Shown here: positions 1 through 42,951 of the stretch, one piece after another
Numbering within the stretch: the stretch's first letter is position 1
How the letters are laid out: each line of letters starts with the position of its first letter
Virus record (IMG/VR): IMGVR_UViG_3300042556_000729
Location: 1-42,951 of that record
DNA from: a virus
Reading direction: 5' to 3' (one strand)
Length of the DNA: 42,951 nt
Translations under genes and position numbers: made by a program
The notes under the pieces: generated by a model
Databases searched by the model: none
What the model saw: the letters and a program-made list of their open reading frames with translations, nothing else
Told to the model about the DNA's origin: nothing

Positions 1-2829
1 CAAGCAGCTGGAGGCGGTGCTGGAGGCGGTGCTGGAGGCGGTGCTGGAGGCGGTGCTGGAGGCGGTGCTGGAGGCGGTGCTGGAGGCGGTGCTGGAGGCG
101 GTGCTGGAGGCGGTCCGGGAATGCCTACTCCTTCCCAAGGAATCACCAATCTCCAGACAAACCCAAACACGCCAATGGCGACCAACGCTCAACAGGCTGC
201 TACTCAAATCGCCGAAAGCAACACGCGACTTCAGCGTGACGTTCCAATCCTGAACAGCCTAAGCCAGCGTCTTCCTTTGGGAATTCAGCGTGTATTCTCG
301 CAGGCCAAACATATCATGGGTAGCGATAACCCATACGTCCGCATCTTTGGGATGATGGTCCAAAACACCAGAACCATCATGAGGAACGCCGCCGGAGAAG
401 TCGTTACACAGTCACGTACGTACCTTGAAGAGGGGATTTCCAGAGTCAACGCAAACATGGCCACCGTTCTGGTGGCACGACGGAATGGCTTTACGCGATT
501 TGCGTTGCAGATCGGTACCAACGATCGAATCACGTTCGGTAACGGCATTCGAGCCATGGTCTCAAACCGGGCTCTTAAGATGGAATTCGATCGTCGCGTT
601 ATCCGAGTGCTTCGTGGCGGAGTCGACAATGACGCCGCGGTTACCGAGACGGCTCGAGCCCTTCGGGTTGTTCTTGATGACATGGTGCAAAATGCACGAA
701 ATCTACAGATTCCGGGACTTCAATTCCTCGAGCCAAACTACTTCCCGAGACTGTGGCGTTGGGATGTGATTCGAGATATCGCGGCACGCCAAAACGGACG
801 TCAAGATCTTGTCAACCTGCTTACGAATGCCTTGTCAACCGGTGGAACCCGGGCCGCTCCGCTCCGTAGATTCCGCCATGCTGACGGCACTGTTGAGGAA
901 TTTGACGATGTTGCCGATGCTGCGGTTGTCCTTGCCGACAATCTTATCCGCATTGCCAACCGTGCTGATGGTGCCGTACTGACGGAAACCGATCGTGAAA
1001 TTGCCGAAGCCATGGACCATCTTCTTGGTCCTATGGCCCAGCAGCCCAGAACTATTCGATCACACCGTTTCCGTGGCAGGAACACCCTGAACGAGGGTTC
1101 CCAGATTAATGCCAGTGCTGATTACTTCAATCGTGGAAACACCAATCTCCACCTTGATGACCTTACTGACATGGACCTGTCCAGCGTCATGAAGAAGTAT
1201 CTGGTATCCACCCAAGGAGAGATCAATGAACACCAGATGGTTGGTGCACTGAACCGTTTTCTGGTCAACAACCGAATCTACCGTGTTCGTGGGGCCGGAG
1301 CTATCGGTGCCCCCCAGTTTGTCCAGATCGAGCGACTTACCGAGTGGCTTGACTTGGCAAATGCGCGTGGGTTGGAAATGGGACTTCAGCCCGCTTCTTC
1401 AGGTACCCAGCAAGCAATGAGAACCCTGATTGGGGCTCTCAGGTTTGAGCCGGTACAGCATGCAAATAATGAACTACGAATCCTCAACGAGCTTGGACAG
1501 GATGTAGCTTCTGTGGTTCTTCCGCTGGTTTACATGGCCAAGGGCGGTATGTTTGCCCTGAACGCCGTGGGTGAGCTGAGCAGGTCCATTGCCACAACCG
1601 GACTTCGCCAGTTCATTACCCAAATGCCGACACTTGCTGAAATGGTCACCAACTGGAGGAACATGGATGAAGGAACCATGAACTTCGCAATGCTGGTTGA
1701 TCAGGCATTCCATCCGGCAACAGACCGGCTCCGAAGAACGTTGTATCAAAACATGCCGGGGGAAGAAGTTGCTGGCGGATTCGGTGCAGTAACTCCGATC
1801 GGTCGTGCTCGTCGTGCGGTTCGTGGCACCCTTGATAGGGCCACAAACATGTTTGCCGATACGAGCATGCTTGCTCCGGTCACGTCATTCAGTCAGCAGA
1901 TGATGGCTACATCGCTGGTTCAACATCTGTACGATGTCTCTCGCGGGACTGCCCGGAGAATGGATGACATCACGATCCGTTCTCTTGGACTGGACCCGGC
2001 ACAGTATGACACCGTGGTTCGGTTTGTCGGAAATACGGCAGAAACCAGACAATTCCTTGCGTTTGATCGGGTCGTGAATCTCCGGCAGCTGGCCGGTCCT
2101 GAGTTTGACCTTCTGCGTGGGTTCATTGATCGCGGAGTCCGTACCAGAATTCAGGACGTCCCCACCCGCGGCGACTTCCACGATCTTGCGTTCTCGTTCA
2201 TGGGCAAGATCTTCACCCAGTTCAGGACTTTCAGCCTCAAGAGCGTCGACAACTTCCTGTTCCAGAATGCCAGCAGGATCCGTTATGGTGATGCACAGGC
2301 ACGCACCCAAGTTGCACTGGAAATTTCGGCAGCGATCCTGACTGGAGCCATTATCACTTACTGTCGCCAACTTGTGGCATGGCAGTCAGCCAATGATAAG
2401 GGCGATAAGAAGCTTGCCAAGAAAATTGAAAAACGTCTTGGAGTCGAAGGCTTCATCAAGGGAGGCCTGTACAACACCGGAGAGTTCTACCTTCCGGGCA
2501 TGTTTGCAGACAACGTGATGGAGCATGTTGTCGATCCGGTTGCCACTGGATTCGGCCATAAAGATACGTTCTTGAACAGGCCGATGTTCAGTCCATACGA
2601 ATTCAGCCAATCCGGGATTCTTGGGACTCCGGCCGGGTCGTTTTTCGAGTCAGTCGGTAAGGTCACGCAAGACATTTTGAAGCAGGACTTCAATCAGTCC
2701 ACGCTTCATAACTTACGGCTTATGAGCATTGGCCAGAATCTTTACCCGCTTTCAAGGATGTACGATTGGTCTGAAAAGGAACTGGTCGATACGTTCAACC
2801 TTCGCAAGCGATCTGGCATGAAGAAGTAA
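1..2829 (+). CDS. Giant internal virion protein (gp16 position), C-terminal part; 5' end lies at the right end of the window
   Basis: The frame is open from base 1 (Gln-Ala-Ala, then Ala-Gly-Gly-Gly repeats, then Gly-Pro-Gly-Met-Pro) to the TAA at 2827-2829. The same residues close the truncated frame ending at 42951, so this is the second half (about 940 residues) of one protein begun at 40220. The ATG at 121 lies inside the protein and has no ribosome site of its own. By position (after the gp15-like gene, before the tail fiber) it matches T7 gp16, the largest ejected core protein, which helps form the channel for DNA entry. I see no lysozyme or transglycosylase motif in this half. Hydrophobic stretches occur near bases 1500-1600 and 2330-2360. 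Base composition is visibly less GC-rich than in the replication genes. Role is inferred mainly from synteny. Confidence 0.8.
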   Translation, partial: QAAGGGAGGGAGGGAGGGAGGGAGGGAGGGAGGGAGGGPGMPTPSQGITNLQTNPNTPMATNAQQAATQIAESNTRLQRDVPILNSLSQRLPLGIQRVFSQAKHIMGSDNPYVRIFGMMVQNTRTIMRNAAGEVVTQSRTYLEEGISRVNANMATVLVARRNGFTRFALQIGTNDRITFGNGIRAMVSNRALKMEFDRRVIRVLRGGVDNDAAVTETARALRVVLDDMVQNARNLQIPGLQFLEPNYFPRLWRWDVIRDIAARQNGRQDLVNLLTNALSTGGTRAAPLRRFRHADGTVEEFDDVADAAVVLADNLIRIANRADGAVLTETDREIAEAMDHLLGPMAQQPRTIRSHRFRGRNTLNEGSQINASADYFNRGNTNLHLDDLTDMDLSSVMKKYLVSTQGEINEHQMVGALNRFLVNNRIYRVRGAGAIGAPQFVQIERLTEWLDLANARGLEMGLQPASSGTQQAMRTLIGALRFEPVQHANNELRILNELGQDVASVVLPLVYMAKGGMFALNAVGELSRSIATTGLRQFITQMPTLAEMVTNWRNMDEGTMNFAMLVDQAFHPATDRLRRTLYQNMPGEEVAGGFGAVTPIGRARRAVRGTLDRATNMFADTSMLAPVTSFSQQMMATSLVQHLYDVSRGTARRMDDITIRSLGLDPAQYDTVVRFVGNTAETRQFLAFDRVVNLRQLAGPEFDLLRGFIDRGVRTRIQDVPTRGDFHDLAFSFMGKIFTQFRTFSLKSVDNFLFQNASRIRYGDAQARTQVALEISAAILTGAIITYCRQLVAWQSANDKGDKKLAKKIEKRLGVEGFIKGGLYNTGEFYLPGMFADNVMEHVVDPVATGFGHKDTFLNRPMFSPYEFSQSGILGTPAGSFFESVGKVTQDILKQDFNQSTLHNLRLMSIGQNLYPLSRMYDWSEKELVDTFNLRKRSGMKK
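10..105 (+). repeat. 12-bp tandem repeat, 8 perfect units, encoding (Gly-Gly-Gly-Ala)n
   Basis: The unit GGAGGCGGTGCT repeats eight times without error, followed by a partial ninth unit that changes into CCGGGA. The unit length is a multiple of three, so copy number changes keep the frame. In the coding frame it gives a flexible Ala-Gly-Gly-Gly linker. The copy at the right end of the window has nine units. The identical flanks show both are the same locus read from either side of the contig break. Confidence 0.95.
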
Positions 2830-2853
2830 ACCCCTGAATCTTGGAGACCAACC

Positions 2854-4161
2854 ATGCCTTCCTCATACAGCTTTATCGAGTACCTAGGCACCGGAAGTGC
2901 CGGTCCCTTTTCCTTTGACGACATCGACACCTTCCTCGATGTCCCGGTCAAAGACCAGGTGGACGTCTACGTCAACGACCAGATCAAGACGTACACGACC
3001 CACTACACGATCACGGACAAGGATGTCACCTTTACCGCCGGTAACGAACCGGCTTCTGGAACCACGATCAGGATTGAACGTGATACCACGATCGCCGACC
3101 GGATCGTGAACTTCACCAACTCGTCCATCCTGACGGCTGCCGACCTGAACAAGAACACGGATCAGCTGCTGTTCCTGATCCAAGAGGTCAAGGATGATGT
3201 GGACGGGGTGGCCCTGACGTCGGTCAACAGCATTGCGGATGGAGCAATCACTGCCGAGAAGCTGAAGCAGACCACCGGAAGCGAAGCGGTGGTTACAAAC
3301 TCCATTCGTCCCGGTGCCGTCACCACGGCCAAGATCGCTGACGATGCCGTAACCACGGATAAGATCGCGGACGATGCCGTGGACAACGACAAGATGTCGG
3401 CTGGGGCTCCGACGTGGACGGCTGGAGGGGACGTAACTGTCTCGAATAATCTTGACGTTGACGTCAACCTAAACGTAGACGGCAATGCCGTCATTGACGG
3501 TACGGCGTCTGTCGGGGGTACCTTGACCGTCACCGGCAACGTCACTGGCGACACCACCTTTTCCGACGACGTAAGCGTGCTCGGTGACATGTCGTTCAAC
3601 TCGGGCTACGGATCGTCGGCTGTGGCGTATGGGTGTAGAGCGTGGGCCAACTTTACCGTGTCTACGCCTGAAACCACCACCAATCCGTTTGGTGGAACGG
3701 CGACCGTAAGCAGAACTTCCGGGTCAACCACGGCTGTAGTTACAACCACCAATGATCATGGTCTTCGGGTCGGCCATAAGATCTACGCCGCAACCGGTGT
3801 CGCTGGAGCTGCCTATGTGATCACGGCCGTACCGACCACAAAGACATTTGAGTTCACTACGGTTGCAACAACCGTCTTGTCCGGGGCTGCAATTACGTTC
3901 AACTGGCGTACGATAACCGCATCAGCAAACGTACACAGCGTTTCTGAACTTGCGGCTAATGATCGTTTTGGTATTAACCTGAATACCACCATGCCTGATG
4001 CAAACTATGCGGTAATGGCCAACTACACGCATACAGCAGAATCAGGTGTTTTTGTCGATACAACTGCCGCAACATCGATTATGACATGGGCTCCAAGCGT
4101 TACGTCATATACGTTGAACAGTGAAGCTGTCCTTAGCATCCATACGGCGGTGTTCCGATGA
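2854..4161 (+). CDS. Tail fiber protein, T7 gp17-like N-terminus
   Basis: 435 residues. The first ~115 residues match the T7 gp17 N-terminal fiber-attachment domain pattern: opening around SYSFIEYLGTGS, then VYVNDQIK, then the IRIERDT and LNKNTDQLLFLIQE segments. This domain anchors the fiber to the tail. The middle part has repetitive Asp/Val/Thr-rich beta segments (around residues 195-250), and the last ~180 residues form a separate, presumably receptor-contacting region. The start is supported by GGAG eight bases upstream. It follows the gp16-like gene and overlaps the next gene by four bases, as expected for the T7 late block. It is shorter than T7 gp17 (553 residues). A second fiber cassette at 23088-27543 may share the adsorption role. 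Confidence 0.88.
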   Translation: MPSSYSFIEYLGTGSAGPFSFDDIDTFLDVPVKDQVDVYVNDQIKTYTTHYTITDKDVTFTAGNEPASGTTIRIERDTTIADRIVNFTNSSILTAADLNKNTDQLLFLIQEVKDDVDGVALTSVNSIADGAITAEKLKQTTGSEAVVTNSIRPGAVTTAKIADDAVTTDKIADDAVDNDKMSAGAPTWTAGGDVTVSNNLDVDVNLNVDGNAVIDGTASVGGTLTVTGNVTGDTTFSDDVSVLGDMSFNSGYGSSAVAYGCRAWANFTVSTPETTTNPFGGTATVSRTSGSTTAVVTTTNDHGLRVGHKIYAATGVAGAAYVITAVPTTKTFEFTTVATTVLSGAAITFNWRTITASANVHSVSELAANDRFGINLNTTMPDANYAVMANYTHTAESGVFVDTTAATSIMTWAPSVTSYTLNSEAVLSIHTAVFR

Positions 4162-4436
4162 CCGACCCCATCTCAATGACCACCCTGTCGATCATCGCCG
4201 GTATCTTCATTACCGGCGTCACCGGCACCGTGGGGCTGATGACCATGATCCACATGGTTCGTACGGACATCGCCACATTGAAGATGGAAATGGCCAAGGA
4301 CCGACAGATTGTCGAGCTGCGGATCTCGCGGCTTGAGCAGGAACTCAACAGCGTCAAGAATGCCCTGAACGGGATGATGTACCAAATGTACCGGGAAGGT
4401 ACCCTGAGTGAGGTGAACGATGTCAAGGAAGATTGA
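4158..4436 (+). CDS. Small membrane protein with coiled coil (holin or i-spanin candidate)
   Basis: 92 residues with one N-terminal hydrophobic segment (about residues 8-32) followed by a charged heptad-like region (about 35-75, rich in Ile/Leu/Met with Lys/Glu/Arg) that looks like a coiled coil. The ATGA start overlaps the stop of the fiber gene. It occupies the place of T7 gene 17.5 (holin), between fiber and small terminase, but one N-terminal membrane helix plus a coiled coil is also the layout of an inner-membrane spanin (Rz, gene 18.5). I cannot choose between these from sequence. The last 17 bases overlap the terminase small subunit gene. Confidence 0.6.
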   Translation: MTDPISMTTLSIIAGIFITGVTGTVGLMTMIHMVRTDIATLKMEMAKDRQIVELRISRLEQELNSVKNALNGMMYQMYREGTLSEVNDVKED

Positions 4437-4626
4437 CCAGATTTCCGACCTGCTGGCCGACCGTATGATCGAGGCCCTGAGCAGCCCCGAGACCGCCACC
4501 CCCGGCTGGGCCCAAGCCGCTCTCCGAATGATCAAGGACAACACCCAGCCCGGTGAGCTCATGGCCGTGACCGACGAGAAGATGCGTCGCCTGAAGGAAC
4601 TGCTGCCGTTCAAGAAGACCGTGTGA
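4420..4626 (+). CDS. terS: Terminase small subunit (DNA maturase A, gp18 position)
   Basis: 68 residues. The helical pattern (LLADRMIEALSS, then Thr-Pro-Gly-Trp-Ala-Gln-Ala-Ala, then IKDN and a charged C-terminus) resembles small terminase subunits of T7-like phages, which recognise concatemeric DNA and load the large subunit. It lies directly upstream of the large terminase, as in T7, and overlaps the preceding membrane protein gene by 17 bases, which suggests translational coupling. It is shorter than T7 gp18 (89 residues). The assignment rests on position and this short pattern. Confidence 0.7.
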   Translation: MSRKIDQISDLLADRMIEALSSPETATPGWAQAALRMIKDNTQPGELMAVTDEKMRRLKELLPFKKTV

Positions 4627-4627
4627 T

Positions 4628-4663
4628 AAAAGTGCTACACTTGTCGCCAACTATAGTACTTTT
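4628..4663 (+). promoter_or_regulatory. Inverted repeat between terS and terL
   Basis: AAAAGTGCT (4628-4636) pairs with AGTACTTTT (4655-4663), nine pairs including one G-T, around an 18-base loop. It fills the only gap between the two terminase genes. The A-tract on one side and T-tract on the other would fit a weak terminator in either direction. The loop and right arm contain CAACTATAG, whose ACTATAG matches the 3' core of T7-type promoters, so a phage promoter is an alternative. The terL ATG starts six bases after the right arm and has no clear Shine-Dalgarno sequence. Confidence 0.4.
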
Positions 4664-4668
4664 GACAC

Positions 4669-6387
4669 ATGGATGAACTCAAGGACTTCCGCAACTTCGT
4701 CTTCATGCAGTGGCAGACCTTGGGGCTGCCCAACCCGGCACCGATCCAGTACGACGTGGCCGAGTTCATCCAGACCGGCCCCAGCCGAAGAATGATCCAA
4801 GCCATGCGTGGCTTCGGCAAGTCCTACATGACCGCCGGGTACGCCGCTTGGCGGCTGATGCACAAGCCCGACATGACCATCATGTGCCTGAGCGCGGTGC
4901 AGAACCGGGCCCGTGAGTTCATCCGGTTGACCCGAAGACTGGTCGAGGAAATGGAGTGTCTGAAGCATCTCAAGCCCGGCATGTGGGACCGGGACGGGGC
5001 CGACCGGTTCGACGTCGGCTGCCGTACGGTGACGAGCAAGGATCCCTCTGTTGCGGCTTACGGCATCAAGGCCATGGTCACGGGTGCCCACGTGGACCTG
5101 ATCATCTGTGATGACGTCGAGATCATCGAGAACTCCGGGACCATCGAGGCACGTGATACCCTGTACAACAAGCTGATGGAGCTTGAGAACGTCCTGAACC
5201 CCGGCGGGGAGATCGTGTATCTCGGGACTCCACAGACGGAAGAATCCGTCTACAACAAGCTGGCCAAGCACTATGAGTGCAAACGGTGGCCCGCCCGTGT
5301 CCCCAGTCCCGACAACGAACTGGCCCATCGCTACCTGGCCCCGTATGTCCATGACCTGATGTCGGCAGGATCAGTCAATCTTCCGACGTACCCCGAGTAC
5401 TACCCCGAGGAGATACTGGGCGAGCGTGAGGCGATCATGGGTCCGTCCATGTTCGCACTGCAGATGCTGCTGGATACCACGCTGGCAGACCAAGATCGGT
5501 ATCCCCTGAAGTTATCGGATCTTGTCGTGACCGACTGCATCGGCCACATGGGGCCACGGCAGGTCATGTGGGGTACCCAAGCTCCGCTGCAGATCGAATC
5601 CCCCGGATTGGGTCGGGACCGGTTCTACGGCCCGGCTTGGCTCGACAAGGAGTGGGCGGACTTCGAGGATACCGTCATGTACGTCGATCCCTCGGGACGA
5701 GGTACGGACGAGACCGGCTATGCCGTAGCTCGACTGCTCAACGGGACGATCTTCATCCCCGAGACCGGTGGCTTCGCGGGTGGGCATGAACCCGATGTAC
5801 TGAAGCGGTTGGCCGAGGTGGCCGCGAAGCACGGCGTAAGACGCATCGTCTGCGAATCGAACTTCGGCGACGGCATGTTCACCAAGCTGCTGCAGCCGGT
5901 GGTCGCCCTGACCTGTACGTTGGGCGTGGCCGTCGAGGAAGTCCGGTCAACCGGCCAGAAGGAACGACGGATCTTGGAGATCCTAGAACCCGTGGTCGCC
6001 AACCATCGGCTGGTCATCGACCCCAAGGTGGCCAACGATACCACCCTGATGCACCAACTGACCCGGCTGACGCGGGAGCGTGGCTCGCTGGCCCACGATG
6101 ACCGGATCGAGGCACTGTCGGGGGCGGTGGGACTGTTCAGGGATCAGCTGCAGGTCGATCCCCAGTCCCGGAAGAAACGTCAGGATCAGGTTGAACTCGA
6201 GAAGATGGTCAAGGAATGGGATCGCGAAGCGTCGGGAAAGCAGAAGTCCGGTCGGTTGATCTTCCCGGTGACGGCTGGGATCGTCCCACGGGCCCGTGGC
6301 GGGCTTCTGGGGCGTTCCTCGGGCTGGGGGGTATCCAGGCCGCCCAAGCAGCCGGGAAGCCGTCCTAGGCGGTTTGGCGGGCTGTAG
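4669..6387 (+). CDS. terL: Terminase large subunit (gp19-like packaging ATPase/nuclease)
   Basis: 572 residues, close to T7 gp19 (586). The ATPase motifs are present: Walker A-like RGFGKSY at residues 47-53 and Walker B LIICDDVE at 144-151. The nuclease half carries VMYVDPSGRG with Asp340 as a likely metal ligand, followed by the acidic segments expected for an RNase H-like fold. The protein powers DNA entry into the procapsid and cuts concatemers. The C-terminus is rich in Gly/Arg/Pro. No obvious ribosome site precedes the ATG, and the gene follows the hairpin at 4628-4663. It is the last gene of the rightward late block before the control region. Confidence 0.95.
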   Translation: MDELKDFRNFVFMQWQTLGLPNPAPIQYDVAEFIQTGPSRRMIQAMRGFGKSYMTAGYAAWRLMHKPDMTIMCLSAVQNRAREFIRLTRRLVEEMECLKHLKPGMWDRDGADRFDVGCRTVTSKDPSVAAYGIKAMVTGAHVDLIICDDVEIIENSGTIEARDTLYNKLMELENVLNPGGEIVYLGTPQTEESVYNKLAKHYECKRWPARVPSPDNELAHRYLAPYVHDLMSAGSVNLPTYPEYYPEEILGEREAIMGPSMFALQMLLDTTLADQDRYPLKLSDLVVTDCIGHMGPRQVMWGTQAPLQIESPGLGRDRFYGPAWLDKEWADFEDTVMYVDPSGRGTDETGYAVARLLNGTIFIPETGGFAGGHEPDVLKRLAEVAAKHGVRRIVCESNFGDGMFTKLLQPVVALTCTLGVAVEEVRSTGQKERRILEILEPVVANHRLVIDPKVANDTTLMHQLTRLTRERGSLAHDDRIEALSGAVGLFRDQLQVDPQSRKKRQDQVELEKMVKEWDREASGKQKSGRLIFPVTAGIVPRARGGLLGRSSGWGVSRPPKQPGSRPRRFGGL

Positions 6388-6655
6388 CGAGAAATCGACT
6401 TGGGGGTCGGAAATTAGCGGAGGGGGTTTCCCCGCGTCCGCGAGGCCGCGACCCCCCGTGCCCCCACCCCGCCCGCGTGGGCGGCCGATGTCCGGTCAAG
6501 CGGGCCAATCGTCGGCCGTAGCCTAGGCTACAGGTCGGCCGTCGTCGGGTCGGACCTGTTTCACTGTGAAACACCCCACCGAATAACGATATAGAATATC
6601 CTAGCGTTTCCACCTGGTGGAGAGGGAAAGCGTAGGAAAGTGTAAGCATAAGAAA
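6388..6655. other. Non-coding stretch downstream of terL
   Basis: I find no convincing gene here. It holds a perfect 14-bp palindrome GTAGCCTAGGCTAC (6518-6531), the first parS-like site (6557-6573) and an odd palindrome TCCACC-T-GGTGGA (6609-6621). T7-like phages usually place their terminal repeats and early control region between terL and the early genes, so the physical genome ends may lie in or near this stretch. No sequence here proves that. Confidence 0.5.
6557..6573. promoter_or_regulatory. parS-like 17-bp palindrome, copy 1
   Basis: TGTTTCAC-T-GTGAAACA: two 8-base arms in perfect inverted repeat around one central base. The arms equal the half-sites of the bacterial chromosomal parS consensus TGTTTCACGTGAAACA, with one base added at the centre. 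It lies in the intergenic region after terL. The one-base loop makes a DNA-binding protein site likelier than an RNA hairpin. Confidence 0.75.
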
Positions 6656-6683
6656 GCCCCGCATACCTTGCGATATGCGGGGC
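6647..6683 (-). terminator. Rho-independent terminator of the minus-strand gene
   Basis: On the minus strand, GCCCCGCATA and TATGCGGGGC (plus-strand 6656-6665 and 6674-6683) form a perfect 10-bp stem with an 8-base loop. A T-rich tail (TTTCTTAT, plus-strand 6648-6655) follows immediately. It sits 24 bases past the stop codon of the leftward gene, exactly where a terminator is expected, and would also insulate terL from leftward transcription. Confidence 0.85.
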
Positions 6684-6706
6684 GAGTTTATTCCGACTAG
6701 GTTAGG

Positions 6707-7186
6707 TCACTGGCCCGCGTCGTCGTCCCCGTCGTCGTCGACGACGGTCAGCGCCGCGGCGATGTCCCTCGCCTCTTCGAGGACCGCGTCAATCTCCGAC
6801 GGGTCCACCTTCGCGAGGATGTCCGCGATGCGGGCAGCGGGAGACTTGGCGTTACGCCCGCCCTTGCCCTTGCCCTTCGGGCCCTTCCGGGAGTCGCGGA
6901 AGGCCCGCTCGTTCCCGGAGTTGCCTGCGAGCAGCCAGTCACCAAAGGCGAGCAGTCCGCGAATCCGGTCCTTCCCGATCCCTGCAGTCTCGCCGATCGC
7001 CGCCGACTCCTCCTTCGGAACACGAATCTTTCCCTTGCCCTTGGAAGGGAAGAAAGCGGCGAGCGCCTTTCCGAAGGTAGCGGAAGCATCCTCGACACCC
7101 TCAGCCGCGATCCTGTAAGCAGCCGCAGCCGCATCGACCGCAGCCCGCGTCACCTTCGCCACCTTGACAATCCTACGCTTGGACAT
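6707..7186 (-). CDS. Unknown leftward protein with basic middle and acidic tail
   Basis: 159 residues; the only gene I support on the minus strand. It has its own expression signals: a sigma70-type promoter (7262-7289), GGAAGGA seven bases before the ATG, and a strong terminator after the stop. The N-terminus is Ala-rich and helical (about residues 10-45). Two Lys/Gly-rich patches (around 49-57 and 104-113) look nucleic-acid-binding, and residues about 60-85 (GETAGIGKDRIRGLL) could form a helix-turn-helix-like pair. The C-terminus is strongly acidic (Asp-rich, residues about 148-159). I recognise no family. Its divergent position beside the early promoter suggests a DNA-binding regulator or an early host-directed protein; both are inference. 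Confidence 0.75.
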   Translation of the reverse strand: MSKRRIVKVAKVTRAAVDAAAAAYRIAAEGVEDASATFGKALAAFFPSKGKGKIRVPKEESAAIGETAGIGKDRIRGLLAFGDWLLAGNSGNERAFRDSRKGPKGKGKGGRNAKSPAARIADILAKVDPSEIDAVLEEARDIAAALTVVDDDGDDDAGQ

Positions 7187-7261
7187 CTTGAATCCTTCCG
7201 GGCCTCGCCCGGTTCGGTCCCGTCGCGTCCGATCCCAACACGGGACCAGACCGACAACGGG

Positions 7262-7289
7262 AGTTTACCACACTCCGAAGGGGAGTCAA
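7262..7289 (-). promoter_or_regulatory. Sigma70-type promoter for the minus-strand gene
   Basis: Read on the minus strand, TTGACT (plus 7284-7289) is followed after 16 bases by TAAACT (plus 7262-7267). Both boxes are close to consensus, and the pair lies about 75 bases upstream of the leftward ATG at 7186. It diverges from the strong rightward promoter at 7578. Confidence 0.65.
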
Positions 7290-7329
7290 GACCTCTACAG
7301 AAGATTCCCGAAGATTATTCGGACGCTAT

Positions 7330-7394
<65 letters not shown>

Positions 7395-7399
7395 CAACA

Positions 7400-7416
7400 T
7401 GTTTCACCGTGAAACA
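7400..7416. promoter_or_regulatory. parS-like 17-bp palindrome, copy 2
   Basis: TGTTTCAC-C-GTGAAACA, directly after the CGGCTC repeat and between the divergent promoters. Same arms as the other four copies. Confidence 0.75.
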
Positions 7417-7470
7417 CCCTGGCCCTCGACCCGCCACCGACCTGGCTAGCCGCCACGCCGCCGGCGTCTT

Positions 7471-7519
7471 ATGCGTAATGCGTAATGCGTAATGCGTAAT
7501 GCGTAATGCGTAATGCGTA
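7471..7519. repeat. Heptanucleotide tandem repeat ATGCGTA x7
   Basis: Seven perfect copies of ATGCGTA end about 60 bases upstream of the -35 box of the early promoter, next to a very A/T-rich run (7539-7563). Short tandem heptamers beside an A/T-rich run can be replication iterons or activator sites. They also resemble the heptameric short tandem repeats described in some bacterial genomes. The sequence alone does not decide. Confidence 0.95.
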
Positions 7520-7538
7520 GCGACCAACTTCACCGGAA

Positions 7539-7606
7539 CTATTTAAAAAATATTTTTGAAAATGTGTGTGAAGTAACTTGACAATCAATCCGAAATATGG
7601 TATACT
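7539..7606 (+). promoter_or_regulatory. Strong early host-type (sigma70) promoter with A/T-rich upstream element
   Basis: TTGACA (7578-7583) and TATACT (7601-7606) are separated by the ideal 17 bases, and TGG before the -10 box adds an extended -10 element. The A/T-rich run at 7539-7563 lies where an UP element would contact the alpha subunits. This is the best bacterial promoter I see in the window. It points into the early region, so host RNA polymerase would use it right after DNA entry, like the T7 A promoters. Start of transcription is predicted near 7613. Confidence 0.88.
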
Positions 7607-7663
7607 GACGCATGTCAGTGGATCATTGACAAGTCGTAGGTCTGCCTGCCCCACCGGGGAGCG

Positions 7664-7680
7664 TGTTTCACCGTGAAACA
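7664..7680. promoter_or_regulatory. parS-like 17-bp palindrome, copy 3
   Basis: TGTTTCAC-C-GTGAAACA about 50 bases after the predicted early start site, followed by TGTTCC, a partial further half-site. Confidence 0.75.
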
Positions 7681-8094
7681 TGTTCCAGCAAAGAGGGCTA
7701 GGATAACGAGCGAGAGTCGCCGGGAATGACAAGTCCCCGCACCTATCGAAAGGTAGGTATTGCCAACGACCACGAGCGTCCGATCGAAGGTTAGATTAGG
7801 CGAAAGCCGAAAGCGACCGGGTCCGGCGTGGTCCAGTAGCGTGGCGGGAAACCGCGATGATCGCAGATTGTCCGAAAGGCTAAAGGGCGTTTCGGGGAGC
7901 CATCCCTACGCGAATAACATATACCCTCATGGACTGTCGTCGTTCGTGCCGACAGCGGACCCGCATGGGTCGGGGTATCGGCGGATATGCTCTGGTCGCT
8001 TGCCACGGCCACCGTATCCGTATTAGTACGATCAACCGTTCGCAACTTAGATACAACGCCGGTGTACGCTTGACTGCGTACATCGGCATTCACT

Positions 8095-8111
8095 TGTTTC
8101 ACTGTGAAACA
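8095..8111. promoter_or_regulatory. parS-like 17-bp palindrome, copy 4
   Basis: TGTTTCAC-T-GTGAAACA, followed directly by TGTTTC so that a second, overlapping half-site is present (GAAACATGTTTC). It lies near the end of the leader RNA. Confidence 0.75.
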
Positions 8112-8147
8112 TGTTTCGGTTCGGTGTTTGACATGTCGAACACCAAT

Positions 8148-8170
8148 GCCGCACAGCGGCAGAAAGTAGG
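8148..8170 (+). promoter_or_regulatory. Hairpin plus ribosome-site module, copy 1
   Basis: A GCCGC-ACA-GCGGC hairpin is followed at once by AGAAAGTAGG, which carries the ribosome site of the gene at 8176. Almost the same module stands before the gene at 8606, so it is a duplicated 5' element of the two first early genes. It may be an mRNA stabiliser, a processing site or a translational control element. Confidence 0.6.
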
Positions 8171-8175
8171 ATGCA

Positions 8176-8490
8176 ATGACGATGACTCGCTACACCTGGG
8201 CCGTCAAGGTCCACGGAATCGGTAATCCCATCAGTCTGGGATTCTGCAGCACGCACCTGTTCACCACCGAAGCCGCAGCCATCGCTGCGGTGGACCGCTA
8301 CATGCGGGCGGCAGAGGAGCAGGGGTACATCACCAAGGAAGTTCTTCCGACCGAACGTTCTTTCGTGGCTCACGGCCATAACGGTACGCTGCGTGTCCAC
8401 ATCTCCGTCGATCGGTGGACGCAGGTGATCGACCGCCCGTACATCCCGTTTCACATCGACGAGACCCTCGACGAGAAGCGGGACGCCTGA
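8176..8490 (+). CDS. Small early protein of unknown function
   Basis: 104 residues, the first gene downstream of the strong early promoter. The ATG is preceded by TAGGA and the repeated hairpin module. A second in-frame ATG lies at codon 3. The sequence is a compact mix of short beta-like and helical segments (an Ala-rich helix near residues 33-50) without membrane segments or a motif I recognise. It is followed by a parS-like palindrome and a strong terminator, so it is a single-gene unit. First-expressed T7-like genes often act against host defence or metabolism (T7 gene 0.3 position), but nothing in this sequence shows such an activity. Confidence 0.75.
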   Translation: MTMTRYTWAVKVHGIGNPISLGFCSTHLFTTEAAAIAAVDRYMRAAEEQGYITKEVLPTERSFVAHGHNGTLRVHISVDRWTQVIDRPYIPFHIDETLDEKRDA

Positions 8491-8492
8491 CC

Positions 8493-8509
8493 TGTTTCAC
8501 CGTGAAACA
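8493..8509. promoter_or_regulatory. parS-like 17-bp palindrome, copy 5
   Basis: TGTTTCAC-C-GTGAAACA starting two bases after the stop codon of the 8176 gene and three bases before the terminator stem. Confidence 0.75.
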
Positions 8510-8512
8510 CCC

Positions 8513-8546
8513 GGCCCGTATCACCGACAGGTGCTACGGGCCTTTT
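8513..8546 (+). terminator. Rho-independent terminator after the first early gene
   Basis: GGCCCGTA (8513-8520) pairs perfectly with TACGGGCC (8535-8542), followed by TTTT (8543-8546). It would stop or attenuate transcription from the 7578 promoter after the leader RNA and the 104-residue gene. Confidence 0.8.
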
Positions 8547-8566
8547 GCATACCGCTGTGGTATGCT
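8547..8566 (+). promoter_or_regulatory. Possible extended -10 promoter after the terminator
   Basis: TGGTATGCT (8558-8566) is an extended -10 motif placed just after the terminator, with no good -35 box. It lies in the right arm of a 7-bp hairpin (GCATACC/GGTATGC, 8547-8565). A start near 8573 would give an mRNA beginning at the hairpin module before the 8606 gene. Some fresh promoter is likely here, because the terminator precedes a 4-kb operon. Confidence 0.45.
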
Positions 8567-8576
8567 TCCTGTCCGT

Positions 8577-8600
8577 GCCGCATTGCGGCAGAAAGGTAGG
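8577..8600 (+). promoter_or_regulatory. Hairpin plus ribosome-site module, copy 2
   Basis: GCCGC-ATT-GCGGC followed by AGAAAGGTAGG, five bases before the ATG at 8606. It matches the module at 8148-8170 with only loop changes and a one-base insertion. Confidence 0.6.
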
Positions 8601-8605
8601 CCAGC

Positions 8606-10387
8606 ATGGACCCTAACAAGGTCTGTCGTGAATGGTCGTGCAACATGGTTCGCACGATCCCAGAAGCGAAGCAGGTTATCGTGACCGAGTTCGTCGACTC
8701 GGTCGGCCCGAAGGTCCACACCTTCAGGCTGAACGCGGACCAGTGGCACAACATCACCGCCCGGCATTACGATGCGATCGAGCGGCTCGAGGAGTACGCC
8801 CGGACCCGTGACTACGACATGGTCAAGTCGGATCTCCGCTGGTATGCGTCGGCAGGTAACGATTCTGTCAACGGCATTGACGAGTCGTGCATCAAGTTCA
8901 AGCGGATGACTCCGTCGCAGTGGTACCTGAAGCACTGCTATGCGGAGTTCACCTCGCCCGATGCTGCGTCCGTCAAGGCCGCTGCCTTTGCGGAAGCATG
9001 GGGTGCGGCATGGGGTACGATCGAGCAGCCCGAGTTCGTGTTCGGGTCCAGTGAGATCGTGGACATCTATCGACAATGCGGACGGCAGGGCAGTCTGACG
9101 TCGTGCATGACGGACCGTGGACGCGAGGACTTTGTGCAGATCTACGGCACGTCCAAGCGTTGCTGCCTTGCGGTGCTTCATGACAACGGCGAGATCGTGG
9201 AACGTGCCCTGATGTTCCTGCCCGACATCTACCCCGAGGATACGCCGCCCGGTCCGGGGTGGTATGTCGGACGGATCTACCCCGGCGACATGCTGCTGTC
9301 CCGGTCCCGCATGGGTCCGTGGTTCGCGGCCAACGGGGTCAAGTCCCTGCGGCCCGTGACCGATCATCTTGTCGTGTCGGGGTTCAAGTTGCTTGACGAG
9401 ATGTACCTGCCCTATCTGGACATCGGGTGCTTCGCATGGACCGGTGCAGGTGAGCCCGGTACACCGGTGGTCTGGCACCACAACATGCCAAGGGACCTGC
9501 GATGCGGCAATCACTACCCCGGAACATGGGGCAACGACTATCAGGGCGGCCCGATTGCCACCCCGCCGCATACATGCTGCGAATGTGGCGAAGCCGTTGA
9601 CGAGGACGAGGTCGTGTACCCCACGGACAGCGATCCGTGGTGCCGGGATTGTTGCGACAATCGGTTCGCGTGGTGCGAAGTGTCGGGTGGCTATGTCAAC
9701 CACGGGGACATGGTGCGTGTGTACGACTGCTGCTCGTACGACCATGTCGGTTACGATGTCGAGTACTTCGAAGCCCGACGCACCTACAACGGCTTCCGCA
9801 TCCGCTATGTCCGGGTCTTGCTGGCCAACGACGAGAACGCCTTCGTTCCCGAGTGCGAGGTGGTGGACGACCGATGGGTTCCCGACATGCTGGAGAACGG
9901 GTGGATCAGGGTGGCCGAACTGAACTTCAGCCACCGCACCGCATGGCGGCCGCATGTCCTGTCTACCAGTGAGGATGACTGGGGTTGGGAACATCCCGAA
10001 GATTCCTCCGTCGTGCAGGTCTACACCGGCGACCTGCGGGAGCCCGAAGATCCCGATGCGGTCATGCCTGTCCGCATGGTGGGGTACAAGATCGTTCAGG
10101 TCCATGACAAGATGCGGGCAATGGGCCTGCGGTTCGTGTCACTCGGCGGTACCCGGATCGGCGTGGCCGACGCATCGGGCAACATGTATGACCTGCTGCC
10201 CATCCTGTCGGAGAGCGCCCAGTCGTACCCCGGTTCGGGGGAGCGGCTGAACTACGACAACATCGATGTCCGTAACGATGACCACATGCGTGGCCTCGAC
10301 GGCTGCTGGATCATGGGATGGGAGATCATCCCGCAGAACAACAACACCAACACGGCGGACACCGCCGAGACTGCGAGCAACCTGTGA
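8606..10387 (+). CDS. Large Cys-rich early protein of unknown function
   Basis: 593 residues, the largest early gene. The ATG follows AGGTAGG. The middle part holds a dense cysteine region (about residues 322-375) with CCEC, then CRDCC, then single and paired cysteines with a histidine nearby. The spacing suggests one or two zinc-binding modules. The flanking regions are acidic, rich in Tyr/Trp, and without membrane segments. The last ~20 residues are an Asn/Thr/Ala-rich tail. The stop overlaps the GTG of the next gene, so it heads the early operon 8606-12773. The place resembles the T7 gene 0.7 region (host transcription shut-off), but I see no kinase motifs. No family recognised. Confidence 0.85.
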   Translation: MDPNKVCREWSCNMVRTIPEAKQVIVTEFVDSVGPKVHTFRLNADQWHNITARHYDAIERLEEYARTRDYDMVKSDLRWYASAGNDSVNGIDESCIKFKRMTPSQWYLKHCYAEFTSPDAASVKAAAFAEAWGAAWGTIEQPEFVFGSSEIVDIYRQCGRQGSLTSCMTDRGREDFVQIYGTSKRCCLAVLHDNGEIVERALMFLPDIYPEDTPPGPGWYVGRIYPGDMLLSRSRMGPWFAANGVKSLRPVTDHLVVSGFKLLDEMYLPYLDIGCFAWTGAGEPGTPVVWHHNMPRDLRCGNHYPGTWGNDYQGGPIATPPHTCCECGEAVDEDEVVYPTDSDPWCRDCCDNRFAWCEVSGGYVNHGDMVRVYDCCSYDHVGYDVEYFEARRTYNGFRIRYVRVLLANDENAFVPECEVVDDRWVPDMLENGWIRVAELNFSHRTAWRPHVLSTSEDDWGWEHPEDSSVVQVYTGDLREPEDPDAVMPVRMVGYKIVQVHDKMRAMGLRFVSLGGTRIGVADASGNMYDLLPILSESAQSYPGSGERLNYDNIDVRNDDHMRGLDGCWIMGWEIIPQNNNTNTADTAETASNL

Positions 10388-11517
10388 GTAACTGGCTTCC
10401 CTCATACCGACTCTTCACCGAGACGCTGATGCGTCTGTGTCGGTGGACCACGCCGCACGGCTATGAGCACATGCTCATCCCGATGCTGCCCACCCCACCG
10501 CACGGTGCGGCACCTGGCACCGACCCGGCATACGCAGGCGGTACCTTCCACCTGTGTGCCGAGACGGGTAACTACTGGGTCGTAATCCCCGGCCACGGCG
10601 ATGACATCATGTGGACCTGTCACCTCGATACCGTGGGCATCAAGCCGGAGCCGGTCACGCTCGTGCAACGCGGACACATGCTGCACAGTGACGGCACCAC
10701 CGTGCTCGGTGCCGATGACAAGGCAGGCGTGGCCATCCTGTGCATGATGATCCGTGCCGGCGTGCCGGGTACCTATGCGTTCTTTGTCGGCGAGGAGTCC
10801 GGCTGCATCGGCAGCAAGGATGCCGCCGACGAGTACCGGATGCACCATGACCGTGCGTTCCGTGCCTGCATCTCGCTCGACCGCAAGGGCAGCAGCGATG
10901 TCATCACGCACCAGTTGGGCGAGCGTTGCTGCTCCGATGCATGGGCCAAGGCACTGGCCGATGGCATCAATCGGTACATGGTCAACGGTTCGTTCTCTCC
11001 CTGTTCGCAGGGCGTGTTCACCGACAGTGCGTCGTACATGGACTGCATCGACCAGTGCACCAACCTGTCCGTCGGGTACCACGGGCAGCACGGCAACTCA
11101 GAGCACATCGACATGCAACATGCGTACGAGTTGTCGCTTGCACTCATCCGCATGTGTCGCAGCGACGGCGTGCCTGACCTGCCCCGTGACCGTGCCTCGG
11201 AGGAGGCAGACGAGTCGTGGATGTCAGGCTACGACTACCTGCGGTACCGTGGTTCGTCCAAGCGTTGGTGGTACAGGTCGGCGAGCAAGGCTGACGACGG
11301 GGTCAGTGCCGAGTTTCACCAGACCACCGACAAGATCAATGCTCTGGAGGCCAAGGTGAATGAGATGCTCGAGCGATGGGAGGAACTGCCCGAGGGCGAC
11401 GAGCGTGACGACATCGAGATCAAGATCAATGACACCGAGTGGGACATCGAGGAACTGAAGAGATCACTTGCCGAAGAGGGATCAAAGCGTTATGATTCCA
11501 GTCGTTTCAACTTCTGA
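10384..11517 (+). CDS. M20/M28/M42-type metallopeptidase or amidohydrolase
   Basis: 377 residues from a GTG that overlaps the upstream stop (GTGA). The residues typical of co-catalytic zinc exopeptidases appear in the right order: HLDTVG (His80, Asp82), GADDKAGVA (Asp111/112), GEESGCIGS (Glu137, Glu138), SLDRKG (Asp166) and NSEHIDM (His241). The family removes residues from peptides or hydrolyses N-acyl amino acids in the cytoplasm; the substrate here is unknown. The C-terminal ~110 residues are extra: a Trp/Arg/Tyr-rich stretch and then a charged coiled-coil-like tail. Such an enzyme is not part of the usual T7 early set. It may recycle peptides, disarm a host peptide factor, or act as a different hydrolase of the same fold. 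Confidence 0.8.
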   Translation: MSNWLPSYRLFTETLMRLCRWTTPHGYEHMLIPMLPTPPHGAAPGTDPAYAGGTFHLCAETGNYWVVIPGHGDDIMWTCHLDTVGIKPEPVTLVQRGHMLHSDGTTVLGADDKAGVAILCMMIRAGVPGTYAFFVGEESGCIGSKDAADEYRMHHDRAFRACISLDRKGSSDVITHQLGERCCSDAWAKALADGINRYMVNGSFSPCSQGVFTDSASYMDCIDQCTNLSVGYHGQHGNSEHIDMQHAYELSLALIRMCRSDGVPDLPRDRASEEADESWMSGYDYLRYRGSSKRWWYRSASKADDGVSAEFHQTTDKINALEAKVNEMLERWEELPEGDERDDIEIKINDTEWDIEELKRSLAEEGSKRYDSSRFNF

Positions 11518-11530
11518 ATGTGAGGACACA

Positions 11531-11806
11531 ATGACAGAGATCAGCATCGACAACCGACCGACCAAGATCGTGCGTACCTACCGCGTCACCTACAAGGGCA
11601 TCCATGTGGATGTCCGCATCACGGACGACAGGCCCATCGCACCCGGCAGCAAGTACGAACCCGGCGAGCGTGCCGTGTACCCGGACATGCCGCTGTCCGC
11701 AAGCGAGTGGGCCGAACTGAATGCGTGGCTGAACGGGACGGCGGCGATCGCCGATCCCGACACCCTGCTGACCATGACCAACGCCAAGAACTGGAGCCGC
11801 CAATGA
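11531..11806 (+). CDS. Small early protein of unknown function
   Basis: 91 residues. The ATG at 11531 is chosen because GAGGA stands five bases upstream; the longer frame from 11468 lies inside the peptidase gene and uses a TTG. The protein opens with beta-like segments (RTYRVTYKGIHVDVRIT) and ends with a SASEWAELNAWL helix. No family recognised. It overlaps the next gene by four bases (ATGA). Confidence 0.75.
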   Translation: MTEISIDNRPTKIVRTYRVTYKGIHVDVRITDDRPIAPGSKYEPGERAVYPDMPLSASEWAELNAWLNGTAAIADPDTLLTMTNAKNWSRQ

Positions 11807-12159
11807 GAGCCAAGTGGTCCTATGACCAGTACGAGTTCACCAACATGCGTTACATGGGTTCCGTCGAGGGTACCCTGGACTTCCGGTGGGAGCCCGGCTG
11901 TCCGGGTTCCCGTGACACGCCCGCCGAGGGCGGGTACCCCGACGACCTCGAGCCCGCCATCAGCGACCTGACCCTGATCGATCTGGACAACGGCCTCGAG
12001 TATGTACTGGTGCGTGGCTACGAGATCGTGATCACCGAGATCAACGAGGTGAACACCGTGGACTTGATGGTCGAGATCATCAAGCACATGCAGCCTGCGT
12101 TCGAGGAGATCGCACAGGAACACATGGTCGATCGACTGTACGAGGTGCATGATGACTGA
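11803..12159 (+). CDS. Small acidic early protein of unknown function
   Basis: 118 residues. The ATG at 11803 overlaps the upstream stop and has GGAG seven bases before it. The sequence is acidic, with two beta-rich halves and a C-terminal helix (VDLMVEIIKHMQPAFEEI). No family recognised. The end overlaps the next gene by 11 bases, continuing the tightly packed early operon. Confidence 0.75.
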   Translation: MRAKWSYDQYEFTNMRYMGSVEGTLDFRWEPGCPGSRDTPAEGGYPDDLEPAISDLTLIDLDNGLEYVLVRGYEIVITEINEVNTVDLMVEIIKHMQPAFEEIAQEHMVDRLYEVHDD

Positions 12160-12403
12160 ACAGGATCATCTTCGTATGGTGGCTGAGTCATACGCCAACC
12201 TGCATGACCGGATCACCGTCCTGATGGGTGAGCGGGACAAGGCACTGGCCGAGCGTGACGATGCCAGACGCAAATGGTGCAATGATGAGGCCACTCGACT
12301 GACCTCACTTGCCGTGGTTGCGGGCATGTCGGACCACGTGTATACAGGATCGGATATCGCAAGGATGCATGGCTGGGACTGCTTCAAGGAGAACAACCAA
12401 TGA
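12149..12403 (+). CDS. Small early coiled-coil protein, paralog A
   Basis: 84 residues starting with two adjacent ATG codons (12149, 12152). A charged helix (about residues 20-45) contains ERDDARRKWC, and the C-terminus contains IARMHGWD. The same two elements recur in the next gene, so the two are tandem relatives. Function unknown. The stop overlaps the next ATG (ATGA). Confidence 0.7.
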   Translation: MMTEQDHLRMVAESYANLHDRITVLMGERDKALAERDDARRKWCNDEATRLTSLAVVAGMSDHVYTGSDIARMHGWDCFKENNQ

Positions 12404-12567
12404 CCAATGACATCAAGCAACTGACCAAGGAACGCGACGACGCACGCATCCAGTTCTGCATGATGCAGGTGGAGAACGACATGTACAACAAGGTCATGTC
12501 AACCCCCGAGCAAGTGGCTTCGGAATACGGGTGGGACTATCTCATTCCCCTGATGGAGAACAAGTGA
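12400..12567 (+). CDS. Very small early protein, paralog B
   Basis: 55 residues. ATG at 12400 overlaps the upstream stop, with GGAG nine bases before it. It contains ERDDARIQFC near the N-terminus and VASEYGWDYL near the C-terminus, which line up with the preceding gene. It looks like a shortened duplicate of it. Function unknown. Confidence 0.65.
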   Translation: MTNDIKQLTKERDDARIQFCMMQVENDMYNKVMSTPEQVASEYGWDYLIPLMENK

Positions 12568-12773
12568 ACAAGAAGGAACGACCCAACGTGGAGAAGATCT
12601 CCGTGATCGAAGCATACCGCATTCGGTGGACCGATGGCGAGTCGTGGCGTGTCGTCCGTGACATGACCAACGGAGGTGCATGGTCCGTCATGGACCCCCA
12701 AGGCAAGGCCCTGAGCAAGGGTGATCCCATGTGGGAGAAATGCATCAGGCTCGCAGCGGACGCAGGAAAGTGA
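12564..12773 (+). CDS. Small early protein of unknown function, last of the early operon
   Basis: 69 residues from a GTG at 12564 that overlaps the upstream stop; GGAG lies five bases before it. It has two short beta-hairpin-like segments (AYRIRWTDGESWRVVRDM and AWSVMDPQGKAL) and a basic C-terminus. No family recognised. A strong hairpin follows ten bases after the stop. Confidence 0.65.
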   Translation: MNKKERPNVEKISVIEAYRIRWTDGESWRVVRDMTNGGAWSVMDPQGKALSKGDPMWEKCIRLAADAGK

Positions 12774-12782
12774 TGGGCTGAT

Positions 12783-12819
12783 TTAGTACCGACTCTTGGA
12801 GAAACCAAGAGAGTACTAA
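12783..12819 (+). terminator. Strong hairpin after the early operon (terminator or RNase III-type processing site)
   Basis: TTAGTAC and CTCTTGG (12783-12789, 12793-12799) pair with CCAAGAG and GTACTAA (12805-12811, 12813-12819): 14 pairs with a small asymmetric internal loop and a five-base AGAAA loop. No T-run follows, so it is a poor intrinsic terminator. T7 early mRNAs are cut by host RNase III at hairpins between genes, and this would fit that role. Confidence 0.6.
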
Positions 12820-12824
12820 GAGCA

Positions 12825-12869
12825 GTACTTAGGGCTGATCTAGGTAGCACTTAGATCAGCCCTAAGTAC
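12825..12869. repeat. Perfect 18-bp inverted repeat
   Basis: GTACTTAGGGCTGATCTA (12825-12842) and TAGATCAGCCCTAAGTAC (12852-12869) are perfect reverse complements around a nine-base loop. As RNA it forms a very stable hairpin; as DNA it is a large dyad containing two CTGATCT elements in opposite orientation. No T-run follows. Confidence 0.85.
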
Positions 12870-12907
12870 CGGCTTAAGATCTGACCTACATCTGATCTTC
12901 AATCACC

Positions 12908-12916
12908 TGATATAAT
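12908..12916 (+). promoter_or_regulatory. Extended -10 promoter with consensus TATAAT
   Basis: TGATATAAT is a consensus extended -10 (TGn plus TATAAT). No good -35 box lies at the right distance. A start near 12922 would transcribe toward the RNA polymerase gene. Confidence 0.5.
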
Positions 12917-13017
12917 CCTCTACTTAGTAGCGCACTTAGATCAGTTCTTATCAGATGATCTGATATCATCATCTTAGTACCTGATCTTAGATCTGATCTA
13001 CAACCTGATCTAATGCC

Positions 13018-13059
13018 TTGACATACAGCACCTTGGCAGATCTAAGATCCGATCTTAGA
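13018..13059 (+). promoter_or_regulatory. Sigma70 promoter with overlapping operator upstream of the RNA polymerase gene
   Basis: TTGACA (13018-13023), 17 bases, then TCTAAG (13041-13046; four of six match the -10 consensus). The palindrome TCTAAGATC-C-GATCTTAGA (13041-13059) starts exactly at the -10 box and covers the predicted start site. A protein bound there would block host RNA polymerase. This is the closest promoter to the phage RNA polymerase gene (ATG 13128). Confidence 0.6.
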
Positions 13060-13127
13060 ATTGTCCCAAGTACCGCCTATGTACCGACCATTGATGTTTG
13101 GCGTCGTTCAAAACGGGGTGTCCGATA

Positions 13128-15458
13128 ATGAACAGTGACCTGTACTCCATCGAACAGAGCAACGAACTTGACGGTATCGAGCAGGGCGTCGCCCGGTATC
13201 GGTACATCGCATCGCAACGACGGTCGGTCCACAACACGCCCGAGCGGAAGATCATCGGCAAGGCCCTTGAACGCATGGTGCCTGCCATCGAGGCCGAGAA
13301 GCGTCGCATCCTCAAGGCCATGAAGAGTCGTGGTCGTCCGGGTACATGGTGGCCACCCTTCATGGTCATCTCGTCGGACAAGTTGGCGTTGATCACGCTG
13401 GCCGAGATGCTCGACTGGAGGGACGAGCGTAAGTCCACCTCGATCCAGATCGATGTGGCCTGTGGGGTACGCACCGAACTGATGTACGACGCCATCCGTG
13501 CTCACAACAAGGAACGGTTCGGGCAGACCGAGATCCGCAAGAAGAACTGGTCGGACCTCGAGATCAGGAAGATCTACAAGAAGGCCGGGATGAAGCCGAT
13601 CAAGTGGACCATCTCGGACAAGTTGCTGCTTGGCGGTGCCTTGGTACGCATCGCCGTGGACAGCACCAAGATGTTCAACCTGAGGTACTGCAAGACCCAT
13701 GGTCCCCAGCGTGAGGTACGCATCGAGCCCAAGCCCGAGGTGCTGGACGAACTGCTCAGCCAGCACTCGAACCTTGAGATCCTGAAGCCGGTGCTGCCGC
13801 CCATGCTGGTGCCTCCGGTGGACTGGACCACCGAGGGTACGGGCGGATACCTGTTCATCCAGAAGCCCCTCGTAAGAGACGCCTTCGGGAACCACGAGGT
13901 GGACTATGACATTCCCTCGATGCAGGTTCCGCTGGAAGCCCTGAACTACATCCAATCCACGCCATGGCGGATCAACGGGGCCGTGCTCGACATCATGCAA
14001 CGGCTGTGGTCCAACGGTGGCGGGGTGGCCGGGCTGCCTCCGGCGACCTCCGAGGCCGTCCCCAAGGGGGAGAAGCACGGGCGTGAGTTCTGGCGTCGCC
14101 GTGATCAGGACAACTCACGGAGATTCTCGACCATCCGCACGCTGTCCATCGCCCACAAGTACCGTGATCAGGACATCTGGTTCCCCCATAACCTCGACTT
14201 CCGGGGCCGTGTGTACCCGTTGCCGTCGTACCTGCACCCCCAAGGCGATGACCTGTGCCGTGGGCTGCTGATGTTTAGCGAGACGCTGGCCTTGGGGAAG
14301 ACCGGCCTGTTCTCGCTGATGATCTCCTTGGCCAACAGTGCAGGCATGGACAAGATCTCGGTGGACGACCGGATCAAGTGGACCATGGACAACTGGGTCA
14401 AGCACTATGCCAAGCGTTCGTTCGACCCCTATGAGGACAAGCGGTGGATGCAGTACGACGACCCCGTGCAGTTCGTCGCCGCCATGCTTGACCTGAACGC
14501 GGCCCTGCTGTCGGGTTCTCCCGAGTCCCACATGTCATCGCTCTGCGTGTACATTGACGGCAGCAACAACGGACTGCAGCACCTGAGTGCGTTGACCCGT
14601 GACGAGGTGGGCGGCGAGGCGGTCAACCTGGTGCCCAGCCCCGTCCCGCAGGACATGTACGACCGGGTGGCCAAGGCCGTCAACGAACTGATCCGCCGGG
14701 ACGCAGCGACCAAGCCCGCCAAGAGCGAGCATGACACCCCCGAGCCGTGGACCGTCCTGAAGGATCAAGTCACCCGCAAGATGGTCAAGCGATGCACCCT
14801 TGCGTACCCCTACGGGATCTCCGGGTTCGGCATGAAGTTGGCCCTGATTCAGGACGGCGACCTCGATGACATGGCCGACAACACCCGGACCATCGCCGGG
14901 TATCTCGCACGCTCCATCCGTGACGCCATTGGTAACGTCGTGGTCAAGTCAGCCGAACTGATGCGTTGGCTTCAGGATGCCACGGAACGCATGGCCGAGC
15001 AGGGACAACCCATCTCATGGACAGCACCGCAGGGATTCCCCGTGTGCCAAGCCTATCTGATCAAGGACCGCAGGGAGATCAAGACCGCACTGCACCGGTG
15101 CTCGGTGCTGGTGCCCGCCAAGGACCGGGCATTGGACGTCGCCGCCCAGATCCGTGGGATCGTGGCCAACCTGATCCACTCGTACGATGCGGCCCACCTG
15201 ATGGCGGTGGCATTGAACTTCGAGGAACGCCAGTGGAAACACTCGGCATGGATCCACGATTCTATCGGCGTCCATGCCGGTCGTGTCGATATCCTGCACA
15301 GGGTGGTGCGTGACGAGTTCATCGCCATGCACGAGAACCCGTTGCTGCATGACTTCGCCGCTTCGCTTCGCAAGCGGATACCGGACTTGCCCGATCCTCC
15401 GGTTATGGGTAAACTGAACCTTGAGGACATCCGAAAATCCAAGTACTTCTTCACATGA
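13128..15458 (+). CDS. Single-subunit DNA-directed RNA polymerase, T7 gp1 family
   Basis: 776 residues (T7 RNAP 883). All hallmarks are present: LDFRGRVYPLPSY with PQGDD; motif A DGSNNGLQHLSAL with catalytic Asp477; motif B KRCTLAYPYG with Lys554 and Tyr562 at the T7 Lys631/Tyr639 spacing; motif C HDSIG with Asp711. The C-terminus ends in Phe-Phe-Thr. The enzyme transcribes the middle and late phage genes. I chose the ATG at 13128 (GGGGTG seven bases upstream, product begins Met-Asn-Ser-Asp) over the TTG at 13098. It overlaps the next gene by four bases and follows the dyad-rich region that probably controls it. Confidence 0.96.
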   Translation: MNSDLYSIEQSNELDGIEQGVARYRYIASQRRSVHNTPERKIIGKALERMVPAIEAEKRRILKAMKSRGRPGTWWPPFMVISSDKLALITLAEMLDWRDERKSTSIQIDVACGVRTELMYDAIRAHNKERFGQTEIRKKNWSDLEIRKIYKKAGMKPIKWTISDKLLLGGALVRIAVDSTKMFNLRYCKTHGPQREVRIEPKPEVLDELLSQHSNLEILKPVLPPMLVPPVDWTTEGTGGYLFIQKPLVRDAFGNHEVDYDIPSMQVPLEALNYIQSTPWRINGAVLDIMQRLWSNGGGVAGLPPATSEAVPKGEKHGREFWRRRDQDNSRRFSTIRTLSIAHKYRDQDIWFPHNLDFRGRVYPLPSYLHPQGDDLCRGLLMFSETLALGKTGLFSLMISLANSAGMDKISVDDRIKWTMDNWVKHYAKRSFDPYEDKRWMQYDDPVQFVAAMLDLNAALLSGSPESHMSSLCVYIDGSNNGLQHLSALTRDEVGGEAVNLVPSPVPQDMYDRVAKAVNELIRRDAATKPAKSEHDTPEPWTVLKDQVTRKMVKRCTLAYPYGISGFGMKLALIQDGDLDDMADNTRTIAGYLARSIRDAIGNVVVKSAELMRWLQDATERMAEQGQPISWTAPQGFPVCQAYLIKDRREIKTALHRCSVLVPAKDRALDVAAQIRGIVANLIHSYDAAHLMAVALNFEERQWKHSAWIHDSIGVHAGRVDILHRVVRDEFIAMHENPLLHDFAASLRKRIPDLPDPPVMGKLNLEDIRKSKYFFT

Positions 15459-15718
15459 CCAAGCAAGCACAAGTAACTGCCAACTACCCGGCCTTGATGA
15501 CGTTCGTCAAGACCCGGATCAGCGTCCCATATCAAGACCGTCGTGATGTCGTGCACACCGCCATCGCACGCTGCCTGGCTTCCGACAACCCGGAGTCGTG
15601 TACACTGTCGTACATGTTCCGGGCGTTGGTCAGCACGGTCCAGAACCACCGCCGCACGGAGAACAGGAATGCACGAAAGATCAGAAAATTTGGAACTCTT
15701 GGGGACGTTGTACGATAG
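15455..15718 (+). CDS. Sigma factor region 2-like protein
   Basis: 87 residues; the ATG overlaps the RNA polymerase stop (ATGA). The core (DRRDVVHTAIARCLAS, then LSYMFRALVSTVQNHRR) matches the helix pattern of ECF sigma region 2, which binds the beta' clamp and the -10 element. No region 4 follows in this frame; a region 4-like sequence lies in the +1 frame (next entry). The pair could be a two-protein sigma factor, one product made by +1 frameshifting, or a recently broken gene. Both frames overlap for 50 bases. Region 2 similarity is by pattern only. Confidence 0.65.
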   Translation: MTKQAQVTANYPALMTFVKTRISVPYQDRRDVVHTAIARCLASDNPESCTLSYMFRALVSTVQNHRRTENRNARKIRKFGTLGDVVR

Positions 15719-15935
15719 ACTTGAGAACGAGAGCCTGAAGGAAGCCCTGTACCTGACCGTGATCAAGGACATGACCGTCAAGGAAGCGGCCGCCATCGTC
15801 GGCGTGCCGGTGACGACGATGACCCGCCGCAAGGAACGCGGCCGACTGCTACTCAAGGAGCGATATGAGGACGCTTGTAATCGGGGATCTGCACCTGCCA
15901 GCCGTTCATCCCAAGTACATGAACTTCATCCGTGA
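15669..15935 (+). CDS. Sigma factor region 4-like (HTH) protein, +1 frame
   Basis: 88 residues from an ATG at 15669 with GGAG nine bases upstream. Residues about 11-62 (LGTLYDRLENESLKEALYL, then MTVKEAAAIVGVPVTTMTR and a basic RRKERGRLLLKE helix) follow the sigma region 4 helix-turn-helix pattern that contacts the -35 element. The last 71 bases overlap the phosphoesterase gene in another frame, so the true functional end may be near the ATG at 15865. The frame could also be entered by a +1 shift from the region 2 gene. Confidence 0.6.
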   Translation: MHERSENLELLGTLYDRLENESLKEALYLTVIKDMTVKEAAAIVGVPVTTMTRRKERGRLLLKERYEDACNRGSAPASRSSQVHELHP

Positions 15936-16545
15936 TGTCCGTGACTCGTGGGAAACCGAAGCCACCGTGTTCATCGGAGATGTCGTGGACATCCACCAGA
16001 TCTCACGGCACCCCGCCGATGTCTCGGCCAAGGACAGCAAGCGTGAGTACGAGGAAGCCCTGAAGGAGATCAATCGGTGGTACAATGAGTTTCCCAAGGC
16101 CATCGTCACCATCGGCAACCACGACGAGCGGATCACCCGCATGGCTTCCACCGTCAAGATCCCGCCCGTTTACCTGAAGGACTACGCTGATGTCTGGCAT
16201 ACCCCCGGTTGGAAGTGGGTGCGAGAGCACACCATCGACAAGGTGCATTACACCCACGGGACCGGGACCTCGGGGGTCAATCCCTCTTGGCGTACGGCCA
16301 TGCTCCGAATGCAGTCTACTGTGCTGGGCCACCATCACAGCCAAGCCGGGGTACACTGGCTCGCTGGTCCGACCAACCGCGTGTTCGGAATGGATGTCGG
16401 ATGCGGGGTGGACATTGAGCATGTCGCAATGCGGTACGGCCAGAACATGATCCGCAAGCCGGTGCTGGGTTGCGGCGTCGTCATCGACGGCATCCCGTTC
16501 CACGAGATCATGCAGTGCGGGCCCAAGGAAAGATACCGCCGGTGA
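15865..16545 (+). CDS. Calcineurin-like metallophosphoesterase
   Basis: 226 residues with the full metal-ligand series: GDLHLP (Asp8, His10), FIGDVVD (Asp39, Asp42), TIGNHDER (Asn85, His86, Asp87), YTHGTG (His131) and GHHHS (155-159). The family hydrolyses phosphomonoesters or phosphodiesters with two metals; phage members include nucleases and nucleotide phosphatases. The ATG is preceded by AAGGAG at good spacing. It follows the sigma-like genes and opens the DNA-metabolism run. The substrate cannot be read from sequence. Confidence 0.85.
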   Translation: MRTLVIGDLHLPAVHPKYMNFIRDVRDSWETEATVFIGDVVDIHQISRHPADVSAKDSKREYEEALKEINRWYNEFPKAIVTIGNHDERITRMASTVKIPPVYLKDYADVWHTPGWKWVREHTIDKVHYTHGTGTSGVNPSWRTAMLRMQSTVLGHHHSQAGVHWLAGPTNRVFGMDVGCGVDIEHVAMRYGQNMIRKPVLGCGVVIDGIPFHEIMQCGPKERYRR

Positions 16546-16616
16546 CTTACACGTTCATCACAATAGCGGTGATGATAGGTTTCATCATCGCAGCCATAAT
16601 CCTGGGACAGGAATAA
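16542..16616 (+). CDS. 24-residue membrane peptide
   Basis: A GTG overlapping the phosphoesterase stop opens a frame of 24 codons, almost entirely a single hydrophobic helix (FITIAVMIGFIIAAIILG) ending in Gln-Glu. AAGGAAAG lies about nine bases upstream. The next gene begins four bases after its stop and has AGGA inside this frame. Tiny hydrophobic peptides are common in T7-like phages, but there is no direct proof of expression. Confidence 0.45.
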   Translation: MTYTFITIAVMIGFIIAAIILGQE

Positions 16617-16620
16617 CCAC

Positions 16621-16821
16621 ATGACGAGCAAGGAAATTCAGATCATGGTCACGGCCATGATGAAGTCGCTGATCGAGACCGGAACCCCCATTGAACAACT
16701 GGAGGACAAGACCATGACGTGTTGCCGCATCCTGCTCGGATGCAGCGGCAAGATCGAGGCCGCCATGACCCGCCCCCGGCCGGAACCCGTTCCGGGTGGT
16801 AACATGGTCAGGAAGTTCTGA
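16621..16821 (+). CDS. Small protein of unknown function
   Basis: 66 residues. The ATG follows ACAGGA at good spacing. The first half is helical (IQIMVTAMMKSLIE), then two adjacent cysteines, then a Pro-rich basic tail (RPRPEPVPGG). The stop overlaps the next ATG by one base. No family recognised. Confidence 0.65.
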   Translation: MTSKEIQIMVTAMMKSLIETGTPIEQLEDKTMTCCRILLGCSGKIEAAMTRPRPEPVPGGNMVRKF

Positions 16822-17174
16822 TGACCAAAGCACAACTCAACAAGATCGTGAAGAAGTGGCAGGACCGGCTGGGCCTGACGGCATGGACGATCACCGCATC
16901 GTTCGTGGACATGAAGGAGTTCCAGTACGGTTCCGACGAGATCGCCTATGGCGACATCCAATACGAGACCTTGCAGCGGGTGGCCCACATCCGCATCGTC
17001 CACCCCAAGCACGCCAAACAGTTCATCGAACCCCTGCCGAAACCCGATACGGAGAACATCGTCGTACACGAACTGCTGCATCTGGTAACTGATCCCGTCG
17101 TCAAGCGTGTGGGCGGCGACGCCCACGAGCAACTCATCAACCTGCTGACCTCACTGCTCACCAACAAGGACTGA
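16821..17174 (+). CDS. Small zincin-like protein with HELLH motif
   Basis: 117 residues. HELLH (His83, Glu84, His87) is the HExxH zinc motif of metallopeptidases, followed by an acidic/histidine C-terminal segment (HEQL) that could give the third ligand. The N-terminal half is beta-rich. Small phage zincins of this size occur in replication modules; some resemble SprT-like domains. A role in protein processing is inferred. As no endolysin is recognisable elsewhere, a wall-peptide role cannot be excluded, but there is no export signal. Confidence 0.65.
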   Translation: MTKAQLNKIVKKWQDRLGLTAWTITASFVDMKEFQYGSDEIAYGDIQYETLQRVAHIRIVHPKHAKQFIEPLPKPDTENIVVHELLHLVTDPVVKRVGGDAHEQLINLLTSLLTNKD

Positions 17175-17179
17175 CACAC

Positions 17180-17725
17180 ATGAAGAAGACCTCACCCATC
17201 ACGTTCTCCCCCACCAAGTTCGTCACCCCCGTTGGCACCGCCAAGTGGTGCCACCTTGAGAAGCCGCGAAGCGACGAGCGGTTTGGCACCACGAACTACG
17301 AGGCGACCATCATCCTCGACGGTCAGGCCGCCGAGACCAAGGCCTTGGTCAAGTCGCTGCAGAAGGCCGCCACCGACTTGGCCAAGGGCATCGGCAAGAC
17401 CATCACCGAGATCCCTTGGATCAAGACCACCGAGCGTGGCGAGGTCCAGATCACGTTCAAGCGTGCCGTCCGTGACGGGAACCTGAAGCCGATCCCCGTG
17501 CTCGACACTGCCAAGCAGGTGTGCAAGGAGCCGTGGGGTGGTGACAAGATCCGCGTGGCGTTCTCCCTTGGGCTGTGGAAGACGGCCATGGGCTTCGGGG
17601 TCAAGGCGTATCCCAACGGCGTGCAGGTGGTCGAGCGTGGGACCGGAGTGACCGCCAACGCCGCCGACGCCTTCCCTGACGACCTCGATGTCGAGACCGG
17701 CTCCACCACCGACATTCCCTTCTGA
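17180..17725 (+). CDS. Single-stranded DNA-binding protein, T7 gp2.5 position
   Basis: 181 residues, with an OB-fold-like beta pattern (TAKWCHLEKP, YEATIIL, VRDGN and FGVKAYPNGVQVV) as in T7-like gp2.5/DUF2815-type SSBs. The C-terminus is acidic (Asp-Asp-Leu-Asp-Val-Glu) and ends Thr-Asp-Ile-Pro-Phe. The final DIPF is the tip of bacterial SSB tails, which recruits partner enzymes; T7 gp2.5 also ends in an acidic tail with Phe. It should coat replication-fork ssDNA and contact the polymerase and primase-helicase encoded downstream. Confidence 0.85.
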   Translation: MKKTSPITFSPTKFVTPVGTAKWCHLEKPRSDERFGTTNYEATIILDGQAAETKALVKSLQKAATDLAKGIGKTITEIPWIKTTERGEVQITFKRAVRDGNLKPIPVLDTAKQVCKEPWGGDKIRVAFSLGLWKTAMGFGVKAYPNGVQVVERGTGVTANAADAFPDDLDVETGSTTDIPF

Positions 17726-18147
17726 TGATCAAGTTACGCCTGCCCGGTGATCCGGTACCCGCCGCCCGACCCAAGGTCAGTCGCTGGGGAACGTATTATC
17801 CGAAGACATACCGGGTGTTCCGTACGGCCATGGAGCTGGTGGTCCGCAAGTTGTTTGCGGGCCGCCAGCCCATGGTCGGGCCGCTTGTGGTGATCCTGAA
17901 CGTGTTCGTCCGCAAGCCCAAGACCAGCAAGTTGCTGTATCCCATAGGTGACGTGGACAACTACGCCAAGGCCTACCTCGATTCGCTCAACGGACACGCA
18001 TGGCACGACGACAAGCAGGTCATCTCCCTGACCGTAACCAAGGACTTCACGGATGAGACGCACGGATGGGCAGACCTACAGATCCAAGCCGCTAAGGAAA
18101 CAGCCCTGCCCAAGGTGCAGGGCAAGCGGACGAGACGAAACCGGTGA
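17725..18147 (+). CDS. rusA: RusA-like Holliday junction resolvase
   Basis: 140 residues. The RusA signature is present: GDVDNYAKAYLDSL (Asp76, Asp78, Asn79, Lys82, Asp86) followed by WHDDKQV (Asp95, Asp96) and a basic C-terminus. RusA enzymes cut four-way junctions with metal ions at a DNA-crossing dimer. In T7 this map position holds endonuclease I (gp3), which does the same job with an unrelated fold. The start overlaps the SSB stop by one base. The last 95 bases overlap the primase-helicase gene in another frame, which is long for a functional overlap. Confidence 0.88.
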   Translation: MIKLRLPGDPVPAARPKVSRWGTYYPKTYRVFRTAMELVVRKLFAGRQPMVGPLVVILNVFVRKPKTSKLLYPIGDVDNYAKAYLDSLNGHAWHDDKQVISLTVTKDFTDETHGWADLQIQAAKETALPKVQGKRTRRNR

Positions 18148-19801
18148 CAACCTGGTCGTCTTTGACGACAACCACACCCACTGCTTTGCATGTGGGTACC
18201 ACACCAACGGAAACAAGATGACCGAGACCGTTCAACCAACGACGACTCAAGACCGATTCGACCACACTCCCGTGCCGTGCGACCTGCCGCACCGCAACAT
18301 CGGTGCCGACACCTGCCGCAAGTTCGGGTATGGCATGGACGGGGATGTCGAGGTTGCCCCGTACCGCAAGTCCGGTACGGTCGTCGCCCACAAGATCCGA
18401 TACCCCGGCAAGCGGTTCTCGTGCGACGGGAACATGCGTGGCGTCGAGCTGTTCGGCCAGCACCTGTGGCGTGCTGGCGGCAAGCGACTGACCATCACCG
18501 AGGGCGAGATCGACTGCCTGACGATCTCGCAGGCACAGGACAACCGGTGGCCCGTGGTGTCCGTCCCGAACGGTGCAGCCGGTGCGGTCCAAGCGATCAA
18601 GGACAACCTTGATTTCGTCACCGCGTTCGAGGAGATCGTGCTGGCGTTCGACATGGACGAGGCCGGTCGCGCTGCGGCCAAGGCGGTGGCCGAGATCCTG
18701 CCGCCGGGCCGGGCTCGCATCGCGTCGTTCCCGAGGAAGGACGCCAACGAGATGTGGCTGAACTCCGAAGGCAAGGCGATGATCGACTGCCTGTGGCAGG
18801 CTGCACATTACCACCCCGATGGCATCCTGCATGTCTCGGACATCGCCGCAGGCAGCCGCAAGAACTGCGACGTGTGGGAATACCCGTGGCATTCGATGAC
18901 CGACTTCCTGATCGGGCAGAGGTCTGGCGAGATCGTGCTGTGGACCTCTGGAACCGGCTCGGGCAAGAGCACGATCGTCAGGGAACTGGCCATGCACCAC
19001 CTGAACAGCAAGCGCCCCGTAGGGATGATCATGCTGGAGGAGTCGCCTGAGGAGACGGTGGACGACCTCGTGTCCCTGCTGGTCGGCAAGCCGGTGCGGA
19101 AGATCCGTGCGACCGAAGCCCTGAACCGGCTGCGGGTCAGCACTGGAAGACCCACCATCGACACCGATTACTTGGACGAGTCCCAGTACGAGCAGGCACG
19201 GGAGACGATCAACCGGCTGCCGCTGTTCGTGTACGACCACATGGGCAGCCACGACTACGGCAACCTGCTCAGTCGCATGGAGTACATGGCGGTCTCCTTG
19301 GGATGTCGGGTGATCATCCTCGACCACATCACCGCAGCCGTGACCGGCATGATGGCCGCCGACGAGCCGGGTGGTGAGCGGCTGGTCATTGACGAGTTCA
19401 TGAAGCAGATGCGTTCACTCGTGGAGCGGACAGGCGTCCACCTCGACGTCATCTCCCAGTTGCGAAAGACCTCGCAAGGCAAGGGCTACGAGGAGGGAGC
19501 CCGGATTACCCTGCAGGATCTCCGTGGGTCGGGCTCGCTCGGGTCGGTGCCGAACATCGTCATCGCCATGGAGCGTGACCGGCAGGACCCCGAGCCGATC
19601 AAGGCCAACACCTCGGTGATCCGGGTGCTGAAGAACCGGTTCACCGGCAGGACCGGGATCGCTACGGCCTTGCACTACGAGGCCGCATCGGGTAAACTAA
19701 ACGAGATCGGATTCGCGGTTGACGCGGACGGCGAGATCATGTTCGACCCGGACAACAAGCAGCAGAGTGCGAACCTCGAGGCACTGCAGGAGATCTTCTG
19801 A
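18053..19801 (+). CDS. Primase-helicase, T7 gp4 family
   Basis: 582 residues (T7 gp4A 566). The N-terminal zinc site is CPRC (Cys19, Cys22) with CFAC (Cys44, Cys47); it reads the primase template. A TOPRIM core follows (ITEGEIDCL, then LAFDMDEAGR). The helicase half has Walker A GTGSGKST (300-307, Lys305), LEESPEE, VIILDHI as Walker B, and the DLRGSGSL loop. The start at 18053 is required to include the zinc finger and has AAGGA nine bases upstream, although it lies within rusA. The hexamer unwinds the fork and lays primers for the polymerase. Confidence 0.95.
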   Translation: MRRTDGQTYRSKPLRKQPCPRCRASGRDETGDNLVVFDDNHTHCFACGYHTNGNKMTETVQPTTTQDRFDHTPVPCDLPHRNIGADTCRKFGYGMDGDVEVAPYRKSGTVVAHKIRYPGKRFSCDGNMRGVELFGQHLWRAGGKRLTITEGEIDCLTISQAQDNRWPVVSVPNGAAGAVQAIKDNLDFVTAFEEIVLAFDMDEAGRAAAKAVAEILPPGRARIASFPRKDANEMWLNSEGKAMIDCLWQAAHYHPDGILHVSDIAAGSRKNCDVWEYPWHSMTDFLIGQRSGEIVLWTSGTGSGKSTIVRELAMHHLNSKRPVGMIMLEESPEETVDDLVSLLVGKPVRKIRATEALNRLRVSTGRPTIDTDYLDESQYEQARETINRLPLFVYDHMGSHDYGNLLSRMEYMAVSLGCRVIILDHITAAVTGMMAADEPGGERLVIDEFMKQMRSLVERTGVHLDVISQLRKTSQGKGYEEGARITLQDLRGSGSLGSVPNIVIAMERDRQDPEPIKANTSVIRVLKNRFTGRTGIATALHYEAASGKLNEIGFAVDADGEIMFDPDNKQQSANLEALQEIF

Positions 19802-19803
19802 TA

Positions 19804-20517
19804 ATGCCTGACGTTACCATGATCGACTGGATGGGCGACGACCTGACCGTCGTCAACGCCGCTCGAGTTTCCTTTGCGAAGGAATCGTCGTACGTCTCGT
19901 ACGAGACCGACGAGTTCGACCACGAGGCCGACACCCATGTCCCGAAGACAAAGAAACTTCTCAAGGATGCCGACGTACGACTGATCCATTACCTCGCAAG
20001 GAACCGGCACTGGACTCCATTTGCCCACCCGCAGGCCACCTTCCACATCCGTGCACCGATCTTCGTCGCTCGCCAGCTCGGCAAGCACCAGGTCGGCATG
20101 GTCTGGAACGAGGTGTCCCGCCGGTATGTCGATGACGAGCCGGACTTCTGGCTGCCCCGTGGATCGTGGCGAACCCGCCCCGAGGGCAGCATCAAGCAGG
20201 GCTCCGGCGACGGTCAGGTTCCCTTGCAGCCACGGACTTGGGCTATCATGCAGGAAGCCGTGGACGAGTACAGTCGCCTGATCGCTGACGGCGTTGCCCC
20301 TGAACAGGCCCGTGCCGTCCTGCCGCAGGGGACGTACACCGAATGGTGGTGGACCGGCAGCCTGTACGCATTCAGTCGCGTGTGCCGATTGCGTATGGAC
20401 CCACACGCCCAGCAGGAGACACGCAGCATCGCAGCAAGCATCAACTTTCACATGACCGCCACGTTCCCGGTATCATGGAACGCACTTCTCGGAGACATCA
20501 ATGATCGAGATTCCTGA
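19804..20517 (+). CDS. thyX: Flavin-dependent thymidylate synthase
   Basis: 237 residues. The ThyX signature is present in phage form: RQLGKHQVGMVWNEVSRRY (90-108), preceded by NRHWTPFAHPQATFHI (67-82), which lines the FAD/dUMP site. The enzyme makes dTMP from dUMP with FAD, NADPH and methylene-tetrahydrofolate. It differs from the bacterial RHRx7S motif at several positions, as many phage members do. It is sited between primase-helicase and DNA polymerase, so it supplies dTMP for replication together with the dNMP kinase at 22406. The last 17 bases overlap the next gene. Confidence 0.93.
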   Translation: MPDVTMIDWMGDDLTVVNAARVSFAKESSYVSYETDEFDHEADTHVPKTKKLLKDADVRLIHYLARNRHWTPFAHPQATFHIRAPIFVARQLGKHQVGMVWNEVSRRYVDDEPDFWLPRGSWRTRPEGSIKQGSGDGQVPLQPRTWAIMQEAVDEYSRLIADGVAPEQARAVLPQGTYTEWWWTGSLYAFSRVCRLRMDPHAQQETRSIAASINFHMTATFPVSWNALLGDINDRDS

Positions 20518-20737
20518 CAACTTCCCCAGTTACACTGCCTATAACGCCAAGCAACTTCTTCAGCAGGTCGATACCCTGAAGGCCGCGATCAAGGAACTGC
20601 AGGTCCAAGCCGGTTACGGCAAGGAACTGACCGACCAGATCAACGCCCTGAACCTGCACGTCAAGGAACTCAAGGATGCCGTCGCCGACCTCGATCGTCG
20701 CGTCGAGATCCTCGAGTCCGTGAAGAAGGGCAAGTGA
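20501..20737 (+). CDS. Small coiled-coil protein of unknown function
   Basis: 78 residues. From about residue 16 to the end it is a continuous charged helix with heptad-like Leu/Val spacing (LKAAIKEL, INALNLHVKELKDAV, LDRRVEILE), so it should form a coiled coil, possibly a dimer. No motif or membrane segment. It sits between thyX and DNA polymerase and may be a small partner of the replication proteins, but the sequence does not show which. Confidence 0.7.
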   Translation: MIEIPDNFPSYTAYNAKQLLQQVDTLKAAIKELQVQAGYGKELTDQINALNLHVKELKDAVADLDRRVEILESVKKGK

Positions 20738-20739
20738 CC

Positions 20740-22398
20740 ATGCGTAGGGCGATCTTCGACATCGAGGCCGACAACCTGTTGACGACCGCCCGCAAGGTCC
20801 ACTGCTTGTCGATCCTCGACCTGCAGACCGGAGACGTCCACGGGTTCGGCCCTTCGGATATTGCCGAGGGGCTGAACCTGCTGGCGTCTTACGACCGGAT
20901 CATCGGGCACAACTGCATCCTGTTCGACATGCCGGTGCTCCGCCGGTTGCTCGGGTTCAGCCACCCCGATGTCCACGACACCATCGTTCTCAGTCGGCTG
21001 CTATATCCAGACCGGTATACCCACCCTGCTGGTGGAAATTCACTCAGTGACTGGGGGGATTTCCTTGGTGTCGCCAAGGGCGAGTCACCGACCGACTGGT
21101 CCACCTTCACCTGGGACATGCTGAAGTACAACATGCAAGACGTCCGAGTTACCGCCGCCGTGTACCGGCACCTCGGGTCCAGAGCCACCGGATTCAGCAG
21201 GTCCTATGACCTTGAGGTCAAGGTGGCCCGAGTCATTGCCGATCAGCTCGACAATGGCTTCGGGTTCGATGAGCAGGGAGCATCGCTGCTGATGGCCCAA
21301 CTCCAATCGGACATGGCCACGAACCAAGCGGCCCTGCAGGAAAGCTTTCCGCCCAAGGAAATCAAGCTCAAGACCAAGGTCAAGTACGAGCCGTTCAATC
21401 CCAGCAGTCGGCAGCAGTTCGCCGAGCGGATGACCCAGCGGCACGGGTGGGAACCCGAGGTTCTCACCGATGGCGGCAAGCCCAAGATTGACGAGTCGGT
21501 GTTGGCCGACATGCCGTGGCCCGAGGCCCGGCTGATGGAGAAGCATCTTCTACTGGAGAAACGCATTGCCCAAATCAGACAATGGCTGGACAATACTGTG
21601 GATGGCCGGGTCCACGGTAGCGTTAACACTAACGGGTGCGTCAGTGGACGCATGTCGCACAGTGATCCAAACATGGCGCAAGTGCCAGCCGTGGGTTCAC
21701 CCTACGGAAAAGAGTGCCGATCTCTTTTTCGCCCAACTCGATCAGGATGGAAGCAAGTTGGCATTGACGCTTCCGGTCTTGAACTACGAATGTTCGCCCA
21801 CTATCTGGCAGAATGGGACTCCGGTGCCTATGCCCGAACCGTCACGACGGGTGACATCCATAGTCATAACCAGCGAATGGCCGGACTCCCGACCCGCGAC
21901 CAAGCCAAGACGTTCATCTACGGGACGCTCTACGGGGCAGGCGACGCCAAGGTCGGGAAGATCGTCAACGGGTCGGCAGCCCAAGGCAAGAAGCTCAAGG
22001 AGCAATTCGAGAAAGGCGTCCCCGCGTTCGCCAAGCTCAAGGAAAGGCTGAAGTATGAAGTTGCCGCCAAGGGACATCTGGTGGGTCTGGACGGTCGTTC
22101 GCTCCCTGTTCGCAGCGATCACATGGCGTTGAACCTGTTGCTGCAATCGGCGGGTGCCGTGATCATGAAGCAGGCACTGATCCATTTCCATGGAATCTTG
22201 GAGGACCGTTACGCAAACCGCTACGGAATCATGGCCAACATCCATGACGAGTGGCAGGTCGAGTGCGAGCCCGAGATCGCCGAGGAAGTCGGCAAGGCTG
22301 CGGTTTCCTGCATCGTCCGTGCGGGTCAGGAGTTGACCCCCGGCTGTCCCTTGGACGGAGCATACCGTGTCGGAAACAACTGGGCCGAGTGCCACTAG
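20740..22398 (+). CDS. DNA polymerase, family A (T7 gp5-like)
   Basis: 552 residues (T7 gp5 704). The 3'-5' exonuclease is intact: FDIEADN, IGHNCILFDMP and YNMQDVRVT supply the acidic ligands. The polymerase half has motif A GIDASGLELR (Asp343), motif B RDQAKTFIYGTLYGAG (Lys390, Tyr394) and motif C IHDEWQVEC (Asp503), and ends WAECH as T7 ends WAICH. Tyr394 stands at the position of T7 Tyr526 (E. coli Phe762). The ATG at 20740 is preferred over the GTG at 20734 because AAGGG is nine bases before it. The shorter length suggests a reduced thumb insertion for the processivity factor. Confidence 0.96.
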   Translation: MRRAIFDIEADNLLTTARKVHCLSILDLQTGDVHGFGPSDIAEGLNLLASYDRIIGHNCILFDMPVLRRLLGFSHPDVHDTIVLSRLLYPDRYTHPAGGNSLSDWGDFLGVAKGESPTDWSTFTWDMLKYNMQDVRVTAAVYRHLGSRATGFSRSYDLEVKVARVIADQLDNGFGFDEQGASLLMAQLQSDMATNQAALQESFPPKEIKLKTKVKYEPFNPSSRQQFAERMTQRHGWEPEVLTDGGKPKIDESVLADMPWPEARLMEKHLLLEKRIAQIRQWLDNTVDGRVHGSVNTNGCVSGRMSHSDPNMAQVPAVGSPYGKECRSLFRPTRSGWKQVGIDASGLELRMFAHYLAEWDSGAYARTVTTGDIHSHNQRMAGLPTRDQAKTFIYGTLYGAGDAKVGKIVNGSAAQGKKLKEQFEKGVPAFAKLKERLKYEVAAKGHLVGLDGRSLPVRSDHMALNLLLQSAGAVIMKQALIHFHGILEDRYANRYGIMANIHDEWQVECEPEIAEEVGKAAVSCIVRAGQELTPGCPLDGAYRVGNNWAECH

Positions 22399-22405
22399 GG
22401 GTCGC

Positions 22406-23086
22406 ATGAAGATCATCGGATTCGCCGGTCTGGCCCGGTCGGGGAAGACCGAGTCATGCAAGTTGATGGAACGGTGGGCCATGAAGAATGGATACCGTGT
22501 TGTAAGAATGTCCTTTGCCGGTCCCCTGAAGGACGCATTGAAGCGTGCAGGCATCACCAAGGAAGACGACCCCAAGAAGTACCGCGAGGTCGCCCAGCGG
22601 TGGGGCGAGTGCCGCCGAGATCCCAAGTACCGCCCCGGCGTGACCGGCCCGGACTACTGGGTCAGCAAGGTCGCCAACCAACTGTTGCAGGTGTCCGCCT
22701 ATGAGCACGAGCGGTACGTCAAGTGCGACGCTGCCGGGAACCTGAAGGCTTGGCGTGAGACCCTGGTCCTGTTCGATGATGTCCGGTATGAGAACGAGTG
22801 CAAGCTGATCAAGGGCATGGGCGGCACCATGATCTTCGTGTCCGCTTGGGACCGGCTGTTCCGCCGGGGAAACAAGTCCGAGTGGATCGAGGGATCTTGG
22901 CGGTGGCACGAGTCCGAGCAGATGGCCATCGAGTTCGAGGTCGGCACCCTTGAGGACATCTGGTTCGACTATGTGCTTGTCAACGAGCGTACCGAGAAGG
23001 AACTGAACATGGCGATCCCGCACTTCGCTCCCATCTGGATCGACAACAGCGACATCGACGCCAACGTCACGGTCGGGGAGGCCTGA
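22406..23086 (+). CDS. Deoxynucleoside monophosphate kinase-like protein
   Basis: 226 residues from the ATG at 22406 (AGGGG six bases upstream; longer in-frame starts lie inside the polymerase gene). The P-loop GLARSGKT is at residues 8-15. Downstream features (MSFAGPLKDALKRAG, then VLFDDVRYENE, then a C-terminal IDNS segment) match phage dNMP kinases of the T4 gp1 type, which raise dNMPs to dNDPs. With ThyX it would feed dTTP synthesis. It is the last nucleotide-metabolism gene before the fiber cassette. Confidence 0.8.
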   Translation: MKIIGFAGLARSGKTESCKLMERWAMKNGYRVVRMSFAGPLKDALKRAGITKEDDPKKYREVAQRWGECRRDPKYRPGVTGPDYWVSKVANQLLQVSAYEHERYVKCDAAGNLKAWRETLVLFDDVRYENECKLIKGMGGTMIFVSAWDRLFRRGNKSEWIEGSWRWHESEQMAIEFEVGTLEDIWFDYVLVNERTEKELNMAIPHFAPIWIDNSDIDANVTVGEA

Positions 23087-23087
23087 G

Positions 23088-23315
23088 ATGTTCACGCGAA
23101 TCGAGCAGGATGCCATCATCGCCCTGATCCGCCGGGAACTGCCGCTGAACGTGACCCGTGGTTTCCTCGCCGGTCGGCTGGGCGGACAGTTCCCCGTCAC
23201 CGGACTGGGCCTGTGGTTCGGCACGATTGACGACCCCAACCCGTACTTCACCATGGACTTCGGCACCGTCGAAGATCCCAGTAACCTGTTCATCGACATG
23301 GGAGTGTTTACCTAA
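23088..23315 (+). CDS. Small protein of unknown function at the start of the fiber cassette
   Basis: 75 residues. GGGGAGG precedes the ATG. The N-terminus is an amphipathic helix (IEQDAIIALIRREL), then Gly/Leu-rich beta segments and a DP-rich end (TIDDPNPYF, TVEDPSNLF: two copies of a similar turn). The stop overlaps the next ATG. No family recognised; position suggests a virion or assembly role. Confidence 0.6.
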   Translation: MFTRIEQDAIIALIRRELPLNVTRGFLAGRLGGQFPVTGLGLWFGTIDDPNPYFTMDFGTVEDPSNLFIDMGVFT

Positions 23316-25315
23316 TGGCCCTACAGTTCCGCCGGGGAGAGGACGCAGACCGCACCAGCGTCACACCGTTGGCAGGTGAACCGCTGTGGATCACCGATAC
23401 CGATGAACTGTATATCGGTGACGGATCGACTGCCGGTGGCGTACTGATCACTGGCGGCGGCGGTGGCGGTGCCCCGACCAACGCCGACTATCTGGTGAAG
23501 ACCGCCAACGGCACCCTTACCGCCGAGCGTGTCGTCACCGACTCGACATCGGTCACTGCCAACTGGGCCACCGGCGGCCAGGTTGCGTTCGAGCGTGCCG
23601 CCCTGACCGGCGACGTGACCGCCTCGGCCAACGGCAACACGACGACCATCGCCAACGATGCGGTGACGTTCGCCAAGATGCAGAACATCGCCACCGACAA
23701 GCTGCTTGGCCGTGCCACCGCCGGTTCCGGCGATGTCGAGGAGATCACCTGCACCTCGGCCGGTCGTGCCCTGCTGGACGATGCCGACGCCGCGGCCCAG
23801 CGGACCACCTTGGGTCTCGGCACCATCGCCACGCAGGCGGCCAGCAGCGTGACCATCACCGGCGGCTCGCTTGCGGGCGTTACGGTCACGACCGGAACGT
23901 ACTCGTCCAACGTGAACGAGGCCATCATGCACGCCGTCCGCAAGGCGTCTGCCGGTACGCTCAGCAAGGGCGATGTCATCCGAATCACCGGATCGAGCGG
24001 CACGCATCTTCAGGTCGAACTTGCCGACGCCTCCGTCGAGGCCACTTCGAGCGGAACCATCGGCATCGCCGCCACCACGATTACCGACTCGACCACCGGA
24101 TACATGATGGTCGAAGGCGAGTTGACCGGACTGTCCAACGTCCCAACCGCATCGTTCACCGACGGTGCGGCCCTGTGGCTCAGCGTGACGACCGGTGCAT
24201 TCACGACAACCCGACCCACCCAGCCAGCCCACGGGGTCTTCTTGGGATGGGTGGTCGCAGCCAGTAACGGCTCTGCCGGTCGGGTCTACGTCAAGGTCAT
24301 CAACTACTCGGAACTGAACGAACTGCATGATGTCCTGATCAACACCGGCACCTTGGCCGACAACCACTTCCTCGTCTATGACAACGCAACCAGCCTGTGG
24401 AAGAACGAGTCGCCGAGTGATGCCCGCACTAGTCTTGGTCTTGGCACTGTCGCTACGGAGTCCACCGTCCCGATCAACAAGGGCGGAACCGGACAGACAG
24501 CCGCCACCGCCGCATTCGACGCCTTGGCACCGACCACGACCAAGGGCGACATCATCGTCTACGACGGTACGGACAACATCCGGTTGCAGGTCGGCGGTAC
24601 CAACGACCATGTGCTTACCGTCGATTCCTCGACGGCGACGGGGCTGAAGTGGGCTGCCGTTTCCGGTAGCGGTAGCGTGGCTACGGATACGATCTGGGAT
24701 GCTGCCGGTGATCTTGCAATCGGTGATGGATCAAACACCGCCGTTCGTTTGGCCCGTGGCTCTGCCGGTCATGTTCTCACCGTGAACTCAGGTGGGACGA
24801 ACATCGAGTGGGCCGCACCCGCCGGTGGTAGCGGCACCAAAACTTACGCCGTTTTCACCCCGCTCGACGCTCAGCCGCCCGCGTCGAACTTCGCCACGCT
24901 CGACACCCGGAACAACATCGCCGTTCTGGAGTTCGACGGCGGCACAACCGACGAGAGCACCACGTTCGTCGGCATCATGCCCGAGGCCGCGAGCCTTGGA
25001 TCCGGCCTGAAGGTCCGCATCCACTGGATGGCCGACACCGCCACGAGCGGTGACGTGCGGTGGGGGGTGGCGTTCGAGCGGATGAACACGGATCTGGATT
25101 CAGATTCGTTTGACACGGTGGCCGAAGCAAACGGAGCCGCGAACGGAACCTCGGGAATCCCGACCATGACCGAGATCACCATCACTACAATCGACTCTGT
25201 CCCAGCGGGTGATGCATACCGGCTCAAGGTCTACCGCGAGGCCTCGGACACCACCAACGACACCATGTCCGGCGACGCCCAGCTCATCGCCGTCGAGGTC
25301 AGGAGCGCAGCGTAA
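23315..25315 (+). CDS. Tail fiber or receptor-binding protein
   Basis: 666 residues. The N-terminus (MALQFRRGEDADRTS, EPLWITDTDELYIGDGST) is a widely shared phage fiber attachment module, followed by a Gly6 hinge. The middle has fiber repeats: ALTGDVTASANGNTTTIAND, AVTFAKMQNIATDKLLGR and the INKGGTGQT turn typical of tail fibers. The C-terminal ~130 residues form a distinct beta-rich domain, probably the receptor-facing tip. It has no gp17-type N-terminus, so it must attach differently from the fiber at 2854. It is located in the replication half of the genome, which is unusual for a structural gene. Confidence 0.85.
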   Translation: MALQFRRGEDADRTSVTPLAGEPLWITDTDELYIGDGSTAGGVLITGGGGGGAPTNADYLVKTANGTLTAERVVTDSTSVTANWATGGQVAFERAALTGDVTASANGNTTTIANDAVTFAKMQNIATDKLLGRATAGSGDVEEITCTSAGRALLDDADAAAQRTTLGLGTIATQAASSVTITGGSLAGVTVTTGTYSSNVNEAIMHAVRKASAGTLSKGDVIRITGSSGTHLQVELADASVEATSSGTIGIAATTITDSTTGYMMVEGELTGLSNVPTASFTDGAALWLSVTTGAFTTTRPTQPAHGVFLGWVVAASNGSAGRVYVKVINYSELNELHDVLINTGTLADNHFLVYDNATSLWKNESPSDARTSLGLGTVATESTVPINKGGTGQTAATAAFDALAPTTTKGDIIVYDGTDNIRLQVGGTNDHVLTVDSSTATGLKWAAVSGSGSVATDTIWDAAGDLAIGDGSNTAVRLARGSAGHVLTVNSGGTNIEWAAPAGGSGTKTYAVFTPLDAQPPASNFATLDTRNNIAVLEFDGGTTDESTTFVGIMPEAASLGSGLKVRIHWMADTATSGDVRWGVAFERMNTDLDSDSFDTVAEANGAANGTSGIPTMTEITITTIDSVPAGDAYRLKVYREASDTTNDTMSGDAQLIAVEVRSAA

Positions 25316-25953
25316 TGGCCTACGACTTCGACGGCGTTGACGACTACATGGAGGTGGGTTCGGCGGTCGTCACGGGCGTTCCGCTGACGCTTGCCTGTTG
25401 GTTCAACCCGGATAACGTCACGGCAAACATGGCTCCGATTAGCGTCTCCGCCAATACCGGCACGGAGATCCACAGGATTCAACTTGCAGGCGCAGTTGCT
25501 GGAGATCCAGTCAGGGCGCAAAGTGCAGGCGGCGGAACCACGGTACAGGGATCGTCCGCTACCGGATATTCAGCGTCCACTTGGCAACATGCCGCAGCAA
25601 GATTCTCGGCAAACAACAATCGCCGGGCGTACCTGAACGGCGTGGGCGGAACGGCCAATACCGCAAGCGTGACTCCGACCGGGCTGAATCGGACAAACAT
25701 CGGATGCTCGTACGCTGCTGGCGTTACCGCGACATTCATGGCCGGACTTGTCGCCGAGGTTGGGATCTGGAACGTCGCGCTCGACGACGCCGAGATCGCG
25801 GCGCTCGCAAAGGGTTTCCGGCCGAGCCTGATACGCCCGTCAAACCTCGTGCTTTACGTACCGCTGGTACGCGAGATCGCCGACTACCGTGACGGACTCA
25901 CCGTCACGTCAAGCGGACCGGTTGTCGCCAACCACACCAGGAGAATTGGCTAA
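25315..25953 (+). CDS. LamG/concanavalin A-like lectin-fold protein
   Basis: 212 residues. YDFDGVDDYMEVG, PLTLACWFNPD, STWQHAAARF, RAYLNGVGG and AEVGIWNVALDDAEIAALA are the hallmark segments of LamG/laminin G-like jelly-roll domains, which bind glycans. The stop-start overlap with the fiber gene (TAATGG) suggests coupled expression and joint assembly. Likely role: glycan-binding tip or decoration of the fiber. The last ~45 residues are outside the domain. Confidence 0.8.
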   Translation: MAYDFDGVDDYMEVGSAVVTGVPLTLACWFNPDNVTANMAPISVSANTGTEIHRIQLAGAVAGDPVRAQSAGGGTTVQGSSATGYSASTWQHAAARFSANNNRRAYLNGVGGTANTASVTPTGLNRTNIGCSYAAGVTATFMAGLVAEVGIWNVALDDAEIAALAKGFRPSLIRPSNLVLYVPLVREIADYRDGLTVTSSGPVVANHTRRIG

Positions 25954-26423
25954 TGGCCGAATACGCATACGTCCGAAACAACACGGTCGAACAGATCGTT
26001 GACATCCGCCCCGACCTGTACGCCCAGTGGGTGGCCGCCGGGAACCCCAAGGCCCAGTCATACCGTCCCGTGGTCAACGACCCCAACCCGGTCTATGACC
26101 CCACGATCCAGGCCGTGGATTCGTTCTACGTCGTCGAGACTGCCCGTGTCCGGCGGGCGTGGTCCGTCCGGCCCAAGACCGAAGACGAGCTCCGCAGGAC
26201 GTGGACTCCCCTTGAGTTCCTTGAGCGGTTCACCCCGAGCGAACTTGAGGACATCGAGTCCCGCAGACTGACCGACCCCGGCGTTCGCACGTTCTACCGA
26301 TCTGCCTCGTTCGCTCAGGAGATCGTGTCCGACGATCCACGGACGGTCGCTGGAATGGACTATCTGGTCAGCATCGGAATCATTACCAACGCCCGAAAGG
26401 AAGCGATCCTCAATGGCCAATAA
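25953..26423 (+). CDS. Fiber-cassette protein of unknown function
   Basis: 156 residues, starting with the pattern AEYAYVRNNTVEQIVDIRPD seen at the N-terminus of small phage tail-associated proteins. The C-terminal ~60 residues form helices (TPLEFLERFTPSELEDIES, then VSIGIITNARKEAIL). The C-terminal pattern recurs in the next gene, suggesting a shared domain. It overlaps the upstream gene by one base. Possibly a fiber assembly factor or minor fiber component. Confidence 0.65.
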   Translation: MAEYAYVRNNTVEQIVDIRPDLYAQWVAAGNPKAQSYRPVVNDPNPVYDPTIQAVDSFYVVETARVRRAWSVRPKTEDELRRTWTPLEFLERFTPSELEDIESRRLTDPGVRTFYRSASFAQEIVSDDPRTVAGMDYLVSIGIITNARKEAILNGQ

Positions 26424-26682
26424 GATTCCAAAGCCCCCGTCGTTGCAGGAACAGGAAAAGGTTTCTACATTCATAAACAAGTTTACAGCCGCCGAACGAA
26501 CTGCAATTTGGAATCATCTGCAGGTTGAGTCGAATGCGCTGACAATTTACGCCCGAGCAAACAGCGTCGGACCAAATGCCTTGGAGAACGATCCTGTTGT
26601 ACAGGCAGCCATGACCTTGGCTGTTTCGGCTGGATTGATTACCAGCCTGAGAAAGGACGCCATCCTTGTCACAATCGGATAA
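26413..26682 (+). CDS. Small fiber-cassette protein sharing a helical domain with its neighbour
   Basis: 89 residues, mostly helical (EKVSTFINKFTAAERTAIWN, then VVQAAMTLAVSAGLITSLRKDAIL). The last ~30 residues line up with the end of the preceding protein (GLITSLRKDAIL beside GIITNARKEAIL). It overlaps both neighbours by 11 and 17 bases. Base composition is more A/T-rich than in the LamG gene. Function unknown. Confidence 0.65.
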   Translation: MANKIPKPPSLQEQEKVSTFINKFTAAERTAIWNHLQVESNALTIYARANSVGPNALENDPVVQAAMTLAVSAGLITSLRKDAILVTIG

Positions 26683-26998
26683 CAGCTTTAAGCCCCCAGC
26701 CGGTGCCGTGGCCGCCGCCAAGCGTGCCCTGAAGAAGCGGGCCGAAGCAACCCCCAGCAACCGGGGAGGAACCGCCGTGGGTCTGGCCCGTGCTCGGGAC
26801 ATCGCCGCCGGGAAGAGCCTGCCGCTAAATACCGTCAAGCGGATGGCGTCATTCTTTGCCCGCCATGCGGTTGACAAGAAGGGCTCGACGTGGGATAGTT
26901 ACGGCAAGGGCCGTCAGGCTTGGGACTTGTGGGGTGGCAATGCTGCCGCCGCTTGGTCCAAGGCCATCTCGCAGAACGCAACCAAGAAGGGTAACTGA
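26666..26998 (+). CDS. Small basic phage protein of unknown function
   Basis: 110 residues from a TTG at 26666 with AAAGGA eight bases upstream. The basic pattern (KPPAGAVAAAKRALKKRAE, GGTAVGLARARDIAAG, TVKRMASFFARHAVDKKG, then AWDLWGGNAAAAWSKA) is one I recognise as a recurrent small phage domain with no firm function, sometimes joined to prohead proteases or peptidases. Its two helical Arg/Lys-rich halves suggest nucleic acid or protein contacts. Its stop overlaps the next ATG. Confidence 0.65.
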   Translation: MSQSDNSFKPPAGAVAAAKRALKKRAEATPSNRGGTAVGLARARDIAAGKSLPLNTVKRMASFFARHAVDKKGSTWDSYGKGRQAWDLWGGNAAAAWSKAISQNATKKGN

Positions 26999-27543
26999 TG
27001 CCTACCGACATCAATGTAGCTGACGGCAAACTGGCCAACTGGCACCGGTTCGATGCGCTTAATCGTGCCGTCACCAAGGATGTGCATATCCTGATGTCGG
27101 TTGCCGACAGCACGACGAATGCGGTTGAGCAGATTCAGGCCATCTGGACCAAGCTTGGCGGCAGCAACGCCCCGCCGAGGGTTGACTCGTTCAATCGCAA
27201 AGACCTTGGAAAGAATGCAGCATCGCAGCTTCCGGCCAAGTTTCCGACCTTTACGAAGAGCTTTGATTCGGTCAACCTGATTGCATTTAACCTGAACCTG
27301 GATTTCGACATCGGCGGAGCCGCTCCTACCGGCGTAAATTGGGAAGCCACCCCCACCGGAGGTGGAGCCACTCAAACCGGAACGTTTAACCTGACATACC
27401 CATACCTCTGGTTTGGTAACTATGTGTGGGCAGCGTCTGGTACCTTTACAACCGGAACTGATTACAACTTTAGAGCTCGTCTTGTAAACCCGTTTGGCTC
27501 TGGCACGTTCAGTGACATCGTGGTAGCAAAGACCAACTCATGA
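26998..27543 (+). CDS. Beta-rich protein of unknown function, end of the fiber cassette
   Basis: 181 residues. The N-terminal third is helical (KLANWHRFDALNRAV, STTNAVEQIQAIWTK), the rest is Thr/Asn/Gly-rich and beta-like with many aromatic residues (LTYPYLWFGNYVWAASG). That layout fits a fiber accessory or tip protein. Its stop overlaps the exonuclease ATG (ATGA), so cassette and exonuclease are translated from one mRNA. Confidence 0.6.
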   Translation: MPTDINVADGKLANWHRFDALNRAVTKDVHILMSVADSTTNAVEQIQAIWTKLGGSNAPPRVDSFNRKDLGKNAASQLPAKFPTFTKSFDSVNLIAFNLNLDFDIGGAAPTGVNWEATPTGGGATQTGTFNLTYPYLWFGNYVWAASGTFTTGTDYNFRARLVNPFGSGTFSDIVVAKTNS

Positions 27544-28229
27544 TCGCCCTACTCGACGGTGACATCATCGCATACCGGGCCGCAGCGATCTCCACTGATC
27601 GCTCGCAGGCCCTTGAGAACCTACACCAGACGGTTGCCCAGTGGCAGCAGGGTGCGGACTGCGATGAGTGCATCGTGGCCCTGACCAGCCGCCCGTCGTT
27701 CCGGTATGACCTGTACCCCGAGTACAAGGCCAACCGCAAGGATAAGCCCAAGCCCGAGTTCCTAAATGACTGCATGAAGGAACTTGAGGCATACCCGTGG
27801 CTGCGGATACCGAACACCGAGGGCGATGACGTCCTCGGGATCGTGTCCACCCGTGGCGAGATCGGCGACCATGTGATCGTGACCGTCGATAAGGATCTCC
27901 TGCAGATCCCCGGCCTGCACTGGAATCCCGACAAGGGCGAGCAACGCCGGATCTCGGAGGACGAGGCCGACCTGATGTTCCACATGCAGTGGCTTACGGG
28001 CGACCGGACGGACAACGTGCCGGGCATCCCCAAGATCGGCCCCGTCAAGGCGGCCAAGATCCTGGAAGGACACTCGTACAGCCACCGGACACTGGCCGTC
28101 TGTGCCGCCTACAAATCGGCAAATCTGTCCTTCTCAGAATGCCAGATCATGGGTCAGCTCGTGAAAATCCTGACCTCGGCTGAGTACGACCGGGACACCG
28201 ACACCATCAAGATGTGGAGCATCATTTGA
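27540..28229 (+). CDS. 5'-3' exonuclease, T7 gp6/FEN family
   Basis: 229 residues. The metal ligands are in order: LLDGDII (Asp6, Asp8), YKANR (62-66), TEGDDVLG (Glu94, Asp96, Asp97), VTVDKDLLQIPG (Asp117, Asp119) and TGDRTDNVPG (Asp155, Asp158), followed by the helix-hairpin-helix GIPKIGPVKA. It removes RNA primers and degrades host DNA for nucleotides. T7 gp6 is 300 residues. In T7 the gene follows gene 5 closely; here the fiber cassette lies between. The next small gene starts on its stop codon. Confidence 0.92.
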   Translation: MIALLDGDIIAYRAAAISTDRSQALENLHQTVAQWQQGADCDECIVALTSRPSFRYDLYPEYKANRKDKPKPEFLNDCMKELEAYPWLRIPNTEGDDVLGIVSTRGEIGDHVIVTVDKDLLQIPGLHWNPDKGEQRRISEDEADLMFHMQWLTGDRTDNVPGIPKIGPVKAAKILEGHSYSHRTLAVCAAYKSANLSFSECQIMGQLVKILTSAEYDRDTDTIKMWSII

Positions 28230-28393
28230 AGGACATCACCATTCCGCAGGAACTGATCGACTACCTGAAGAAGCAGTTCCAGCCGGTCGTCAACACGTTG
28301 AATCACGAGCTGCGGTACCTCGACTACCGTAGTGGTCAGGTATCCGTGGTCGAGCATCTTGAGATGCTGAAGCGGAGGGAGAACAATGGCTAG
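28226..28393 (+). CDS. 55-residue protein between exonuclease and portal region
   Basis: A TTG at 28226 overlaps the exonuclease stop and has GGAG six bases upstream. The product is helical and amphipathic (IPQELIDYLKKQF, then HLEMLKRRENNG) and contains no recognised motif. The frame ends inside the start of the next gene (8-base overlap). It has the place of T7 genes 6.3-6.7. Confidence 0.55.
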   Translation: MKDITIPQELIDYLKKQFQPVVNTLNHELRYLDYRSGQVSVVEHLEMLKRRENNG

Positions 28394-28853
28394 TCTATCA
28401 GCTCCGGCCACGACCGAACAGATGATTCAGGAGCAGCTCAAGGAACGTGATCGAATGATGACTCAGTCGATCCAAGCACTGGCCATGGATCGGCTGCGGT
28501 CGTCCGTCCGCAGCCTGAGCCGTGAGACCGACTTTCAGAGCAGGCCCGTTGTCGGGTCGTTTGCATATGCTCCATTGTACATTCCTGAATACCAACGATG
28601 GAGTATGGGCCAGCAACGGGTCGTCGGATTCGCTCCCCCACAAATGCCAAACATTCGTGGTGCGTTGCAACCGGGTCTTATGAGCGAGGCAAATAAGGCT
28701 GTTTCTCAGGGACGGTCTGGTGTCGAAAGATTTGCGTCTGCTGGTGTATTTAGACAAAGCTGGAACTCCATTGGAACTGAAGTAAGTCCATGGAAAAAGT
28801 GGGCTCAAGACTGGCTAACGTGGAACGATAAACAAAAGGAACTTCCGGTATGA
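28386..28853 (+). CDS. Unknown protein upstream of portal (gp6.7/7.3 position)
   Basis: 155 residues, preceded by GGGAG. The N-terminal ~45 residues are helical and charged (EQMIQEQLKERDRMMTQSI), then a Tyr/Pro-rich part (APLYIPEYQRW) and a Trp-rich C-terminus (SPWKKWAQDWLTWND). T7 carries small virion proteins (6.7, 7.3) at this place, needed for infectivity. I infer a minor virion protein. The stop overlaps the portal ATG. More A/T-rich than the portal gene. Confidence 0.6.
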   Translation: MASLSAPATTEQMIQEQLKERDRMMTQSIQALAMDRLRSSVRSLSRETDFQSRPVVGSFAYAPLYIPEYQRWSMGQQRVVGFAPPQMPNIRGALQPGLMSEANKAVSQGRSGVERFASAGVFRQSWNSIGTEVSPWKKWAQDWLTWNDKQKELPV

Positions 28854-30409
28854 GTAATGAATCAATCGCCGGTGAGTTCGCCGAACTGGACGCTCGCCGC
28901 AGCACCAAGTTGACCCGGTGCGAGGAGCTGGCCAAGCTGACCGTCCCCGGCCTGTACCCCAAGTCGGGGTGGACCGAGACGATGGACCTGCCCGACCTGT
29001 ATTCGTCCATCGCCGCCCGTGGCATCATGTCGCTGGCCAGCCGCATGGTCTCGGCGATCTATCCGCTGAACCAGATGCCGTTCTTCCAGCACGAGATCGA
29101 CATGGCCATGGTCCCGCAGGGGGCCGACGTCACCCAGCAGATGCAGCTGCTGGCCCGGCTCGACAAGAAGATCATGGAGAAGCTGCAGAACTCCAACTTG
29201 CGTCAGGAATTGTACGTCCTGATGCAGCACCTGATCACCTTGGGCGACGCCCTGTGGTACCAGTCAGACGACTATACCTTCCGGGTCTACCGGGTGGACC
29301 AGTACGTAGTCGTCCGGTATCCAGACGGCTCGATCAAGAAGATCATCGTCCGGGACTGGATCGACCCCAAGGCCATCCCCGAGAACTGGACGGGCTACCC
29401 CACCACCGGCCAAACCACCAACTCCGGGTACCTGCTGCAGGGACCGGTGTCAAACTTCGAGCCCTGCTACACCGAGATCGAGTGGGACTCCGAGGAGGAG
29501 AAGTGGGAGGTCGAGAAGGAGTTCCGGGGAGTCACCGTCGAGGAGGGTGAGTACGAGGTCTGCCCGTATACCCCGCAGGTGTGGAGCCGGATCGCCGGTG
29601 AGGACTATGGTCGTGCTCTGGTCGAGGAGCACATCGGGGATATCCGGTCGATGGAAGCCCTGTCCAAGGCGACCATCGAGATGGCTGCCGCATCCTCGGA
29701 GTTCCGCATCGGCGTCGATCCCACCGGGATCACCGAGATCTCGGACCTGGTGGACAGCGTCAACGGCGACTTCGTTGCCGCCCGGAATACCGACATCTTC
29801 ACCGTGCAGCTGGCCCGGCAGCCGGACATGGGTCCGGTGGTCATGGCCCGGCAGGAACTGGCCGCGAATCTTGGAAGAACCTTCCTGCTGCAGTCGGCTG
29901 TCCAGCCCACCGGGGACCGGGTGACTGCCACCCAGATCCGGGAGATCGCCCAAGAACTGGATCAGGCACTGGGCGGTATCTTCTCCGGCATCAGCCGGGA
30001 CATCCAGATCCCCATTGTCCGCCGTACGATGTTCCTGCTGGCCAAGGACAAGCTGATCCCCAAGGAGATCATGAAGCTGACCGGTCCCGGCGGCATCCTG
30101 AGCATGAAGGTCCGTACCGGCCTTGAGGCCCTGAACCGCGAGGTCCAGAACAGTCAGCTGGTCCAGTGGGCTCAGGTCGTCGGTGGAATCCCCAACGCCA
30201 TGCAGGCCGTCAACTGGGACAACTGGCTTATCCGATTCACGACCTCGTTCGGCATGGACGTCGCCGGCTTGGTCAAGACCCCCGAGCAACTCGCTCAGGA
30301 ACAACAGGCTATGATGCAGCAGCAGGCCGAGATGCAGGCCAATCAGCAGACTATCCAGTCCGCCGGACGGATTGCTGAGGAACAGGCTGTTGCAGGAACC
30401 ATGGAATGA
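28850..30409 (+). CDS. Portal (head-tail connector) protein, T7 gp8-like
   Basis: 519 residues (T7 gp8 536). Typical portal features: an N-terminal region with LPDLYSSIAARGIMSLASRM, FFQHEI and LITLGDALWY, the central wing and stem region, GRALVEEHIGDIRSMEAL, and a C-terminal Gln/Met-rich tail (about residues 480-512). The dodecamer sits at the unique capsid vertex and binds terminase, scaffold and tail tube. The ATG overlaps the upstream stop, and the stop overlaps the scaffold ATG. Confidence 0.93.
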   Translation: MSNESIAGEFAELDARRSTKLTRCEELAKLTVPGLYPKSGWTETMDLPDLYSSIAARGIMSLASRMVSAIYPLNQMPFFQHEIDMAMVPQGADVTQQMQLLARLDKKIMEKLQNSNLRQELYVLMQHLITLGDALWYQSDDYTFRVYRVDQYVVVRYPDGSIKKIIVRDWIDPKAIPENWTGYPTTGQTTNSGYLLQGPVSNFEPCYTEIEWDSEEEKWEVEKEFRGVTVEEGEYEVCPYTPQVWSRIAGEDYGRALVEEHIGDIRSMEALSKATIEMAAASSEFRIGVDPTGITEISDLVDSVNGDFVAARNTDIFTVQLARQPDMGPVVMARQELAANLGRTFLLQSAVQPTGDRVTATQIREIAQELDQALGGIFSGISRDIQIPIVRRTMFLLAKDKLIPKEIMKLTGPGGILSMKVRTGLEALNREVQNSQLVQWAQVVGGIPNAMQAVNWDNWLIRFTTSFGMDVAGLVKTPEQLAQEQQAMMQQQAEMQANQQTIQSAGRIAEEQAVAGTME

Positions 30410-31200
30410 ACGAAACCAAGACCGAACAACCCATTGACGAAACCAGTACGCCCGAACAGGTCGAGGCGTACGAGATGAAGCGGGCCGAGGAATGGGCCAA
30501 GGCGAACCCCAACGAGCTGCCCCCGCAGTTCAAGGGCGACCCCGTCAAGTTCCTGGAGTCCTACAAAAATCTCCGTGGCGAGCTTACGCGGCTCCAGCAG
30601 GCCGCCAAGGGTACCAAGGCACCCGAGGCCGCCCCCAAGGCCGAAGCCCCCACAGAGCCCGTAGCGGCCCTGCAGGTGCCCAAGGATGTCGAGCCCAACC
30701 CTGCCGAGTGGATGGAAATCAACTCAGAACTTCTTACAAACGGCGACCTAAGTGCCGAAACACGTACGAAGATCCAGAAACGCTTTGGGCTGCCCGATGA
30801 GATCCTGAACGGGTACGTCACCGGCTTCCGTGCGAAGCAGGCCGAGGTCGCCCGTACCGCCGCTCAGGCCATCGGCGGCGAGGCCGTCCTGAAGGACGTC
30901 ATCGAGTGGTCGGCCAAGAACCTGAACGACGCCGAGCGTCAGACGGTCAACGCCGGGCTGAACAGCCCCGGCTGGCAGACCATCCTGATGGGCCTGAAGG
31001 CCCGCATGGAGGAGTCGAACCCCGCTCGCCGGGAGCCCCGCGAGCTGCCCAAGGACTCGCTTGGCCGGTCACTGCCGACCGTCGCCAAGCCCTTTGCGAA
31101 CCCAAAGGAGATGTCCTTGGCGATCCGAGATCCCCGATATGGAGTGGACCCCGACTACACCGCGTTGGTGCAGGAGCGGGTCCGCATGAACACGAGGTAA
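30406..31200 (+). CDS. Scaffolding (capsid assembly) protein, T7 gp9-like
   Basis: 264 residues, acidic and helical, with an Ala/Pro/Glu-rich spacer (about residues 63-95: KAPEAAPKAEAP) and a basic C-terminus ending in Arg, as scaffolds that bind capsid lattices have. EQVEAYEMKRAEEWAKANP at the N-terminus and PPQFKGDPVKFLESYKNL are typical of T7-like gp9. It organises capsid subunits around the portal and leaves before DNA packaging. T7 gp9 is 307 residues. Confidence 0.88.
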   Translation: MNETKTEQPIDETSTPEQVEAYEMKRAEEWAKANPNELPPQFKGDPVKFLESYKNLRGELTRLQQAAKGTKAPEAAPKAEAPTEPVAALQVPKDVEPNPAEWMEINSELLTNGDLSAETRTKIQKRFGLPDEILNGYVTGFRAKQAEVARTAAQAIGGEAVLKDVIEWSAKNLNDAERQTVNAGLNSPGWQTILMGLKARMEESNPARREPRELPKDSLGRSLPTVAKPFANPKEMSLAIRDPRYGVDPDYTALVQERVRMNTR

Positions 31201-31204
31201 GCAC

Positions 31205-31402
31205 ATGAAGAACCCCAGTTGGCGTACCACGACCCTTGGCATCATCACCATCATCACGGCCATCACCGGCGTGGTCCAGTCGCTCATCGACAACGACCCC
31301 GCCACCAACCCCGACCTGACCGTGGCCATCGCCGCCGTCATCTCCGGCATCGGCCTGATCATGGCCAAGGACGCCAAGGTCACGGGACTGCCCAAGGAAT
31401 GA
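31205..31402 (+). CDS. Small two-helix membrane protein (holin candidate)
   Basis: 65 residues: a short basic start (MKNPSWRTT), a first hydrophobic helix (LGIITIITAITGVVQSLI), a polar loop with DNDPATNPD, a second hydrophobic helix (VAIAAVISGIGLIMA) and a polar end. Two helices with both ends on the same side fit a class II holin. Small proteins with this start and loop pattern are often annotated as holin-like in phages. The location within the head block is unlike T7. Confidence 0.65.
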   Translation: MKNPSWRTTTLGIITIITAITGVVQSLIDNDPATNPDLTVAIAAVISGIGLIMAKDAKVTGLPKE

Positions 31403-31403
31403 C

Positions 31404-31604
31404 ATGGACTTCGCTACGGCTTTGGCTGCTGTCATCGCGGCTATACTCACTGTTGTGTGGGATAAGCTCGTGGATGCAAAGATCATCGTTCCTGATTCCG
31501 GTCGCCATCGTGCTGGCGTCCGCCGGTACATTGACCGGATGCGTCAAAAACCGGGTGTTCCCGGTGGCGGGGAATCCGGTACTGATCTTGGAGGGACGCG
31601 GTAG
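31404..31604 (+). CDS. Small single-helix membrane protein overlapping the lipoprotein gene
   Basis: 66 residues; AAGGA stands five bases before the ATG and the gene begins right after the preceding stop. An N-terminal hydrophobic helix (FATALAAVIAAILTVVW) is followed by a basic polar part (HRAGVRRYIDRMRQ) and a Gly-rich end. The second half overlaps the lipoprotein frame below. In spanin pairs the outer-membrane lipoprotein is often nested in the inner-membrane gene, so this could be a reduced i-spanin, but it lacks a long periplasmic coiled coil. Confidence 0.55.
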   Translation: MDFATALAAVIAAILTVVWDKLVDAKIIVPDSGRHRAGVRRYIDRMRQKPGVPGGGESGTDLGGTR

Positions 31605-31731
31605 CGTAAAGGTCGCCGCGTACGACGAGAAGACCAAGACTTTCTACACCCTGGGATGGTTCGACTCGGCCGGGTTGGCCGGTAAGACCGTCTCCGATTA
31701 TGACTGGAGCTCAGATGCCGAAGGTAGGTAA
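31474..31731 (+). CDS. Lipoprotein with lipobox (o-spanin candidate), nested frame
   Basis: 85 residues from the ATG at 31474. A signal peptide (basic Gln-Arg, hydrophobic IPVAIVLASAG) ends in the lipobox LTGC with Cys23 as the lipidation site. The mature part contains GNPVLILEGRGSVKV and FYTLGWFDSAGL. The gene starts inside the 31404 frame and its end overlaps the next start. This nesting and the lipobox fit an outer-membrane spanin, though it lacks the Pro-rich character of Rz1. The upstream ribosome site is weak (GTGG), so coupled translation is likely. The frame is also open upstream to 31219, which I do not consider coding. Confidence 0.65.
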   Translation: MQRSSFLIPVAIVLASAGTLTGCVKNRVFPVAGNPVLILEGRGSVKVAAYDEKTKTFYTLGWFDSAGLAGKTVSDYDWSSDAEGR

Positions 31732-31819
31732 CAAGGAATTCCCGTACACTGCTGCGGGCAAGAAGGCGGCCGAGGCTGCCAAGAAGAAGATGAAGAAGAA
31801 GATGGGCAAGAAGAAGTGA
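31715..31819 (+). CDS. 34-residue Lys-rich basic protein
   Basis: ATG at 31715 with GGAG five bases upstream. The product begins PKVGNKEFPYTAAGKKAAEAA and then is almost pure Lys/Met/Ala. I recognise the PKVGxKEFPYT start from tiny proteins that accompany head genes in many phages; their job is not established. The strong positive charge suggests binding to DNA or acidic scaffold segments. It ends 60 bases before a terminator. Confidence 0.6.
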   Translation: MPKVGNKEFPYTAAGKKAAEAAKKKMKKKMGKKK

Positions 31820-31878
31820 CCGTCTGATTGTCGGTTTCATCACCGTCCAATTGAAGGATGTGATCTAATCTGGACAAC

Positions 31879-31903
31879 GCCCGCCTAACGGCGGGCTTGT
31901 TCA
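31879..31903 (+). terminator. Rho-independent terminator upstream of the capsid gene
   Basis: GCCCGCC-TAAC-GGCGGGC (31879-31896) followed by TTGTTCATTT. A 7-bp G/C stem with tetraloop and T-rich tail is a good intrinsic terminator. It separates the portal-scaffold operon from the capsid operon, so a new promoter should follow before 31997. Confidence 0.8.
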
Positions 31904-31934
31904 TTTCCAAGCGGACCCCGCAGACCCCGATGTT

Positions 31935-31959
31935 CGGGACAATCAGGTACGGGACAATC
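31935..31959 (+). promoter_or_regulatory. Direct repeat CGGGACAATC x2 upstream of the capsid gene
   Basis: Two copies (31935-31944 and 31950-31959) 15 bases apart lie between the terminator and the capsid start. Because the terminator would cut off upstream transcription, this is the most likely place for a phage RNA polymerase promoter (T7 phi10 position). No T7 consensus is visible, so the link is positional only. Confidence 0.35.
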
Positions 31960-31996
31960 TAGCAAGGAGCGTGTAATCCCCTTTTAGGAAACAACA

Positions 31997-33037
31997 ATGT
32001 CTTTTAGCAATCCGATTCGTTTTGGTACGAACTCGGGGCTCGCTACTGCAGATCAGCTTTCGAGCAATCTGTGGCTCCCCGTGTACGGTGGCGAAGTCCT
32101 TGCGGCCTTCGACACCGCCCTGAATTTCGCCGGTAAGGTCAAGATGCGTTCGATCGAGACCGGCACCACCGCCAAGTTCCCCGTCAGTTGGAAGATCGGC
32201 TCCGAGTACCACGAGGTGGGCTCCGAGCTGCTCGGTCTCGACTCGCCGATGCGCGAGGCGAACATCTCGCTCGATGACCGTCCGCTCGTGTCGCACTTCG
32301 AGCTCGATGACATCGACGTGGCCATGGCTCACTTCGAGTATCGGGCCGAGATGGCGGCCCAGACCGGCAAGGAACTTGCCAAGCAGCTTGACAAGCGGAT
32401 CGCCTGTCTGGTCGCCAAGGCGGCGACGGACAACACCACTGGCGGTGCCGGTGGCGCTCCGTTCCCGACCCGTCTCGGTACCGATGGTATCGTCACCAAT
32501 GGCGATCTTGACGCATACACCGACGTCGGTGCCACGGCTCTTCTCAATGAGCTTGAAACTCTCGCTATCCAGATGGATGAGCGTGATGTCCCCGCCGACC
32601 AGCGGTATGTCATGGTTGTCCCCGGCCTGTGGTACGCCCTGCGGAACCTTGGTGTTCCGTATTCGGGAGCTACCTCTGGCAACGTTGTTACCGGTGGTGG
32701 TGCTCTCCCGCAGAACGCCTACTTCGGCCAGCCGACCGGTGCTCTGGGCTACGACCAGTCGCTCACCCACCTCGGCTTCCAGATCTACCGCAGCGTGAAT
32801 GCCCCGTGGGGTACGAACGTTACCAACGTTCCGGCCAAGTACCAGGTGAACTTCACCAAGGTTCGCGGCCTTGTCTGGCACCCCGACTGCTGCGGCGTCG
32901 TCCAGAAGATCGGAATCTCGACCGAAATGGATCGCGATGTCCGTCGTCAGAGCGACTTCATGGTCGCCAAGATGCTGACCGGTGGCGGCACCCTGCGTCC
33001 GTACTGCGCCTGCATCCTCCGCGACGAAGCTCCCTAA
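31997..33037 (+). CDS. Major capsid protein, T7 gp10-like
   Basis: 346 residues (T7 gp10A 344). HK97-type capsid pattern of the T7 branch: YGGEVLAAFDTALNFAGKV, RSIETGTTAKFPV, then PLVSHFELDDIDVAMAHFEYR and a C-terminal part with RYVMVVPGLWYALRN. The ATG has AGGAAAC upstream. It builds the icosahedral shell. The gene is flanked by terminators (31879 and 33480) together with the next gene, which gives capsid and its partner their own high-level transcript. Confidence 0.94.
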   Translation: MSFSNPIRFGTNSGLATADQLSSNLWLPVYGGEVLAAFDTALNFAGKVKMRSIETGTTAKFPVSWKIGSEYHEVGSELLGLDSPMREANISLDDRPLVSHFELDDIDVAMAHFEYRAEMAAQTGKELAKQLDKRIACLVAKAATDNTTGGAGGAPFPTRLGTDGIVTNGDLDAYTDVGATALLNELETLAIQMDERDVPADQRYVMVVPGLWYALRNLGVPYSGATSGNVVTGGGALPQNAYFGQPTGALGYDQSLTHLGFQIYRSVNAPWGTNVTNVPAKYQVNFTKVRGLVWHPDCCGVVQKIGISTEMDRDVRRQSDFMVAKMLTGGGTLRPYCACILRDEAP

Positions 33038-33056
33038 TTAAAAAGGAAACAAGACA

Positions 33057-33464
33057 ATGGCTACTAATGGACTTTCGACTACGTTTAGTGGGGTTGAAGG
33101 TGAAGGGTGGATCAAGTTCAACCTTCCCGCTACCGCCAGTTCTGCCCGTGCTCTTCCTGACCAGTTCAACGAAGAGTGCTTCGTTCAGGTTGTTGTCAAG
33201 CAGGGTAGCGGCTGGCTGATCACCGAAATCTACAACCCTGGTGGTACTACCGCTCCCGAGCGGCTTCGTCCCGGTGGCGTGAGCACTGCTGTTACCGCCG
33301 GTGCCGATACCCCTAACATTGTTGGGGTTAAGAGCGACGGAACGATCAACACCGCTCACACGGTGTACTTCTTCAAGAACGCGACCACCGGCAAGTGTGA
33401 CATCCGTCAGACTTCCAGCGCGACCCTGGCGACTGCTGATGTCTGGGTTCGCAAGATCGGCTGA
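33057..33464 (+). CDS. Probable capsid decoration or minor head protein
   Basis: 135 residues, beta-rich (IKFNLPATASS, ECFVQVVVKQGSGWLITEIYNP, ADTPNIVGVKSDGTI), preceded by AAGGAAAC. It shares the terminator-bounded capsid transcript, so it should be made in large amounts. T7 has a minor capsid form made by frameshift and no separate gene here; many T7-like phages of environmental origin have a small head protein at this place. Role inferred from position. Confidence 0.65.
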   Translation: MATNGLSTTFSGVEGEGWIKFNLPATASSARALPDQFNEECFVQVVVKQGSGWLITEIYNPGGTTAPERLRPGGVSTAVTAGADTPNIVGVKSDGTINTAHTVYFFKNATTGKCDIRQTSSATLATADVWVRKIG

Positions 33465-33479
33465 CATCTCATCCTCTCG

Positions 33480-33511
33480 GACCCCCACGGGGAAACTCGT
33501 GGGGGTCTTTT
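33480..33511 (+). terminator. Terminator between capsid operon and tail genes (T7 T-phi position)
   Basis: GACCCCCACG (33480-33489) pairs perfectly with CGTGGGGGTC (33498-33507), loop GGGAAACT, followed by TTTT (33508-33511). T7 places its main late terminator T-phi at the same map point, after gene 10. Here the right arm also contains the only plausible ribosome site (GGGGG) of the next gene. Confidence 0.9.
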
Positions 33512-33514
33512 ACC

Positions 33515-34114
33515 ATGGGCGCACTAAGCAAACTAGAGGCCGTCAACCGCATTCTCCGGTTCGCCGGGGAGTACCCCGTCTCGTCGCTCAGTTCCTCGGG
33601 GCTGAACGACACGCTGGTAGCTGAACGCATCCTCGATGAGGCTACGCTCCACTACCAGCTGCCGGGGCTCAACTTCAACACCGTGACCAAGACCCTGACC
33701 CCGGACGTCGAGGGAAAGATCTACATCCCCGACGACACCATCTGGGTGGACAGCACCGGTACGAACCTGAACAAGAACCTGGTCCAGAAGGGCCGCAGCC
33801 CGACGTATCTCTTCGATGCCGATGAGAATACGGACGTGTTTAGCGACTCGGTCAAGGTAAAGATCGTTTCCAAGACCCCCTTCGAGGAGCTGCCCACGGC
33901 TGACCAGTTCGCCGTGACCGATGCCGCCGCCCGGACCTACCAGATGACCGTGGTAGGCGACGTCAATCAGGACGCCATGATCAACGAGCAGTACATGATG
34001 AGCCGAAGCCAGGCACGGGCTGCCGACATCCGCAGCCGGGACTGGAACTTCACGAGCAATCTCAGGTCGTATTGGCCGCAGTCTGCCGCCAAGCGACGTT
34101 TTAACGCGGACTAA
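33515..34114 (+). CDS. Tail tubular protein A, T7 gp11-like
   Basis: 199 residues (T7 gp11 196). Pattern: LSKLEAVNRILRFAGEYPVSS, ERILDEATLHYQLPGLNFNT, then IPDDTIWVDSTG and the C-terminal QARAADIRSRDWNF; these are typical of T7-like gp11, the dodecameric adaptor below the portal. The ATG comes three bases after the T-run of the terminator, and the G-rich right arm provides the Shine-Dalgarno sequence, so stem formation and translation start compete. Confidence 0.9.
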   Translation: MGALSKLEAVNRILRFAGEYPVSSLSSSGLNDTLVAERILDEATLHYQLPGLNFNTVTKTLTPDVEGKIYIPDDTIWVDSTGTNLNKNLVQKGRSPTYLFDADENTDVFSDSVKVKIVSKTPFEELPTADQFAVTDAAARTYQMTVVGDVNQDAMINEQYMMSRSQARAADIRSRDWNFTSNLRSYWPQSAAKRRFNAD

Positions 34115-34117
34115 CGC

Positions 34118-36544
34118 ATGGCCAAGCGAACCTCGACCGTGACGCGGATTCCCGTTCCGAACATGCTGGGTGGGGTATCGCGTCTTCCCCCTGCCCTGCG
34201 GGCTCCCAACTCCCTTGAGGACGCCCTGAACGTCACCAGCCACTTTGCCCGTGGTCTTGAGAAGCGTCCCGGTACGGAGTTCATCCGGCCCGACAGTGCC
34301 ACCAACAAGAACAGCGGCCTTGAGGTGGAAACGTTTGCCCGTACCGCATCCAACAACTTCTTTCACTGGGTTGATCGGGATGCGGACGAGAAGTACCTGA
34401 TGGTCTTCTGTGCCGACGACGATGCGACGGTCAGTAACAGAGATCCAGTCCAGATCTTCAACGTCACCGACTCGGCCAATGCCATCAAGTGCACGATTAC
34501 CTATGACAATACGGTGGCCGGTACCGCTGATGCCCTGAAGACGTACCTGACCCATACCGATAGCGGCAGCTTCGGCCTAAAGGCCATCAGCTACGAGGAC
34601 ACCACCATCGTGGTGAACCTGAACAAGGCGACTGCCCTGCTGTCGGCCAATCCGGGGCCGTATCTAGATCCGCTGAGTACCGGAACCAACGTCGAACTGT
34701 ACTCAAACGGACACCACCGGGCTACGGTCTTTGGCGAGCCCGCCGGTGGTCCGGCTTCGGGTGGTTTCCCCCAGCCGCCCGCATTGGCTGATATAGGCAC
34801 CTACTGGTACGCCCGCATTAGCGACGGCGGGTTCCCTTCGGGCTGGTACAAGGCCACCTCGGAAACCGAATGGCCTTGGTACACCCGGCAGGCGACTCCG
34901 TTTGCCAACTCCCGGTTCGACAAGACCTCGATGCCGATCCGCATCAGGAACACCTCGAAGAACAACTTCACGATCGAGCAGATCCCGTGGACCGACCGGC
35001 TGTCCGGCAACCCCGCCCTGAACCCCGTGCCGACCTTTGTCGGCAAGAAGATCACGGACCTGGCCCTGCACCGTGGTCGCCTGTGGATCGCGGCAGGCGA
35101 GCAGCTCGTGGGCTCCCGGACCAACGATCTGTTCAACTTCTGGGTCGATGACTACCAGGTTCTTCGGGATGATGACCCTGTGGACATCACCGTGGGTACC
35201 GGCAGGGTCAGCATCATCAGCCATCTAGTGTCGTTCGCCAAGGCTCTGGTCGTGTTCACCGATACCGATCAGCAGTTCGAGGTCCGGGGAGAGCCGATCA
35301 TCAGCCCCACCAACGTGGCCCTGCTGCCGACGACCAACTACGGCGTGGCGTCCTGCAAGCCAGTGACGACCAACCGGCAGATGTACGCCCCGGTGACCAA
35401 GGGCACGGCTACTCAGGTTCATGAGTATTATTACGACGAGCAGGCGGCAAACAACATCTCGGTTGACGTCGCCGCCACGGTCGAGGGGTGGCTGCCCCCA
35501 GACATTAGACAAATTGTCTCGTCAAGGACCGGTGACGTCCTGTTTCTGAGGTCGCAGTTCAACGGCCACACGACCAGCATCTACCTGAACTTCATGCTGT
35601 GGAACGGGAACGAAAAGGCCCAGTCGGCGTGGAACAAGTGGACCTTCGAAGAGGACAGCGTCGTCCAGTCGATTCAGGTGTTCAACGACTACCTGTACAT
35701 CCTGTTCAAGCGGGTGATTCCGACTGTTCTGTTTAGTCCTACGGTTGGTTATGAGGGATCGCAGTTCTGGGTCGAGCGTGTTCGCATCCGCAATCTGGAT
35801 AACGTGTACATCAACGACGCTACGACCGAGCTGCTCTTCGAGCCTCGGCTTGATCGGCAGTACTCGATCCTGATGACGTCGGCAAATACGACCTATGCCG
35901 AGTATGATCCCGATACGATGACCACTACCTTGAAGCTGCCGTGGTACGACTATCGGTACCACCAGCAAGGCACGTTATCGAATCGAGATACCACGGACTC
36001 GCCCTGCAACGTGATCATCAAACTGGATCAAAGCAAAGGCAAGCCTGGCACCATTGCCGGTACGGTATTTGTGCCCAAGCTGGCCAAGGTCACGACTGTT
36101 CTTGTAAGCGGGACGACCAGATGGACACACATCACGATTCCCGGCCAGTTTGCCCAAGACACCATCTTCGTGGTCGGCCGTCCCTATACCGGCTCCGCCA
36201 CCCTGAGCGACGTCTACCTGCGGGACGAGCAGAACACCCCGGTCATCGGCACCCTGCAGCTGAAGCAGCTGTCGGTCGCCCACAACGACACCGGGTACAT
36301 CGCCCTGAGCGTCACCCCCGAGAGTCGCAGTACCCTGACCTGGGAGTACACGGCCAAGCTGGTCGGCAGCTACACCCTGAACCGTACCAACACGTCCAAC
36401 GACGATATCATCCACTTCAAGGTCATGGCGTCTGCGGACCATACCGTGATGACCCTGAGCAACCCACAGCCAACCCCCATGCGAATCTCGTCACTTGAGT
36501 TCCTGGTGAACTTCGTGCCGTACAAGCGGTCAGGAGCGTTCTAA
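34118..36544 (+). CDS. Tail tubular protein B (nozzle), T7 gp12-like
   Basis: 808 residues (T7 gp12 794). N-terminal pattern NMLGGVSRLPPALRAPNSLE with GLEKRPGTEFI matches the T7 gp12 start (ISQQP..R and LQKRP). The body is beta-rich with many aromatic residues, including LWIAAGEQLVGSRTNDLFNFW and QQFEVRG. A hexamer forms the tail nozzle that meets the gp11 ring and opens on receptor contact. It starts three bases after the gp11 stop and its stop overlaps the next ATG (TAATGG). Confidence 0.93.
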   Translation: MAKRTSTVTRIPVPNMLGGVSRLPPALRAPNSLEDALNVTSHFARGLEKRPGTEFIRPDSATNKNSGLEVETFARTASNNFFHWVDRDADEKYLMVFCADDDATVSNRDPVQIFNVTDSANAIKCTITYDNTVAGTADALKTYLTHTDSGSFGLKAISYEDTTIVVNLNKATALLSANPGPYLDPLSTGTNVELYSNGHHRATVFGEPAGGPASGGFPQPPALADIGTYWYARISDGGFPSGWYKATSETEWPWYTRQATPFANSRFDKTSMPIRIRNTSKNNFTIEQIPWTDRLSGNPALNPVPTFVGKKITDLALHRGRLWIAAGEQLVGSRTNDLFNFWVDDYQVLRDDDPVDITVGTGRVSIISHLVSFAKALVVFTDTDQQFEVRGEPIISPTNVALLPTTNYGVASCKPVTTNRQMYAPVTKGTATQVHEYYYDEQAANNISVDVAATVEGWLPPDIRQIVSSRTGDVLFLRSQFNGHTTSIYLNFMLWNGNEKAQSAWNKWTFEEDSVVQSIQVFNDYLYILFKRVIPTVLFSPTVGYEGSQFWVERVRIRNLDNVYINDATTELLFEPRLDRQYSILMTSANTTYAEYDPDTMTTTLKLPWYDYRYHQQGTLSNRDTTDSPCNVIIKLDQSKGKPGTIAGTVFVPKLAKVTTVLVSGTTRWTHITIPGQFAQDTIFVVGRPYTGSATLSDVYLRDEQNTPVIGTLQLKQLSVAHNDTGYIALSVTPESRSTLTWEYTAKLVGSYTLNRTNTSNDDIIHFKVMASADHTVMTLSNPQPTPMRISSLEFLVNFVPYKRSGAF

Positions 36545-37137
36545 TGGCCGATCCATTTGGTATTATTGGCGTTGCAGTTGGCGCAGCCAGCCTTGGTCTT
36601 GGCATCTTCGGTGGCCGTAAGGCCAAGAAGGAAGCCCAATCTCGAAATCGCAATCTGCGAGCAGCCGCCCAGCAGACCCGCAAGACCAACATCGCCATCA
36701 TCAACATGCAGGCGGTGCAGCAGCGGGAGAAAGTGACCAGAGACACCAATCTACTGCTTGGTCAGCTTGCCGTGTCCGCAGCCGAACGAGGCGTTGCATC
36801 GGCCCAATCCAGCCGTTCCGTCGTGGATACCGCCGTCCGTGGTATGATGTACAACCTGAGTCAGGTCAACATTAACCGGTACCTTGAGGAACAGAAGATC
36901 ATTGCAGCCACCCAGTATCCCGACTACGTTGGCGTACCTAGTGCCGGTCTAACGGCTCTTCAAGGCGGCCTGCAGGGAATCTCCATGGGCCTAGACATCT
37001 ACTCTGGCTTGCGACAGGCATTCCCCGGAGGCGGTGGTGGTGGTGGTGGCACCACACAAAGCGGTGCCTTTGGCGGCAGCATGGGACCATCATTTAGTGG
37101 CAGCGGTATCCAAAGTGGTGCATTCGGTGGTGGGTAA
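36544..37137 (+). CDS. Internal virion protein B, T7 gp14-like
   Basis: 197 residues (T7 gp14 196). The N-terminal Gly/Ala-rich hydrophobic segment (FGIIGVAVGAASLGLGIFG) followed by charged helices (about 30-125) is the gp14 layout; gp14 is ejected and forms the outer-membrane pore of the DNA channel. The C-terminal ~45 residues are almost pure Gly/Ser, including an eight-Gly run and two SGAFGG copies. Position between gp12 and gp15-like genes agrees. Confidence 0.82.
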   Translation: MADPFGIIGVAVGAASLGLGIFGGRKAKKEAQSRNRNLRAAAQQTRKTNIAIINMQAVQQREKVTRDTNLLLGQLAVSAAERGVASAQSSRSVVDTAVRGMMYNLSQVNINRYLEEQKIIAATQYPDYVGVPSAGLTALQGGLQGISMGLDIYSGLRQAFPGGGGGGGGTTQSGAFGGSMGPSFSGSGIQSGAFGGG

Positions 37138-37150
37138 TCAGGCATAACAC

Positions 37151-40100
37151 ATGAGCAGAATCAACACTCCTACCGGCCTTGGCGTCAACCCCAATGTCCC
37201 CATGGCCGACATGCAAGCACCGACCATCGTGTACGGTGCCGAGGGCATGGACGAAACTGGTCTGATTCAATACCAGCAGCTGACTAATGTCCTTCAGGCT
37301 GGTGTTCAAGCAACCCAAACTTTTGTCCAGTACGCAAAAGACATGCGTGCATATGAGAAAGAGCTCGCTGAGACACTCAAAAAAACTGAAATCGCAAAGT
37401 TTGAGATAGGTCTTACAGCCGCCGCTGCTAAGGTTGCTGCGATCGAAGAAAAGACGGGGAACTATGACGACAGCCCAATTCGCTCCTTCATCGATGGCTA
37501 TGAAGGAAGCGAGATTGACGAAATCTCGATTGCCGTAAACAGGAACAAGGAAAACCTGAGCAATGAGACCATGCGTAGGCGTGCTCAGGAAGAAATTGAA
37601 GCCGCTAGAAAGCGTGCAGAAGCTGAGCGTGAAGAGGCGAAGACCGAGGATCTCGAGATCCTTGGCCTTCAGGAAGCATTCAGCAAGGCTTCAGCTGAAG
37701 ATGACAAGGCTAGAGAGTCCACCGGTAAGGCCACTTATGCAGCTAGACTGAAAGCCCTACGTGAATACAAGTTCAGCGAGGAATCGCAAAAGCGAAATAC
37801 GGTATTGGCTGGATTGATGGCTGGCATCGGTCGAGAAACAGCCGACATTGCCGATACTGATCGAGCGATGATTGAAAGGGCAAAGGAAGAACAATCCAAG
37901 ACTCAGGCCCAGACAAACTCAAAGATCGTATCCTCGATTCTTACCTACGAGCTAAAGCAGCTTGCCGGTAATTTTGAGTCGTTGTCTTTTGAAGCACAGA
38001 AAACGGTACTGAAGGCTATGATCAGCCCGGGGTCTGCCGCTAAATTCATCATTGATCGTGTAAACGATAGCGAATTGTCCGCGACGTTCGCAAGCTTGAG
38101 TGCCTTGGATAGAGTCACCGTTGTCAACGCAGCAGTTCCTGAAATAAGTGCCGTGTTGGACAAGGGCCGGGAGATCGAACAGAAGACCCGAAAGCGGATG
38201 ACCGTCAACAAGCTTGAACAGTTTGACGCCTTCTTCCAGTCTACCGTCATCAATGATCTTGTCGGGTACTGGGATCCAGCAAAACCACTGTCAGACATTC
38301 GCGAAACATACCTCACGAATGCCATTGGTATAGATCCGGCCATGAATTTGGACGAGGCCAACAAGAGGTGGGAAGACGTCGTCAGGGCTACGGCAATTTC
38401 ATTCGAGACTCAGGGAAGTCCAGAAGAGATTGCAGTCATGCGGGATGCGGTTGAAACGGACGTGTACCTGTCAGCGGAATCCCGGAAAGTCATCAAGGAT
38501 GACCTTGCTGCGGCAATGACTAGGGCTATCAACCGGCGATACACTCCGGACATTGACGAGCATATTGCCGCTGATGATGAAACTTCGCTGATTTCCGTTT
38601 ATGACCAGATAAAGACCGATCCCCTTGTATCTCCAGAAGCAAAGACTGCCTTTGAAACGAAGATCAATGAGGGCATCAAGGGAATCAATGGAAGGAAGTT
38701 TTCACGAGCAGTCGGAGATCAGGTTCGCTCGGCTCGTGCTCGAATCGAGGAGCGTGAACTAAGCGAACTTGAGATGCTGCAAATAAAGGCAGAATTGTTT
38801 GAGGCTACAGAAGAATCAAACAAGTACACCGACATTTTCGGTAATGAACAGCGAGTCCATGAAATCCCCTCTAAGTTCGTGGACGACGCCTATGCCGATC
38901 TTGTCAGGGCCAATAAAGACAATGTCAGCGCCGAACTTGCTGTACGCATCCAAGCGATCCAGCAAAAAGTAATGTATGATGTTCTTGGAAGCATTCCTCC
39001 AGCCGACGGCGTTGGACCAGTGCGTCCTGGAAAGTTCCAACCCACCGCAATCATGAATGAGTTGATGGTCCTTCCTGCGGATAGTCGGGAAAAGGCCGTC
39101 AAGAACCTGAGCAGCTGGGTTCAGACCACATACTTCCCGGCTGTTCGCAATGCCCTCATGGCTAAGTATGGTCTTGACTCCCTCGAGCCTCCGGCTGGTG
39201 GTGTGGATCCGCAAGCTCTCAAACGAGAGCAGGCCAATGCCGAATTCACGGCAATGCGACTGTTCTGGTTCTCAGCTGGAGGTGACAGGGACTTTGCAAC
39301 TTCGGTCCAGCAGAACATGTTCGGTGCCATCATGGTTCCGATCGAGCGCACTGGTGTCACCAAGCCGCTGATCGAAGCCTTGAGCGTGTATCGAAGTGCG
39401 TCTCAAGTCGGTCCACAAAAGATCCGAGAGTTCTTCGGTAACAATGAGCAGGCGGATGAGTACATTCGAATTCTTGCTCGTGTTGACTCTGATGTCAAGA
39501 ACGGAATGGACATCAATGAGGCATTCAAGGACGCCACTCAGGAATATCGTCTGGATCCAAGCCGAAGTCAGGTATTCATGCAGATCTCTTCTGGAGACAT
39601 GCTTGAGATTCAGAATGAATTGTCAGACGTAATTGATGATTGGGTTGATCAGTGGCGAGGTGAAAATGTCGCTGTTGATGCGGTCCCGATCATTCGGCAC
39701 ATTTTCCTCAAGGCCGCATTGATTGAGTCCATGCCTGGGTCTGATGCCCAGACTAGAATCAACAATGCAAACGCAGCCGTCGAGGCCCAGCTTACACAGG
39801 TTGGATCATCCATGATGCCAATTGCTGACATCAATCGATTGAACCACGGTCCTTCATATGTCAATGCAGCTATCTGGACTTTGACCGGAAATGACAAGGC
39901 AATCGCGGTTGTTGTGGATGTCCAAGGTTCTGAATATATCTATGCTCTTCGTAATGAGCATGGTATGAGCATTCAAATCAGGGATTCAATTCCTGTAATT
40001 GGTGGGCAGTCTACGTTTACAATGTCTGACATCAATCAAGAAGATGTCCGCAAGATTGTCATCCAAGACATTCCCATCAAAGCCGCCATGGATGCTGAAG

Positions 40101-40168
40101 CTGCTGCAAAGAAAAGGAAAGCTGATTTTGAGCAGGTCTACACCAGGCCACCAATTCCGAATTTCTAA
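37151..40168 (+). CDS. Internal virion protein C, T7 gp15-like
   Basis: 1005 residues, longer than T7 gp15 (747). Mostly helical and charged: a long coiled-coil-prone region (about residues 60-240, rich in Glu/Lys/Ala) and further helical repeats to the end, as in gp15, which forms the periplasmic tube with gp16. No enzymatic motif seen. The gene is less GC-rich than the tail genes before it. It lies between the gp14-like gene and the giant gp16-like gene. Assigned by order, size class and helical character. Confidence 0.8.
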   Translation: MSRINTPTGLGVNPNVPMADMQAPTIVYGAEGMDETGLIQYQQLTNVLQAGVQATQTFVQYAKDMRAYEKELAETLKKTEIAKFEIGLTAAAAKVAAIEEKTGNYDDSPIRSFIDGYEGSEIDEISIAVNRNKENLSNETMRRRAQEEIEAARKRAEAEREEAKTEDLEILGLQEAFSKASAEDDKARESTGKATYAARLKALREYKFSEESQKRNTVLAGLMAGIGRETADIADTDRAMIERAKEEQSKTQAQTNSKIVSSILTYELKQLAGNFESLSFEAQKTVLKAMISPGSAAKFIIDRVNDSELSATFASLSALDRVTVVNAAVPEISAVLDKGREIEQKTRKRMTVNKLEQFDAFFQSTVINDLVGYWDPAKPLSDIRETYLTNAIGIDPAMNLDEANKRWEDVVRATAISFETQGSPEEIAVMRDAVETDVYLSAESRKVIKDDLAAAMTRAINRRYTPDIDEHIAADDETSLISVYDQIKTDPLVSPEAKTAFETKINEGIKGINGRKFSRAVGDQVRSARARIEERELSELEMLQIKAELFEATEESNKYTDIFGNEQRVHEIPSKFVDDAYADLVRANKDNVSAELAVRIQAIQQKVMYDVLGSIPPADGVGPVRPGKFQPTAIMNELMVLPADSREKAVKNLSSWVQTTYFPAVRNALMAKYGLDSLEPPAGGVDPQALKREQANAEFTAMRLFWFSAGGDRDFATSVQQNMFGAIMVPIERTGVTKPLIEALSVYRSASQVGPQKIREFFGNNEQADEYIRILARVDSDVKNGMDINEAFKDATQEYRLDPSRSQVFMQISSGDMLEIQNELSDVIDDWVDQWRGENVAVDAVPIIRHIFLKAALIESMPGSDAQTRINNANAAVEAQLTQVGSSMMPIADINRLNHGPSYVNAAIWTLTGNDKAIAVVVDVQGSEYIYALRNEHGMSIQIRDSIPVIGGQSTFTMSDINQEDVRKIVIQDIPIKAAMDAEAAAKKRKADFEQVYTRPPIPNF

Positions 40169-40219
40169 AGCAGATTCAGATTATCAAGTTTGGATTCATC
40201 CTCGTAGATCAAAGCCATA

Positions 40220-42951
40220 ATGAGCCGATACAACAAACAACCTGAAAACATCTTCAGCAACAAGCCAGCGGACAGCCGCGAGTTTGCAATTCCGTTTGTA
40301 CCGGATACGTCGTATGACTATTCCTCCTTGTCGGCTGCAGAAAAACGACAGTTCGATCCGGAAAAACTTGTCCAAGATCGACGAATCAACCTGAGTCCGG
40401 TTGTTTCTGAGCTAAAGGATACGCTTGGACCAAATGGTCTTGGCTTTGCAGCCAGTTGGACTGGATTCCTTGGCTGGAAGACGGCTCAAGGAATCTCAAA
40501 CTGGATTGATCCGACCAACGGTGGGGATCTCATGCGGCTTCAACCGCTGAACCTGACCGATGATCCAAATGTCGGAAGCGACCTGAACAACCTTTCGCGT
40601 ATCATTGACGACCTGTATGACAACAGGGTTCCCTTCGAAGACATCGCCTATATCTTGGGTGGGTCTACGTTTGGGGAGTATGAGGACCGGCTTACAAACG
40701 CAAAGCTGCGTTCGGACGAAGCTTGGGAAAACGCTGGTGACTGGGGAAAGTTTGCCGGATATACCGCGGACACGGCTGCATTGATCCTGTTGGGCGTAGC
40801 TTCTGACGGTCTGCTTATTGCCGGTCTTGGTATTCGTGGGGCAGCTCTTGGGGTAGCCGAAGCACGAGCCGGTCTCGGTGCGTTCAGGGCACTTCGGGAA
40901 ACGGCTCCGGAAGCGGCACGAGTTGCCAACGGCGTATCAAGGCTTGAGCTGGTTGGTCGTGGTACCGCTATCGGTCTTGCGGAAGAGCATCTGATTCGTG
41001 TGGCTACCGAACAGATGGATCCGACATACCGGAATGACAGTGTTTGGGGCTATGTCATGAGCGGGGGAATTTACGGATCTCTTGCCGGCATCGTCGGCAG
41101 GTCCATGATCCGTGAACAGTTCACGCGAGAACTGCGAAGGTATCGACGTGAGTTCGGTCTTGGAGATGATCTGTATGTCGGTGCACCGCAAGACTGGACA
41201 TGGCATTCTGGATCAGACATTGATCGTCGTGTAATTCAACCGGGATCACGCCCAGTAGATGCGCAGGTCAACGAGATTGCCGAAGTAGCTGTCAACAGGT
41301 ACATGGAACTCCGCAATCGCCAGCGTGCTGCCGGTCCCGGTGCGGATATCACAACCGTCTTGACTCCAGACGAAGTGCGGTGGCTCAAGAGCGATCCGAT
41401 TGCACAGATCCTTAACAGGGTTGAGACTCTTGGGTATTCCATGGATGTCGGCATGGAAGCTGTTCGAGCCACTCTTGGCCGGACTGCCGATGCCGCCTAT
41501 TATCGCGGCATCCTTCAAGATCCTGCGCTTGTTGACGAGGCTCTTGATATTGGCGGTCAAGTCGTAATTCCAGCTTCGGGCTCACGTCGCTTCGGCATTG
41601 AATCGGGGTTTGCCACCCAAGAAATTGCCGAGGCGTTTGTCAGGCAGATCCAAGATGCCAGCGGAGGACGTGGGTTTGACAACTTGCGTGTAGTTTCACG
41701 CGATGGTGGATCTTTTTCCGTCGTGTGGGGTGATGGGCAAGTCATTGATGAGTTTATCAGGTACGAAGCTCAGTTCAGGTCTCTTTCTCCTCAAGCACAA
41801 AGAGCGGCTCTTGCTGATCGTTGGCGTCAGTTTGGTAAGTGGCTTGGATACCGCAATGACAGCGTAGACGAGTTCGTAAGCATCAACCGCGATGTCCTTT
41901 TGAACGTGACGGGTCCAGTCATCCCGTTTACGAACGAGGCAATCCAAACAACCAGACAACTTCAGCGGCAGCATCTCATTGGACAGACGATTGTCGATGC
42001 GATGTACAACGCAAATCGACGAGGCTTGACTGGTGCTGCCTTTTCCAGCTCTGTCATGTCTGCGGTAGAGGCGGTATTGCGTCTTGATCAACGTGCCCTT
42101 CTTCAGGAAACTCGCAGGGTACGGAGCCTGACCAAGTCACTCCAGAATGCCATTACTGATGGTATGGAAGAAGGCTTGACGGGAGGTCCATTGAAAGACT
42201 TTGTCAAGCGTCGGATGCAACGAACGCTTTCGGCAGACGAGATGACCGCCCTTGCTCCGTTGTTCGACGACACCGCTTCGGATGCACTAGCCAAGGCTGT
42301 TCGGTTATCGAACCTGGCTTCGTCCCGTAGGCCGTTTAGGTGGTTCCTTGACTCGTATGGACTGAATCGGCAGTGGGATGACATCATCGAGCAGGATCGT
42401 CTCGTGGATGACCTGTGGGAGCTGTACGATGCAGGATTTGACGATGACGCAATCCGCTATGGTCTAGACGAGAACATGGGCAGGTCGTTCATCGTCGAGT
42501 TTGTCAACAACCTGCGGAATAGTGGATCCCGCCTAAATCGGCAGCAGTTTGACGAGATGCTTGCCGAATTGCGGGAACTGGTTTCAAATCCACCTTTGAA
42601 CCCCAGCGGAACGGTCGATCGCCGTGGCCGCCTTGCCCGGCTTGCCGAAATCCACAATCGCTGGGTCGATGCCGGTGCCGCCGAAATCGGTGCTGCCGGT
42701 CCCATCCCAAAGCGTCGAATTGATATTCCCCAATACGCACGCGAACGCCTTGATGCCCTGTACTCCCAAGCACAGAATGCCCAAGCAGCCCGTACGGCTG
42801 GTCGTCCTGCAGCTCAAGCAGCTGGAGGCGGTGCTGGAGGCGGTGCTGGAGGCGGTGCTGGAGGCGGTGCTGGAGGCGGTGCTGGAGGCGGTGCTGGAGG
42901 CGGTGCTGGAGGCGGTGCTGGAGGCGGTGCTGGAGGCGGTCCGGGAATGCC
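40220..42951 (+). CDS. Giant internal virion protein (gp16 position), N-terminal part, runs off the window
   Basis: The frame opens at the ATG 40220 (product MSRYNKQPENIFSNKP) and has no stop before the end of the window: at least 910 residues. It continues in frame at base 1 and stops at 2829, about 1,807-1,811 residues in total (T7 gp16 1,318). A hydrophobic pair of helices lies near residues 185-220, and an amphipathic basic helical region follows. The catalytic glutamate context of the T7 gp16 transglycosylase N-terminus is not visible. After residue 865 comes the (Ala-Gly-Gly-Gly)n linker. No strong ribosome site is seen before the ATG. Confidence 0.8.
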   Translation, partial: MSRYNKQPENIFSNKPADSREFAIPFVPDTSYDYSSLSAAEKRQFDPEKLVQDRRINLSPVVSELKDTLGPNGLGFAASWTGFLGWKTAQGISNWIDPTNGGDLMRLQPLNLTDDPNVGSDLNNLSRIIDDLYDNRVPFEDIAYILGGSTFGEYEDRLTNAKLRSDEAWENAGDWGKFAGYTADTAALILLGVASDGLLIAGLGIRGAALGVAEARAGLGAFRALRETAPEAARVANGVSRLELVGRGTAIGLAEEHLIRVATEQMDPTYRNDSVWGYVMSGGIYGSLAGIVGRSMIREQFTRELRRYRREFGLGDDLYVGAPQDWTWHSGSDIDRRVIQPGSRPVDAQVNEIAEVAVNRYMELRNRQRAAGPGADITTVLTPDEVRWLKSDPIAQILNRVETLGYSMDVGMEAVRATLGRTADAAYYRGILQDPALVDEALDIGGQVVIPASGSRRFGIESGFATQEIAEAFVRQIQDASGGRGFDNLRVVSRDGGSFSVVWGDGQVIDEFIRYEAQFRSLSPQAQRAALADRWRQFGKWLGYRNDSVDEFVSINRDVLLNVTGPVIPFTNEAIQTTRQLQRQHLIGQTIVDAMYNANRRGLTGAAFSSSVMSAVEAVLRLDQRALLQETRRVRSLTKSLQNAITDGMEEGLTGGPLKDFVKRRMQRTLSADEMTALAPLFDDTASDALAKAVRLSNLASSRRPFRWFLDSYGLNRQWDDIIEQDRLVDDLWELYDAGFDDDAIRYGLDENMGRSFIVEFVNNLRNSGSRLNRQQFDEMLAELRELVSNPPLNPSGTVDRRGRLARLAEIHNRWVDAGAAEIGAAGPIPKRRIDIPQYARERLDALYSQAQNAQAARTAGRPAAQAAGGGAGGGAGGGAGGGAGGGAGGGAGGGAGGGAGGGAGGGPGM
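42824..42931 (+). repeat. 12-bp tandem repeat, 9 perfect units, second reading of the locus at base 10
   Basis: Nine copies of GGAGGCGGTGCT with the same left flank (CAAGCAGCT at 42815) and right flank (CCGGGAATGCC) as at bases 1-125, where eight copies are present. This shows that the contig closes on itself here, with one unit of disagreement, so the true copy number is uncertain. Confidence 0.95.

Follow-up and report, generated by a model that had tools for sequence, protein, structure and literature searches.

A 12-bp-periodic CTTAG array before the RNA polymerase gene of a T7-like phage resembles the short repeats of T7 and SP6 genome ends and origins

The gap between the last early gene and the RNA polymerase (RNAP) gene of a near-complete T7-like phage genome (IMG/VR record IMGVR_UViG_3300042556_000729; 42,951 nt, analyzed over its whole length and referred to here as the window) is occupied over its entire 354 bp by a repeat array that, judging from sequence comparison, appears to be a pre-RNAP variant of the short repeats of the T7/SP6 end and origin kind. 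The informative unit of this array is the word CTTAG/CTAAG at a spacing of approximately 12 bp, i.e., about one helical turn, and not GATC, which the original prediction had emphasized. The array is quite possibly a combined promoter and origin region of this kind.

Genome organization and setting of the array

The positions of the array and of the principal genes are listed in Table 1. The 12-bp tandem repeat GGCGGTGCTGGA is found at both ends of the window (1-110 and 42815-42951), inside the coding region of the gene at the gp16 position, and probably broke a circular assembly. The best DNA-level resemblance to any phage collection record is one 74-bp stretch, the RNAP is approximately 30% identical to those of named phages, and no RNAP relatives were found among genome contigs, which hence gave no clue to the host. 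The segment 12811-12950 is the most structured 140-bp segment of the genome (z -9.7).

Several other elements were observed outside the array. A (CCGGCT)n run and the heptamer repeats TAATGCG/TAATTCG (7318-7540) adjoin the strong host-type promoter that follows TerL. Five perfect 17-bp palindromes, TGTTTCAC[T/C]GTGAAACA, are located at 6557, 7400, 7664, 8095, and 8493 in the interval between TerL and the early genes; we take them to be chromosomal parS (TGTTTCACGTGAAACA) plus one additional central base, and they are missing from a sister phage (one lineage, represented by IMG/VR contigs L002 and L003, which are identical across the array). The early region contains an M28-type peptidase gene (10318-11517), homologues of which (approximately 47%) lie at similar places in two cousins (L089 and L096). 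Directly after the RNAP gene, a sigma70-like factor is apparently split into two overlapping ORFs (15455-15935); it is split in the sister too, and in L089 and L096 it is a single upstream gene. The word GGGACAAT has three copies genome-wide, two before the major head gene (31930-31960) and a third in minus orientation (13060); it is a possible regulatory word, with this last copy at the right end of the array.

Table 1. Positions of the array, its elements, and the principal genes in the window
Feature	Position	Strand	Remarks
TerL	4669-6387		
Strong host-type promoter	7578-7606		TTGACA-17-TATACT
Whole array	12774-13127		Intergenic; AT-rich, 43% GC vs 58% GC for the genome
Short hairpin	12782-12819	+	About 15 pairs around CTCTTGGagaaaCCAAGAG
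CTTAG/CTAAG pair 1	12816-12832		12816 reverse, 12828 forward; 12 bp
Long inverted repeat	12825-12869		Perfect 18-bp arms 12825-12842/12852-12869
CTTAG/CTAAG pair 2	12850-12866		12850 forward, 12862 reverse; 12 bp
CTTAAG	12873-12878		Site of the 12-bp insertion in the sister
Extended -10-like TGATATAAT	12908-12916	+	Consensus match only; weaker repeats at 12961, 13006
CTTAG/CTAAG pair 3	12923-12939	+	12923, 12935; 12 bp, CTTAGTAGCGCACTTAG
Odd-centered palindrome	12949-12965		
CTTAG/CTAAG pair 4	12973-12990	+	12973, 12986; 13 bp
CTGATCT triplet	12981-13011	+	12981, 12993, 13005; exact 12-bp spacing
Sigma70-type promoter-like site	13033-13061	+	TTGGCA-17-TAGAAT; 10 of 12; kept in the sister
Odd-centered palindrome, 19 bp	13041-13059		TCTAAGATCcGATCTTAGA
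CTTAG/CTAAG pair 5	13042-13058		13042 reverse, 13054 forward; 12 bp; core of the TCTAAGATCcGATCTTAGA palindrome
T7-type single-subunit RNAP	13128-15458	+	phrog_414, E 1.5e-177
Region-2-like half of sigma70-like factor	15455-15718		
Region-4-like half of sigma70-like factor	about 15666-15935		Sigma70_r4_2, 27.0 bits
Primase-helicase	18053-19801		
DNA polymerase	20734-22398		
Major head protein	31997-33037		

Repeats and dyads of the array

The repeats and dyads of the original prediction were found again. Recounting gave 13 GATC sites within 218 bp (12837-13054) and seven CTGATCT words, two of them reversed (12853 and 12938) and five forward (12835, 12892, and the evenly spaced triplet). The inverted repeat extends to 21-bp arms at 95%, the hairpin contains about 15 pairs, vs the 14 claimed, and both odd-centered palindromes were located; the 19-bp palindrome occurs in IMG/VR in the two sister contigs only, and an Rfam search gave no match. 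The proposed comparison with shuffled sequence was made against 2000 dinucleotide-preserving shuffles of the array region itself, and the enrichment survives: the counts of GATC (13 observed vs 2.6 shuffled), CTGATCT/AGATCAG (7 vs 0.14), and repeated 8-mers (43 vs 3.2) were reached in 0/2000 shuffles, and for the longest perfect arm at short spacing (9 bp) the excess is marginal (32/2000). Since GATC is frequent across the genome (379 sites, one per 113 bp), its cluster is less striking than a 1-in-256 model implies; the densest 218-bp GATC segments of the genome are those of this array.

The word CTTAG/CTAAG was found 10 times in the array, compared with 1.06 times in the shuffled sequences (0/2000 dinucleotide shuffles reach this count), and these copies are half of the 20 in the genome. 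All 10 are arranged in five pairs with spacings of 12, 12, 12, 13, and 12 bp, the chance of which is about 1.5e-5 under a uniform placement model. The strongest period in the array is the self-similarity at lag 12 (z 4.9), which stems largely from CTTAG/CTAAG, a source that the original prediction missed; GATC is mostly a by-product of the CTTAGATC and CTGATC units. Counted as CT-W(1-3)-AG words, the cluster amounts to 8 per 160 bp vs 0.12 expected (E ~5e-10, Poisson model).

Conservation in the sister phage

The sister matches the window at approximately 97% from 12781 rightwards. The interval 6428-12781, i.e., its early region beginning shortly past TerL, is unrelated DNA between flanks that are approximately 96 to 97% identical, which suggests a cassette-like exchange, and the left edge of the array coincides exactly with the homology seam at 12781. 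Over 347 bp, the array is substituted at 6 positions, just 2 of them within the last 250 bp, and the RNAP gene has a pS of 5.5% and a pN of 0.4%; the array is thus under strong constraint and is more conserved than the synonymous sites of RNAP. All 10 CTTAG/CTAAG words are retained in the sister and one CTGATCT box is changed, which favors CTTAG over GATC as the retained unit. The sole indel is an in-phase insertion of 12 bp, i.e., one period, which creates, from CTTAAG, a further CTTAG/CTAAG pair with a spacing of 13 bp. The short hairpin is retained with one A-U to G-U change, and the long inverted repeat has one mismatch, which shortens its stem by one pair. The conservation anticipated in the original prediction is therefore found in the sister, and distant relatives share the word class and not the sequence.

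Promoter-like elements and RNA folding

The spacer of the sigma70-type promoter-like site is filled by the 19-bp palindrome. No phage promoter consensus was identified in the genome from repeated 22-mers or shared 9-mers, and the promoter-discovery word searches yielded only parS-like palindromes and tandem repeats. As RNA, the short hairpin folds with a z of -5.3, the segment 12820-12875 with -39.8 kcal/mol (z -10.9), and the whole array with a z of -6.4; the folding is equally strong on both strands, as expected from DNA dyads. The stem-loops at 12782-12819 and 12820-12875 stand in the RNAP leader, as in an RNase III site of the R1 type.

CT-W(1-3)-AG words in other T7-like genomes

Cousins were found via the primase-helicase (49 to 64% identical). 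An array before RNAP is absent in the nearest cousins whose upstream sequence is available (L089, L092, L094, L096, L098, and L110). In most of them (L089, L094, L096, L098, and L110) the RNAP start is overlapped by a gene for an endonuclease VII-like protein, which was not found in the window. L092 carries a CTATAG array directly after TerL. The pre-RNAP regions of approximately 100 further T7-like loci include many that are AT-rich and dyad-rich with related words, such as CCCTAAGGG (L213), CTTATAG (L245), ATCTAAAG (L194), and CCTAAGTACC/CCTTAG (L228), all of which fit the self-complementary class CT-W(1-3)-AG. In the 400 bp before RNAP of 101 regions, excluding the window and the sister, this class is enriched 2.97-fold, vs 1.07- to 1.56-fold for seven composition-matched classes, and the distances between its words show maxima at 10-13 and 24 bp. 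GATC reaches at most 4 per 300 bp in the other RNAP-upstream regions (n = 101), which the window and the sister alone exceed.

At the whole-genome level, 34 other genomes (26 IMG/VR contigs and 8 named phages) were searched. The densest CT-W-AG cluster lies before RNAP in 10 genomes, after TerL in 12, at a contig end, which in IMG/VR may be a prophage border rather than a physical end, in 3, and elsewhere in 9. The three zones make up about 10% of the sequence, yet they hold 25 of the 34 densest clusters; the seven composition-matched control classes have 4 to 9 of 34 in the zones and 25 to 30 elsewhere. An E<0.01 is attained by 19 clusters, 17 of them inside the zones, vs 0 to 1 for the control classes, and the pair distances peak at 12 (2.8-fold), 13 (2.1-fold), and 24 bp (2.1-fold), unlike those of the controls. 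The class was chosen with knowledge of the T7 left end and of several regions before RNAP, and the independence of these cases is hence incomplete; what was found in T3, in SP6, at the T7 origin, and at the T7 right end played no part in the choice.

The three densest clusters of T7 are at 174 (left repeats), 5840 (the phi1.1A/B primary origin, where the two promoter cores account for 2 of the 7 words), and 39576 (right repeats). Those of T3 are at 111 (left end), 5590 (beside the annotated rep_origin, 5682-5758), and 37785 (right end). SP6 (NC_004831) has CTTAG at 260, 272, 284, 296, and 308 of its left end, and its right end is clustered too.

Function of the array

Because CT-W-AG words mark the primary origins of T7 and T3 and adjoin the end promoters phiOL and phiOR, the array may well be a promoter and origin region in one. 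Transcription by the host polymerase, and perhaps also by that of the phage, would start at the array and yield the RNAP mRNA as well as primer transcripts for replication, and a protein reading the 12-bp repeats would load, melt, or regulate the site; an origin/promoter function and such a protein are what we infer as most likely. The original prediction of a phage replication origin thus gains comparative support from CT-W(1-3)-AG words at approximately 12 bp shared with T7, T3, and SP6, though not for its own reasons, GATC clusters and iterons. The third-position GC/AT skew does not switch at the array, and likewise does not switch at the known T7 origin.

With regard to the GATC cluster, a methylation-sensitive switch of the Dam/SeqA type would be suggested by 13 sites in 218 bp, a count that shuffling did not reproduce, and is nonetheless very improbable: the GATC sites follow from the CTTAGATC/CTGATC units, their density is not common to other pre-RNAP regions, and the sister alters one CTGATCT box. 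No DnaA box (TTWTNCACA, within one mismatch) was found in the array region, and scanning of a subset of the phage proteins revealed no Dam. The likeness to plasmid iterons also fails, since the unit is 5 to 7 bp with a 12-bp period in both directions, vs direct repeats of approximately 17 to 22 bp; an iteron origin of the plasmid type was rejected also because no Rep was found among the proteins scanned. An attP remnant was rejected as well, as no integrase was found among the upstream genes scanned and no tRNA was found; the relatives BB8, S2B, RHEph01, and jiawei have an integrase, unlike the window.

A regulator array that times RNAP expression, also raised in the original prediction, is possible in view of the sigma70-like elements and of the position of T3 promoter C/R1, and is not the reading that we favor. 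It would take the form of a phage or host protein on paired CTTAG/CTGATC half-sites that represses or activates host-type promoters. This operator model accounts for half-sites that are direct and inverted and one turn apart, for the promoter-like site with its palindrome-filled spacer, and for the extended -10-like repeats, and a sigma70 region-4-like helix-turn-helix protein encoded just after RNAP is in keeping with it; we consider it unlikely, however, because the word class is common to phages of very different hosts and marks genome ends without a nearby RNAP gene, which would not be expected of an operator specific to one lineage, and because no integrase or repressor was found among the upstream genes scanned. 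A MarR regulator of temperate T7-like phages has been proposed to repress RNAP via promoter-flanking sites upstream of the gene (PMC10134795); these proposed operators resemble the array in position and in a possible role in RNAP timing, whereas no integrase or MarR gene was seen in the window. The hairpins might instead serve the processing of the RNAP mRNA by RNase III or its stability, like R1 before gene 1 of T3/T7, and the strong folds of the whole array and the long hairpin, the retention of the short hairpin through a G-U pair, and the T3 annotation, which places promoter C and the R1 stem-loop immediately upstream of gene 1, are consistent with such a leader. It is distinctly unlikely, as both strands fold equally well, the long stem is one pair shorter in the sister, and RNA processing leaves the 12-bp period and the shared word class unexplained. 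A little more doubtful is a packaging element, in which the small terminase subunit would read the repeats as T7-type end repeats, with the physical genome end near the array. The closest sequence matches of the array are indeed end arrays (the SP6 left end, the T7 left and right repeats, and the array after TerL in BB8), and the homology with the sister breaks exactly at its left edge; on the other hand, the strong host-type promoter and the early genes that separate TerL from the array put the end near TerL, and the internal origin of T7/T3 also carries the CT-W-AG words.

Returning to the combined promoter and origin region, its broadest extension is tentative and rather doubtful: CT-W(1-3)-AG at 12 to 13 bp might serve T7-like phages as a general cis code, at ends, primary origins, and pre-RNAP regions, with one conserved reader protein, and the origin might lie before RNAP in many lineages, here included, which would couple polymerase expression to the start of replication. 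For this phage, the end/origin hypothesis takes the place of the methylation hypothesis, and the family gains one testable rule, namely, CT-W-AG every 12 to 13 bp at T7/T3 origins, at SP6 ends, and before RNAP.

Comparison with T7, T3, and SP6

In cluster density, in its spacing of 11 to 13 bp, and in its location beside RNAP, the array agrees with the short repeats of T7-like phages. The primary origin of T7/T3 likewise has a CT-W-AG cluster, the second densest there, with a spacing of approximately 10 to 12 bp, and adjoins the RNAP gene; it differs in that it lies after RNAP and has identified phage promoters, whereas the array lies before RNAP and, of the features of a T7-type primary origin, has the AT-rich stretch, with no phage promoter consensus found. 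In T3, promoter C and the RNase III site R1 place a host promoter and a stem-loop directly upstream of RNAP, as in the array, but the stem-loop before gene 1 is single and short and there is no repeat array. The CCTAAAG repeats at the left and right ends of T7, which are the SRL and SRR of the literature, belong to the CT-W(1-3)-AG class, are spaced by one turn (13 bp), and are AT-rich with adjacent promoters, as is the array; the word, one base in the spacing, the location, and the lack of long inverted repeats set them apart. We know of no settled function for these repeats, and our search of the open literature found no paper that treats the end repeats of T7 as a class. The SP6 left-end repeats run in one direction at a genome end, whereas the array has mixed orientation and long dyads and stands directly before RNAP; the SP6 ends and the array nevertheless share the word CTTAG, the 12-bp spacing, and a short non-coding stretch, and pair 3 of the array is of the same form.
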